Origin: Cloeon dipterum | Lineage: Eukaryota > Arthropoda > Insecta > Ephemeroptera > Baetidae | Assembly (NCBI RefSeq): GCF_949628265.1 | Contig: NC_088789.1 | Coordinates: forward strand, 33,783,883 to 33,847,882 | Length of the DNA stretch: 64,000 nucleotides | Direction of reading: 5' to 3' | Shown: positions 1 through 64,000 of the stretch, piece by piece | Layout: every line of letters begins with the position of its first letter | Position numbering within the stretch: position 1 is the stretch's first letter | Notes under the pieces: generated by a model | Told to the model about the DNA's origin: nothing | Database searches by the model: none | What the model saw: only the letters and a program-made list of their open reading frames with translations | Translations under genes and position numbers: made by a program

Positions 1-1365
1 GCGAAATTGGAGACGGGATTTGTTGCTTACGATCAATGCAGCGGCATTAGTTTGTGTTTTTATTAACTACTTTTCAGATATTCAATTTTAAATTAGAATC
101 GGATGATGAGTGTGTGATTGCCTACGAAACCTACAAGTGTGGCCAGGAAAAAGCGCCTGATTTGGTCTCAAAAATCATCACGAACAACTTCGATAACCAG
201 ACCATGGTCTCATTTAAAAACGTTAATATTTAAGTTTTTAATTTTCCTTCTTAAAGCTGTACCCACCAACTCCTTGTGTTCCGGTGCGCCGAACTTGTTG
301 GCTTTCGAACAATGTTCCTTGCGTAAAAAACGTAAATTTAATCGTTGATTTTTAGGACATATTAATAAAGATTTTCTTTCAATTGTAGCAAACTTTAATC
401 AACCAGCTTGCCAATTCGGTTGGATGTAATTAATCCTTTGAAAATCCACCTAAACCACAATTTCGATGGTTCTAATCCATTCCTGAATCCTGATGGTCAA
501 AATAAAGTTGATAAATTAACTTTTCCATTCATAAAATACGTTATGCGTGCCGAAGAAACGTGCATTTTTCTTTGCAACATGTTTTTCGATTTGGAAAGTA
601 CTTAGGTCGACCTATTTTGACCCTTAGGTGGAAAGATTGGAACATAAAATTTGTGGTTATAGACTCTTATGAATAATTCTAATTTTACAAATCTACAATA
701 TAGACGATATTGGATATTTTCGGATTTCGAACGGCAAAACATTTTATGTAACTAATGCTGCAAACATATATGCGGTAAATATTTTCACCGTGGTTTGTCT
801 ATAAAATTGAAATTTACGCTCTTGCAAATTTAGACTCCGTTACAAGCCTACATTCGTTGCTGCGAACTTGGGATGTATCTCGTAGAACCTCAGAATCTTT
901 ATGATTTTACATTGATTCATGAAAACTTTGGTATGCGATATTTATTGTTATTTACCTTTGCAAGTATACCAATTTGTACACATATATGATTCAAATATTT
1001 CAAACTAAACTGTCCAGGAAGATTATCAGTGCAAAAAATACAAACCATCTTTTTTGCACACGATGCTGATAAGGATTCATGTAATTTGTGCAGATGACTG
1101 GACTCCTATGATGGTGGGCGAGACAGAATTCATCAACCAGACACACGAGGTTTGGTGTCGCAGCCGCACCCTTTTAATGGAGGAATTGTATGATGCGAGT
1201 ACCAGATACCAATGCGGTCCGTCGTTCCTCAAAATCTATAATAGAAAAATTTTCGGCGAACCACTTCATGTAAAGAATAGCACGGTTCCTCTCACTGGAC
1301 CTGTGTACCCTGACCCTTCTAAAGCTTCTACCAATGTACTCCGGTATGTCTGCGAGAAACTTTAG
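1..1365 (+). CDS. Lectin-OBP fusion gene 1, 3' part only (cut by window edge)
   Basis: This is the last seven exons of the same gene family that fills the array: 1-49, 97-206, 257-331, 389-425, 704-774, 834-930, 1094-1365. The first two encode the end of a six-cysteine OBP domain, with C4 in exon 1-49 and C5-x8-C6 in exon 97-206 (motif DDECVIAYETYKC). The third is a Cys-rich linker. The last four build the divergent C-terminal CTLD D, ending CEKL-stop. Intron phases match the complete copies exactly. An AATAAA lies at 1534-1539. Intron 27 is short (163 nt) and lacks the fold-back insertion seen in genes 3-6, so this copy groups with gene 2 as an early branch. The role is inferred to be a secreted lectin/OBP. 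The rest of the gene lies left of the window. Confidence 0.85.
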
Positions 1366-1912
1366 CAAAAATGGAATCCAAAAATATTCAAGATGAAAAC
1401 GTTGTTTATTAATTTTTCATTTTTGGGTGACCACTTTGGAGTTTACTTGTTGTGAATGCACTGGGTTTTATTTAACTGGATATTTAAAATATTATACGTG
1501 TTGATCTTCATCATGGAAACTTGATTTTGAACAAATAAAATAATACAATAAACTAATTCATATTAGTTTCATTTTCCTTTAGTAAATTTCCTGGCAGAAA
1601 AAGGTTTAAAACTTGTATATGTAGCCTTCTAAATTTTTTGAGACTTTGCATATTTGTTTTCCCACTCTTTGACAAGTCTAAACTAATTGACTTTGTTGAA
1701 ATTACTTCATGTTCTGTTCTATCATTGAGAAAAGGGTGGACATGATACGTCGTAAGCTCTTTTCATTAATGTCTGCTCAGATTACTGCGTATTAGCAGAA
1801 GAGTGTGTTAACGTTTCCAGATTTTTTAAGGGGGTAGAGTCAGTAGAGGAAACCTATTATGTAGCGGTTCAGGAAACTATATTTTTGTTGTAATTTTTTT
1901 TCAAACATCCGA
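1366..1912. other. Spacer after gene 1, no gene seen
   Basis: AT-rich 3' flank of gene 1 including its likely poly(A) signal. It resembles the 3' flanks of the other copies (a shared phrase follows each stop codon). I see no further coding exon, RNA gene or element here. Confidence 0.6.
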
Positions 1913-2270
1913 TTAGCCCAGTAATTGGCGATTAGACCGTTACATGGCACATCAGGGTGATGGAAATTTAACACAATACGCGGAAATGAAATTATTAGGA
2001 CGGCACGCCTCTTTTTCGACGCTTCTGATTGGCCGCTGGACTGTATCCTGATTGGCCACCATTATTAACTTCTGACCGGCGGGAACCAAAAGCAGATCGC
2101 AACCTGGATCCCGTTGGGAATTACGTCTGCGCAGAAGGTTTTGATTTACGTCACGCATGCGCAGTAATTAGTTTCAGCCTCCCTGTGAATTTAACAAGCG
2201 ATCTAAATATACTGCGCATGCTTGAGATGCGCACAAGTTTACTGCGCAGCTTCGAAATGGGTGAATATTC
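1913..2270. repeat. GC/CpG-rich dispersed repeat, copy 1
   Basis: A roughly 350-bp segment related to 48537-49110 (opposite orientation, two tandem copies) and 54880-55205 (same orientation). Shared landmarks are a GGCACGCCTCTTTTT phrase, a CTGATTGGCC (CCAAT-type) motif, a CGGCGGGAA phrase, and several TGCGCATGC / ACTGCGCAG motifs. Short open frames cross it but do not match between copies, so it is not coding. It is probably a non-autonomous mobile element. Its ends and target-site duplication are not resolved. Confidence 0.6.
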
Positions 2271-2372
2271 AAACAGTTATAAATTTCGACAAGATATTGC
2301 CTTCTGACCGGCGGGAACCAACACAGATCGAAACCCAGCCCCCAGGGGAGGTAATAAAGAGAAAAATCGATA

Positions 2373-2607
2373 GAACCACGCATGCCTTTGGAAACAAATT
2401 CACGAGAGCTCCCTTTTGCCCAAAACGCGAACGCTACGAGGATGACGTCAAACCGCATCCAAACAATTTTCCGAGAATAATAATATACGCGAGCGAGGCA
2501 TTTGTTTTTTCCGGTGTAACCATATTTCGGACCGGGACCCAGAGCTGCACTGCACTGCTGCCGCGGGGACGGTTCTTCGCGAACGGAAGTCACCAACAGA
2601 GAAACAG
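2373..2607 (+). promoter_or_regulatory. Conserved distal upstream block, gene 2
   Basis: A segment about 430-660 bp upstream of the start codon that recurs before gene 3 (10750-10972) and gene 4 (19280-19492). Shared features are GACGTCAAAC, an AATTTTCCG phrase, GAGGC(A/C)TTTGTTTTTTCCGG and a GGGGACGGTTC phrase. Conservation between spacers that otherwise differ suggests either an enhancer or distal promoter, or a relic duplicated with the unit. The function is inference only. Confidence 0.4.
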
Positions 2608-2840
2608 CTACAACTTTCTGTATAGTTAGAAAACCATGCCTAATCGGTATTGTAAGTCGCAGCTAGAGAACTGAAGCCATGGCAATAAAGTAGAAATGGC
2701 TGATTGAGTGCATAATTTTAAATGATGTTAACAATTATCAATCAAAAATGCATTCATTTAATATTAACTGGAGGAAGTAGAATTTAAAATTTAAAAGAAA
2801 CTGCATAATAAATTCAAAGGCAGAATAACTGCGCATAAAT

Positions 2841-3033
2841 CAGAAAAATCTACCATCACATTTTCAAATATGAAGCATTATAGAGCGAAAATGATGAAAT
2901 TTTGTTTATTTGAAACAGGAAACAGGATAGGACGTCACTGGAACTGGTTCGGAGAGGCATATGGTCGCACACTGCTGTGCTAAAATATTAAATATATTTT
3001 AGTTAGGTAAAAACTATCATCGCAGAAAGGCAA
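2841..3033 (+). promoter_or_regulatory. Conserved proximal promoter block, gene 2
   Basis: A 190-bp block immediately before the ATG, repeated before genes 3, 4, 5 and 6. It contains a TTTTCAAATATGA phrase, a GAAACAGGA phrase, GACGTCAC at 2931-2938 (CRE-like, about 100 bp before the ATG), a CGCACACTGC phrase and an AT-rich TATA-like stretch. These positions suggest a TATA and start-site region with a CREB/ATF-type site upstream. Transcription-factor identity is inferred from the motif alone. Confidence 0.55.
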
Positions 3034-6000
3034 ATGAATTTCGGTTTCTGGACGTTGCTTGTGATTGTTGCTCTTCAGAACATCGGGCATGCAAAAAAAC
3101 AAGTAAGTTTACATTCTTAAATTAACTGCCTGCTTCAAGTTTTGATTAAAATGTCTTATTACAGGGAAACAAAATTAAAACCTTCAAAATCACATTTAAC
3201 AAACAGAATCCTGGTAGGTTTTGGTTTGCAAAAGAAAAAAATTACCTTTAATTTCAATCAGGTCCTATTAAAATCCCAAAATATCTTCTGCAAAACAAAT
3301 TCCGAAGAAAATACATCATCACGTGCTGCGGATTTAAAAAATGTCAGGCAACTGCGAATGCAACGGTAAAAAAGACTACTCCAACCAGTAATAAGGTAAA
3401 ATACGCTTTAAATTGAAAACTGGGAATTGTAATTTTATTGCGTTTTACAAAGACCACTAGCATGCTAACAGCACCGTCCTCGTTAAAAACGGCAGCCATG
3501 ACAGGAAGCTCCGCTGGTGAATCATCAGCATCAGAACCAACTGAGGAAAACACTGCAGCGAGTAAAACAAAAATTCGAATAAAAATTCATGCCCATAGCG
3601 GTCCAAAAATCAGGTCACGATTCCAGTCCTTTCTCCCTTGATGTGACAGTTGTTCCAACTGACGTTCCAAATGAGGCCATTACTGACCTTAAAACTGACG
3701 TCACGAACAAAGTGATATTAACGGTGCAAGATGGCCCCAAGTTACCAAATCCTACGACCGAGGCGGCCTTTCCATCAACGCAGGTTTTCCAGAAGACAAC
3801 TGCAATCGACGCCATTTCCTCTAAAGTTGGAACTTCTTCACTATCATCAATAACTTCGCAAGCGATGGCAACAACCACGCCCACGATGAGGACGATAACA
3901 ACACCCAAAATTTTAACAACCACGCCCTCTATAATGGCTATAACTACATCCACGATGTCGGAAACAAATACTGCCGCTATAACTACAACAACAACGCCCA
4001 GGATGACAACAACTATGCCCGCGGTGACAACAATTACTACACCCACTACGACGAAAACAACTACATCCACGACCACAACAACAACCACAGTCTGTTTAAA
4101 TTTTTTAAAACCATGTGGATATTTAACTCTCAGCAAATTACAGCCCATTCCGTGCAGTTTATCTTGTGCAGCTTACAACAGTTTTCTTGCGGTATGATTT
4201 ATTTCATTAACCATCGACTCCTAAGGTTCGAATTAAGTTAGGACGCCGATTTAATCGACATGCCGAAAGATGAAAACTGTTATACATAGTGCATTTTGGT
4301 CTAAACCTAGCAAAACCACGTAACCTCTGATTGCGTCACTGGGGTTAAATTCACTATTTTATTCAGATCAAAAAGTAACTGTCATTTAAATTCCGCGGAT
4401 TTTCTGTGAGGAAGGTAAAATTTCTTCTGGTTTCAATCGGCTGCCCTACAAAATTTGAGCCTCCAGTAACATATATGCTATTTTAATTTATATTTATTGT
4501 ATAAAATTTAGAGTAACCCAATCCTCGGAGCAGTGCAAAGTAGGTTTTTTTAATTGCAAACACTAAAAATTTTAAAATCAACTCAGCCAAAGGCACGAAG
4601 AAAACATCAAATTGTAGCCTGGAGTATTTTGTTTCCACCTCTACAGTAAGAACTAGTAATTCGAATTCTGGAAATATTTTATAATTGTGATATCAGGCAA
4701 CGAGGAACGAAGCAGGTTTGCGATGCAAGGCGCTGAACATGACCCTTTTGACGGTGACCTCTCTCAACGGATTGGAATGCATGAACAATTTTGAAGGTTT
4801 TAGCTCAATCGTGCCTCCTTATCCGTATTAATACTCTAATTAAAGCCAAAACGTTCTGGACGAGCGGCTCGAACGAAGATGATAATTGCAATGTGGAAAA
4901 AAAGTACGCTTGGTGCTCCACGGGTTTCAATATGTCGAAAGAAGTTATCGAATCGAAGGAACTGTGGTTGCCACCCAAAAACGCGATCCCTTCTGCCACG
5001 GAACGATGTTTGGCCGTTTCTATTTCCACAGTTCCCTCGAAACAGGGTCTGGTGCACAGAAAATGCGACGACGCACTGCCTTTCATCTGCCAGTATTCCG
5101 TCGACTGCCCGAAGCTCTGCAACCGAAATGTTCGATTTTTAATCCATTAATATTCATTGAATTATGTCTATCCCATCTCAGGACTCCTTATTTGACTCCT
5201 CCGGACTTTTGAAAGGTAATAAGAAATAGAAAGAATGATCAATAGTTAAAACTAATTACATATGAAGATAAAAAATCCTACGGTGTTTGGTTTGAAGTCG
5301 GTTCTTACACCTATCTCTTGGGCAACAAGCCGGTTTGTATCCGAGACTAGCAAGACACCAGAGTCTAATTTTTCGGCTTAACAGATGACGTGGATAAACA
5401 GTTACCGGCAGTGTTGCGCTTTGGGAATGGATGCTCTCAACATTGACAGTGAAGCAGAGCAATTGGGGCTAACTACCCTGGCCGATTCAAATAAAGGTTA
5501 TTATTTGGTAATGAATTTAAAACAGTCTGAAAGTAATATTTTGAAATTTCAGCCAACTGGACTGCGAATTTCAACTACTGGACCAGTGGCACGTGGAAAG
5601 GGGCGCCGAAGAAGCAGTGGTCGTGGTGCGAGCCAAATGGACCTACAGTTTTCGCAAACGGACTTGTTTGGGAATACCCTCAGCCTGACAATAACGGAGG
5701 CAACGAGAGCTGCGTTCATTTCCGCTTTACTTTGAATTCCACGGGCACCATCATGACAGACCGCAACTGCGCAAACAAATATATTTTCGCGTGCAAGGTA
5801 TAGCTTGACATTTCTTGAGGAGACAACTATGGTTATTATATTTCAGAGTGCATTGCAAACCACCCCAAAACCTTGCGTTGCATCCTGCACAGCAGAGAGC
5901 TGTGAAAAAGATGTATAATCATAAGTTAAACAAGAATCGATATATGTCAAATTAATTTAAATTCTAGAACTCTCTCTTTGATACAAACTGGAATACTAAC

Positions 6001-8319
6001 GAGAAAACTTTACGGGGTTTGTAAATAGTTTTTATGTAAAAATAGATTTTAATATTCTGTACTGTTGTCCAGACTTTTTCTCTTATGGAAACTGGTACGA
6101 TGGATGTGGCCGCAATTTTTTGACTTACACCTCAATATTAGTAATACATAAAAAAATCATTGAGTACCAAAGAAACCTAAAAACGCCCAACAGTCAAACT
6201 GGACAGTCGCCCGTAAGAGTTGCTGTGATATTGGTCTGACCCTGGCCTCCATGGAATCAGTTGGGAAGTCGAGTTGCTTTTCCAGAATAGTCTCGAGTAC
6301 GAATAAAATTTGATACCGACGAAACAAAGACTTAAAATATACGAACAACTCAAGAATTCGCTCCGGCGACCTTTGGAGACTACTGGCTCTCCGGCACTGA
6401 TCTTGGGTGTGATTCAAACTTCCGCTGGTGCACCCTGAGCCGGGACTTCGTCGACCCTGAGGTCAAGTGGAAGGTGGGACACCCTAAACCCGGCCTGGAC
6501 TGCGTTTATCTCGAAGTGAGGAATGGTTCCTTGTTGCTGGCCACCGATGACTGCGCCCAAAACAAGAGTTTTCTCTGCGAAGTGAGAAAGAAGGGCACCT
6601 CCCAAAGGGCAATGCAGACCGAATGTGCGGAAATATGGGACATCACCGTTGGTAAACGCCCGCCAATAATTCTGGTTAGAGTTGCTAATCGGAAAGTCTA
6701 TGTCTTTCAGACCAAATTGATCTGCTTATGAACGTGAGCGCTTTTCTCACGGCAACCATATCGCTAAATTTGAAGGTCGGTCAAGAATTTAAATTGCCTT
6801 CCATTTCATTAACAAATATACGCATTTTTAGTGCTTCTTGAAATGCGTCGGAGTAGAAATCGGAATGGTAACCAAACAGAGTTGAATGTCTTTTATGTTT
6901 TTTTTTAAAGCACTCCCTTGTTGGATTTTAATTGGTATAAAACTGACTTTAAATCATTATTGTTCTTTAGTTTGGTGTTGGGGGATTGGACGCCATAGCA
7001 TCGCTGCGACAGATAGAACTTGTGTCCCAGGAGGAACCCGCGAAATTGGAGACGGGATTTGTGGCTTACGATCAATGCAGCGGCATCAGTATTTTATTTT
7101 TAATTTGCAGCAAAAAATAAATTTTTTAAGTAGAATCAGACGATGAGTGTGTGATTGCCCACGAAACCTTCAAGTGCGGCCAGGAAAAAGCACCTGATTT
7201 GGTCTCACAAATCATCACCAACAATTACGATAACAATTCAATGGTCAGATTTAAAATCTTTTTATTTAAGGTTTAAATTTTCCTTCTTAAAGCTGTACCC
7301 ACCAACTCCTTGTGTTTATTTCCGCCGATCTTGTTGGCTTTCGAATAATCTTCCTTGCGTAAAAAATGTAAATCCAGTCATTGGATGGTAGGACATTTAA
7401 TTAAAGATTTTAAATTAATTGTAGCAAACCGCTATCGACTTACTATATGATGATGGCTGCGGTAATTAATTGTCTTATATCTCACTGAAATATCCCATTT
7501 TTTAAATTCCTGAGGGTCGAAATAGTGGATTTGTTTACCCCAATTATTTCGATCCTCAGGAATCGATTGGATCTTAAATAAAAATGGGATTCAATATGTT
7601 TCTTTAAGCTTTAGAAAAAATATAATTTACAAATAAATCAACATTAAATATAGATATTTACGGATGCATTGTGCAAGCTGAAAACAGGACAATCTATGTA
7701 ACCAATAAAGACGTTAATACAGTAAATATTCGCCATGTTTGCCAATAATTGAAATTTACGCTTATGTAATTTTAGCTTCCACATGATGCCTATACCCACT
7801 GCTGCGAAATTGGAATGTATCTCATGGAACCTCAGAGCATGGCTGATATTATCTTCATAGTACAGAATACTGGTATGGTTTGTATGATATTACCTTAAAA
7901 ATACTAAAAAATTATATGACACAAAAATATTATCTGTACTTAATTGTATCAATTTTTTCTTAAAATTTCGTTATAAAGTTTAACACAAATACTCATATGA
8001 ACTACCTTTGGTTTGTGCAGTTCGCTGGTCGGTTATAATGGTGGGCGATACCGAATTCATCAACCAGACGCACGAGGTTTGGTGTCGCAGCCGCACTCTT
8101 TTGACAGATGACATGTACCACACGGGCACAAATAGATACCAATGCTATCCATCACACATCAATGTTGTTCCAAATCCAAATGCGTATTATTTGGAACCCA
8201 CAGGAATCTACGTAACTGATCCGATGACCAATCAACTAGTAGCAGCCACTGGAGGAGTGTACCCTGCTTTTACAGATATTATTGGGACGGTTGCGCGGTA
8301 TATCTGCGAGAAACCTTAG
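3034..8319 (+). CDS. Secreted mucin-like CTLD(x3)-OBP-CTLD fusion protein, gene 2
   Basis: Exons 3034-3102, 3165-3213, 3262-3395, 3453-3561, 3614-4089, 4144-4191, 4512-4539, 4587-4645, 4697-4796, 4846-5129, 5182-5215, 5268-5332, 5385-5496, 5553-5797, 5847-5912, 5968-6016, 6073-6140, 6194-6296, 6355-6651, 6711-6775, 6832-6867, 6971-7088, 7134-7243, 7293-7367, 7425-7461, 7654-7721, 7776-7872, 8021-8319; about 1,099 aa. Order: signal peptide (MNFGFWTLLVIVALQNIGHA), basic linker with CCGF, long Thr-rich stalk, CTLD A, CTLD B (QPD motif), CTLD C, OBP domain, divergent CTLD D. OBP cysteine spacing is C-x30-C-x3-C-x42-C-x8-C-x8-C. The start is the only ATG giving a signal peptide and is conserved in all copies. 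The frame between exons 4 and 5 needs a 52-nt mini-intron (3562-3613); without it this copy would be frameshifted. A poly(A) signal lies at 8557-8562. Confidence 0.85.
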
Positions 8320-9813
8320 CAAAAATTGAATCTAAGATGCAATCAAGATGCACACGTTGTTTTTTCTTCAAATGTTTGATTACTTTTGATTGATTTTGCT
8401 TTTTTTGAATGCAATCTGTTTGGTTTGTAACATGAAAGCATCAATTTATTTGACAGCATATTTCATATATGCTTTATTTTGCCCTGTCAAAGAGTTTTCA
8501 CATTTAACAAACATCGTTTTTGAACACTGATATATATGTATCAATAATATGATGAGAATAAATAGTTGAATTCATGGTGTAGGCTTGAAATTGCTATTTA
8601 TGTTTTATTGATTTATTTTTCCAAACCTTCTTTAGACTTTTTATACGTTGATATCCGTCAATTTTGCTGGCAGCAAGTCAAAATTAATCAGACGAAAGTT
8701 TTTTCCTCGTGAATAAAATTGACGCAAATAAACGAATGAAGATTAAGTCAAGTTAATTAAACTCACTGGTCAGGTATTCGGCTTCAAAAGTGGAGACCGA
8801 GACAAGCCTCTATAGCGGTGGGTAGTTTTGGAAATTTGCTTAGGTGAGTGGTTTTGTTCCGAGATTTGGCGGTTAAATCAATACATAAAAAACTCGGAAA
8901 GTAGCACATTTTTCACATTTCGTTAAATTTGTCCCTCCAAACCTTGGATTCTAGCCATAAGAATTTAAAAAAATTAAACACTGTTGGACTCGTAGCATAT
9001 TAGCGGAAAAGTTAGAAACGTATAAAAATAAAGAGTTGTGCGGACAGGCAGCGGGCTGGGCTCTGGCATAATGCAATTATTAAGGCGGGATAATTCATTT
9101 TTAGAGTTGGAAAATTCACCTGCATGCACTGGTGAGCACTATTCGGTTGTGGAGGAATCGCGAAAAAACGCAAATCTCGAACAGCAAAATTTACAATGCG
9201 CAAATAAGCAGCATTTTTTTAAAAAAGAAATATACCTTTATGGTATACCTCCTATTTCATTTTTCCACAAGAAAAACATAAAATTAGCATTAATAAATAA
9301 CAGCGGGGGCTAGATGAGCGATGGAAATTGGTTCCCACTGCGCAGATTCAAGATGGCATCTTGAATGTGGGAAATAAAAAGCTCTCTTTGGATTGCCGTA
9401 CGAGTGTCAAGAGTTTGATTTTACGATCCAAAAGACACCATTAGTACAAGTAATGCAAATTTTACGTCACACTATTGACGAAAACTTGCTTTTCCACTTG
9501 ACCGTTTTTTCGCGCCACACTCCACCGGACGCCGTGTCTGCGCGTCGCACGAATCTGGCCCCGCTGATAAACAACATTAATTTGCATGGGAACACTACAA
9601 CATCGCCCAGTCTTCAAGGAAGACAAAACAAAAGATGCTTCATTAATTAACAGCTGTTAGTGGACAATGTAAAAGTGTACCCGCGGCAAAAAAGCTGATC
9701 ATCTCAAGTGGAGCTATTTTTATATTTCAGGAAATTTTCTGCGAAAACTATAAAAATGACATATTTTGACTTGTATGGTTTTTTGCACCTCCAAATATCG
9801 GATTCTAACAAAA
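8320..9813. other. Spacer between gene 2 and a lectin-exon relic
   Basis: The first part is the gene 2 3' flank. The stretch around 9010-9210 is related to 34760-34930 in the gene 5-6 spacer (shared GCGGAC.GGCAGCG and GGAATCGC phrases). Around 9480-9580 there is a phrase also seen near 49185-49225 (TCTGCGCGTC.C..GAATCTGG), so both are pieces of dispersed repeats. No coding exon is recognised. Confidence 0.5.
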
Positions 9814-10083
9814 AGAATGTTGGCGGGCGACACAGAATCCATCAACCAGACGCACGAGGTTTGGTATCGCATGCAGCCGCACCGTTTTGGCAGATGACAT
9901 GTTCGATAAGAGTACATCAAGATGCATTCCGACGTACCTCGCCTTGTCAGATTTAAGTCCATGCACACTTTTGGTCGGTGAACTGTAAGTAGATGATTGC
10001 ATAATTTATTAGTCACTGGAGATGAGTACCCTGGCCCTTCAGGACTGATTACGTATTTACAATATATCTGCGAGAAACCTTAG
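9814..10083 (+). pseudogene. Relic terminal exon (CTLD D) of a lectin-OBP gene
   Basis: Nucleotides match the family's last exon: the phrase for INQTHEV near 9840-9860, a YICEKP-like end with a TAG stop near 10083, and the same post-stop AAATC..AAGATG flank. The middle is rearranged and no single frame survives. None of the other 27 exons is present nearby, so this is a partial duplication left from array expansion, closest to the gene 2 type. It is a host gene fragment, not a mobile element. Confidence 0.75.
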
Positions 10084-10749
10084 CAAATGTTGATTCTAAA
10101 AAAGCAATCAAGATGCGAGCACGTTGAAATGTTTTTCGTTTTGGGTGCGACCACTTAATTTTTAATTTCGTGCGAGTTTTCATTGTTTAAAAATGCAATT
10201 TGCTTCGTTTGAAAATATTTCAATCATCATCTTACCAAATTAAATTCATAATTCTATGTTTTTTCTGTTTCTCAATGTAGGAATTTCATTTTTGAACCAA
10301 TATGTATCAATATGATGAGAATAAAATGGTAAATTTGGTGGTGGAGGCTTCAAATTTGTAAATATTATTTACTCTGCTTATTTTATTCGAAACGTTTAGC
10401 TCTGTTTCTGTTTGGGCCTGGTTTGTGGTTTAATAAAGCTAGACTATGCAACCTGCGCTTCATTAGAGTCGGACCACTTGCATACCCAATGCCTCTCGTT
10501 ACAAACACTTTTCATCAGAATTAATAAAACGCTTATATATATGTGCACATTTTCTGATTTTACTGTTGGAAAAAAAACATTCAGGTAAATTAAGATGTGA
10601 GTAACGCTAAATCGATCCAACCTGATGCACTGTATGGATTTTAATTTAGTGTCCGAATAAATTACCACTGTCACGGTTAGAGAAAAACTACTATTTAGGT
10701 TTTATTGGGAGTTTTACATTCTTACCAATTTAAAAATGAGAATTTGAAA
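10084..10749. other. Spacer, no gene seen
   Basis: AT-rich sequence. The beginning parallels the 3' flank of gene 2, including an ATGATGAGAATAAA phrase near 10312, consistent with the neighbouring relic exon having been duplicated together with its flank. Nothing else is recognised. Confidence 0.5.
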
Positions 10750-10972
10750 GAACCACGTTCATATTTGGAAACAAATGAAGACCAAAAATGCGAAACCCGT
10801 CGCAGGACGACGTCAAACAGCAACTATAAAATTTTCCGAGAGTTGTAAACGTCAGCGAGAGGCCTTTGTTTTTTCCGGTATAACCAACACGGCCCTGAAA
10901 GCACTGCGCGCAGCTGACGGGGACGGTTCTCTTCGGCAACGGATGTCAGCACCAGAGAGAAAGAGCAAGCTA
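10750..10972 (+). promoter_or_regulatory. Conserved distal upstream block, gene 3
   Basis: Counterpart of 2373-2607 and 19280-19492: GACGTCAAAC, AATTTTCCG, GAGGCCTTTGTTTTTTCCGG, then GGGGACGGTTC and GGCAACGGATGTCAG. It lies about 450-670 bp before the gene 3 start. Regulatory function is inferred from conservation only. Confidence 0.4.
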
Positions 10973-11220
10973 GCAGAATATTCAGTATAATTATAATGAA
11001 AATTATGCCCAATTTTTAATTGTAAATCGCAGGTTGTAAACTAAAGCCATGTAAAATTAAAATGCAATGTTTAGGTGTTAATGTTAATACTATTGATAAA
11101 AGATGTTAAAAATATATCGAGAAAGATGCATTTTTTTAGATTTATTGAAAGGATGAGACGTTACATATGTAGACGCTTTAAAACGGGCAATTTAGTGCAG
11201 AAAAATGTTACTGCGCTGAA

Positions 11221-11417
11221 TATCGAAAAATCAACCATCTCTCGTTTTCAAATATGAGGAGTTATAGAACGAAAATGATGAAAATATTAATTAAAAGGAG
11301 GAAACAGGATGGGACGTCACTGCAACTGATTTCGAAAGGCATGGACGCACTCACTGCCGAGCTAAAATATTATATTGATTTCAGTTCGGAAAAAGCACCA
11401 ATGCAGATAGAAGCAAA
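11221..11417 (+). promoter_or_regulatory. Conserved proximal promoter block, gene 3
   Basis: Same block as before gene 2, with GACGTCAC at 11313-11320 and an AT-rich TATA-like stretch (AAAATATTATATTGA) near 11364. It ends at the ATG at 11418. Confidence 0.55.
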
Positions 11418-14400
11418 ATGAATTTCGGTTACTGGGCATTGCTCGTGATTGTCGTTCTTCAGACATTAGGGCAGGCACAAAATCAAGTAGGTAGAGAAAA
11501 TGATTTTGAGGGCTGTGAAAATGAGGCGATCGACTGTTTTTTCTGAGCTTGCAATCGTTGCGGGACCGTCCATAATAAGAGGGGGAATCACGAATCATGC
11601 AAGTTAATGAAGAAGTGTCACGACAGTAAAAAACCGCGTTCGAGTCCCACGGAATAATTTAGCACAACATTAACTGTCTATTTCGAGTCGCTATAATTTT
11701 CTTCTTATTTTTTTTTTGCTTTTGGAGCATCCTGCTCGTCCTGAAAATGACACGAATAATATAACATTTAGGCCATAACATTGAAAAGATCCAAAATTGG
11801 GGAAAATTGTGTCTCTTTGCACGACTATTTTGCACCAAATAACAATTTTAAAATAATCGACTTATTTTCACAGCACCCTATTGAGTATTTTTATATAAAT
11901 TGACGATACTCAAGATTTGATTAAAATGACTTACAGGGAAAAAAAATTAAATCCATCAAAATCACAATTAACAACCAAAATCCTGGTAAGTCTTGTTCGA
12001 GAAATAAGAGAAACAATTTTAAGTTATATCACAGGTCTGATCAAAATCCCCAAAATTCGTGTGCAAAACAATGTGCGGAGAAACCATATCATCAAGTGTT
12101 GCGGATTTCAAAAGTGTCTGCCACCCGCAAATGTAACGGTAAAAAAGACTACTCCAACCAGCATGGTATATAAATTTTAGAAAAATTTGGAATCATATTC
12201 AAATACGTTTTAAAACAGACCACTAGCCTCCTAACAACTACGTCAGGGTTGCAAACGGCAACGACGGCAGCCATGATGACAGGAAGCTCTGCTGGTGAGT
12301 CATCATCAGCAGCTCCAACGGATGCCATCACTATACCGAGTAAAATTAATAATATTGCGAATAAAAATCGATGCTCAGCGGGCGAAAAATCAGGTCAGGT
12401 TTCCAGTACAAGCCCCCTTGATGGGACAGAAGTTCCAACTGACGTTCCGCGGGAGGCCATTACTGACCTTAGAACTGACGTCACGGTCAAAGTGACTGAA
12501 ACGGTGCAAGATGGCACCGAATCGCCATCTCCTTCGACCGATCCATCCACGCAGGTTGTCCAAGACACGACAACAACTGCAATCGATGTGGTCTCATCAA
12601 ATGTTGTAATTACTTCAACAACACCAACATCTACCACAATTAAGCCTAAGACGACAACAACTACGCCCAGGATTACAACAACTACGCCAAGGACGACGAC
12701 AACAACAACAAAAACAACAACAACCACAGTCCGTATATGAATTTAAGTAAAAACCAACAGAGTTAACTTGATGAAAATTACAGCCTATGCCGTGCAGTTT
12801 ATCTTGTGCAGAGTACAACAGTTTTCTTGCGGTATGATTTATTGTTATGTTTGTGCCTGTGCCATCAATAACTCCTGCTGAGGATAGAATTAGGTTAGGT
12901 TTTGCAGAATTACTCGACAAGCGGATTTTAAAAATATTCACTAGTTTATTTTGATATAAAAACATCTATCAAAAGCGGTGCTAAATCGATATAGCAAATA
13001 GACACAGCGATAGACTGAGCAATTAATGGAAAAGGCTATCTGCTGCATGGTTCACTAACATAATTATTCCGTTATTTAGAGAGCCAATCAGTGCACAACA
13101 CGTTCATTTCAGTCCAAAAAGGATCCGTTTTTACGTTTCTGCGTATTTTCGTAACGTTAAATCGAAGTTTCGTAGATAAGCAGGCTGCTTAAAAAAATTA
13201 TATCTCCAACAGATCATAATCAAAGTTAATACTTTTTAATTTAGAATAACCCAGCTTCAGGATCCCAAGAAAGTAGGAGTTTTTTTAATTAAGAAATTAC
13301 AAATAATTAAGTTTGTATATTTCTCGTGTTCAATTCAGCCAAAGGGATGAAGAAGAAATCAACCTGTGGCATGGAGTATTTTGTTTCTAGCTCTAATGTA
13401 AGTTTATTCTGCTTATCCTTATTCCGAAAAAAATTAAATCATTCAATGATGAAGGCAACGAGAAATGAAGCAGCATTTCGATGCAAGGCGCTAAACATGA
13501 CCCTTGTGACCGTGACCTCTCCCGAGGGAATGGAATGCATGAACAATTTTGAAGGTTTTAACTCGCTTTTGTTACGTGATCCACTTTAATCATTTTGATT
13601 AAGCCAAAACTTTCTGGACGAGTGGCTCGAACGAAGATGAAAATTGCAATTTGGAACACAAGTACGCTTGGTGCTCGACGGGCTTCAACATGTCGAAAGA
13701 ACTAATCGAATCGCAAAAACTTTGGTTGCCGCCCAAAAACGCGATCCCTTCTGCCACGGAGCGATGTTTGGCCGTTTCTATTTCCACAAATTCCTCGAAA
13801 CAGGGCCTGGTGCACAGAAAGTGCGACGACGCCCTGCCCTTCATCTGCCAGTATTCCGTCGACTGCCCAAAGATCTGCATCCGAGACGTTCGAATTACAA
13901 AATAATCATATCATTAAACTAAGTTGAACACATTTTAGGACTCCTTGTTCGACACCTCAGGAAATTTGAAAGGTATATATAGGATATTGGAAGGATGTTC
14001 AAATCTTAACATCGTATTTTATAGATAAAAAATCGTATGGAATTTGGGTTGACATCGGACACTACACCTATCTTTTGGGCAACAAGCCAGTTTGTATCCG
14101 ACACTCGTATGAATCCAAATTCTAACTTTTGGCTTGACAGATGGCGTGGCTAAACAGTTACCACCAGTGCTGTGCATTGGGAATGGAGGCGCTGAATATC
14201 GACAACGCAGCTGAGCAATTGGGCCTTACTACCCTGGCCAAGGCAAACAAAGGTTGTTTGCTCATGAATTAAGAAACGCAGTCTTTAGTTCCATTTTGAA
14301 ATTTCAGCAAACTGGACTGCGAATTTCAATTACTGGACCAGTGGCACGTGGAAGGGGGCGCCTGTAAACCAATGGTCGTGGTGCGAGCCCAATGGACCAA

Positions 14401-17400
14401 CAGTTTTCGCAAAGGGTCTTGTTTGGGAACCCTCCCAGCCCGACAACAAAGGAGGGAACGAGACATGCGTGCATTTCCGCTTTACTTTGAATTCCACGGG
14501 CACCATCTTAACCGACCGCAACTGCACGAATAAATACATATACGCGTGCAAGGTATTGTCTAAAATTTATCTAGGCCCGAATACTAGCTGATTTGAAATT
14601 CCAGAGTGCATTGAAGACCACCCCAAAACCTTGCGTTGCTTCTTGCCCAACAGCGAGCTGCGTAAAGAATGTAAATTCTTATGTTAAAGATGAATCGATC
14701 AATGTGTCATTAATTTAAACTTTAGAACTCCCTCTTTGAACTTAATTCGAATACGAATGAGAAAACTTTACGGAGTATTGATAATTTAGGTTAGAAAAAT
14801 ACTTTTGAACACTATACTTTTCGTTATCCAGATTATTTCTCTTATGGAAACTGGTACGATGGGTGTGGTCGGAACTTTCTTACTTACACCTCTAAATTGG
14901 TAAGAAATCAAACTTTTTGTCACTGATTTTTACTATAATTATTATCAAAAGTCGAGCTGGACAGTCGCCCGTGACCGTTGCTGTGCTATTGGTCTGACCC
15001 TGGCCTCAATGGAATCAGCAGGAAAGTCAAGTTGCTTTTCCAGAATAGTCTCAAGTACTAATAAAAATTAAAAGAAGACGAAATAAAGTTTAATATTTAC
15101 TAAACATCTCAAGAATATGCTCCGGTAACTTATGGTGACTACTGGCTATCTGGGACTGATCTGGGGTGCGATTCAAACTTCCACTGGTGCACCCTGAGCC
15201 GAGACTTCGTCCACCCTGAGCTCACTTGGAAGGAGGGACACCCTAAGCCTGGTCTGGACTGCGTTTATCTCGAAGTGAGAAATGGATCCTTGTTGCTGGC
15301 CACCGATGACTGTGCCCAAAACAAGAATTTTCTCTGCGAAGTAAGGAAGAAGGGAACCTTCGGAAGGGCCATGCAGACCGAATGTGCAGAAACCTGGGAC
15401 ATCACAATTGGTAAACGCCCGCAAATTCATTCCTTTGTGAGTGTCTTAATGGAAAGAAAATTCCATGCAGAACAAATCGATCTTCTAATGAACGTGAGCG
15501 CTTTTCTCACGGCAACTATATCGCTAAATTTGAAGGTTAGTCAGGCATCTATATTTCTACCAATTGATTAAAAAAAATTCGTACTTTTTAGTGCTTTTTG
15601 AAATGCGTCGGAGTGGAAATTGGAATGGTAATCATTAAACTGAATTGAACATATCTCACATGTTTTTTAATGCACTCAATTGTTGAATTTTCATTCATAA
15701 TAAAACTTGTTCTAAAGAATTATTTTTCTTAAGTTTGGCATAGGTGGATTGGACGCCATAGCAACTCTGCGACAGATAGAACTCGTGTCTCAGGAGGAAC
15801 CCGCGAAATTGGAGACGGGATTTGTGGCTTATGATCAATGCAACGGAATAAGTATGTTTAATTTTAAATAATTGCCAGAATTTCATTTGTAAAACAGAAT
15901 CTGACGACGAGTGTGTGATTGCCTACGAAACTTACAAGTGCGGCCAGCAAAAAGCACCTGGTTTGGTCTCAAAAATCATCACGAACAACTTCGATAACCA
16001 GACCATTGTCTGATTTAAACATATATTATATTGAAGGATTTTAATTTTTGCTCTGAAAAGCTGATACCACCAACTCCTTGTGTTCCGGTGCGCCGAACTT
16101 GTTGGCTTTCGAACACTATTCCTTGCGTAAAAATTGTACATATTATATAATTGTTGGTTTTCAGGACATATCATTAAAGATTTTCTCTAAATTGCAGCAA
16201 TCAGCGATCGATTTGACTAAAAATTATACTGCCAATTGTAATTTATCCTCTAAAATTTCAATGCAACCACAATTTCAATTATTCCAATCAATTCCTGATG
16301 GCAGGGTTCACGAAATGCCCGCATTTTTTTCGGGAAGATCCACTCCAGTTCGGCAATTTTGCACGGGTTTTTCTTCAGTTTTGCGCATTTTTCCAAAGCG
16401 CATGCATTTTCTATTTCAATTAAAAAATTCTCATGATGGTTGACCAAAAATAGGGATTGAAACATATCAGTATAAAAGCAATTGGTTCCACAAAAAGACC
16501 AAAAAATTGTAACATCAACAGTAACTTTCAAAAATTTCTTATTTTTTTTATTTCCAACTGGTTTTTAGCGCATTGCAAAATTTGTGAACCCTGTTCCTGA
16601 GGGTAAATATAGATGGGTTAAATAGATTTACCGATCAAAATATGCGTTACTTCGTCAAAAAAGTGCATTTTGCTTTGCACCTTCTTCGTGCATCATAACA
16701 AATTTATCAATTCGGAAAATTCTTTATCCCATCCATTTTAAACACCAAGAATTGATTGGAATATAAAAAATGTGGTTTCAGTGGGAACTTATTCTTCTGA
16801 ATTAATTTAAATTTTACATATCAACAATATAGACAAATCGGGAGGCTTTCTGACAGTTAAAAACAGGACATTTTATGTATCTGATGGAGGCGTCTATGCG
16901 GTTAATATATTCGCCAAATTTGGCAATTGAAATTTACTCTCTTGCAAATTTAGACTCCGTATCAAGCCTACACTCGTTGCTGCGAACTTGGAATGCGTCT
17001 CGCAGAACCTCAGTCTCTTGCTGATTATCAATTACTTTACGAAAACTTTGGTATGCGATATTCATTGCTATTTCCTTTAAAATTAAATTAAAAAACCATC
17101 AACGAAGTTCTGATTGCACCAATCGATTTTTGAGGCTTGAATTAGGTAACGTGGACATTTTTTCCGACCAAAAAGTCCATCGCGACCTGCGAAAACAATT
17201 TGAATGCGTGAGAGCCGGTTTGACCCCTTGCAGAGAGACGAAAATGTCAGATCCAGCCAGTTCTGACGCATGCGCACGTCTCGCATTAATATTGTTTTAG
17301 CGGGAAAAACATTTCGCACGTCGCGCTGCAATTTTTGGACTGAAAAACGTCCGTTTTAGCTCAGGAATCGATTGGTTTGCTTAGAAACTTCGCCAAATAA

Positions 17401-17861
17401 GACGGTCTTTAAATTATAAGCTTTGACAAATAATCTCGTTTGTACACATAACTGTAAATTTATCAGTCCAGGAAGATCAACACAAATATAATAAACCACA
17501 TTTTATTTCACAAAGAAAAATAACGCACGCACAATGCTGATAAAATGAATTTAAATTCATGTATTTGATGTATATAGGTTCCTATGGCGTTATGTTGGTG
17601 GGCGATACAGAATTCATCAACCAGACGCACGAGGTTTGGTGTCGCACCCGAATGCTTTTGCCGGATGCTTATTATCAAGCGAATACAAGATACCTATGCG
17701 GTCCGTCGTACGTCAGATTGCACAATAGATTATTTTACACCGAAAAACTGTATATAAGAGATCCGAAGACCAATATGCCAGTAGAATGCACTGGAGAAGT
17801 GTACCCTGACGCTTCCAAAGTGGATGTGAATGTGCAGCGGTATGTCTGCGAGAAACTTTAG
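11418..17861 (+). CDS. Secreted mucin-like CTLD(x3)-OBP-CTLD fusion protein, gene 3
   Basis: Exons 11418-11486, 11937-11985, 12035-12165, 12219-12339, 12394-12728, 12784-12831, 13245-13272, 13339-13397, 13455-13554, 13604-13887, 13939-13972, 14025-14089, 14141-14252, 14308-14552, 14605-14670, 14726-14774, 14832-14899, 14952-15054, 15114-15410, 15471-15535, 15592-15627, 15734-15851, 15898-16007, 16061-16135, 16198-16237, 16833-16900, 16954-17050, 17578-17861; about 1,051 aa, all phases consistent. The domain order is as in gene 2, with a shorter Thr-rich stalk. CTLD B carries QPD and a TDRNC second Ca-site motif. OBP C2-x3-C3 is CFLKC (exon 15592-15627). Intron 1 is unusually long (450 nt) and may hold a tRNA-derived insert. 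Intron 27 holds a fold-back element. A poly(A) signal lies at 18037-18042. The inferred role is a secreted glycan- and small-ligand-binding protein; family members are known but this combination is not one I recognise. Confidence 0.87.
11487..11936. repeat. Enlarged intron 1 of gene 3, possible tRNA-derived SINE remnant
   Basis: The corresponding intron in genes 2, 4, 5 and 6 is about 54-62 nt. Here it is 450 nt, so about 390 nt were inserted. A GTTCGAGTCCCAC phrase near 11638-11650 resembles the B box of RNA polymerase III promoters. I cannot find a convincing A box or a poly(A)/satellite tail, so a SINE is only a suggestion. Confidence 0.3.
17102..17412. mobile_element. Fold-back (MITE-like) element in intron 27 of gene 3
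   Basis: A long imperfect inverted repeat. The left arm starts near CGAAGTTCTGATTGCACCAA and the right arm ends TTGGTTTGCTTAGAAACTTC. Inner parts include ACGCATGCGCACGTCTCGC and GCGGGAAAAA. Homologous copies sit at the same intron position in genes 4, 5 and 6 and in the yellow-like gene (44635-45022). No coding capacity is seen, so it is a non-autonomous DNA-transposon type. Confidence 0.7.
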
Positions 17862-18481
17862 CAAATATGGAATCTAACAAATTACTCAAGATTCGCACTT
17901 TGTTTTTTCTTTAAAGTTTTTCTTTTTGGGCACCACTTTTGAGATTTGAATGCAGGGAGTTTAATTTAATTTTGGTGATTTAAAAATCCCATATTTTATG
18001 ATTTTATGCTGTCAAAGAGTTGATATAGGTTGAACAAATAAAGTAATAAAAAAGTATTTTAATGTCATTTTTATTTTAGTATAGTTAAATTTCTTGGCAG
18101 CCTTGTATATCTAGAGACTTCCAAAGTTTTCGCAAGACTTAAGCAAGTCAAAATTTATTGAAAATTCTTTACGTTCCTGTGTTTTATCCTTGAGAAAAGG
18201 GTGCAAAGTTACGTAAGTGATTTTCATTAAAATCTGCTCAGATTATGTTACAGCTAGAATTCCAGTCGTATTCTGATGAATTAATTGCGTCAGTAGGAAA
18301 CTTTTCCTTTTTTTCTCTCTCTCTCGTGATTTTAAATTAGGCTTATTTCACGCATTTAATAGAATGGATGGTGATGATATTTATAAAAATTTATACTTAT
18401 CAGCTCCGCACTAATCATGTTGGACTGCATAAATAGTGAGGTTATAAATTAATCTTTCCATAAACATCTCATAAAAAAGCA
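17862..18481. other. Spacer after gene 3
   Basis: 3' flank of gene 3 with an AATAAA at 18037-18042, then AT-rich sequence with a short CT run (about 18316-18326). No gene or element is recognised. Confidence 0.5.
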
Positions 18482-18806
18482 TTAATTTTGTATAAATATT
18501 TGATGTTGATGGACGGGGTTGAAGTTCAGCGGCGAGGTGGGGGTTGCGTCGTGGTCGGAGGGAAGGTTGAAGGAGACCAGGGTGGCTGGCAGCGTGTCAT
18601 GCCGGCGTTCTCGAGGCCCACGAACACCCTTTTTCCGTGCACAGCGATGCTCGTGGGCACAAGGGGTGAGTTTGGGGAGGCTTTGTCGCGCTGCGGCAGC
18701 TCGAAAACCACCCCTTCCCACTTGCAGACGACCCGGAAGCTGAGCGAAATGGCAAACGGAACCGCATTAGCACCGCGCAAAACAGCAGGGAAATCGGATT
18801 AATCAT
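18482..18806 (-). pseudogene. Yellow/MRJP-type first-exon relic 1 (longest)
   Basis: Read on the minus strand, one frame gives a yellow-family exon 1 segment: VCKWEGVVFELP, then PTSIAVHGKRVFVGLENAG. After a frameshift another frame continues with PATLVSFNLP, the usual yellow-family continuation. The ATG with a hydrophobic start (MINPISLLFCAVL) is in a different frame from the body, so at least two frame breaks exist. No downstream yellow exons are present. It resembles exon 1 of the intact yellow-like gene only distantly, so it derives from another paralogue. Confidence 0.7.
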
Positions 18807-18992
18807 CCAGAAAAATGTATTTAGGTTTAGAGAGGGTTAAAAGCGCAGCAGTTTTGACTGAGTGACGACTGTCTGAAGAGTGATAAAAATTAACCACTTT
18901 TTAAAATTTTAATCGAATTACAAGCAATATTCGGTTTTATCTGTGTGGCGCAGTACTTTGACATATGCAAACTGAATCATTTTTAATTTTTC

Positions 18993-19115
18993 TGAGTTAC
19001 CGAAGGGTTGAGGGGTGTTTGCCCTCCACCCTTAAGTCACCATGCATAGCTTTCGAAATGCAACAGTGAGCACGGTGCCAGGAACGGTAGTCGCTTGTTA
19101 TCAAAATTGCGGTAA
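18993..19115. repeat. Fragment of fold-back repeat family B
   Basis: The segment starting TTCTGAGTTACCGAAGGGTT, followed by GAGGGGTGTTTGCCCTCCACCC and the TGCAACAGTGAGCACGGTG phrase, matches the fold-back units at 42786-43505. Only part of one arm is present. Confidence 0.55.
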
Positions 19116-19279
19116 TTGGGAAATATTTTATATATTTTAAACTTAAATATCCAGAAATTGTGAATCGCTTTTCAAGAAATAAAACACCACAGTAAAACAA
19201 TTCAGGTTTTATTCAGACATTTCATTAATTTAATTTATATTTCTATACATTTTGCGAGGATAGTAAAAGAAAATTCGAA

Positions 19280-19492
19280 AGATCTGCGCGTGTATTTGGA
19301 AAAAGTGCCTCTTCACCAAAATACACGAAAACTACATTAAGGACGTCAAACCGCAACTAAACAATTTTCCGGGAATAATATACGCCAGTGAGGCCTTTGT
19401 TTTTTCCGGTAAATCCAACGGCCTGGAAAGCACTGCACTGCTCACGGGGACGGTTCCTCGGCAACGGATGTCAGTAGCAAAGAGAGAGCTAG
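19280..19492 (+). promoter_or_regulatory. Conserved distal upstream block, gene 4
   Basis: Third copy of the block at 2373-2607 and 10750-10972: GACGTCAAACCGCAAC, AATTTTCCGGGAATAATATA, GAGGCCTTTGTTTTTTCCGG, GGGGACGGTTCC. It is not found before genes 5 and 6. Confidence 0.4.
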
Positions 19493-19728
19493 AATTTTCA
19501 CTGTTATCAAAAAATATGCCTAAATTTAATATAATAACAGGATGAGAATTGAGACTATACGTCAAGAAAGAAGACAATATTATTTGCGTGCAATTTTCTT
19601 CTTATTCTTATAAGAAGTTAACAATTTATAAAGATGCTTTACTATAAAATTATTTAAAGCACGAAATAATATGCACAAACTGCACAACATTTAAAGGCAG
19701 TGCTGAAAAAGTTGATGAAACACTGCGC

Positions 19729-19925
19729 TGAAAATCGAAAAAATCAACCATCACATTTTCAAATATGAAGAGTTAGAGAGCGAAGTGGATAGATGTTATT
19801 TATTTGAAACAGGAAGCAGGAAAGGACGTCACTGAAAAACTGGTTCAGCGAGGCATGATCGCACACTGCTGAGCCACAATATTATACACATTCTAGTCCA
19901 GCAAAAGCCATCATTGCGGATAGCA
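19729..19925 (+). promoter_or_regulatory. Conserved proximal promoter block, gene 4
   Basis: GACGTCAC is at 19825-19832. The CGCACACTGC phrase and an ATATTATACACA TATA-like stretch follow before the ATG at 19926. It is nearly identical to the gene 5 block. Confidence 0.55.
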
Positions 19926-22900
19926 ATGAATTTCGGTTTCTGGACTCTGCTTGTGAGTGTTAGTCTTCAGACAATTGGGAATGCACAAAATCAAGTAAGT
20001 ACATTCTTATATTAATTTCCGAGCTAACATTTTGACTCAAAAATGACTTACAGGGAAACAAAATTAAATCCATCAAAATCACAATAACCAAACAGATATC
20101 TGGTAGGTTTTTGATTAAAATTGAAAGCGAAAATTTACTTTCGATCAGGTCCGTTACAAATCCCCAAAATTCGTGTGCAAAACAACGTGCGAAGAAAACA
20201 TATAATTTTATGCTGCGGCTTTAAAAAATGTCTAGCAACTTCAAATGCCACGGCAAAAAAGAATGCTCCAACCAGCACGGTATAGGCATCAAAGGAAATT
20301 TCGAAATCAAAGTTAATATGTTTTAAAGCAGACCAATAGCATTCTAACAGCACCGTCAACGTTGCCACCGGACACGACGGCAGCCATGATGACAGGAAGC
20401 GCTGCTGGTGAATCATCATCAGCAGCACCAACTGAGGCCAACACTGTAGCGAGTAAAACAAAAATTCGAATAAAATTCGATACTCAAGCGGACGAAAATT
20501 TAGGTCACGATTCCAGTCCACGCCCCCTTGATGTGACAGTTGTTCCAACTGAGGTCATAACTGACCTTAAAACTGACGTCACGACCAAAGCGACCGAAAC
20601 GGTGCAAGATGGCACCGAATCGCCGTCTCCTTCGACCGATCCATCCACGCAGGTTGTCCAAGACACGACAACTGCAATCGATGTGATTTCATCAAAAGTT
20701 GGAACTCCTACAATAACATCAACATCTACAACAAGTAAGCCTACGGTAACAACAACTACGACAAGTACGACAACCACAACGTCTACAACAACAACCACCA
20801 CCACCACAGTCCGTTTATAAATTTATTAAAATTCTATGCAAATTTAAGTAGAAGAAAATTACAGCCGGTTCCGTGCAGTTTATCTTGTGCAGCTTACAAC
20901 AGCATTCTTGCGGTATGTTTTATTCTTAATTCATATTTTTTGCCATGAACAATCGACTCCTGAGGATCGAAAATAATGTAAAGTGGCCAATTTACTTATT
21001 GGTATGACGACGAAACATAAAAAATCGATAGCAGATCTTACCTCTAGATGGCATTACGACACACAGCGATATTCATATAGTTTAATTATTATTAAGTGAC
21101 AAGGCTGGCAACATTGCGCTGCAATTGCCAATCAAAGAACACGATTGCGCGAGTGGTGTTAATTACGCTAGTTGAAGATAAAAAATAAACTGCAATTACA
21201 TTCCCGCATATTTTTTCGAAATTTCGTCCCGATTGAACCGGCTTCCTTACCAAATTATTCAGAACCTCCACCATAAAAATCCTAACTTAATTTATTTGTT
21301 CGATTTAGAATAATCCAACCTCAGGAACTCTGCAAAGTAGGCTTGAAATTTACGATATTACAAACGATATCTAATTTTTGATAAAATCAGCCAATGGAAC
21401 GAAGAAAAAATCAAATTGTGGCATGGAGTATTTTGTTTCTACCTCTACTGTGAGATTTTTTCAATTTTATTTCTGGTAAACATTTAAATAAAAAATTAGG
21501 CAACGAGAAACGAAGCAGCACTGCGTTGCAAGGCGCTAAATATGATCCTATTGGCCGTGACCTCTCTCGAGGGATTGGAATGCATGAACAATTTTGGAGG
21601 TTTTAACTCTCATACGGGCTACATAATCCATATTAATACTCTAAATTAAGCAAACACTTTCTGGACGAGTGGTTCAAACGAAGATGAAAATTGCAATGTG
21701 GAAAAAAAGTACGCTTGGTGCTCGACTGGCTTCAATATTTCGGGAAATCTGATCGAATCGAAAAAAATCTGGTTGTCGACCAACAACACGATCCCTTCTG
21801 CCACGGAGCGTTGTTTGGCCGTTTCTATTTCCACAAATTCCTCGAAACAGGGCCTGGTGCACAGAAAATGCGACGACGCCCTGCCCTTCATCTGCCAGTA
21901 TTCCGTCGACTGCCCGAAGATCTGCAACCGAAACGTTCGTTCTAGAAAACATACAAATTCATTTAGTTTATATTAATCCCATTTCAGGACTCGCTATTTG
22001 ACTCCTCAGGACTTTTGAAAGGTATTTAGGAAATTTATAAAATGTTATCTCATAACTTGAATGAAATTTAGAAATAAGGGACGAGGTCGTTATGCACTGA
22101 ATGAGAAAATATAATGAAAAGGTGTGAATGTGGAGTTCGTCCCAGAGTTATGTTATTTGGGTGTTATGTTTCAAGTATCAGGATTATCCTTTGGTAGGCA
22201 TGTGGAGAAGCGAGCAAGGGCAGCCCTTATGGCAACTTATAGTATTAAAAACTTGCATAAACCTTCCATTGAAACGGCAGTTAAACTTTTTGACCTAAAA
22301 GTTTCTCCTACTGCCTCTTATGGCATAGAAGTTATTTGGCCTTATCTTACAATTAATGATTTTGAAACATTAGAGCGAGTCAAAACCCGTTACCTAAAGA
22401 AAGTGCTGGGGATCTCTAAATACAATAGATCGCGATACGTCTATGAACTAGTGGCCAAAGACTTAAACTTTTTTGCTACAGATCTTAAAATGAAATATGA
22501 TCTCCCTGAAACTGATAATTATAAGAAGTTTGTTAACATAAAGATTATAAATAGACGCTTGATTTGTGATGCATTTTATGAAACTCAAACAATGATGAAT
22601 GGGAATTGGAGGGTGCCGAATTTTGAAGATAGACATGTATTTACTCGATTTGCATGCCATGGATATCACTATTTGTTCTGTGCAACTCAGATGTACCATT
22701 ATGAACCTCAGGAGATTTGTAAATGTAGATTTTGTGGAGAACAGTGTGAAAAATACCATATTTTGAAATGTGTAGTAAAAAGAATTAGTTTAAGAACAGC
22801 AGCGAAGACTTGTAAGAATTGATTGTATAGGATTAGTGTCGCACGCATATATGCGTTTAATAATAAATTCATTCATTCATAACTTGAATCTCTCATTATA

Positions 22901-25900
22901 CATATGAAGATAAAAAATCCTACGGAATTTGGTTTGACATCGGCACCTACACCTATCTCTTGGGCAACAAACCAGTTTGTATCCGAGTCTTGCATAGCTC
23001 CAAAGTCTGATATTTTTGCTTGACAGATGACGTGGTTAAACAATTACCACCAGTGCTGTGCATTGGGAATGGAGGCGCTGAATATCGACAACGCAGCCGA
23101 GCAATTGGGCCTCACTACCCTGGCCAAGGCAAACAAAGGTTGTTTGCTCATGAATTAAGAAACAGTCTCAAGTTCCATTTTTAAATTTCAGACAACTGGA
23201 CCGCGAATTTTAACTACTGGACCAGTGGCACGTGGAAGGGGGCGCCTGTAAAACAATGGTTGTGGTGCGAGCCCGAAGGACCCACAGTTTTCGCGAAGGG
23301 TCTTGTTTGGGAAAACCTCCAGCCTGACAATAAAGGAGGGAACGAGAGCTGCGTGCATTTCCGCTTTACTTTGAATTCCACGGGAACAATTATGACGGAC
23401 CGCAACTGCGCAAATAAATATATATTCGCGTGCAAGGTAGAGCATGAAATTTCTTGAGGAACCAATAATACGGATATTAAATTTCAGAGTGCATTGCAAA
23501 CCACCCCAAAACCTTGCGTTGCATCCTGCCCAACAAAGAGCTGTGAAATAAATGTAAAATCTTATGTTAATGATGAATAAATAAATGATGCATTAATTAA
23601 TATATGAATTCTAGAACAAACTCTTTGAAACAAACAAGAAATCTTTACGGGGTTTGCAAATAGTTTTTATGTTAAAATAGATTTTAATGGTATGTACTAT
23701 TGTCCAGACTTTTTCTCTTATGGAAACTGGTACGACGGATGTGGCCGCAATTTCCTGACTTACACCTCAAAATTGGTGAGACATAAAATTAATTTTCACT
23801 GACTTATACAAAAGGTTCTACAAAAAAATTGATTAATATAGTCAAACTGGACAGCAGCCCGTGACAGTTGCTGTGACATTGGTTTGACTCTGGCCTCAAT
23901 GGAATCGGCGGGGAAGTCGAGTTGCTTTTCCAGAATAGTCTCAAGTACTAATTAAAATTTAAAGAGTGACGAAATAAAGTTTAATATTTACTAAACAACT
24001 CAAGAATATTCTCCGGCGACCTATGGTGACTTCTGGGTCTCCGGCACTGATCTGGGGTGTGATTCAAACTTCCGTTGGTGCACCCTGAGCCGGGACTTCG
24101 TCCACCCTGAGCTCACTTGGAAGGAGGGACACCCGAAACCCGGTCTGGACTGCGTTTATCTCGAAGTAAAGAAAGAATCCGTGCTGCTGGCCACCGATGA
24201 CTGCGCCCAAAACAAGAGTTTCCTCTGCGAAGTGAGAAAGAAGGGTACCTTCGGAAGGGCCATGCAGACCGAATGTGCAGAAACTTGGGACATCACAATT
24301 GGTAAACGCCCGCAAATCATTCCTTTGTGAGTGTCTAAATGGAAAGAAAATTTCATGCAGACCAAATCGATCTGTTAATGCAAGTGAGCGCTTTTCTCAC
24401 GGCAACTGTATCGCTTAATTTGAAGGTTGGTCGGGAATCTATATTTCTACCATTTGATTCTACAATTGATCTCGTACTTTTAGTGCTTCTTGAAATGCGT
24501 CGGTGTGGAAATTGGAATGGTAATCGTACTGAACAGAAAATCTCACATATTTTTCAATGCACTGAATTGTTGAATTTTCGTTCAAAATAAAACCATAGGC
24601 GATCGGTGCATGTAAGTGGGTCAAGGGTCACTTGAGGTGTCTAAAGGAGGCAGGAAGGAAAAATTCCTAAATTTCAATTTTCCTGGCCAAATTTCTCTTT
24701 GTTTGCTATATATTTCAGTCTGCAGGCTTGCCGCCTGCTCACTCTAGAGCGCAAGCACACGAGCGCATGCGTACTAGCGACCCGTGTGCTAGGCTAGTGC
24801 CACACGAATCCACGGGTTAAATCAAATGGGAAATTGGGACCAATCAGCGACCTCCAAATTTAACACGTAAAATCCCATAAGCAGCAAGTGGTAGCCAAAG
24901 TCACTTAAAAGTGGTGGGAGAGCACGTGAATGTGACAGCGACTTCAATTTTTTACTTGTTTTGGTACAATCGTTGATTGGAAAAGCTGATTGCTGATTGA
25001 GAATAAACAAAACAAGCACGTCTGTCAAAATGCTGAATTGAATATTATAAAAATATGGTGCACAAAGACATTTTGGTTAGGGAAATTGCCGTGGTCATCG
25101 AGTTTAAAATGCGCACCGCGCTCGACAAACACCCAAATTTTTGCTCTCCAATTGATTAATTAATTGTGACAAAAATTAAATTTGATTTTATTTGCTGAGC
25201 TATTATTTTATAAAAGTGAGTGAGTTACAAAGTGAATATTTTACTATTTAAGTCTAAAAGTAGATCTCCAATAATAAAATTTGTGCGCTCTTATACTATC
25301 TATTTTTGGATCTGGAATAAAGAAATAACTTTTACCTTATAAAATATTAACAAAACTAAAATAGTTAAATTGTAATATACTATGTACTTTGGCTTTACAA
25401 TTTGGTTGGGAGGTTGTTGTATACCATTTACGGTTTATATGGTTTTTTCCACGATATGGGCCACTGCCACTTGAGGTGTATCCAAATCCACCGATCGCCT
25501 ATGAATAAAACTTATTCTAAAGAATTATTTTTCTTAAGTTTGGCATAGGTGGATTGGACGCCATAGCAACTCTGCGACAGATAGAACTCGTGTCTCAGGA
25601 GGAACCCGCGAAATTGGAGACGGGATTTGTGGCTTATGATCAATGCAGTGACATCAGTATATTTAATTTTCTTAATTTTAAATAATTGCCAGAAATTCAT
25701 TTGTAAAACAGAATCTGACGACGAGTGTGTGATTGCCTACGAAACTTACAAGTGCGGCCAGCAAAAAGCGCCTGATTTGGTCTCAAAAATCATCACCAAC
25801 AACTTCGATAACAAGACAATGGTTTGATTTAAATTGGTTTATCGAAGGATTTTAATTATTGCTCCTAAAAGCTGATACCACCAATTCCTTGTGTTCCGGT

Positions 25901-27398
25901 GCCCCGAACTTGTTGGCTTTCAAACACTGTTCCTTGCGTAAAAAACGTAAATTTAACCGTTTGTTTGTGGACATATCATTCAAGATTTTCCGTAAATTGT
26001 AGCAAACCGCAATCGACTTGACCAAGAATTACACAGTGAAATGTAATTTATCCTTTTAAAATCCACTTAAATTAAAATTTCGTTTCCTTGTGGTCAAAAT
26101 AGATGGCATAAATATTATCTTTTCCGATAAAAAAAATTGATTGTGCGTGCAAAAGACAAAGTGAATTTTTCTTTGCATCTCTGCTCGTAGTCACAACAAA
26201 TTTTTTGACCGGGAGAATTCTTAATGCCCCTATTTTGGTCCTTAGGAATCGTTTGGTACACAAAAAATGAGTTTTTAGTGGCAAATTAATCTTATGAAAT
26301 AATTCTCATTTTACAAATCAACAATATAGACCAATCGGGATTCTTTAAGATTGTACGCAACAGGACATTTTATGTATCTGATGGAGGCATAAAACCGGTA
26401 AATATTTTCGCCATATTTAGGAATTGAAATATACGGTCATGCAATTTAAGACTCCGTATCAAGCCTACACTCGTTGCTGCGAACTTGGAATGCGTCTCGT
26501 AGAACCTCAGACGGTTGCTGATTATCAATTACTTTACGATAACTTTGGTATGCGATATTCATTGTTATTTCCTTTAAAATTAAATTAAAAACCACCTTCA
26601 ACGAAGTTTCTGATTGCACCAATCCATTCTTGAGGCTCGAATCAGGTAAAGGGGATATTTTTGCAGGCCAAACAGTCTTGCGCGACCTGCGAACTTTTTT
26701 TCCCGCCAAAACAATTTGAATGCGCGAGAAGTGCGCACGCGTTAGAGCTGTGGTTTGACCCCTTGCAGAGAGACCACCTGAACGAAAATGTCAGATCCAG
26801 CCAGTTCTGACGCATGCGCACGTCTCGCATTAATTTAGTGTTTTTTCGGGAGAAACATTCCGCACGTCGCGCTGCACTTTTTGGACTGAAAAACGTCTGT
26901 TTTAGCTCAAGAATCGATTGGTTTGCTTAGAAACTTCGCATATAAGACGGTCTTTAAATTAGCGTTGACAAATAATCTCGTTTTTACGTATAATTTTAAA
27001 CTTATCAGTCCAGGAAGATCAACACAAATATAATAAAATATATTTTATTTCAAAAATGAAAATAACGCACGCACGATGCTGATAAGGAATCTAAACTTAT
27101 TTAAATTTGTGCAGGTGACTATTCTGCAATGATGGGGGGCGACACAGAATTCATCAACCAGACACACGAGGTGTGGTGTCGCAGCCGCACCCTTTTAATG
27201 GAAGCCTTTTATGATGCGAGTACCAGATACCAATGCGGTCCGACCTACGTCAGATTCTATCTTTATTCAATTTATATCGCACGACTGTATATATTTGATC
27301 CCAAACAATATAGCATCGTTCCTGTCGAAGGAGACGTGTACCCTGTAGCTTCTAAAGTGGAAGTGGATACAGAGCGTTATGTCTGCGAGTTACTTTAG
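19926..27398 (+). CDS. Secreted mucin-like CTLD(x3)-OBP-CTLD fusion protein, gene 4 (mosaic, two intronic insertions)
   Basis: Exons 19926-19994, 20054-20102, 20149-20279, 20332-20452, 20504-20808, 20865-20912, 21309-21336, 21391-21449, 21500-21599, 21651-21934, 21988-22021, 22910-22974, 23027-23138, 23192-23436, 23488-23553, 23615-23651, 23708-23775, 23842-23944, 24005-24301, 24361-24425, 24484-24519, 25539-25656, 25712-25821, 25872-25946, 26003-26042, 26330-26397, 26451-26547, 27115-27398; about 1,037 aa and intact. The linker exon at 23615 is 12 nt shorter than in its sisters but in frame. Intron 11 holds a LINE fragment and intron 21 a hAT-like element; both leave the splice sites whole. 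The 5' third is nearly identical to gene 5, the exon 10-15 region is closest to gene 6, and exon 22 to gene 3, which points to gene conversion or unequal crossing-over. A poly(A) signal lies at 27589-27594. Confidence 0.86.
22063..22878 (+). mobile_element. 5'-truncated non-LTR retrotransposon (LINE)
   Basis: An open frame at 22124-22822 (232 aa) matches the C-terminal part of a LINE reverse transcriptase: YLGVMF, then KLFDLKVSPTASYGIEV, LERVKTRYLKKVLG, and a terminal zinc-knuckle-like cluster (CKCRFCGEQC...HILKC). The 3' end is a short ATTC repeat (near 22868-22879). It is flanked by a perfect 11-bp target-site duplication ATAACTTGAAT (22052-22062 and 22879-22889). Comparison with gene 6 intron 11 gives the empty site. 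The catalytic core and endonuclease are missing, so it is dead on arrival. The clade is unresolved. Confidence 0.9.
24594..25503. mobile_element. Non-autonomous hAT-like DNA transposon
   Basis: A 910-bp insertion in intron 21 of gene 4. It has perfect 15-bp terminal inverted repeats CATAGGCGATCGGTG and a perfect 8-bp target-site duplication AATAAAAC (24586-24593 and 25504-25511). The other array genes show the empty site. An 8-bp duplication fits hAT; P elements also make 8 bp, so hAT is a preference. No transposase frame is present. The perfect ends suggest a young insertion. Confidence 0.88.
26600..26957. mobile_element. Fold-back element in intron 27 of gene 4
   Basis: Orthologous to 17102-17412: left arm from CGAAGTTTCTGATTGCACCA, right arm TTGGTTTGCTTAGAAACTTC. 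Same intron position and flanks, so inherited by duplication rather than inserted anew. Confidence 0.7.
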
Positions 27399-27685
27399 CA
27401 AAAATGGAATCTAACAAATGGTCAAGATGAGCACAATTTTCTTTCTTTTTGGTTGATCAATTTAGATTGTTATTCTTTTTGTGAATGCAGTGAGTTTTAG
27501 ATTGCAGTATTTCATTTTGGCTATTCAAATTGCCATATTTTAATCTTTCAAAAAGTTAATCTACGTTGTAGTCACTTCATTTTGAACAAATAAATTAATA
27601 AAAAGTACAAAACAATTTTTATGTTAGTGTAAAGTTATTTTGGTGGCAGAGTAGAGAGCCTTAAAAATTGTATATCTATATAGAC
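27399..27685. other. 3' flank of gene 4
   Basis: Likely 3' UTR with an AATAAA at 27589-27594. It is very similar to the flanks of genes 5 and 6. No other feature is seen. Confidence 0.5.
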
Positions 27686-27866
27686 TCTTCCGGCGTTCAC
27701 GAGGCCCACGAACACCCTTTTTTCGTCCACGTTGATGCTCGTGGGCACAAGGGGTGAGTTTGGGGAGGCTTTGTCGCGCTGCGGCAGCTCGAAAACCACC
27801 ATTTCCCACTGGCAGACAACCCGGAAGTAGAGCGAAATGGCAAACGGAACCGCATTTTAGCTCTGC
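27686..27866 (-). pseudogene. Yellow-type first-exon relic 2
   Basis: The minus strand encodes FRVVCQWEMVVFELP, PTSINVDEKRVFVGLVNAG. It breaks off at the same TCTATATAGACT...TTCCGGCG junction as the copies after genes 5 and 6. There is no signal peptide in frame and no downstream exons. Confidence 0.65.
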
Positions 27867-27985
27867 AAAGATGATAGCAATTTATAAAGATGCTTTACTC
27901 AAAAACTGTTTCAAGTACGAAATAATATGCGCAAACTGCACAATATTTAATGGCAGTGCTGAAAAAGTTGACGACGCACTGCGCT

Positions 27986-28164
27986 GAAAATCGAAAAATC
28001 AACATTTTCAAATATGAAGAGTTAGAGAGCGAAATATTATTTATTGGAAAGAGGAAACAGGAAAGGACGTCACTCGAGCTGATGCGGATAGGTATGATCG
28101 CACACTGCTCAGCCACAATATTATTCGCATTCTAGTCCAGCAAAAGCCATCATTGCGGATAGCA
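27986..28164 (+). promoter_or_regulatory. Conserved proximal promoter block, gene 5
   Basis: GACGTCAC is at 28066-28073, followed by the CGCACACTGC phrase. The sequence from about 28100 to the ATG at 28165 is almost identical to that before gene 4. Confidence 0.55.
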
Positions 28165-31100
28165 ATGAATTTCGGCTTCTGGACTTTGCTTGTGAGTGTT
28201 AGTCTTCAGACAATTGGGAATGCACAAAATCAAGTAAGTACATTCTTACATAAGTTTCTGTGGTGACATTTTTACTCAAAAATGACTTACAGGGAAACAA
28301 AATTAAATCCATCAAAATCACAATAACCAAACAGATATCTGGTAGGTTTTTGATTAAAAATGTAAGTGAAAATTTAATTTCAATCAGGTCCGTTACAAAT
28401 CCCCAAAATTCGTGTGCAAAACAACGTGCGAAGAAAACATATAATTTTGTGCTGCGGCTTTAAAAAATGTCTGGCAACTGCAAATGCCACGGCAAAAAAG
28501 ACTGCTCCAACCAGCACGGTATAGGCATCAAAGGAAATTTCGAAATCAAAGTTAATATGTTTTAAAGCAGACCAATAGCATTCTAACAGCACGACCGTCC
28601 TCGTTGCCACCGGACACGACGGCAGCCATGATGACAGGAAGCGCTGCTGGTGAATCATCATCAGCAGCACCAACGGAAGCCAGCACTATACCGAGTAAAA
28701 TAAAAATTCGAATAAAAATCGATGCTCAGCGCACGAAAAATCAGGTCACGATTCCAGTCCACGCCCCCTCGATGTGACAGTTGTTCCAACTGAGGTCATA
28801 ACTGACCTTAAAACTGACGTCACGACCAAAGCGACCGAAACGGTGCAAGATGGCACCGAATCGCCGTCTCCTTCGACCGATCCATCCACGCAGGTTGTCC
28901 AAGACACGACAACTGCAATCGATGCGATTTCATCAAAAGTTGGAACTCCTACAATAACATCAACATCTACAACAAGTAAGCCTACGGTAACAACAACTAC
29001 GACAACCACAACGTCTACAACAACAACCACCACCACCACAGTCCGTTTATAAATTTATTAAAATTCTATGCAAATTTAAGTATAAAAAATTACAGACACT
29101 TCCGTGCAGTTTATCTTGTGCAGAGTACAACAGTTTTCTAGCGGTATGAATATTCTAAATTCGTGTTTTATGCCATCAACAATCGAATCCTGAGGATCGA
29201 AAATAATGTTAAGTGGCCAATTTACTTATTGTTATTACGAAACATAAAAAATCGATAGCAGATTTTACCCCGACAAAGTGTGGAGATGGCATTGCGACAA
29301 AGCGATATTCATATAGTTTAATTATTATTAAGTGACAAGGCTGGCAACATTGCGCTGCCATTGCCAATCAAAGAACAAGATTGCGCGAGTGGTGTTAATT
29401 ACGCTAGTTGAAGATAAAAAATAAACTGCAATTACATTCCCGCGTATTTTTTGGAATGTTAAAGTTGAAATTTCGTCCCGATTGAACCGGCTTCCTTACC
29501 AAATTATTCAGAACCTCCACCATAAAAATCCTAACTTAATTTATTTGTTCGATGTAGAATAATCCAACCTCAGGAACACTGCAAAGTAGGTTTGAAATTT
29601 ACGAAATTACAAACGATATATAATTTTTGATAAAATCAGCCAATGGAACGAAGAAAAAATCAAATTGTGGCATGGAGTATTTTGTTTCTACCTCTACTGT
29701 GAGATTTTTTCAATTTTATTTCTGGTAAACATTTAAATAAAAAATTAGGCAACGAGAAACGAAGCAGCACTGCGATGCAAGGCGCTAAATATGATCCTAT
29801 TGGCCGTGACCTCTCTCGAGGGGACGGAATGCCTGAACAATTTTGGAGGTTTTAACTCACACTGGCTACATAATCTATGTTAATACTCTAAATTAAGCAA
29901 ACACTTTCTGGACGAGTGGTTCAAACGAAGATGAAAATTGCAATGTGGAAAAAAAGTACGCTTGGTGCTCGACGGGATTTAACATGTCGGGAAACGTGAT
30001 CAATTCGCAAAAACTGTGGTTGCCAACCAACAACACCAGCATTTCTCCCACGGAACGATGTTTGGCTGTTTCTATTTCCACGGTATCCTCGAAACAGGGC
30101 CTGGTGCACAGAAAGTGTGACGACGCCCTGCCCTTCATCTGCCAGTATTCCGTCGACTGCCCAGAGCTCTGCATCAAAGACGTTTGGATCACATAACATA
30201 TTAATATCAATCAACTAATTCTAACCCGTTTCAGGAATCCTTATTCGACTCCTCAGGACATTTGAAAGGTATATAGAAAACTGAGAGAATGATAAAATGC
30301 TAAATCTTAAAATGAAGATAAAAAGTCCTACGGAATTTGGTTTGACATCGGCACATACACCTATCTCTTGGGGAACAAGCCAGTTTGTATCCGAGTTTTG
30401 CGTGACATCACAGCCTAATTTTTTTGCTTGATAGATGGCTTGGTTGGACAGCTACCGGCAGTGTTGCGCTTTGGGAATGGAGGCGCTCAACATCGACAAC
30501 GCAGCTGAGCAATTGAGCCTTACTGCCTTGGCAAAGGCAAATAAAGGTTATTAATCATAACATTTTAGAATAGAAAACTTTCTTAGGAGATAATTTATAA
30601 TTGCAGACAACTGGACTGCCAATTTTAACTACTGGACCAGTGGCACGTGGAAAGGGGCACCTGTGAACCAGTGGTCGTGGTGCGAGCCAAATGGACCTAC
30701 AGTTTTCGCAAAGGGTCTTGTTTGGGAATCTTCCCAGCCGGACAACAAAGGAGGCAACGAGAGCTGCGTGCATTTCCGCTTTACTTTGAACACAACTGGC
30801 ACCATCTTGACAGACCGCAACTGCGCCAATAAATATATTTTCACATGCAAGGTATACCGTCCTTAGCTTGAAGTTTATATCGGCCTAAAACCATGATTTT
30901 AATTTTCAGAGTGCATTGAAAACAACCCCAAAACCGTGCGTTGCATCCTGCCCAATTGCGAGCTGCGTAAAAATTGTAAAATCAATATCATTTTAAGCGA
31001 TTGGATATAAAGGTGGATTAATTTTAATCTAGAACTCCCTCTTCGTCTTGGATACTTCTACTGGACTGTATAATTTGCAAAGTATTTTTCCCTTCTCTGT

Positions 31101-33913
31101 AGTAAACTATTTTAAATTTTTTCTGTATTGATACCCAGACTATTTCTCGTATGGAAACTGGTACGATGGATGTGGCCGCAATTTTCTGACTTACACCTCA
31201 AAATTGGTGAGACATCAGATTACAGATTAATTTTCACAAAAATGTACAAGATTCTAAAAAAATTGATTAATAGTCAAACTGGAAAGCCGCCCGTGACCGT
31301 TGCTGTGCTATTGGTCTGACTCTGGCCTCCATGGAAACAGCGGGAAAGTCGAGTTGCTTTTCCAGAATAGTCTCAAGTACGAGCAAAATCTAAGAGAGCG
31401 ACGAAATAAAGATAAATATATAAAAAACAACTACAGAATTTGCTCCGACAACCTATGGAGATTACTGGCTGTCCGGCACTGATCTGGGGTGTGATTCAAA
31501 CTTCCGCTGGTGCACCCTGGGCCGGGACTTCGTCTACCCTGAGGTCAAATGGAAGGAGGGACACCCTAAGCCCGGTCTGGACTGCGTTTACCTCGAAGTA
31601 AGAAATGAATCCGTGTTGCTGGCCACCGATGACTGCGCCCAAAACAAGAGTTTCCTCTGCGAAGTGAGGAAGAAGGGCACCTTCCAAAGGGCAATGCAGA
31701 CCGAATGTGCAGAAACCTGGGACATCACTGTTGGTAAGGCTCGGAAATCATTGAAAAAAAACCAAACGCAAAGATAATTTCTTGAAGAACAAATCGATCT
31801 TCTAATGAACGTGAGCGCTTTTCTCACGGCATCTATTTCGTTAAATTTAAGGGTAAGTCAGGAACAGGAATCTATATTCATTCCATTTTATTAATAATAA
31901 ATTTGTACTTAGTGCTTCTTGAAATGCGTCGGAGTAGAAATTGGAATGGTAATTAACTCAATTGAAAATCCCGAATGTTTTTTTAAATGCTATCTCCTGT
32001 TGAATTTTAATTGGAATAAAACTGACTCAATAAACGAATAATTATTCTTTAGTTTGGGATTGGGGGATTGGACGCGTTAGCAACGCTGCGACAGATAGAA
32101 CTCGTGTCCCAGGATGATCCCGTGCAATTGGAGACGGGATTCGTGGCTTATGATCAATGCAGCGGCATCAGTATGTTTCATTTTAAATAATTGCCAGAAA
32201 TTCATTTGTAAAACAGAATCTGACGACGAGTGTGTGATTGCCTATGAAACTTACAAGTGCGGTCAGGAAAAAGCACATGGTTTGGTCTCAAAAATAATCA
32301 CAAACAACTACGATAACGGCACAATGGTCTGCTTTGAAAATCTTTTATTTAGGGTTTTAATTTTCCTTCTTAAAGCTGTACCCACCAACTCCTTGTGTTC
32401 CGGTGCGCCGAACTTGTTGGCTTTCAAACACTGTTCCTTGCGTAAAAAACGTAAATTTAACCGTTCGTTTGTGGACATATCATTGAAGATTTTCCGTAAA
32501 TTGTAGCAAACCGCAATCGACTTGACCAAGAATTATACTCTGAGTTGTAATTTACCCTTTAAAAATCCACTAAAATTAAAATTTCGTTGCCTTGTGGTCA
32601 AAATAGATGGCATAAATTTTACATTTCCGATAAAAAAATGGATTGTGCGTGCTAAAGACAAAGTGATTTTTTTTTTGCATCTCTGCTCGTAGTCACAACA
32701 AATTTTTTGATCGGGAAAATTCTTAATGCCCTTATTTTGATCCTTAGGAATCGCTTGGTACACAAAAAATGAGTTTTTAGTGGGAAATTAATCTTATGAA
32801 ATAATTCTTATTTTACAAATCATTAATATAGACAAATCGGGATCATTTGCGACAGTTAAAAACAGGACATTTTACGTATCTGATAGAACCATTAATCCGG
32901 TAAATATTTTCGCCATATTTTGGAATTGAAATTTACTCTCTTGCAAATTTAGACTCCGTATCAAGCCTACACTCGTTGCTGCGAACTTGGAATGCGTCTC
33001 GTAGAACCTCAGACACTTGATGATTATGAATTACTTGGAATTTCCTTTGGTATGCGATATTCATTGTTATATCCTTTAAAATTTATCAAAAACCATCTTC
33101 AACGAAGTTTCTGATTGCACCAATCCATTATCTTGAGGCTCGAATTGGGTAAAGGGGATATTTATACCGGCCTAAAAGTGCAGCGTGACGTGCGAACTAT
33201 TTTTCCCACCAAAACAATATGAACGTAAATGCGAGAAGTGCGCATGCGTGAGAGCTGGTTTGAGAGCTTATACCGCCTGTAAGAATGACTTATTTGACAG
33301 ATCCACTTCTTGCATATTGTTATGGCGGGAAAGAAAGTTCGCTCGTCACGCTGCAATTTTTGGCCAGAAAAATGTCCACATTAACTATATAATATTCGAC
33401 CGTCAGGAACCGGTAGGTTTGCTCAGACGCTTCGTCAAACAAGCCGGTTTTTAAATTAGCTTTTACAAATATAAATAATGGCGTTTGTACACGTATTCTA
33501 TTCATAATTTTAAACTTATCAGTCCAGGAAGATGAACACAAATATAATAAGCCATATTTTATTTCACAAAGAAAAAATAACGCGCGCACGATGCTGATAA
33601 GGAATCTAAACTTATTTAAATTTGTGCAGGTGGCTATTCTGCAATGATGGGAGGCGACACAGAATTCATCAACCAGACGCACGAGGTTTGGTGCCGCAGC
33701 CGCACCCTTTTAATGGAAGCCTTGTATGATGCGAGTACCAGATACCAATGCGGTCCGACGTACGTCAGATTCCTTAGTAATGCAATCTATGTCGAACGAC
33801 TGTATATATTTGATCCCAATAAAAATCGCATCGTTCCTGTCGAAGGAAACGTGTACCCTGTCGCTTCTAAAGTTCAAATGACTGTACAGCGGTATGTCTG
33901 CGAGTTACTTTAG
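28165..33913 (+). CDS. Secreted mucin-like CTLD(x3)-OBP-CTLD fusion protein, gene 5
   Basis: Exons 28165-28233, 28293-28341, 28388-28518, 28571-28694, 28745-29040, 29096-29143, 29558-29585, 29640-29698, 29749-29848, 29898-30181, 30235-30268, 30318-30382, 30435-30546, 30607-30851, 30910-30975, 31033-31081, 31139-31206, 31274-31376, 31437-31733, 31788-31852, 31913-31948, 32053-32170, 32217-32326, 32376-32450, 32507-32546, 32832-32899, 32953-33049, 33630-33913; about 1,039 aa. Domain order is as in its sisters. The segment between exons 4 and 5 is 50 nt (28695-28744): removing it as a GT-AG mini-intron keeps the frame, while reading through gives an early stop. The 5' part up to CTLD A is nearly identical to gene 4, including intron 6, so that duplication or conversion is recent. 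A poly(A) signal lies at 34099-34104. Confidence 0.84.
33100..33455. mobile_element. Fold-back element in intron 27 of gene 5
   Basis: Inverted-repeat element orthologous to those in genes 3, 4 and 6 (left arm CGAAGTTTCTGATTGCACCA; right arm GGTTTGCTCAGACGCTTCG). More diverged in the middle than its neighbours. Confidence 0.65.
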
Positions 33914-34198
33914 CAAAAATTGAATCTAACAAATTGTCAAGATGAGCACAATTTTGTTTCTTTTCGGGTGATCACTTTAGAGTGTTCTTTTTGTGAATGC
34001 AGTGCGTTTTAGATTGCAATATTTCATTTTGGCTATTCAAAGCCATATTTTATTCTTTCAAAAAGTTGATCTACGTTGTAGTTACTTCGTTTTGAACAAA
34101 TAAATTAATGAAAAGTACAAAATATAATTTTTATTTTAGTGCATAGTTATTTTGGTAGCAGAATAGAGAGCCTTCAAACTTGTATATCTATATAGACT

Positions 34199-34345
34199 CT
34201 TCCGGCGTTCACGAGGCCCACGAACACCCTTTTTCCGTCCACAGCGATGCTCGTGGGCACAAGGGGTGAGTTTGGGGAGGCTTTGTCGCCCTACGGCAGC
34301 TCGAAAACCACCCTTTCCCACTTTCAGACGAGCCGGAATTCAAGC
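34199..34345 (-). pseudogene. Yellow-type first-exon relic 3 (shortest)
   Basis: Minus-strand remnant with the WERVVFELP and VFVGLVNAG-type phrases. It is truncated at both ends relative to relic 1: the 5' part is lost after about GGAATTC at 34335. Non-functional. Confidence 0.6.
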
Positions 34346-34984
34346 GAGGGACTCCAATCATAGAATGATGCACTCTTCTTCAGGGAAAACCCATTTTAAA
34401 AGGTAGAATTATGGTATTTTTCTCAAGATATTTCTCTCTTTAATTTTGAAAAACAAAAGCCTGAGAAATTTCCCGTGCATCACGTTTTTTTATTGAAAAG
34501 TTTGAAAACCTTTGGTTGCTCATCAAGGAGGACAAGGATTTCGAATTATTCAGGGCAGCGATCGGAGCAAAGTCCTATATTTATGTTGATTAAATTTCGT
34601 GAAAAATGAAAAATTCTCGTGCTTGCAGTGCGAGAGATAAAACTCTATTATTACGAAAGAATTAGACAATTTTTATTACAAAATGCCATTTAAAATACTA
34701 TGTACAACTTATGCAAGCACGTGTTCATAGGAGACGCGCAGGTTGCATACATTTTGTTAATCAAAGTGAATAAATATGGAGTTGCGCGGACTGGCAGCGT
34801 CAGCGGGCTGTGGACCGAAGCAATTATTTGGGAGGACAAATTCATTTTTAAAATTAACCTGTACTGTTGCGGTGGAATCGCAAAAAAAAACGCAAAATTT
34901 TCCGTTCTTAATGCGATTTTGTTTTTTGTATATTAAAATTGAGTCAGGGTTCACCAATTTTAATAAAATAAGTAAACTATAGCG
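34346..34984. other. Spacer between genes 5 and 6
   Basis: Mostly unique AT-rich sequence. 34760-34930 is related to 9010-9210 in the gene 2-3 spacer. No coding exon is recognised. Confidence 0.5.
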
Positions 34985-35181
34985 CAGAAAATCGAAAAAT
35001 TAACCATCAAAATTTCACATACATGAAGAATTGTGGAGCGAAATTGATAAAATAATTAATTTCAAAAAGGAAACAGGATAGGACGTCACTGGAACTGATG
35101 CGGCGAGGTATGCTCGCACACTGCCGAGCCACAATATTATACACTTTTTAGTTCGGAAAAAACATCCATGTGAAAAGCAAT
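34985..35181 (+). promoter_or_regulatory. Conserved proximal promoter block, gene 6
   Basis: GACGTCAC is at 35082-35089. CGCACACTGC and ATATTATACAC follow before the ATG at 35182. Same layout as before genes 2-5. Confidence 0.55.
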
Positions 35182-38100
35182 ATGAATTTCGGAGTCGGGA
35201 CGTTCCTTGTGATTGTTATTCTTCAGACCATAGGGCATGCGAAAAAACAAGTGAGTACATTCTACAATTATTTGGGGTCCATTTGTGATTAAAATGATTT
35301 GTAGGGAAACAAAATTAAAACCTTCAAAATCACATTTAACAAGCAGTATTCTGGTAGGTTTTGTTTTGCAAAAGAAAAAAAATTAACTTTAATTTCAATC
35401 AGGTCCTATTAAAATCCCAAAATCTCTTCTGCAAAACAAATTTCGAAGAAATTATATCATCACTTGTTGCGGATTTAAAAAATGTCATGGAAATGCAAAT
35501 GCTACGGTGAAAAAGACCACTCCAAACAGCTCGGTATATAATATGCATTAAAGGAAAAATTTATATCAAAGTTAATTGTGCTTTGAAACAGACCAATAGC
35601 ATTCAATCAGCACGACCGTCCTCGTTGCCAACGGCAACGACGGCAGCCATGATGACAGGAAGCTCTGCTGGCGAATCGTCATCAGCAGCACCAACGGATG
35701 CCATCACTATACCGAGTAAAATAAAAATGCGAATAAAAATCGATGCTCAAACGGACGAAAATTTAGGTCACGATTCCAGTCCTAGCCCCCTTGATGAGAC
35801 AGATTTTCCAACTGACGTTCCGAAGGAGGCGAAAACTGACCTTCAAACTGACGTCACGAACAAAGTGACCATTACGGTGCCAGATGACACCAAATCGACG
35901 ACTCCTTTGATCGATGCGGACTTTTCATCAACGCAGGTTTTCCAGAAGACAACTGCAATCGATGCGATTTCATCAAAAGTTGCAACTACTTCGATATCAT
36001 CATCAACCACGCAAGCGATGTCATCAACCACGCCCACCATGAAGACGTTAACCCCGCCCAAAATGTCAACACCTACTCCCTCTCTGACGACAATAACTAC
36101 GCTTAGGATGACGAAAACAATTACGCCCACTATGACTACAACATCAATGCCCAGGATGACAACAAATATGCCCGCAGTGACTACAATTACTACATCTACG
36201 ACGACAACAACCACAGTCCGTTTATGAATTTTTATTAAAATCTTATAGAAATTAACTAGAAGATTTTTACAGCCCATTCCGTGCAGTTTATCTTGTGCAG
36301 CTTACAACAGTTTTCTTGCGGTATGTTGTATTCATGTATTGTGTTTTCAACAATCGATTCCTCAGGATCGAATTAGGTTAGGTGGCCGATTTACTCAACA
36401 TAAAGAATTATCTGAATTATGAAAACCGTTAACGCATTTCGTGATTTTTGCAAAGCCACTCAATATAACCTTCTGATATCGTATAATTGGTGTTAGATTC
36501 GCAGGTTTCAGATCAGAAAGTAACTATAATTATACGTATCCGTGTATTTTCGGCACGGTAGGTAATTTTTCGTCCGGATTTAATCGGCTACTTAACCAAA
36601 TTTCATCCTCCAGCATATTATATATTCATATAGTTTAATTTATTTATTTAATTTAGAATAATCCAGCCCCGGGAGCACTGCAAAGTAGGTTTCTTACGAA
36701 ATTAAAAATGATTTATAATTTATACTTTAAATCAGCAGCCAAAGGCACAAAGAAAACGTCAAATTGTAAAATGGAGTATTTCGTTTCAAGCTCCACAGTA
36801 AGAATTTTTATTTACAACTCAGGAATATTTTAAATTTATAATCCTTAGGCAACGAGAAACGAAGCAGCACTACAATGCAAGGCATTAAACATGATCCTTT
36901 TGACTGTGACCTCTCTCGAAGGATTGGAATGCATGAACAATTTTGAAGGTTGTAGCTTTTACTTTTGTAACGTGGTCCACTATAATTCTCTTAATTAAGC
37001 CAAAACGTACTGGACAAGCGGCTCGAACGAAGATGATCAATGCTATTTGGCAAAAAAATACGCTTGGTGCTCGACGGGCTTCAATATGTCGACAAAATTA
37101 ATCGAATCGGGAAAAATCTGGTTGCCGACCAACAACACGATCCCCTCTGCCACTGAGCGATGTTTGGCCGTTTCTCTATCCACAGTACCCACGAAACAGG
37201 GCCTAGTGCACAGAAAGTGCGACGACGCCCTGCCCTTCATCTGCCAGTATTCCGTCGACTGCCCAAAGATCTGCATCCGAGACGTTCGTTCTAGAAAACA
37301 TACAAATTCATTTAGTTTATATTAATCCCATTTCAGGACTCGTTATTTGACGCCTCAGGACTTTTGAAAGGTATGTAGGATATTTAAAAAATGATATCTC
37401 ATAACTTGAATCTCTCATTATACATATGAAGATAAAAAATCCTACGGAATTTGGTTTGACATCGGCACCTACACCTATCTCTTGGGGAACAAACCAGTTT
37501 GTATACGAGTCTTGCATAGCTCCAAAGTCTGATTTTTTTGCTTCACAGATGACGTGGATAAACAGTTACCGGCAGTGTTGCGCTTTGGGAATGGAGACGC
37601 TGAATATCGACAACGCAGCTGAACAATTGGGCCTTACTGCCCTGGCCAAGGCAAACAAAGGTTGTCTGGTCATGAATTAAGAAACAGTCTTAAGTTCCAT
37701 TTTAAAATTTCAGCCAACTGGACCGCGAATTTTAACTACTGGACCAGTGGCACGTGGAAGGGGGCGCCAGAGAAGCAGTGGTCGTGGTGCGAGCCCGAAG
37801 GACCCACAGTTTTCGCGAAGGGTCTTGTTTGGGAACCCTCCCAGCCAGACAACAAAGGAGGCAACGAGAGCTGCGTGCATTTCCGCTTTACTTTGAATTC
37901 CACGGGAACAATTATGACCGATAGGAACTGCGCCAATAAATATATATTTGCTTGCAAGGTATAGCTTGAAATATCTTGAGGAAACAACTATGGCTATTAA
38001 ATTTCAGAGTGCATTGCAAACCACCCCAAAACCTTGCGTTGCATCCTGCCCAACAAAGAGCTGTGAAATAAATGTAAAATCTTATGTTAAAGTTGAATCG

Positions 38101-41005
38101 AGAAATGAGGCATTAATTAATATGAATTCTAGAACAAACTTTTTGAAACAAACGCGGGTACTAACGAGAAAACTTTACGGGGTTTGTAAATAGTTTTTAT
38201 GTTAAAATAGATTGTAATGTTCTGTACTGTTGTCCAGACTTTTTCTCCTATGGAAACTGGTACGACGATTGTGGCCGCAATTTTCTGACTTACACCTCAA
38301 AATTGGTGAGACTTAAAATTAATTTTCAATGACTTATACAAAAGATTCTAAAAAAATTGATTAATAGTCAAACTGGACAGCCGCCCGTGACCGTTGCTGT
38401 GACATTGGTTTGACTCTGGCCTCAATGGAATCAGCGGGGAAGTTAAGTTGCTTTTCCAGAATAGTCTCAAGTACTCTAATTAAAATTTAAAGAGGGACGA
38501 AATATAGATTAATATTTACAAAACATCTCAAGAATATGCTCCGGTGACTTATGGTGACTTTTGGCTCTCCGGAACTGATCTTGGGTGCGATTCAAACTTC
38601 CGCTGGTGCACCCTGAGCCGGGACTTTGTCGACCCTGAGGTGAAGTGGAAGGAGGGACACCCTAAGCTCGGTCTGGACTGCGTTTATCTCGAAGTGAGGA
38701 AAGAATCCGTGTTGCTGGCCACCGATGACTGCGCCCAAAACAAGAGTTTCCTCTGCGAAGTGAGAAAGAAGGGCACCTTCGGAAGGGCCATGCAGACCGA
38801 ATGTGCAGAAACCTGGGACATCACAATTGGTAAACGCCCGCAAATTCATTCCTTTGTGAGTGTCTAAATTGAAAGAAAATTTCATGCAGACCAAATCGAT
38901 CTGTTAATGAACGTGAGTGCTTTTCTCACGGCAACTGTATCGCTTAATTTGAAGGTTGGTCGAAAATCTATATTTCTACCATTTGATTAAAAAAATGTCG
39001 TACTTTTAGTGCTTCTTGAAATGCGTCGGAGTGGAAATTGGAATGGTAATCATACTGATTTGAACATCTCACATGTTTTTTAATGCACTCAACGATATTG
39101 AATTTTCATTCATTATAAAACTTTTTTTCTAAAGAATTATTTTTCTTTAGTTTGGCATTGGGGGATTGGACGCCATAGCAACGCTGCGACAGATAGAACT
39201 CGTGTCCCAGGAGGATCCTGTAAAATTGGAGACCGGATTTGTGGCTTACGATCAATGCAGCGGCATCAGTATGTTTAATTTTATATAATTGCCAGAAATT
39301 AATTTGTAAAACAGAATCCGACGACGAGTGTGTGATTGCCCACGAAACTTACAAGTGCGGCCAGCAAAAAGCGCCAAATTTGGTCTCAAAAATCATCACC
39401 AACAACTTCGATAACCAGACCATGGTTTGATTTAAATTCTTTTATCGAAGGATTTTAATTTTTGCTCCTAATAGCTGATACCACCAACTCCTTGTGTTCC
39501 GGTGCGCCGAACTTGTTGGCTTTCAAACACTATTCCTTGCGTAAAAAACGTAAATTTACCCATTCGTTTCTGGACATATCATTCAAGATTTTCCGTAAAT
39601 TGTAGCAAACCGCAATCAACTTGACCAAGAATTACACATTGAATTGTAATTTATCCTTTTAAAATCCACTAAAATTAAAATTTCGTTTCCTTGTGGTCAA
39701 AATAGATGGCATAAATATATCTTTTCCGATAAAAAAATGGATTGTGCGTGCCAAAGACAAAGTGAATTTTTCTTTGCAATTCTGCTCGTAGTCACACCAA
39801 ATTTTTTGACCGGGAAAATTCTTAATGCCCCTATTTTGATCCTTAGGAATCGTTTGGTACACAGAAAATGATGTTTTATTGGGAAATTAATCTTATGAAA
39901 TAATTCTCATTTTACAAATCAACAATATAGACAAATCGGGATCCTTTAAGATTGTAAGCAACAGGATATTTTATGTACCTGATTCAAGCGTATATGCGGT
40001 AAATATTTTCGCCATATTTTGGAATTGAAATTTACTCTCTTGCAAATTTAGACTCCGTATCAAGCCTACACTCGTTGCTGCGAACTTGGAATGCGTCTCG
40101 TAGAACCTCAGACACTTGTTGATATTCAAATACTTTTCAATAACTTTGGTATGCGATATTCATTGTTATTTCCTTTAAAATTAAATAAATAAACCATCTT
40201 CAACGAAGTTTCTGATTGCACCAATCGATTCTTGAGGCTGGAATTAGGTAAAGTGGATATTTTTACCGGCCTAAAAGTGCAGCGTGACGTGCGAACTATT
40301 TTTCCCGCCAAAACAATATGAACGTAAATGCGAGAAGTGCTTCTGCGTCAGAGCTGGTTTCAGAGATTATACCGCCTGTAAGAATGACTTCTTTGTCAGA
40401 TCCACTTCTTGCATATTGTTATGGCGGGAAAGAAAGTTGGCACGTCGCGCTGCACTTTTTGGCCGGAAAAATGTCCACTTAAACTAATTAGACCCTTCAG
40501 GAACCGGTAGGTTTGCTCAGACGCTTCGTCAAACAAGCCGGTCTTTAAATTAGCTTTTACAAATAATGGCGTTTGTACACATATTCTATTCATAATTTCA
40601 AACTTATCAGTACAGGAAGATGAACACAAATATAATAAGCCATTTTTTATTTCACAAAGAAAAATAACGCGCGCACGATGCTGATAAGGATTCTAAACTT
40701 ATTTAATTTGTGCAGCTGTAGGTGGCATTTCTGTTATGATGGGGGGCGACACAGAATTCATCAATCAGACGCACGAGGTGTGGTGTGTAAGGCGCACCCT
40801 TTTGCCGGAAGCCTTTTATAGTCCTAGCACCAGATACCAATGCGGTCCGACGTACATCAGACTCACTAGTAACGGAATTGATATCAATCGACTGAATATA
40901 TTTGATCCCAATGTCAATGACGTCGTTCCTGTCGAAGGAGATGTGTACCCTGTCGCTTCTAAAGTGGAAGTGGGTGTACAGCGGTATATCTGCGAGCTAC
41001 TTTAG
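35182..41005 (+). CDS. Secreted mucin-like CTLD(x3)-OBP-CTLD fusion protein, gene 6
   Basis: Exons 35182-35250, 35305-35353, 35403-35533, 35592-35715, 35767-36215, 36273-36320, 36657-36684, 36739-36797, 36849-36948, 37000-37283, 37337-37370, 37432-37496, 37549-37660, 37714-37958, 38008-38073, 38133-38181, 38238-38305, 38368-38470, 38533-38829, 38890-38954, 39010-39045, 39151-39268, 39315-39424, 39475-39549, 39606-39645, 39931-39998, 40052-40148, 40722-41005; about 1,090 aa. Rough residues: signal 1-20, basic linker 24-83, Thr-rich stalk 84-274, CTLD A 300-440, B 459-599, C 638-770, OBP 778-903, D 942-1090. CTLD B has SQPDNKGGNESC at the canonical EPN site and MTDRNC at the second Ca site; A, C and D lack a canonical triplet. 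OBP cysteines: TEC, CFLKC, YDQC, DDEC, YKC. This is the cleanest reference copy. A poly(A) signal lies at 41196-41201. Confidence 0.88.
40201..40549. mobile_element. Fold-back element in intron 27 of gene 6
   Basis: Orthologous inverted-repeat element: left arm CGAAGTTTCTGATTGCACCA, right arm GGTTTGCTCAGACGCTTCG. It is followed by the shared TTTAAATTAGCTTTTACAAA flank. Confidence 0.68.
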
Positions 41006-41287
41006 CAAAAATGGAATCTAACAAATGGTCAAGATGTGCACAATTTTGTTTCTTTTTGGGTGATCACTTTAAAGTGTTATTCTTTTTGTGAATGCAGTGT
41101 GTTTTAGATTGTAATATTTCACTTTGGCTATTCAAAATTCCATATTTTATTCTTTCAAAATGTTGATCTACGTTGTAGTCACTTCATTTTGAACAAATAA
41201 ATTAATAAAAAGTAGTATACGATTTTTTATTTTTAGAATAGTTAATTTCAGGGCAGAAAGAGACTTTAAAACTTGTCAATCTATATA

Positions 41288-41508
41288 GACTTCCGGCGTT
41301 CTCGAGGCCCACGAACACCCTTTTACCGTCCACGTTGATGCTCGTGGGCACAAGGGGTGAGTTTTGGGGGGCTTTGTCGCCCTGCGGAAGCTCGAAAACC
41401 ACCATTTCCCACTCGCAGACGAGGCGGAAGTCGAGCGAAAAGGCAAACGGAACCGCATTAGCACTGCACAAAACAGCAGGGAAAAGGGATCCATCTTCCA
41501 GAAAAATG
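41288..41508 (-). pseudogene. Yellow-type first-exon relic 4
   Basis: The minus strand encodes VCEWEMVVFELP, then PTSINVDGKRVFVGLENAG in one open frame. The upstream ATG with a hydrophobic start (MDPFSLLFCAVL) is in another frame, so the signal peptide is disconnected. The flank to about 41660 resembles that of relic 1. No further yellow exons follow before gene 6. Confidence 0.68.
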
Positions 41509-42455
41509 ATTTTTTTTAAGAAAGGGTTCCAAAAATATTAACTTCCTTCTTTTGAACGATCAGCAGTTTTGCGGAAGAGTGATAAAAATTAAATGTGTCA
41601 TAAAATCTAAAGCAATATTTTGGTTTTATCTATATTATACGGCGCGGTGTTTTGACATCGATAATTATTCGTGACATTTTTTTTTTCAATTTTCCTAAAT
41701 TGTATTTTTTAAGCTGTTGAATAATCAAATTTGTTTAATTACGGCTTGAAAGCTCTCTTCTACAAGCGCGATTTGGTACACAGGAAGTGCCTGTGCGTAT
41801 CGCAGCCTAGAGAAGATAAAAGAAAAAAAATATAATCGGACCTGATTGCATCACTCTTTTTTAGACAATTTTTTAAACTTGTGAGTTAAAACATTTTTAA
41901 TTAAAACATTCACATTATCCTCATATATCTAATTAAATTTAAACTAAAATTTTGTGTTTGTAATATTTCGATAAAAGAAAACATATTTATCCAATCTGCC
42001 TGCTATTGACTGGCGAGTGAAATAAAACGTCAGAAACGGCGAAACGAGAGCAGGCTGTTGACGAATTGCTGTGGCGGCAGCGCTGATAGCGACGAGAGTA
42101 GAGAGCGATGTCCTTGCGCGCCGCGAGATATTTTTTTGTTATAAAAAAGCATTCATCATCAGAGAGTGTGCGTGTGCTTGGCTGTAGAGGTGCGACGGTC
42201 ACTTTATTTCCACTCTCCGCGGGTCTCCGCCTTGACTGCCACTCCAGCTGGCAGGAAGAAGTAATTTTGCACAGGCCAAGCGAACGCGATTAAAAATAAA
42301 GAAAGCGACGCTCCGACGCTGACACGCAGCTGCTTTTTAATTGGCATGATGATAAAATTCCCTCGCGCGATTGCCTCTCTCAAACGCGGCTCATTTCGCT
42401 GAAAATGAGAAACGGGAAGCAAAATGAATGGAATTCATTTCAATATGCTCTTTCG
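41509..42455. other. Spacer, no gene assigned
   Basis: The first 150 bp is shared with the flank of yellow relic 1 (18838-18965). 42000-42420 is GC-richer and resembles a promoter or 5' UTR but contains no frame that matches a known family. Nothing further can be supported. Confidence 0.4.
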
Positions 42456-42610
42456 CTTTCGCGCGAAAAGGCAACAAGTTGTGGTCACGTGCGACGCAGG
42501 CGAGCGCGCTGATTGGTTGTTTGTTACGCCCACTTTTTCACTCACAACAACAAAAATTCTTGGTACCGATGAAATTGTGCAAAGCACACCAAACAGCCCT
42601 TTTTGTGCTT
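42456..42610. repeat. Dispersed repeat E, copy 1
   Basis: Shares with 54205-54362 the series CGCGCGA.AA, TCACGTG (E-box), GAGCGCGCTGATTGGTT, CACTTTTTCACT, AACAACA and ATTCTTGGTAC. Same orientation, about 150 bp. Probably a mobile-element fragment, although CCAAT and E-box motifs could also act in regulation. Confidence 0.5.
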
Positions 42611-42785
42611 GCAATTATGAAATTTCAGGTTTTTTTTTATTGAGCTACGCGCAATTTGAAACGCTTCCAAGAATTTCTTGTTTTGAGTGAAGAGTGAAAA
42701 GAGGGCGCGGCCAGCAATCAAAAAGTGGAATATAACACCAGCAAAAGTAAATGTTCTAAAAAATATCCTTCAATTCGCGTTATTT

Positions 42786-43110
42786 GAAACTTTGCAACTC
42801 TTTATCTCGGGTTTTAAGCATCCCAATTGCAAAAACTAACCCCCGTTGGACTCGTCTCCATCTCGTCTGAGCAGCTGAAGGGTTCAGGGGGTGCACACAC
42901 CCCTCTAATTTCACCCTCTTTGCTGCTATTTTGATAATAAGCGACTACCGTCTGGCAACGCTCATACTATTGCATCTTTAAAGCTTAATGGCAACTTAGG
43001 GGTTGAACGCAAACACCCCTTAACCTTTCAGCTACTCAGACCTGGTTGAGACGAGTCTAAGGGGGGGGGGGTGATTTTTGAAATTCTGATGGTTAAAACC
43101 CAAGATTAGG
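42786..43110. repeat. Fold-back repeat family B, unit 1
   Basis: Inverted arms carrying TATCTCGGGTTTTAAGCATC, GTTGGACTCGTCTC, GCAGCTGAAGGGTTCAGGGG and, reversed, CCCCTTAACCTTTCAGCTAC and GAGACGAGTCTAAGG. It contains a run of 11 G at 43061-43071. No coding capacity. It is directly followed by a second unit. Confidence 0.6.
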
Positions 43111-43139
43111 ATTCACAAAAATCACAAAAATTGACCATT

Positions 43140-43505
43140 TTTTGCGTTTTTGGAATTTTTGAAACTCTATATCTCGGGTTTAAAGCATCTCAATTTCAAA
43201 AGCTACCCACCGTTGGATTCGTCTCAATTAGTTCTGAGTAGCTGAAAGGTTAAGGGGTGTTTGCTCTCAACCCCTATGTTGCCAAACACCTTTAAATTTG
43301 CAACACTGAGCGCGGTGACAGGAATGGTTATCGCTTTTTATCAAAATTGGAGCAATGGGGATGAAATTAGAGGGGTGTATTCACCCCCTTAACACTTTAG
43401 CTGCTCAGAGTGGGTGTAGAAGATTGCAACGGTTGGTAGTTTTTGCAATTGATATGCTCAGAACCTGAGATCTAGAGTTGCAAAATTTCCAAAAACGCAA
43501 AATGA
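43140..43505. repeat. Fold-back repeat family B, unit 2
   Basis: Same arms as unit 1 (TATATCTCGGGTTTAAAGCA, GTAGCTGAAAGGTTAAGGGG, and reversed CCCCCTTAACACTTTAGCTG). The central spacer matches the fragment at 18993-19115. Confidence 0.6.
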
Positions 43506-43824
43506 AGGCATATTTTTCTCTTTTCGAAATTTTTGTTAATTTTAAATGAGTTTTAACTCTCAGAATTCAAAAACTACCCCCGGTTATACCCAAAATATAT
43601 GATTATCAGGCCTGGAACCAATTTACTTACACCATATAATAAAAAACAATTTTTTTTTATTTAGTTTGTTAATTAGCACACAGGTTAAAATATTGTCAAG
43701 AAGCTAAAATAATTTTAGCAGGACGATTTCATCACTTTCCTTGACGTGGAGAATCACTCAGTTCGTGGCATTTGTAACTGAAATTTATAAATAATCAGAA
43801 TTACCGCGTTTTTCAATATTAATT

Positions 43825-46800
43825 TTATTTAAAATAATTACAATCGGTGCTGTTTGAGCCTCGATGAAGGAAGAAGCGGCTGCTGGCGTCGTGCGAGAGC
43901 AGCCAAAGGTTATCAGCACCGTCCAGCGCGTAAATAATCGAGTCCACGTCAGGCTCGAACTAAAACAAAAATTATAAATATATTTTCCTGTAAATGATAG
44001 ACACGAAACTATTTTACCTTGTGAAGCATTTCCTCGTTGAACGGAATTTTTGTGTCCCAAGCGGTGACGCATTTTTCCTTCTCGTGGACAAAGTACAAGA
44101 CTCCATTTTTGTCCATGAGCATCCCTTTCGAGTAGGAAGACAAAGTGCCGATCGGCGTGACGGAGATGGGCTTCTTGGTGTCGTCGACGAAAAATATTTC
44201 GCGGCATTGGAAGCTGCACGCGTAGCCGAGCAGATTGTTCAGCGGCGAAACGATCATCCAAGCGGCGTCCTTGACTCCGCCCTGACCCTTAGAGAACGGG
44301 CCATTCTTCCGGTCGATGGTCCTCGTCTTGTTTGCTTTAAGGGCGAAAACGAAAAACTCGCCGGACCACTCGGAAACGAGCGAAAACGTGTCGTTCAGCA
44401 CGTCAACGGACATCACATTTATGATATTCCTCGGGTTTCTCGCCAGGGGATGGACCTGTACGAGGGAGTCGTTGTTTTTCAGGTCGAAAATCCGAAAGGT
44501 CGGTGGGCAGTTCCGGGAACCTCCGTCCAGCACCCACAGCCGGCCCAATTCGTCTGTTTTTAGGTCAATCACGCCCTGCACGGCGTCGCAATTCGCACCA
44601 ATCTGCGGAAATAATGTAATTATATTTTAAAGACTGTCCTTGACGCAGTTTCTGAGCCCACCAATCGATTCCTGAGGGTCGAATTAGTTGGAGTCGATAT
44701 TTTTTCTGACCAAAACGGCGAGCATGACGAATAACTTTTTTCCCGCCAAAACAATTTGAACCTAAATACGAGAATTGCGCATGCGTGAGAGCTTGCTGGA
44801 TCTGATAAAGAAGACATGCGTACAGGGGGTCTCTCTGCAAGTGCCCAAATCAGCTCTCACGCATGCGCAGTTCTCGCATTTAGGTTCAAATTCTTTTGGC
44901 GGGAAAAAATTCTTACGTCGCGCTGGACCTTTTGGTCAGAAAAAATATCCATTTTACCTAATTCGACCCTCAGGAATCGTTTGGTGGGCTCAGAAACCTT
45001 GTCAAAGACGGTCTTCAATTTAAATTAAAATAAATACGTATTTTAAAGGGTTCACAGTTGGCCATAATTCATAAAAAAAATTGTAGTCATAGTTACAATG
45101 AAGATAAATTTATAAATAAGGTGTCTAAAATAACCCGCATAAAAAAATATCGCCTGAGAATGTTCTAAGAATATACCGACTTCGCCCAGGATTAATCTAA
45201 AAAATTAATTATATATGAACTTATGATACGGTTTTTCGTGATACTGGATTAATCTGTAGATTAATTTAAGAGAATATCCTTAGAATGTTCCAGGATTATT
45301 CTGCCGGGGTTTGTTTCAAAAAGCTCTAAAGAATGATCCTAGAACATTCTCAGAATATACTTATGGATTAATCTTTGGATTGTTCTAGGATTAATATTTA
45401 GCGTATCAAATCTTAACTTTGGATTATTCTTTGAGGATAATCTAAGAATGTTCTTAGGTGATTCTAATATCATTTTAAGGTTAACATAGATTGTGACAAA
45501 AATTATCCCCAAATTATTCTTAAAATTACCCTCAGATTGTTCCTAGAATATTTCAAAATCTGTTATTTCTATTACTGCGATATAATTGGGAATTATTTAA
45601 ATAATAACAAACTTATTCAGTTAAATTTTTAAAATTTATTTGTTTTTAATCATATCAGGTACAAAATTTTCTCTCATTCGATGCCAGCACCGCCAATCTT
45701 GAAGCCCAAACTGCAGAACTTAAACGATTGTATCTTTTCCCGTCGTGCAAAACAGCTGCGGACGGCTTGAAGCTAAAAAAAGGGAGCGACTCATAGAAAA
45801 AAATAAATAAAAGCTTTTTTCAATTAGCTGTGCTTGGAAAATGGAAGGTAGAAGTATGTCAAGTTCATGCATAATATTTTTCCATTTTCCAAGCGAAGCC
45901 AATTGAATCGTAATGTGTAATCAAAATTCTCGAAAGCGTACAAAAAACGCGACCGCGATTTACGTGGAAAAATTACATTTTTCATCACCGATTTACAGTT
46001 TCCGCCACCCAAACTTATTTATAGGGTTCTAATTAAGAACATTTAGGACTGGAGAAGATCCCATATCAAAATATTGGTGGCGAAAACTGCATAAGTAGCG
46101 GCGAAAAGTGTAATTTTACAATAAAACCGTTGGATTTCAAAGTTGCGCGATCTGTTCTAATTTCTTTGGACGCTAATCTATAAAATGGGACTTACCCTGT
46201 TAACCGCCAGATCCAGGCCATCCGTCCAAGTCTGCGGGACGTCCGTGTTGTCCCTTACTGGCGGCGTCCGGCGTCCTGCGTCCGTTAATAACTTTAACTT
46301 TGAACGGCGGTTGACCGTTGACGCGTTGGACAAAGAGAGCGAGGCAGGATTTTGTAAGTCTCTTCGTCTCTTGCTGCTGCCACCGCCCGTCGCCCCTCCC
46401 CCGCTCCACAACAGAGGCAGGCAGCAGCAGCAGGCATTCCATGCAAGTGCGTGCATGCATGTGCAGCCGCCGCTACCACGCGCACACTAAAATCGCCCTT
46501 TTAACCCTTTTTTGTCCTTCTGACCATTATTTTCATATTTGCCCGTTTATCGGTAGCATTAAATAAGACTCTTTGTGTTAAGAAATTAATTTATTCAATC
46601 GCATTTATGATTTTTACCCTTTTTAATCCGGGCAGATTCTTTGAAAAATAAAGGCATCATAATTTTGTATCAGATAATGAAAAAGGTTTAGGTTTTAATA
46701 TTAAAATATAATCCATCGACTTAATTAAAAAATATTTCCTAGAAAAATATTTTTTGTGATATTCTTCATATTATTTAACAATATGGCAGTTAATTTTCTT

Positions 46801-48021
46801 GATTAAATTATGTTTCATATTTAATTTTGTTTTTAATTTTAAGAAAAATATCGAAGTTATTCTCTTTTAGGGTTTTTTAAAAGAATATTCTTGGAACATT
46901 AAAAAAATATTTTTGGATTAATCTCAGAATGATCCATAGAATAATCTGGGGATATTCTATTAACTATATTCAAATTGCCCCTTTGGGATTATTCTAGGGA
47001 TATTCTTGTAAATTAATCTCTATATTGACTTTAAAACATTTTAAGGTTAATCTGGATTCATTCTAAGAAAATTCCAAAAATTATTTTTTTAGATTAATCT
47101 CAGAATGATCTAAAGAATAATTTGAGAATATTTTTTTAGATTAATCTCTAGATTGATATTAAACATTCATAGATTAATCTCAATTAATACAGGATTAATC
47201 CAGGATCATTTTTTCGGATTAATTTTTTCGGGTAAATTTTGATTAATCTAAGATTATTCCGGATATTCCTGGGTTATATTTTTTTATGCGGGAATCTACA
47301 TTAAACGCCCAACAACTTTGCAACGTTGATGAACTTCCTAGGTCAAAGGTCAAGGTCACTAAAATGTGAAACAAGATTTAAAAAAATTCCTGTATATCGG
47401 AGGGAACAAAAATTTGTATTTTTGAGATAGCCAAAATGTGCTTCATTTAATAAAAAAGAACATGTAAAAAAATGGTGGAACATTTTTCCCGCAATTCCGA
47501 GAAATTTGAATTTTGAAAAACGTGTTTTTTTGACAAAAAAATTAAAACTAAAATCACAATTTTACTATTTTCACTCTTTGAGGTGGTTCAAATAAACCCT
47601 CATCCTCTAGAGGGTGATCTTATCATAATTAATTAAATTTCCGTCATTATTATTGTGTCGTTCCTTATGAATTTGATTTTTCGTTTACATTTCCAATTTA
47701 TTAGTTTTAAAAAAATACCTTGTCTCTCTGGAGACGGTACAATGGGGTCGAAAGATGGTTATCGGCGTTGTTTCTGCACGGCAACCACGCGTACGTCAAA
47801 CGCGGCAATCCTCTGCTCGAGCTGTTCGGAAAGCCAAAGAAAATCCTGTCGCCGTAGACAACCATGCTCGAAGGAACAATCGGCCCAGCGGCGTCCTTGG
47901 CGTTCTTCGCGTCCCCGAAAAATTCAGTTTCGCTCCACTCGTAGACTTGCGTGAAGCTGAGGGCGGAGGCCACGGACAAGCCCAGCACCACCGTCACAAT
48001 AATTAAGCAAGGCCAGTTCAT
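43825..48021 (-). CDS. Yellow / major-royal-jelly-protein family protein
   Basis: Three exons on the minus strand: 48021-47719, 44602-44018, 43959-43825, all phase 0, giving about 340 aa. Exon 1 opens with a signal peptide (MNWPCLIIVTVVLGLSVASA), then YEWSETEFFG, GDRIFFGFPN and GLPRLTYAWLP. Exon 2 carries the diagnostic GRLWVLDGG and KDAAWMIVSPLNNLL. Exon 3 has DNLWLLSH. The family consists of secreted beta-propeller proteins involved in pigmentation and other roles in insects. The protein is a little short for the family (typically about 400 aa) but no exon appears to be missing. Intron 1 (3.1 kb) hosts a TIR element, a fold-back element and a nuclear-receptor-like motif. The four yellow relics in the lectin array derive from a different paralogue. 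Confidence 0.88.
44635..45022. mobile_element. Fold-back element (intron 27 family) in intron 1 of the yellow-like gene
   Basis: The best-preserved copy. Both arms carry TTTCTGAGCCCACCAA (left) and its complement TTGGTGGGCTCAGAAAC (right), then CGATTCCTGAGGGTCGAATT / AATTCGACCCTCAGGAATCG, GCGGGAAAAA and CGCATGCG toward the centre. Nearly the whole 390 bp folds on itself. No gene inside. Confidence 0.8.
45134..47292. mobile_element. 2.2-kb terminal-inverted-repeat element with subterminal repeats
   Basis: Perfect 17-bp inverted ends CCCGCATAAAAAAATAT (45134-45150; complement at 47276-47292). Inside each end are about 400 bp of dense degenerate repeats of GATTAATC, AGAATATTC and TTCTTAGATT type. 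The centre includes a GC-rich segment (46185-46500) unlike the rest, with a donor-like AACAGGGTAAGT on the minus strand near 46200. No transposase is recognised. A target-site duplication is not clear. It is likely non-autonomous, possibly with captured host sequence. Confidence 0.65.
47340..47358 (+). promoter_or_regulatory. Candidate nuclear-receptor response element
   Basis: AGGTCAAAGGTCAAGGTCA contains a DR1 (two AGGTCA spaced by 1 nt, HNF4 or RXR/USP type) overlapping an extended monomer site TCAAGGTCA (FTZ-F1 or ERR type). It lies in intron 1 of the yellow-like gene, about 360 bp beyond exon 1. Binding is inferred from the motif only. Confidence 0.4.
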
Positions 48022-48536
48022 TTTTCACTAAATTTCAAGAAAATAATTTAAATCAGAATAGAACATCAGCCAGAATTAATTTCCTAATTGAGAACTCAAT
48101 AAAAAATAATCGATTATTTGCGTGTTTCTGTTGAAAAATGGATAAAATTGATGAAACCTTTTTGTGAGCAATCTCAGTTGTGTTGTTTCGGAGCGACTGC
48201 TGTGGAGAGAAGAGAGAGCCTCTCGCAGTGACTGAGCCGACGCTCAGATGATAAAAATATGCGCAGTTAAAATTAGGAACTTTGCCCCCAATGTGTGCTG
48301 ACGGAGATGAGCTGCTTGTTTGTCTTCTCCGGCAGCATAAACAACAAACCAGATTGTGTGTGTGTTTTTTAAGATTAGTTTTTTCACATGCGAAAATGTC
48401 TTTAGCTTCATAAAATCTTTAATTTAAGATTCAGCTAGATAATCTTTTTACATCTTTTTAATTTCAACAATTGACAAATACCTGCTATTTTTCAGCCTGA
48501 AGTAGATAATAAAATAATATATTTGCAACACCGGGG
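48022..48536 (-). promoter_or_regulatory. Upstream region of the yellow-like gene
   Basis: Likely promoter and 5' UTR. It includes a purine-rich GAGAGAAGAGAGAG tract near 48213 and a TGTGTGTGTG stretch near 48356. No certain TATA or start site is assignable. Confidence 0.35.
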
Positions 48537-49110
48537 TCCGGGTTGCGATCTGTGTTGGTTTTCCCGCCGGTCAGAAATCAATATGGCGTCGAAATAATGG
48601 AGACCAATCCAGTCGGTCAATCAGAAGCGTCGAAAAAGAGGCGTGCCGACCTAATTATTTCATTCCCGCGTATTTTGTTACATTTCCATTAGCCAATTAC
48701 CGGGCTAATCATTTTTTTGTAAAGAAATTACATTGGGATTTTATATTGTGCCCATTTTGAAGCTGCGCAGTAGACTTTTGCGCATATTATGCATGCGCAG
48801 TATGTTCAGATCGCTTCTCTATCTCACAGGAAGGCTGAAACTCATCACTGCGCATGCGTGAACCAAATTAAAACCTTCTGCGCAGCCGCAATTCCTACCG
48901 GATTGCGATCTGTGTTGGTTCCCGCCGGTCGGTAGTGAATATGGCGTCGAAATAATGAAGGCCAATCCAGTAGGTCAATCAGAAGCGTCGAAAAAGAGGC
49001 GTGCCGACCTAATAATTTAATTCCCACGTATTTTGTTACCTTTCCAACAGCCTGATGTGCCATCTAACGGTCGATTCGCCAATTACCGTGCTAATCAGCT
49101 GTTAGTAAAG
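48537..49110. repeat. GC/CpG-rich dispersed repeat, two tandem copies
   Basis: Copy a (48540-48855) and copy b (48895-49110) both begin TTGCGATCTGTGTTGGTT, include CCCGCCGGTC and the GTCGAAAAAGAGGCGTGCCG phrase, and end near AATTACCG.GCTAATCA. Copy a carries the CGCATGCGCAGTATG region; copy b is truncated. They are inverted relative to copies at 1913-2270 and 54880-55205. Confidence 0.65.
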
Positions 49111-49422
49111 AAATAAAACAATAAAAATATTCCTTTTCATGATATATTTTCCAAGCAAATTTAACTTTACGTTTGTACCATCAGACGCCATTGTCTCTGC
49201 GCGTCACGTGAATCTGGACCCCAATGATTTGCGAATTTTTAACTGAATATTCAGAAAAACTTTTATGAATTGCGTCATAGAAAAGCAGCAGTTCGCTCTA
49301 TCGGTGAAACGCCATGAAACAATCCATGGGAACGGGGAAAAGCTGCGGAAATGCGCAATGACAGGAAGTGTGACGGTGTTGGCTCTGTCTGCAATGAGCT
49401 CATGCAGTAGTTGCGATATGAA

Positions 49423-52400
49423 ATGAACTCGATACAGCTGGGAATATTATGCGCTTTCGCTCTGCTGCTCCTTTCTGCCTCGCAGGTTTGCTTGTTTATT
49501 ATTTAATATACGGAAAATATTTTAATTCTTCGTTCCATAAGATTGAGTCGAGGATAATATTGAAGGGCGGAAGAGTTTTAAAACCGATCAGATTGAATTC
49601 CATGAAGCGTCGCGTTTACATAATCAAATGCTGCGGACGGAAATCTTGCTCTAATGTGAAGTATTTGAAGAAAAAATCATCCAATCAAACAATTCTACAC
49701 GATAAAATTACTGCTAAAGCCGCTCAGACAGAAGAAAACAATGCAAGGAATAGGAAGACAACTGCTGAAGTACATTTAAATCGGAATTAATCGTTAAAAA
49801 TTAAATTTTCCCCTTTTAGTCGGTCACAGAAACAGAATTAAACAGTGGAGAAATGAGTACAGCGAAAGGAAATGAAATTACTTTTGGTTCTGAAGTAGCA
49901 GACACATTAAAAACGAATAATTTCGACCTGAAAGGATCTGCAACAGTTAAATCAACTGCGTCTACAACAAAAACGACGGTAATTCAGTTTTAAATCGTCC
50001 TAAATGCTTGTTCAAGTCGGTTTTTTTAGCATTTTATTTCACAAATTACAACCATCAGCTTGCCAGTAAAATCTCTTTTTAAAAAAATGTACTTAAAATT
50101 GAATTATTCTCGAAGCGCACCGCCACTGATTCTGAAATGACAGAAAGCATAAACAGCAACTCGAGCACGATTTCTTTCGATTTGAAAGAATCTACAACGG
50201 TTAAATCAACTTCAACAACAACAATGACGGTATTTACAGTTTTTAATCGTGGTTTGTTCTCGATTAAAGTCGATTTTCTAGCATTTTATTTCAGAAGCCA
50301 CACCCATCTTGCCAGTAACATCTTTTTTACTATAATTTTATTTTTAATACAATTTTTTGTCGAAGCTCACCACTGATTCCAGTTCCAAAATGCCTGCCTC
50401 AACGAGTTCAGAATCGCTGGAAACAATTTTTTCAGCTACAAACACCATGGTGCGGTTTAAAATTACAATTTCCCAATTAAATTAATTATTGTTAAAACCA
50501 TTTTAGCCTAAGATTGAAACCAGCACAACTGCAGTAAATTTTTAACAAAAGATTATCATTTTTAAACAGTAACTTAATTATATCTTAGGCAATTGCTGCT
50601 TCCTCTCCATCCAGTTCTGTTTCTGCGAGCTCTGTTTCGTCTAATTCCGTCTCGAATTTCCCAATATCATCTGTAAAATTGCTGCATTTCTTAATAATAC
50701 GATTTTAATCATAAATTTAATCTTAAGTCAAGCCCAGATTTAACTAGCACAACCTCTGCATTTCAGTCAAGTACTACAACTCGGTCTCCGGTAAATTTAA
50801 TGCTGCAAATTAAAGTATTTAAGATATTGCATTTTGTATTTTTAGATTTTATTCGATTTTTCAACTTTGGAAAGTGGGAAAAACGCGTCCCTTTTTGACA
50901 GAAACGATAATCTAATAAGTTAAAATATTTTAATAGTTGTTTAGCGTTTTATTTATTTTTAATTAGATCCACATAGCTACGGAAATTGGAGAGAAATCTG
51001 CGGAGAAATGTTCCTATTTGGGAGGGCCATAGTGAGAGAGAGCTCATTTTATTTTAAAACATAAATAATAATCAATAATTTTAGGTGACTTGGGAAGCAA
51101 ACGTGAGGTCTTGTTTCAGCATCCAAATGAAGCCGCTGGCGTTTGAAACTTCCGCGAAATTCGACTGTTTTAAAGCATTCACTAAACGTACGAATAACGC
51201 AAAATTATTAAAATCACAATTATTCATCCATTGATTTTTAAAGAGGAAGTGTGGCAGCACAATTTCAATTACTGGACGTCTGGCCGCCGGCTTTTCGACA
51301 ACAATACCTTCCGATGGGGCTATTACACCAATTCCGAACCATTTCCGGACTTTCCCTCCAGCCAGGGTCCACACTGCGTCCACATTGCGCTCGTGAAAAA
51401 CAACAAAACGGAGCTGACCCAGAAAAACTGCTCCAACACCTATGTTTTATCCTGCAAGGTTTGAATAATTTGTTTGAATGAGAGTTGTTTCTATTTAATT
51501 TAAATTATTCAGGGAAAAACGACGCCTGCTCCACCATGTTTTCTGCCAAGCTGCCCAAATGTTTCCTGCGCCAAAGATGTATTTGATAAATATCATTTAA
51601 TTGACCAGTTGCATAAACCCTTAGTTATTGAAGCCGCCAACAGAAGGCGCAACCACAGACTTTCTTAAAAATTTTGTTTTAAGGCATTTCCGCTGCGATT
51701 TCAGACTCAATCTAGCTATTTTGCTTTTTTTTTAATTAATTTGCTAATTTTTGACGTGCTGAAAACCAAAATCGGTTCAGCCATTCGCCGTAGAAACGTT
51801 GGAAAAGATTTTTTTATTTCAAAAAATAGTTTTTCACGATTCTACGGCGATTGGCTGAACCGATTTTGGTTTTCAGCACGTCAAAAAATAGCAAATTAAT
51901 TGAAGAATGCACAGTAGCTAGATTAAGTCTGAAATCGCAGCGGAAGTGCCTTAAAATCGAAACTCTACGCTACGGTGGCGCCATCTGTTGGCGGCTTCGA
52001 ACACTTAGGGTTTATGCAACTGGTCAATTACGTGGGATTTTTATAATTTTTTGCTTTAGTTTTCCCTTTATTCGTCTGCACCGGACTCTTCGTTTAAATA
52101 TCTAACAGGTTTTTATTATTTTTTAAATTCATTGAATTAATGTTTTACGAAATTTTAGATCCCAAAAAATTTGGAACTTGGAAAAATATAAAGTTTCGAA
52201 CGTTTATGTTCAGTCTTTCTGCGAAATCGGTATAAAATATTAAATAGAATTGATCAAATTTAAATTATTTGAATTAAATCCTAGTGGTTTCAAGCCATTT
52301 CCTTTTGTTGCTCGATTGGAATGAAGTTGCTCAGCCTCGACGTTGATTACAAATATGACGGATTGTCTAAAATAATAGGTTTTATATCAATTTAATCTTA

Positions 52401-54064
52401 AAATTAATCCTTAAATGATTTGTCAGGGGATCAGTTGAATCTATCGGGGAAATACTGGACTTCCGGAACGGACAACGGCTGTTCCGGAACGTTCGCTTGG
52501 TGTGCTGTCAACAAAAAAGTGCGAAACGCGATTTGGGGCAGCGGAGAGCCGCAATTATTGGGAGGCAGCAAATGCTTGACTGTCGACGCCAGTGGAGCCA
52601 ACGCCACGCTTTCCACAGAGTTTTGCGATAAAAATTTACAATTTATTTGCGAAGTGATTTTTAAAACTATTTAAAATTGAATTAATTAATTTTTAAAACA
52701 GGCTAGGGACACTTTAAACGCGTCAACCCACGGAAGAGCTTTGAAAGACGAGTGTGCTGCCAATTTCAACGTTTCGATTTGTATCCAAATTGTTTATATT
52801 AATTAAATTTAATTAATAGCAATTTTTAAACCAAGTGGAGCAGGACAACATTTTCAACAACACAAAATTTGACGTCAAGATCAAAGTAAATCATTAATTC
52901 TGCCGCTCAAAAGATTTTTTTTTTAAAAATTAAATATAGTGTTTCTTGAAATGCTTGAGCGAGAATGGAGGGCTGGTAAATTTGCGTAATTTTAAATAAT
53001 AAATAAATAAAAAATCAGTTTCTGAACGGTCGTTTCGTGGACGAGCAACTGATTAAAATAGTCGAGCTGATCTCCACGGACCACACCCAGATGATGGACG
53101 ATTTCAAAGTCGTGGACGAGTGCTCGCACCTGCGTATGATCAATTAAATGAAACAAAAGTCTAATTCATTAATTTGAAAACAGAGGGAATGGACGAATGC
53201 GACACGGCAGCCATGGTTTGCCAGTGCGGACAGGAAAAGGCGCCCACCTTGCTGGCAAACGTCATCAAAGTCGTCGAGTTGAACTCTTCTGGAGTAGGAT
53301 AATATTCTTTTTATTTAATTTAAAATGACTGAATTGCCATTTAGGAAGAATCTCCGCTGAAACCGACCATGGGCCAATGCTATAACGACTACCCCTGCGT
53401 CTTAAACGTATTTTTAAATTATTTATTGGTTCATTTTAATTTAATTTCTCTACAGGAATCACTCAGAACCATTTTTCGCACGAATGGCCGTATGAAATTA
53501 AATTAAATTTAAAATTAATTAATAAATTTGGGCCAATTTATATTTATTAGCAACTACAGACGGCGGATTGATCGCGGACATTTGTGGAAAGCGCTATCTC
53601 ATTGGAAATAAAATAGTATAAATAAATGCATCAATTTTAAGAAATCGTAAAAATATTATTTAGACTTTTGTGCGTGATGCCGCGTCTTGGTGCTGCCAGT
53701 ACGGACTTAATTTAGTTTCCCTCGAAACGGTTGAAGAACTGAAATGCATAGTCGCTGCACCATTAGGTATTGAAACAAAAATAAAAATTAATTTTAATCT
53801 ATATTAAATTAAAAAGGAGGGATGCCCAGACCCATGAAGCTTTGGCTCTCAGGAAGCAGAAAAGGAACGGCGGATAACAGTTTTCGTTGGTGCACTTCCA
53901 ACGCCGAATTCAACAACTCGCAGTGGCCGTGGCTTGGTATCGACAAATACCCGTTCCTCTCCGTCTTGTCTTTGTTTCTCCAACCGACATTCAATGCAAC
54001 TTATTTGAACGTCGAGGGAGACGAACTCAAATGCTTTGCGTTCTGTGAAGAGTTACCTGTGTGA
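49423..54064 (+). CDS. Divergent lectin-OBP fusion protein (CTLD-CTLD-OBP-CTLD), gene 7
   Basis: Exons 49423-49485, 49545-49769, 49820-49978, 50116-50229, 50366-50449, 50507-50533, 50589-50672, 50728-50790, 50846-50873, 50967-51031, 51085-51187, 51244-51458, 51513-51578, 52060-52108, 52159-52229, 52285-52378, 52427-52653, 52702-52780, 52836-52885, 52940-52975, 53019-53133, 53184-53293, 53345-53407, 53456-53489, 53551-53615, 53664-53766, 53817-54064; about 879 aa. Signal peptide 1-21, basic linker with KCCGRKSC, Ser/Thr stalk 97-273 in six small exons, CTLD 283-410, CTLD 448-579, OBP 598-709 (C-x25-C-x3-C-x41-C-x8-C-x8-C), CTLD 742-879. It corresponds to array domains B, C, OBP and D; domain A is absent. 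Unlike the array genes it has an intron between CTLD C and the OBP part. A poly(A) signal lies at 54097-54102. It may be closest to the ancestral form. Confidence 0.87.
51599..52030. mobile_element. Fold-back (MITE) family C in intron 13 of gene 7
   Basis: Long near-perfect inverted repeat: left end AATTGACCAGTTGCATAAAC, right end its complement GTTTATGCAACTGGTCAATT. Inner arms include GCCGCCAACAG.(A/T)GGCGC, TTTCCGCTGCGATTTCAGAC and GACGTGCTGAAAACCAAAAT. The hairpin loop is short and AT-rich. It fills almost the whole 481-nt intron. Relatives lie at 56334-56720, 58018-58335 and 58940-59350. Confidence 0.8.
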
Positions 54065-54204
54065 TAATGTGAATTGATATCTAATTTTATTCGGCTAATA
54101 AATCCGGGCAATAAGATTGAACAAAGAATTAATTCCTTTATTTCATCCTGTCTTCGCTGCTTTTTGGCCAGCTGGCGCCATGTTTGTTTTGAATGCACTC
54201 TCAT

Positions 54205-54362
54205 TTCGCGCGAGAATGAGAGAAGGTCCGATCACGTGACGCACGCGAGCGCGCTGATTGGTTCATGGCCGCGCCTACTTTTTCACTAACAACACAACAA
54301 CATCGAAAATTCTTGGTACATAGAGGATAGCGTTGAATTTGCGCATAGCGCTACAAACAGTA
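54205..54362. repeat. Dispersed repeat E, copy 2
   Basis: Counterpart of 42456-42610: CGCGCGAGAA, ATCACGTGAC, GAGCGCGCTGATTGGTT, CTACTTTTTCACTAACAAC, AAATTCTTGGTAC. It lies just after gene 7. Confidence 0.5.
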
Positions 54363-54713
54363 GGTATGATTTTCATTGAGTTCTTTATTTCTTCCAAAAA
54401 GGAAATTTGAGCTTGAAGCACTCCAGCCCGCTGCCTGTCCGCAATCCGCGTCTATTTTCTTACTCACTTTAATTCGTGGCGAGGTTGGTAGACGGTCTGA
54501 AGTGGATGCAGTTAACGAAAATGGAGACGGAGAGACCGCGATCAAGCTCGAATGTAATGGAGAAAACTTTGGGAGGGCGACTTCTTTCGTGCTGCCTAAA
54601 AACGCAGAGTGAGATAAACAAGCGAGATCTTTAAATCTGGTAAAACCGCGAATAACCCGAGTTGTGAGCAGCCAGCGAATTTTACGAACTTTTAAAAAGC
54701 GAGCTATTTCCGC

Positions 54714-54840
54714 GCGTACGTTCTGATTGGTCATTGTTGGCCAATCAGAGCGTACGAGGTCCTCCGCCACGCATAAATAGATCCGCTTTGAAGGGAAGGA
54801 ATAATTCGACTTTATCGTCATCTCAGCACAATGAATATTT
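54714..54840 (+). promoter_or_regulatory. Promoter-like hairpin with paired CCAAT boxes and a TATA motif
   Basis: CGTACGTTCTGATTGG and its complement CCAATCAGAGCGTACG flank a short loop (54716-54754), so two opposed CCAAT boxes form a palindrome. A CATAAATAG TATA-like box follows at 54772-54780. A start codon at 54831 opens only a short frame (MNIFVVISLLSAD...) that runs into repeat sequence. It may be a promoter carried by a mobile element. No gene can be assigned. Confidence 0.4.
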
Positions 54841-54879
54841 TTGTTGTTATTTCTTTACTATCAGCTGATTACTTGATTA

Positions 54880-55205
54880 GCCCGGTAATTTACAAATCGA
54901 CCGTTAGATGGCAAAACAGGCTAATGAAAATGTAACAAAATTCGCGGGGGTAAAATAATTAGCTCGGCACGCCTCTTTTTGGCCGCTAGACTGTCTCCTG
55001 ATTGGCCGCCATTATTGACTTCTTCCGGCGGGAAACAACACAGATCGCAACCTGGTGGGAATTACGACTGCGCAGAAGGTTTTGATTTTGTCCACGCGTG
55101 CGCAGTGATGAGTTTCAGTCTCCCTGGGAGATGAAGAAGCGATCTGAACGTACTGCGCATACTCAAGATGCGCACAAGTTTACTGCGCAGCCTCAAAATG
55201 GGTTA
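54880..55205. repeat. GC/CpG-rich dispersed repeat, copy 4
   Basis: Same family and orientation as 1913-2270: GGCACGCCTCTTTTT, CTGATTGGCCGCC, CCGGCGGGAA, CTGCGCAGAAGGTTTTGATT, TACTGCGCATACTC, TTTACTGCGCAG. It ends about 80 bp before the end of the neighbouring zinc-finger gene. Confidence 0.62.
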
Positions 55206-55284
55206 AAATTGAAAGAACGTCATTTATCCTTGAAACCAGCGGGAATCAATAAGAACAGTGCAAAATTTCACGTTTCACATATCA

Positions 55285-57211
55285 CTATTTATTATTACTC
55301 ACATATTTCACAAGCAAGAATTTGGTAAAGGTGTGCATGTCACGCAAGTGAATTTTGAGAACATCGTCCGATTCAAAAAATCTCTGGCAAGGTTCGCATT
55401 TGAACGTGCGCGCAGTGTCGTTTCCAGGCGGCCGTTTTGTGTGTGCTTTTAACACGTGCTGCTCGAGTTGCCATTGGTGTTGATAAGCTCTTGGGCACTC
55501 TTTGCATTTGAATTGGACCATCGGGCATTTCTTCCAGTGCGATTGCAGCAAAGCCGAGCATTTGAAAGACTCCTGGCAGAGCGAACATTTCGATTCGGAC
55601 ATATTGTGACGCACTTTCGAGTCGGGGACAATTTCTACGTTACAGATTATGCACATTTGAGACATATGCTTGGTTTTAAAGTGACTCATAAGGTCCTTTA
55701 CCGCCGAAAACTTTTCTTCGCAGCTAGTACATCTAATAGATGACGACTCCTGGACGGGAGGAACGGCTTTCTCATCGCCAGAGTCGAGTTTGAGTTTTTT
55801 AGCGTCTTCTTTATCTTCTTCGTGAGATGGTAAGACGGGCTCTTCTTGCTTTTCGGTTTCGGTTTGGGAAGACTGGTCGCATCCTTGGGGAGGACATGTT
55901 AATTCAGGATTGGGATTTTCAGTGGTTTTAGTTTTTTCAGGGATTTCACTGGTTTTTACTGTCTCTTCTACATCACAGATCGAGCGTTTCGACGTAGTTT
56001 GCTTTTTGGGGGGATTTGCGTGGCACTCTTGCATGTGTTTTTTCTTGTCTTCAGTCTTGAGGAAATAGTTGATGCATTTTTTAATATCGCATTTTATAAA
56101 GTCTTTGTGCTTCGCCTCCGTGTGGTCTCGCAAATCCGAAAGGTTGAACTCGAAGCAGCAGTAGACGCACATTTTCTTCACCTTCGATTGCGCTTTCTTT
56201 ACGATTTTCTCCGTTTCCTTCTCGCTTTTCGGCAGGTCAATCACCTTTAATTGCACCCAACACTGGTCTGCGTTTCCCTCTGAAAATAAATTGTAAATTT
56301 CATCAGTACAGGGCAACTTTCAATTTAAATTGACTAGTTTTTGAAGCCGCCAAGAGATGGCGCCACCATAGACTTTCGTAATAAATTTAATTTTAAGGCT
56401 TCTCCCCTGCGGTTTCTTGACTCAATCTTGCTAATTGTGCATTATTCACTTAAAACGCTTTCTTTTGGCGTGCTGGAAACCAAAATCGGTTGAGCCAATC
56501 GCCGTAGAATAGTGAAAAACTATTTTTTAAATTTAAAATCTTATCAGACATTTCTAGAGATTTTGGTTTTCAGAACGTCAAAATAAATCATATTAAATGA
56601 AGAATGCACAGGGACAAGATTGAGTCTGAAATCGCAGCGGAATTGCGTTTAAACTACATTTATTACGAAAGTACACGGTTGCGCCATCTTTACGCGGCTT
56701 CGAACACTACGGGTCTATAAAACTCCCATGCAAAAGGCTATAAAAGTGGGTGTGGCGAATGATCGGCCAAATTTCCGCGGCACGAACGAATTCGCGATGA
56801 TTTTCCGGATGTTTCTCAGCATCCGGTGATACAAAATTTCCCCCACCACTCTACCAAACACTCCTCTTACCTAAAAAATTCTTTCGCAACTGCTTCCTGT
56901 AACGGTCGTATTTGATATTTTTCGGCCACCACGCCAAAGACTCGTCTCTGTACACATATATAGCGAGGAACCTGGAAAAAATTCGATAAAAAAGAGAATA
57001 AAAATAAAAAATCTCGTTCAACTCACTCGGCCTGCCAGATGCAAAAGTAGCAAATAAGGTGCTTGTCCTTGACGTTCTTGGGTAATTCTTTGCCCCCGCA
57101 GTTAATCGGCAGCCAGGTCTTCAGTTTCTTCCTGTCCATCTGCGCGAAAGGGATGCCGCCATCCGCGGTCGGTAGCTCGCATATAATACAAAGCGGCTTT
57201 TGCTTCGACAT
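55285..57211 (-). CDS. C2H2 zinc-finger protein with ZAD-like N-terminus
   Basis: Three minus-strand exons, 57211-57027, 56971-56871 and 56279-55285, in phase, giving about 426 aa. The N-terminus has paired Cys (CIIC at about residue 8 and CYFC at about 55), spaced like a zinc-finger-associated domain (ZAD), a dimerisation module common in insect C2H2 proteins. A long acidic linker with many Glu/Lys follows. The C-terminal part has several C2H2 fingers (for example CTSCEEKFSAVKDLMSHF, CKECPRAYQHQWQLEQHV, CEPCQRFFESDDVLKIHL). A nuclear DNA-binding regulator is inferred; the target is unknown. Intron 2 holds a family C fold-back element. ZAD assignment is by spacing only. Confidence 0.85.
56334..56720. 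mobile_element. Fold-back family C in intron 2 of the ZAD-like zinc-finger gene
   Basis: Arms TTGAAGCCGCCAAGAGATGG and, reversed, GCGCCATCTTTACGCGGCTT. Inner arms include GGTTGAGCCAATCGCCGTAG and TTTTGGTTTTCAGAACGTC. More diverged than the copy in gene 7. Confidence 0.7.
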
Positions 57212-58017
57212 CGCTGCTGAAGGAGAGCGAAAACAACAATCGTGGATTCCTGCCCGTGTGCCGTGCGCAGTGCAGCTGGCAGCGGTGGCAGCAAGCGGTG
57301 CAGCAGGGGCGCCAGCCGGATCGCGTCACTTTTATCAAGTATTATTAGGTGGGGAACAGACCACTCCGACCAGCAGTGTGAGAAAAGGAGTCGAGGATTT
57401 TCGTTGAAGAGATCATTTATTAAATTTAGAGATGATGACTGAATAAATCACGCTTTAATTTTTGAGTAGAGCTTGTTTTGTAATTATTAAAAATGTTCGT
57501 AGCAAGAATTTTGAATAAAAGAATTAAACTCCTCACATTTACACCGCCGGCATTTGCTGCGAACGCAGCCGCTGCGCCGCTTCACGGAAGGAGAGTTGAT
57601 GATCGCTTCGTCCCAAGGCCGTTGTGTGACGTCAGAAATGAGAAGTGGGGGAAACCGCCAGTAGCTGGTGGAAAATCGGAGAGGTATTACGCGACACGCA
57701 GCCATGTTGATGTGGAGGCAATGCACACTTTTATTTTCAAATCAGGAATTACGCACAAAATATGAAATTCTTCTGTCGTTCGGTCATCAGACGCAAAATT
57801 TTTATTTCATATCAATTATAACTAATCATTTCCTGCTCTCCTCCTTAGAAAGATAGTGAAATCGTTGGGAAAGAATTCCTTAACTTCTTAAAGTTTTGAA
57901 AAATAGAACTACTTTTTAAAATTAAAAATTGAAACTATTTGATTTTAGTTTCACACAAAAAATTCATAATTCTAGATCTAGACATGTTTAATTTCCTGTA
58001 AGATTCACACGTTGCTT
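57212..58017. other. Intergenic region between the two zinc-finger genes
   Basis: Contains the 5' flank of the ZAD-like gene (GC-rich to about 57340) and further sequence toward 58017. Open frames of 70-115 codons occur on both strands but have no recognisable family or splice context. No gene is called. Confidence 0.45.
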
Positions 58018-58335
58018 AGTTTTCGAAGTTGCCAACAGATGGCGCCACCGAATACTTTCGATTTTAAGGCTTTTTATTGCAATTTCAGACCCAAACCTGC
58101 CAATTGTCCATTTTCCACTTAATATTCTTTCTTTTGACATGCTGAAAACCAAAATCAGTTCAGCCAATCGCCGTGGAATCTCGAAAATCTATTTTTTGAA
58201 ATAAAAAAAATCGACGAATTGGTGGATTGCTTTGTTTTCAGCAAGCCCAAGGAATTAATTCCAGAAGAAAAATGAACAGCAGCGGGATTTTGAGTCTGAA
58301 ATCAAAACGGAAGTTCGTTAAAATCGAAAGAACCA
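58018..58335. mobile_element. Fold-back family C, partial copy
   Basis: The left arm is complete (TTCGAAGTTGCCAACAGATG, GGCGCCACC). The right arm is truncated after GAAATCAAAACGGAAG. The middle is degraded. It lies just beyond the stop of the downstream zinc-finger gene, so it could fall in its 3' UTR. Confidence 0.62.
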
Positions 58336-58384
58336 ATGCAACTACGATAACTAAACAAAATACCAAAAAACCGAGATCAATCAT

Positions 58385-61172
58385 TTAATCTGACACTTCA
58401 TATTCATCATCAAGAGGTTCTTCTTTAAAGCAAATGACAAACTGCGATCCATCATCATCATCGTCATCGTCGTCACTAGGGTCTTTTTGAGGAATTTCCG
58501 GAGTTTCAGTCTTAATAATAGGCAACGGCGCACAATATCGGCTATGCATGTCATTGGTTCCGGCGCAGGGGAACGATCGGTCGCAGCGCTCGCAACGCAC
58601 TGCCTGCTGGTGTCTCGAACGCTCGATCACCGGAACTCTCAGGTCGCAGAAGCGGCAGTGTTTGGTTAAATGGCTATCATTCACGTGCGTCGACATTGCT
58701 CTTTCCGACGGAAACATTTTCGAGCAGACGAAGCAGCGCACCGTCTTCTCCTCGTGCATGTGCCTCACGTGCCTGTCCAGGTTGTTCCTGTTGGTTTTTA
58801 ATTTGATTTATTAGAAAAAGGTTTTTAATAGATACAAATTATTCGTGATGCGGAAAATTTGCCGATTGGATCCACCCACTTTTTTATATCCCTCCTCATC
58901 GCCTAGAAGGGCTAACTCATCGAATTGATTCAATTTAATAGTTGCGTAAGCTATTAATTAGTGTTCGGAACCACCAATAGATGGCACCAGTGGTTTTTTA
59001 AGATTTTAATGAGTTTTCGCTTAGATTTAAGACTCAATCCTGCTGCTGTGCATTATTCACTTGATTTTCTTTCTTTTGACGTGCTGAAAATAAATATCGA
59101 TTCAGCCATTTGCCGTACAAACGTTAGAAAATAATTATAATTCTGAAACAGTTTTTCTCGATTCTACGGTGATTGGCTGAACCGGTTTTTGTTTTTAGCA
59201 CGTCAAAACAATGCATATTGAGGGAAGAATGCACAGTGGCAGGATTAAATCTGGAATCGCAGCGGTAGTGCCTTCAAATTAAATTTACTACCAAAATACA
59301 CGATGGCGCCATCTGCTGACGGCTTTGAGCACGAAAGACTTACACAACACGTCAATTTGGCTTTAATTAATTTCTGCAATTTTAAATCTTGAACATAATT
59401 CAAATAATCAGCAGCAACGGAAAGGTTTTACCTTGAGGAAATTTATGATACGCATTTTAAAATTCTAGGCGGAGCGAAATGGGTTTGGTGGATGCTCTAA
59501 TTGATCACATCGGCTGGAGCTGACTTCATACCGGTCAGGGATGGATCAGGTATAGGTGGATACCAGATCGGCCGATGAACCGCATTTGAAGGAATAAAAA
59601 AATCTTAAATCCCTCCCAATAATTTAATTTAATCAGGTTTTGTCAGGGTTTGCAAAAAAAGCATTTTAATTAAAAATCAGTATTAAAGCCACAGGTTTTA
59701 CCAAAAGACCGAAAATTTTAAATTTTCTTGGCGCGAAACCAGCCCGTTGGCTCGCATTGAACCAGCCCGTTGGCTCGCATTGTTAAGGCACTCTCAGGAG
59801 TGTCAAAGCAATGTGAGGTATTTGAGCAGTTCGGAGATCTAATACTGGCTACCCAATGTCAGAGATGGCAAAAAGTGGTTAGTTTAGTGACTCGAATTGC
59901 TCAAATTGCTCGACGGGCTGGGAGGCGCACCGGCGCCGACTCGCTACTTGCTGGTTTGCACCTTTCCAGCATGCGTGATTTGGCTTCACGGGACAAATGT
60001 CTAGCGTTTCAATGCAGTCCTCGGTGCGGAGGCAAGTGGCCCTTGAGTGGGCTGGGTCCCTGTGCGACCTGGTGCGCCCATTCAATCCGTTCGCGGTGTT
60101 ATTCGCACTCGGAATTCAGCATTCGTGCTAGTGCAGTGCGCGCCCTTCCCCCTCCTCGGAAAGAGCAAAAAAAATTGGCAAACCCTGTGTTTAGTGTTTA
60201 TCCTCACCAGTTATTACAGCGGAATTCACACTTGTCGCATTGAAAAGATTTGAGACTGTCCGCCTTGGCGTGGTTGGCCTGGTAATGGGCGTCCAGTTCC
60301 GCCTGGCTGGTGAACACGGCCACGCACAAAAAGTTTGAGCACTGGAACGCCATGTCCGAGTGTCGTCGCTCGATATGTTGCTTTCGGTCTTTCCTCCGCA
60401 GGAACGTCTTTTTGCAGAAGATGCAGGGGAACACGCCGGCGTTCACGTCCAAGACCACTTTTCCGTGCACCTCGTTCACGTGTTCGTTGCGTTGTTCCAA
60501 GGTCAGGAAATAGGTCGAGCATTTCTTCAACTCGCACCTGCAGGAAGAACGCCAATTATTATCAGAATAATTATAAAAGTTCAAATAGCCAACCTGATGG
60601 CAGTCTCCTTGTGATTTTTCCGGATGTGCTGGCGAATGTTGGCAAGCCATTTGCCACAGTAGAGGCAGTTCTGACCGGCTAAGGCGTTGCATCTCTGCCG
60701 TTTTATCCCCTCTTCGTCATCGCTGCTTATATTTACTGCAAAATTTGTCTCAATGTTATCCCTATAATTGACACGGCGGCATTATCAGGAGTATTTTAGT
60801 TGTTCGGAGATCTAATAATGGCTTCTCAATGCCAGAGATGGCAAAAAGTGGTTAGTTTAGTGACTCGAAAAAATGCTCAAATAGCTCAACGGGAGATGCC
60901 ACTTGCTGGTTTTCACTTATCCAGTGGCTTTACGGACAAATGTTTGGTATTTAAATGAAATAACTCGGTGCGGGAAGGCGAGAAAATGGCCACGATTGAG
61001 CCCAAACTTCTTTTTGCGGCCACTGGGGCCTCATAAAATCCACTCGTAGGTGTTATTGGGACCTGATGGGCTTAAAAATCCCAAGGAATGTGAATGAAGA
61101 GGTTTAAAACAATTGAAAAAATTATGCTTTACCTCTCCGTCCCTTTGGTAGTCGCGTGCGAATTTTAGACAT
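58385..61172 (-). CDS. C2H2 zinc-finger protein
   Basis: Four minus-strand exons: 61172-61133, 60735-60594, 60537-60208, 58787-58385, phases 1/0/2, about 304 aa. It starts MSKIRTRLPKGRR, then an acidic stretch and fingers NCLYCGKWLANIRQHIRKNH, CIFCKKTFLRRKDRKQHI, CDKCEFRCNNW/NNLDRHVRHMH (split by intron 3), CFVCSKMFPSERAMSTHV. The C-terminus is a run of Asp with KEEPLDDEYEVSD. A nuclear DNA-binding regulator is inferred; the target is unknown. The short first exon was chosen because its phase and AG/GT sites join cleanly to exon 2 and supply the only ATG. Introns 1 and 3 each carry one member of a direct repeat. Confidence 0.8.
58940..59350. mobile_element. Fold-back family C in intron 3 of the second zinc-finger gene
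   Basis: Inverted ends GTTGCGTAAG / CTTACACAAC, with GGAACCACCAATAGATGGCA and GATGGCGCCATCTGCTGACG inside them. The inner arms hold GACGTGCTGAAAATAAATAT and its near-complement. Full length. Confidence 0.72.
59741..59780. repeat. Short tandem duplication
   Basis: AACCAGCCCGTTGGCTCGCA followed by TTG is present twice in a row (unit 23 bp). It sits inside intron 3 of the second zinc-finger gene. Function unknown. Confidence 0.6.
59816..60066. repeat. Direct repeat F, copy in intron 3
   Basis: About 250 bp sharing with 60785-61030 the phrases GTTCGGAGATCTAATA, CAGAGATGGCAAAAAGTGGT, TAGTTTAGTGACTCGAA, CTTGCTGGTTT and ACGGGACAAATG-type sequence. A plus-strand open frame (59770-60243) crosses it but is not kept in the sister copy, so it is not called as a gene. 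Confidence 0.6.
60785..61030. repeat. Direct repeat F, copy in intron 1
   Basis: Sister of 59816-60066 in the first intron of the same zinc-finger gene, same orientation, about 970 bp apart. It has scattered substitutions and gaps and no preserved reading frame. Confidence 0.6.
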
Positions 61173-61868
61173 AGGTTTCACGGGCTCTACTCGTCTTCAC
61201 CAGAGCCGAAAGGCCCCTATACCCTGGTTTACATTACAAATTTGGAAGGAACTCTAAAAGTACTGGATTGCTACACAGGCGGAAATCAGCTCGATGGATG
61301 GAAAAATAGTTTGGCACTTTGTTCCATTCTCGAAGCGGAGATAATTAGAAGTGGGCGTAGCGCGGAGAGATGAACAAGCGATTGTGTGAGCAGTACAACC
61401 GGTACCAAAAATGTTGCTAGGGCAATCTGAAAATTTAAAAATGGGGATTGTGACGGTATTTCATCCATGAAATTATCGCCAGCATGTATTTTATGAAGTT
61501 AGATTTGATATTAGGGAAAGGTTTGTAATATTCAAGAGTTTTCAAATTTAAACCGGTTTTTTAATTCAAGAATTAATATTTTACTGTTCTTCATTCGCAG
61601 TAGATAGTTAATATTCAAGTTTTTCTAAGTTAATTTCGTGTAAATTCTCTTGAAAAATAAAAAATAATATAAAATTAATGTAAATAGGGTCGACGATCGT
61701 ATGACGTAAAAAATACCGGTTTTTATCCGATCACCGAAGTTATGCAACGAATGGGTGAGCGCATGGGAGCACTGCACGTTGCATACTTTACGCATTCTCA
61801 CTTTTATTTACGACCTTTGTCAATAACAAATAAACATTTGGTTAAGTATATAATTAAAATACATTTAT
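61173..61868. other. Intergenic region between Rcl1 end and second zinc-finger gene start
   Basis: Must hold the promoter of the zinc-finger gene and the 3' end of Rcl1. AT-rich on the Rcl1 side. I recognise no element or further exon. Confidence 0.45.
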
Positions 61869-63977
61869 TTAAACAGTAGTAATTCCAAGATTTGAGTAAC
61901 CGATTCCTATACAAGTGACATCGACCTTTGAGGCCCCTAATCGCAGTTCTTCGTCTTCCTCTTGCCGTGTTTCAAGCTTGTACGTTAGTCCTAGGAAGTC
62001 CTTGATGTGCCTCAGGAAATGCACCCTGAAATTAAAATTATATATCAGGTCATTTAAATATAAACTTCTAACTCACGTGTATTCAGAGAGCGGTCCCGTC
62101 GTGCACTTGGAAATGTCTTTCTGGCCGAGGGCCATGTAGATTGCTGCCTGGTTCTGGAAGGTTGAGTCGACGCAGCCGCCGCGGTAAATTTCCTCGAGCA
62201 AGCGGAAGGCAGCTTGCTCTCCTATGCTCTCAGGCACGCTCGGCGCCTCTCCGGGCGAAGCGACTCGGGACACCGCGTCCGATGTGTACACAACACCGCT
62301 TGTAGTCTCCGCCCACAGGCACAGACCGAAACCTACGCAGATTTCACAATTTTCAGGGTGAACCGAGATTTCAGGGTGTGATTTACAGATGTACCCGAAT
62401 TAAACTTGATAGACATTTTGGGTTAATTATGGAAATTGCTTTTAAGGGGAGTGTCCCAAGGTGATCTGGGTTAAATCAGGTCGAAAGACCTTTTCAAGGA
62501 AATTAAGACTTCAACCTTGAAGGGACAGGAAGCTTAAAGAATTTCATAGAAAAATCAAATCAAAAAACCGCTTTAAGGGGAGGTTATATCAGGTTTTCAG
62601 GGTAATTACAGGACAAAATGGTCTTGAACACGGAAAAATCGCACAAGCTCTCAAGCAAAATCACTAATTTGAGAAAACTCAGGTGTAAAGTCATTCCAGG
62701 GGAGGGTCTCCCAGGTACTCAGGGTCAAATCAGGTCGAAATACATTTTTAAGGGTATGATAGCTTCAAGCTTCTAGAGTTTAAGTGAAAAGTAGCAAAAA
62801 GAATATCAGATAAAATCAGGTAAAATATTTTTAAGGGGAAGTTATCTCAGGGTTTCAGGGTAAAACACATCATATGACCTTAAATGGATAAAGGTAGAAC
62901 AAGTAAGCCAAGCGATTTAATCAGGGTTAACTTCAATTAAATTAAATGATTTTTCAGGGGAGGGTCTCCTAGGAACTCAGGGTTATCCTGCAGACATTTT
63001 CAAGGGTAAGAAGTCTTAAGGCTTCTACGTTATATGGGAAAGGTAGCCAAGAGGTTTTAAGAGATGAAATCAGGTCAAACGCCACTTTAAGGGGAAGTTT
63101 TCTCAGGTTTTCAGGGTGAAAACAGGTCAAATGACCTTTATACGGCAAGGCAACAATAACTCTCAATCAGGCAGAGGACATTTACTCTTTTCAGGGAAAA
63201 ATTAGTCAAATCAGGTCGAAAGACCTTCCTCAGGGTATTTTAAAATATAGAAGAGACCAGAGGACGGAGATTGCAGCAAAATTAATTTCATCAGTGTCAT
63301 CTTTCATGAATGAACAACCTCTCAGGGTCAGGGTCTCACCTGGCGACTTTCCGGAATTGGCGCCTTTGCAGTGATCGGTGGTGATGTAGACATCAGGCAG
63401 GAACTTGAGGAGGACTCCTTTGGCGGCGTCCACAAGTCGGTTGCTCATGGCGGGGGACACTCTCAGGGCGAACGCCACGCCCCTCACCTTTTTTATCTTC
63501 CCCGCATCGTGAATCTAAATAAAAATTTAATAATCAGTTAATTTACCGACAGGTAAATAAAAATGTATACCTGTTGAGGGCGGAGTTTGCGGAGAGGGCA
63601 CTTGAAGGTGACCTGTCCCCCTCCGGCCGGGGGCATGCCGCGCCGGTCGACCCTCAACTCGAGTCCGTCGTCGACCAGAATGAACTTCTTCAGCACCGGC
63701 AGTCCACCGGCCTTGATCGCGTCCACGGACGGATCGATTTGGTTGTTGGTCACGCCCTTGAGGACGCATTGCAGGGGCTTTTTGCAGAAGGGTCCGACGG
63801 CGAGCAGCACCTCGAGGTAGTAGCCAATGCCGCGGTGGACGCAGCACTCGTGAGTGATTCCTCCACCTCCGACCAGGATGCCCGGCTGGAAGAGAAGGCT
63901 CGTGCCCGTCTCGGACACTACGATCCTGCTGCCGTTCGTCAACTTGTCCAGAAGGCGAATCAGGTTGACCTCGTATT
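61869..63977 (-). CDS. Rcl1: RNA 3'-terminal phosphate cyclase-like protein, C-terminal part
   Basis: Four minus-strand exons: 63977-63571, 63514-63340, 62332-62077, 62025-61869. The gene runs off the right edge. Recognisable Rcl1 landmarks in order: RLLDKLTNGSRI, RGIGYYLEVLLAVGPFCKKP, GVTNNQIDPSVDAIKA, RRGMPPAGGGQVTF, VRGVAFALRVSPAMSNRLVD, DHCKGANSGKSPG, LLEEIYRGGCVDSTFQNQA, LGPLSEYT-type and VHFLRHIKDFLG. Rcl1 is a nucleolar factor needed for small-subunit rRNA processing with Bms1; it resembles RNA cyclases but is not one. Phases 0/1/2 join without a stop. Intron 2 (62333-63339) holds a long tandem repeat. Host housekeeping gene, high confidence. Confidence 0.94.
62430..63240. repeat. Tandem repeat of about 258 bp in Rcl1 intron 2
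   Basis: Phrases recur at steady spacing: AAGGGGA.GTTATCTCAGG near 62576, 62832 and 63091, and GGGGAGGGTCTCC near 62698 and 62956. The phrase AAATCAGGTCGAAAGACCTT occurs near 62470 and 63205. About three degenerate copies. CAGG and GGGTAA motifs are frequent, so decoy splice sites are abundant. No coding potential. Confidence 0.65.
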
Positions 63978-64000
63978 CTGCGGGCCAAGTAATTAATTTT

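Follow-up and report, generated by a model that had tools for sequence, protein, structure and literature searches.

A gene on the forward strand at positions 35182 to 41005 of the window, the 64,000-nucleotide stretch of DNA from the mayfly Cloeon dipterum analyzed here, carries an odorant-binding protein (OBP) domain in frame among C-type lectin domains (CTLDs). We tentatively read it as one gene for one secreted CTL-X lectin with several CTLDs and a mucin stalk, in which a classic OBP domain before the last CTLD would hold a ligand at a glycan surface; as a whole, this reading is plausible though short of an even chance.

Gene model and domain order

The complete gene (array copy c5) comprises 27 exons that join into a single open frame of 1,110 residues, with GT-AG boundaries at 26 of 26 introns. 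The start codon lies at 35182 and the stop codon finishes at 41005, the coordinates given in the original prediction. Introns are mostly short (46 to 62 nt in 22 of the 26). We discarded a possible extra exon between E5 and E6, in the frame GFRSESNYNYTYPCIFGT, because tblastn finds this frame in c5 only.

The encoded order is leader, CCGFKKC segment, Thr-rich mucin, CTLD1 to CTLD3, OBP domain, and CTLD4, with all features on the forward strand. Exon 1 (35182 to 35250) supplies the start codon and a hydrophobic leader, MNFGVGTFLVIVILQTIGHA, judged by eye to be a signal peptide, and the N-terminal segment with CCGFKKC (35305 to 35533) is encoded by exons 2 and 3 (35305 to 35353 and 35403 to 35533). 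Exon 4 (35592 to 36215), of phase 0-0, encodes the Thr/Ser-rich mucin-like stalk. CTLD1 (36736 to 37283) is built from exons at 36736 to 36797, 36849 to 36948, and 37000 to 37283, and CTLD2 (37432 to 37958) from exons at 37432 to 37496, 37549 to 37660, and 37714 to 37958. CTLD3 (38238 to 38762, end approximate) occupies exons at 38238 to 38305 and 38368 to 38470 and the first part of exon 18 (38533 to 38829). The OBP domain (38784 to 39424) runs from the end of exon 18, its start set where the Pfam match begins, through exons at 38890 to 38954, 39010 to 39045, 39151 to 39268, and 39315 to 39424. Linker exons (39475 to 39645; 39475 to 39549 and 39606 to 39645) precede the fast-evolving CTLD4 (39931 to 41005), whose exons (39931 to 39998, 40052 to 40148, and 40716 to 41005) end in the stop codon. 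The six-Cys domain had been assigned to exons 19 to 23; the domain itself stands, but in our model it begins near the end of exon 18 and continues through exons 19 to 22 of 27. By inspection, the protein has a hydrophobic N-terminal leader and no hydrophobic C-terminal tail, suggesting that it is probably secreted.

Array copies and a diverged paralogue

The same domain order is found in four more complete copies upstream, at 3034 to 8319 (c1), 11418 to 17861 (c2), 19926 to 27398 (c3), and 28165 to 33913 (c4). In all five complete copies the frame stays open between exon E5 and the stop codon, while the mucin exon of c1 (3453 to 4089) and that of c4 (28571 to 29040) are one base out of frame when compared with c2, c3, and c5. 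A further copy, cut by the window edge, is present as a 3' end only (1 to 1362), with the OBP part from C4 to C6 followed by the CTLD4 exons.

A diverged, partly modeled paralogue at 49423 to 54064 encodes a leader, a CCGRKSC motif related to the CCGFKKC of the array gene, a short Ser/Thr stretch, two CTLDs, an OBP domain, and a CTLD. It was predicted, as gene 7, to share with every full-length array copy an OBP domain between the third and fourth CTLDs. This holds for the array (5/5) and for the presence of the OBP domain in the paralogue, which however has three CTLDs, not four, with the OBP domain between its second and third; no counterpart of CTLD1 was seen in this gene. Its OBP domain is 31% identical to that of the array and lies in the same place in the gene.

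The diverged OBP cassette (52702 to 53293) consists of exons at 52702 to 52780, 52836 to 52885, 52940 to 52975, 53019 to 53133, and 53184 to 53293 and has phase 0 at both ends. The OBP intron phases (1, 0, 0, 1, 0) are common to the array and the diverged gene, whereas the diverged gene has a phase-0 intron at the CTLD/OBP join (52654 to 52701) that the array genes lack. The Cys spacing of the diverged domain is x3, x41, x8, x8, with C1-C2 uncertain and an extra Cys two residues before C6.

The OBP domain and its junction with CTLD3

A Pfam search had been proposed as a check on the OBP assignment. Against PBP_GOBP (PF01395), with a gathering cut-off of 22 bits, the array OBP domain scores 38.6 bits and the diverged domain on its own 32.9 bits, the latter as a hand-joined peptide in which the acceptor of the second exon is uncertain; both pass. 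The whole 1,110-aa c5 frame scores 35.5 bits. The spacing C-x30-C-x3-C-x42-C-x8-C-x8-C with CFLKC, correctly identified in the original prediction as the signature of classic OBPs, is exact in all five complete array copies, and OBP exon lengths are identical across them. A PDB search with the OBP family profile returned 18 sequences at E<=0.01, 16 of them named odorant-binding proteins; the remaining two carry Anopheles gene numbers only, and no other named family is among these matches. Relatives of the OBP alignment were also sought in viral contigs and in bacterial and archaeal genomes, giving 51 and 35 pattern matches, none of them a relative by tblastn.

Two readings would undo these assignments. 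One is that the six-Cys domain belongs to another helical disulfide family and resembles an OBP by chance. A loose form of the classic Cys pattern does arise in 135 of 20,000 shuffles of the c5 protein from exon E5 on, so the case for an OBP rests on HMM scores, exon phases, and conservation and not on Cys spacing alone. Against chance, two sequences only 31% identical separately pass the curated PF01395 cut-off, and named odorant-binding proteins dominate the PDB matches to the exclusion of any other named family, making this reading extremely unlikely. The other is that OBP and lectin exons belong to interleaved, separate transcripts and that the fusion, read here from exon joins in DNA, is an artefact of joining. 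In c5 the last Cys of CTLD3 (38754 to 38756) and C1 of the OBP domain (38802 to 38804) both lie in exon 18, which encodes the C-terminal half of CTLD3 and the OBP start. This arrangement, in one uninterrupted 297-nt exon with 15 residues between the two cysteines, recurs in all five copies, and separate transcripts are therefore unlikely. The sole Met in the frame of exon 18 stands four residues before C1 (MQTEC), leaving no space for a leader, and intron phases agree throughout the gene. We rejected separate transcripts on the grounds of the common exon and consider them very improbable. The open frame, the 26 GT-AG introns, and the exon shared by CTLD3 and the OBP domain thus uphold the predicted in-frame fusion in one gene. 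The term OBP usually denotes a small protein that stands alone and carries its own signal peptide; here it applies only to a domain, which is embedded and has an exon in common with CTLD3.

Lectin domains and sugar-binding motifs

In the whole c5 protein, Lectin_C is recognized over three stretches with 44.7 bits (cut-off 22.6), and among the single domains only CTLD3 passes (28.6 bits). CTLD1 and CTLD2, each searched alone, have no Pfam match, and CTLD4 alone has no lectin match; the one entry listed for it is a weak match to a phage family that stays below threshold. The Lectin_C search suggested alongside the original prediction therefore succeeds for the whole protein and for CTLD3 but not for CTLD1, CTLD2, or CTLD4 alone. 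In the PDB, CTLD2 matches CTLDs including codakine and C-type lectin domain family 4 member K, while CTLD4 matches none. CTLD4 is a putative CTLD, so named from exon order, phases, and position.

The motif QPD occurs in CTLD2 of all five array copies; EPN is present in three of the five and EPS in two. The three CTLD c-exons of the diverged gene showed none of these three motifs, suggesting that sugar binding is not a conserved family feature.

Constraint on the OBP domain and divergence of CTLD4

The OBP domain is strongly conserved while CTLD4 changes fast. The pN/pS of the OBP domain is 0.19 (95%, 0.12 to 0.28), next to 0.15 for CTLD2, 0.20 for CTLD3, 0.33 for CTLD1, 0.44 to 0.57 for the three linkers tested, and 0.82 (0.66 to 1.03) for CTLD4, with a small upward bias in that the first codon of E7 and the first two codons of E25 in c1 to c4 lie upstream of the in-frame acceptor. 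This comparison takes in c1 by codon alignment; an earlier pass omitted four CTLD4 pairs with c1, which are of unequal lengths. We also compared pN in CTLD4 with flanking intron divergence in six pairs from four of the five copies, leaving out c1 and with the same small upward bias from E25. CTLD4 pN is higher in four of the six pairs (bootstrap fraction under 0.05 in three of the six), matches intron divergence in c3-c5, and falls below it in c3-c4. Given this mixed outcome, we describe CTLD4 only as fast-evolving and make no claim of positive selection.

Possible origin and function

The OBP domain may have arrived by exon shuffling, as an exon block with phase-0 introns at both ends that was inserted between CTLD modules themselves bounded by phase 0. 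In the protein, the stalk and CTLDs would hold it on a glycan-bearing surface (microbe, mucus, or barrier layer), with the QPD site of CTLD2 as the probable holding part. There the OBP domain would capture or present one small hydrophobic ligand common to all paralogues, and the fast-changing CTLD4 may tune the target of each paralogue. A bolder version, which we think unlikely, is a lectin-addressed carrier: a constant OBP pocket between lectins, with a diversifying terminal lectin, would deliver one hydrophobic cargo or signal to many surfaces or sample it there.

The original prediction put forward immunity, the gut lining, and chemoreception as candidate settings. Two other functions deserve consideration. 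The domain might no longer bind any ligand and serve as a disulfide-rich rigid spacer, or as a protein-protein contact, between CTLD3 and CTLD4. OBP homology by itself is no proof of an open pocket, and the 15-residue connection within a long modular protein would fit a spacer. On the other hand, six cysteines and an above-cut-off PBP_GOBP match are kept even at 31% identity, and the OBP domain matches the best-kept lectin domains in its low pN/pS, with less constraint on the three linkers; we regard such a role as rather doubtful. Somewhat less probable is a chemosensory accessory, in which the mucin and lectin parts anchor an odorant carrier in the fluid of sensilla or in mucus on a wet sensory surface such as the gills. 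The domain is of the classic type, the short introns would suit a small genome, and OBP expression has been reported for C. dipterum in clusters of gill cells, together with a neuronal marker (PMC7250882). The multiple CTLDs and mucin parts instead suggest immunity or barriers, and no pointer to olfaction was seen within the window; OBPs with non-olfactory roles are also numerous.

OBPs are usually viewed as small carriers in free form. Finding a conserved OBP domain locked in a lectin, in the same place at 31% OBP identity, would show that larger extracellular proteins can use the OBP fold as a module, and it offers a direct test of non-olfactory OBP function, here the capture of ligands on glycan surfaces. 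Should the architecture prove common in the lineage, OBP counts based on PF01395 would also include genes that are really lectins.

Comparison with known proteins

A narrow search of the open-access literature on OBPs with lectins found no described OBP-CTLD protein. Classic insect OBPs (PBP_GOBP, PF01395; e.g., 4pt1 odorant-binding protein 1d and LUSH) resemble the array domain in the classic spacing of six cysteines, the PF01395 match, and sequence matches, but they stand alone with a leader, whereas the array domain lacks a leader of its own and lies inside a 1,110-residue lectin.

CTL-X insect lectins, as the cited parts of two sources describe them, combine a CTLD with other domains (PMC11373435, PMC8226959), and the c5 protein likewise joins CTLDs to another conserved domain: it has a CTLD recognized by profile (Lectin_C) and a PF01395 match of 35.5 bits, although not every proposed CTLD is recognized alone, a stricter demand than the CTL-X family makes. 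The partners named in those parts include trypsin-like protease, FN3, IG, EGF, and chitin-binding domains, and OBP is not among them (PMC11373435, PMC8226959). The proteins described here also differ in having as many as four CTLDs as well as a mucin stalk. Immulectins, the dual-CTLD insect lectins, share tandem CTLDs and a QPD motif like that of IML-1 of Aedes albopictus, according to the part of the source cited (PMC11373435), but they have two CTLDs and no other motif, whereas the proteins here have four or three CTLDs, a mucin stalk, and an OBP domain. Long D7 salivary proteins are larger secreted proteins that likewise contain an OBP-type domain (PMC2823692), but there it is joined to another OBP domain, whereas in the array protein it is joined to lectins.

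Results

Lectin and OBP domains in a single gene

We modeled the main gene, c5 (35182-41005, plus strand), by translating this interval in three frames and aligning the array's five complete copies, adding two micro-exons. The 27 exons join into 1,110 residues without a stop; GT-AG bounds each of the 26 introns, most of which (22) measure 46 to 62 nt. The encoded protein has a hydrophobic leader, a segment containing CCGFKKC (35403-35533), a Thr/Ser-rich exon of 624 nt, three C-type lectin domains (CTLD1 to CTLD3), an odorant-binding-protein (OBP) domain, and CTLD4, with a linker ahead of each CTLD. This open frame places the OBP between the third and fourth CTLDs of one gene, as originally noted. 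The stop comes shortly after the final cysteine, and by eye there is no C-terminal hydrophobic tail. A Pfam scan of the whole protein named no family for the CCGFKKC segment, which has a related CCGRKSC counterpart (49542-49769) in a diverged paralogue.

The junction between the two domain types also argues for one gene: in all five copies, CTLD3's second half shares a single 297-nt exon with the beginning of the OBP, up to and including the first OBP cysteine (C1). The last CTLD3 cysteine and C1 are 15 residues apart, and the sole methionine in the frame of this exon lies four residues ahead of C1. OBP exon lengths of 65, 36, 118, and 110 nt are the same in every copy. From exon E5 to the stop, the frame is open in c5 and in the other four copies, c1 to c4 (3034-8319, 11418-17861, 19926-27398, and 28165-33913, all plus strand), giving 815 to 823 residues as mapped; exons E7 and E25 of c1 to c4 have an AG acceptor 3 or 6 bases from the mapped start, in frame, and the mapping misplaced the exon-3 donor of c1 and exon 1 of c2. 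In c1 (3453-4089) and c4 (28571-29040), unlike the other three complete copies, the mucin exon is off frame by one base, which may reflect decay, assembly error, or alternative splicing. Where it is open, this exon has phase 0-0 boundaries, so skipping it would preserve the frame. A lone 16-residue piece resembling the last CTLD exon (9817-9864) lies between two copies and is perhaps the relic of a lost one.

Beside the array is an exon of a yellow/major royal jelly protein (MRJP) gene (44009-44626, minus strand; PF03022, 42.1 bits); an MRJP/yellow gene next to genes with a classic OBP domain points to a hexapod source. A leader-like exon at 47710-48024 seems akin to the MRJP exon by eye, with no Pfam match, and an exon of the RNA 3'-terminal phosphate cyclase family occupies 63541-63999 (minus strand; PF01137, 105.5 bits).

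Identity of the domains

The profile search proposed as a check on the OBP (PF01395, PBP_GOBP) scored 38.6 bits on the joined CTLD3-OBP piece (cutoff, 22; E = 1.2e-9), 36.8 bits on the c5 OBP alone, and 35.5 bits in the whole c5 protein, at residues 797 to 902. By sequence, the top solved structure is odorant-binding protein 1d (4pt1; E = 5.9e-6). A profile built from six OBPs of the window, of which five are closely related, matched 18 different PDB sequences at E ≤ 0.01: 16 odorant-binding proteins by name and two labeled only with Anopheles gene numbers. The six-cysteine spacing originally noted, 30-3-42-8-8, recurs in each complete copy; a loose form of the pattern appeared in 135 of 20,000 shuffled proteins and nowhere in the unspliced six-frame window.

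For the lectin domains, the corresponding prediction held in part. Lectin_C matched the whole c5 protein (44.7 bits over three stretches; cutoff, 22.6) and CTLD3 alone (28.6 bits), but CTLD1, CTLD2, and CTLD4, each scanned alone against Pfam, gave no lectin match. CTLD2 resembles solved CTLDs in the PDB (top, codakine; E = 1.1e-5) and contains QPD in all five array copies, a motif that PMC11373435 describes as galactose type. CTLD4 matched no solved CTLD in the PDB either, and is therefore called a CTLD only by its exon pattern and position.

A diverged paralogue and contrasting constraint

In the diverged gene (49423-54064, plus strand), a leader is retained, followed by CCGRKSC, a brief stretch rich in Ser and Thr, two CTLDs, the OBP, and, after a linker, the last CTLD. 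Its model is partial and lacks any exons from 49978 to 50967, along with some in the linkers; the last exon of CTLD2 has a non-AG acceptor as placed, with an AG a few bases upstream. The OBP, originally noted here as well, is 31% identical to that of the array and matches PF01395 on its own (32.9 bits). QPD, EPN, and EPS were not seen in the last exons of its three CTLDs.

Across ten pairs of the five copies, OBP dN/dS is 0.11 to 0.20. By codon alignment, pN/pS is 0.19 (0.12 to 0.28) for the OBP, 0.15 for CTLD2, 0.20 for CTLD3, 0.33 for CTLD1, and 0.44 to 0.57 for three linkers. CTLD4 (39931-41005 in c5) reaches 0.82 (0.66 to 1.03), a nonsynonymous rate nearly equal to the synonymous one, with the frame open in all five copies. 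Comparison of CTLD4 with flanking introns gave a mixed outcome over six pairs, so our claim goes no further than rapid evolution of open frames, short of positive selection.

Discussion

OBP-internal intron phases (1, 0, 0, 1, 0) are common to the array and the diverged gene, with some doubt in the latter over which acceptor the second OBP exon uses. A phase-0 intron (52654-52701) separates CTLD3 from the OBP in the diverged gene and is missing from the array genes. These phases define the OBP as a phase 0-0 cassette adjoining CTLD modules whose ends are likewise phase 0, as expected from exon shuffling. The simplest history would be one OBP insertion predating the split of the two lineages, after which the array lineage lost the intron at the join; gain of that intron in the diverged gene could also account for its distribution.

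Judged from its sequence, the c5 protein appears to be a secreted lectin, associated with a surface and bearing an OBP pocket. Constancy of the OBP hints that all paralogues share a single ligand or partner, and variation in CTLD4 hints at targets that differ among them. By our judgement rather than by computation, the CTLD-OBP architecture is very probably real, the predicted binding of a small ligand by the OBP is fairly likely, and predicted glycan binding is slightly favored. The combined statement on the protein's role falls just short of an even chance, and a putative role in defence or barrier function is more tentative still.

Insect lectins with partner domains are known as CTL-X, and the partners listed in PMC11373435 and PMC8226959 include trypsin-like protease, FN3, IG, EGF, and chitin-binding domains. 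Within the accessible portions of a small set of open-access papers retrieved for OBPs with lectins, we found no CTLD-OBP protein; such proteins may therefore already be present, unremarked, in gene annotations. Long D7 proteins, as described in PMC2823692, hold OBP-type domains inside a larger secreted protein, and the c5 protein, if secreted, would be like them in this respect.
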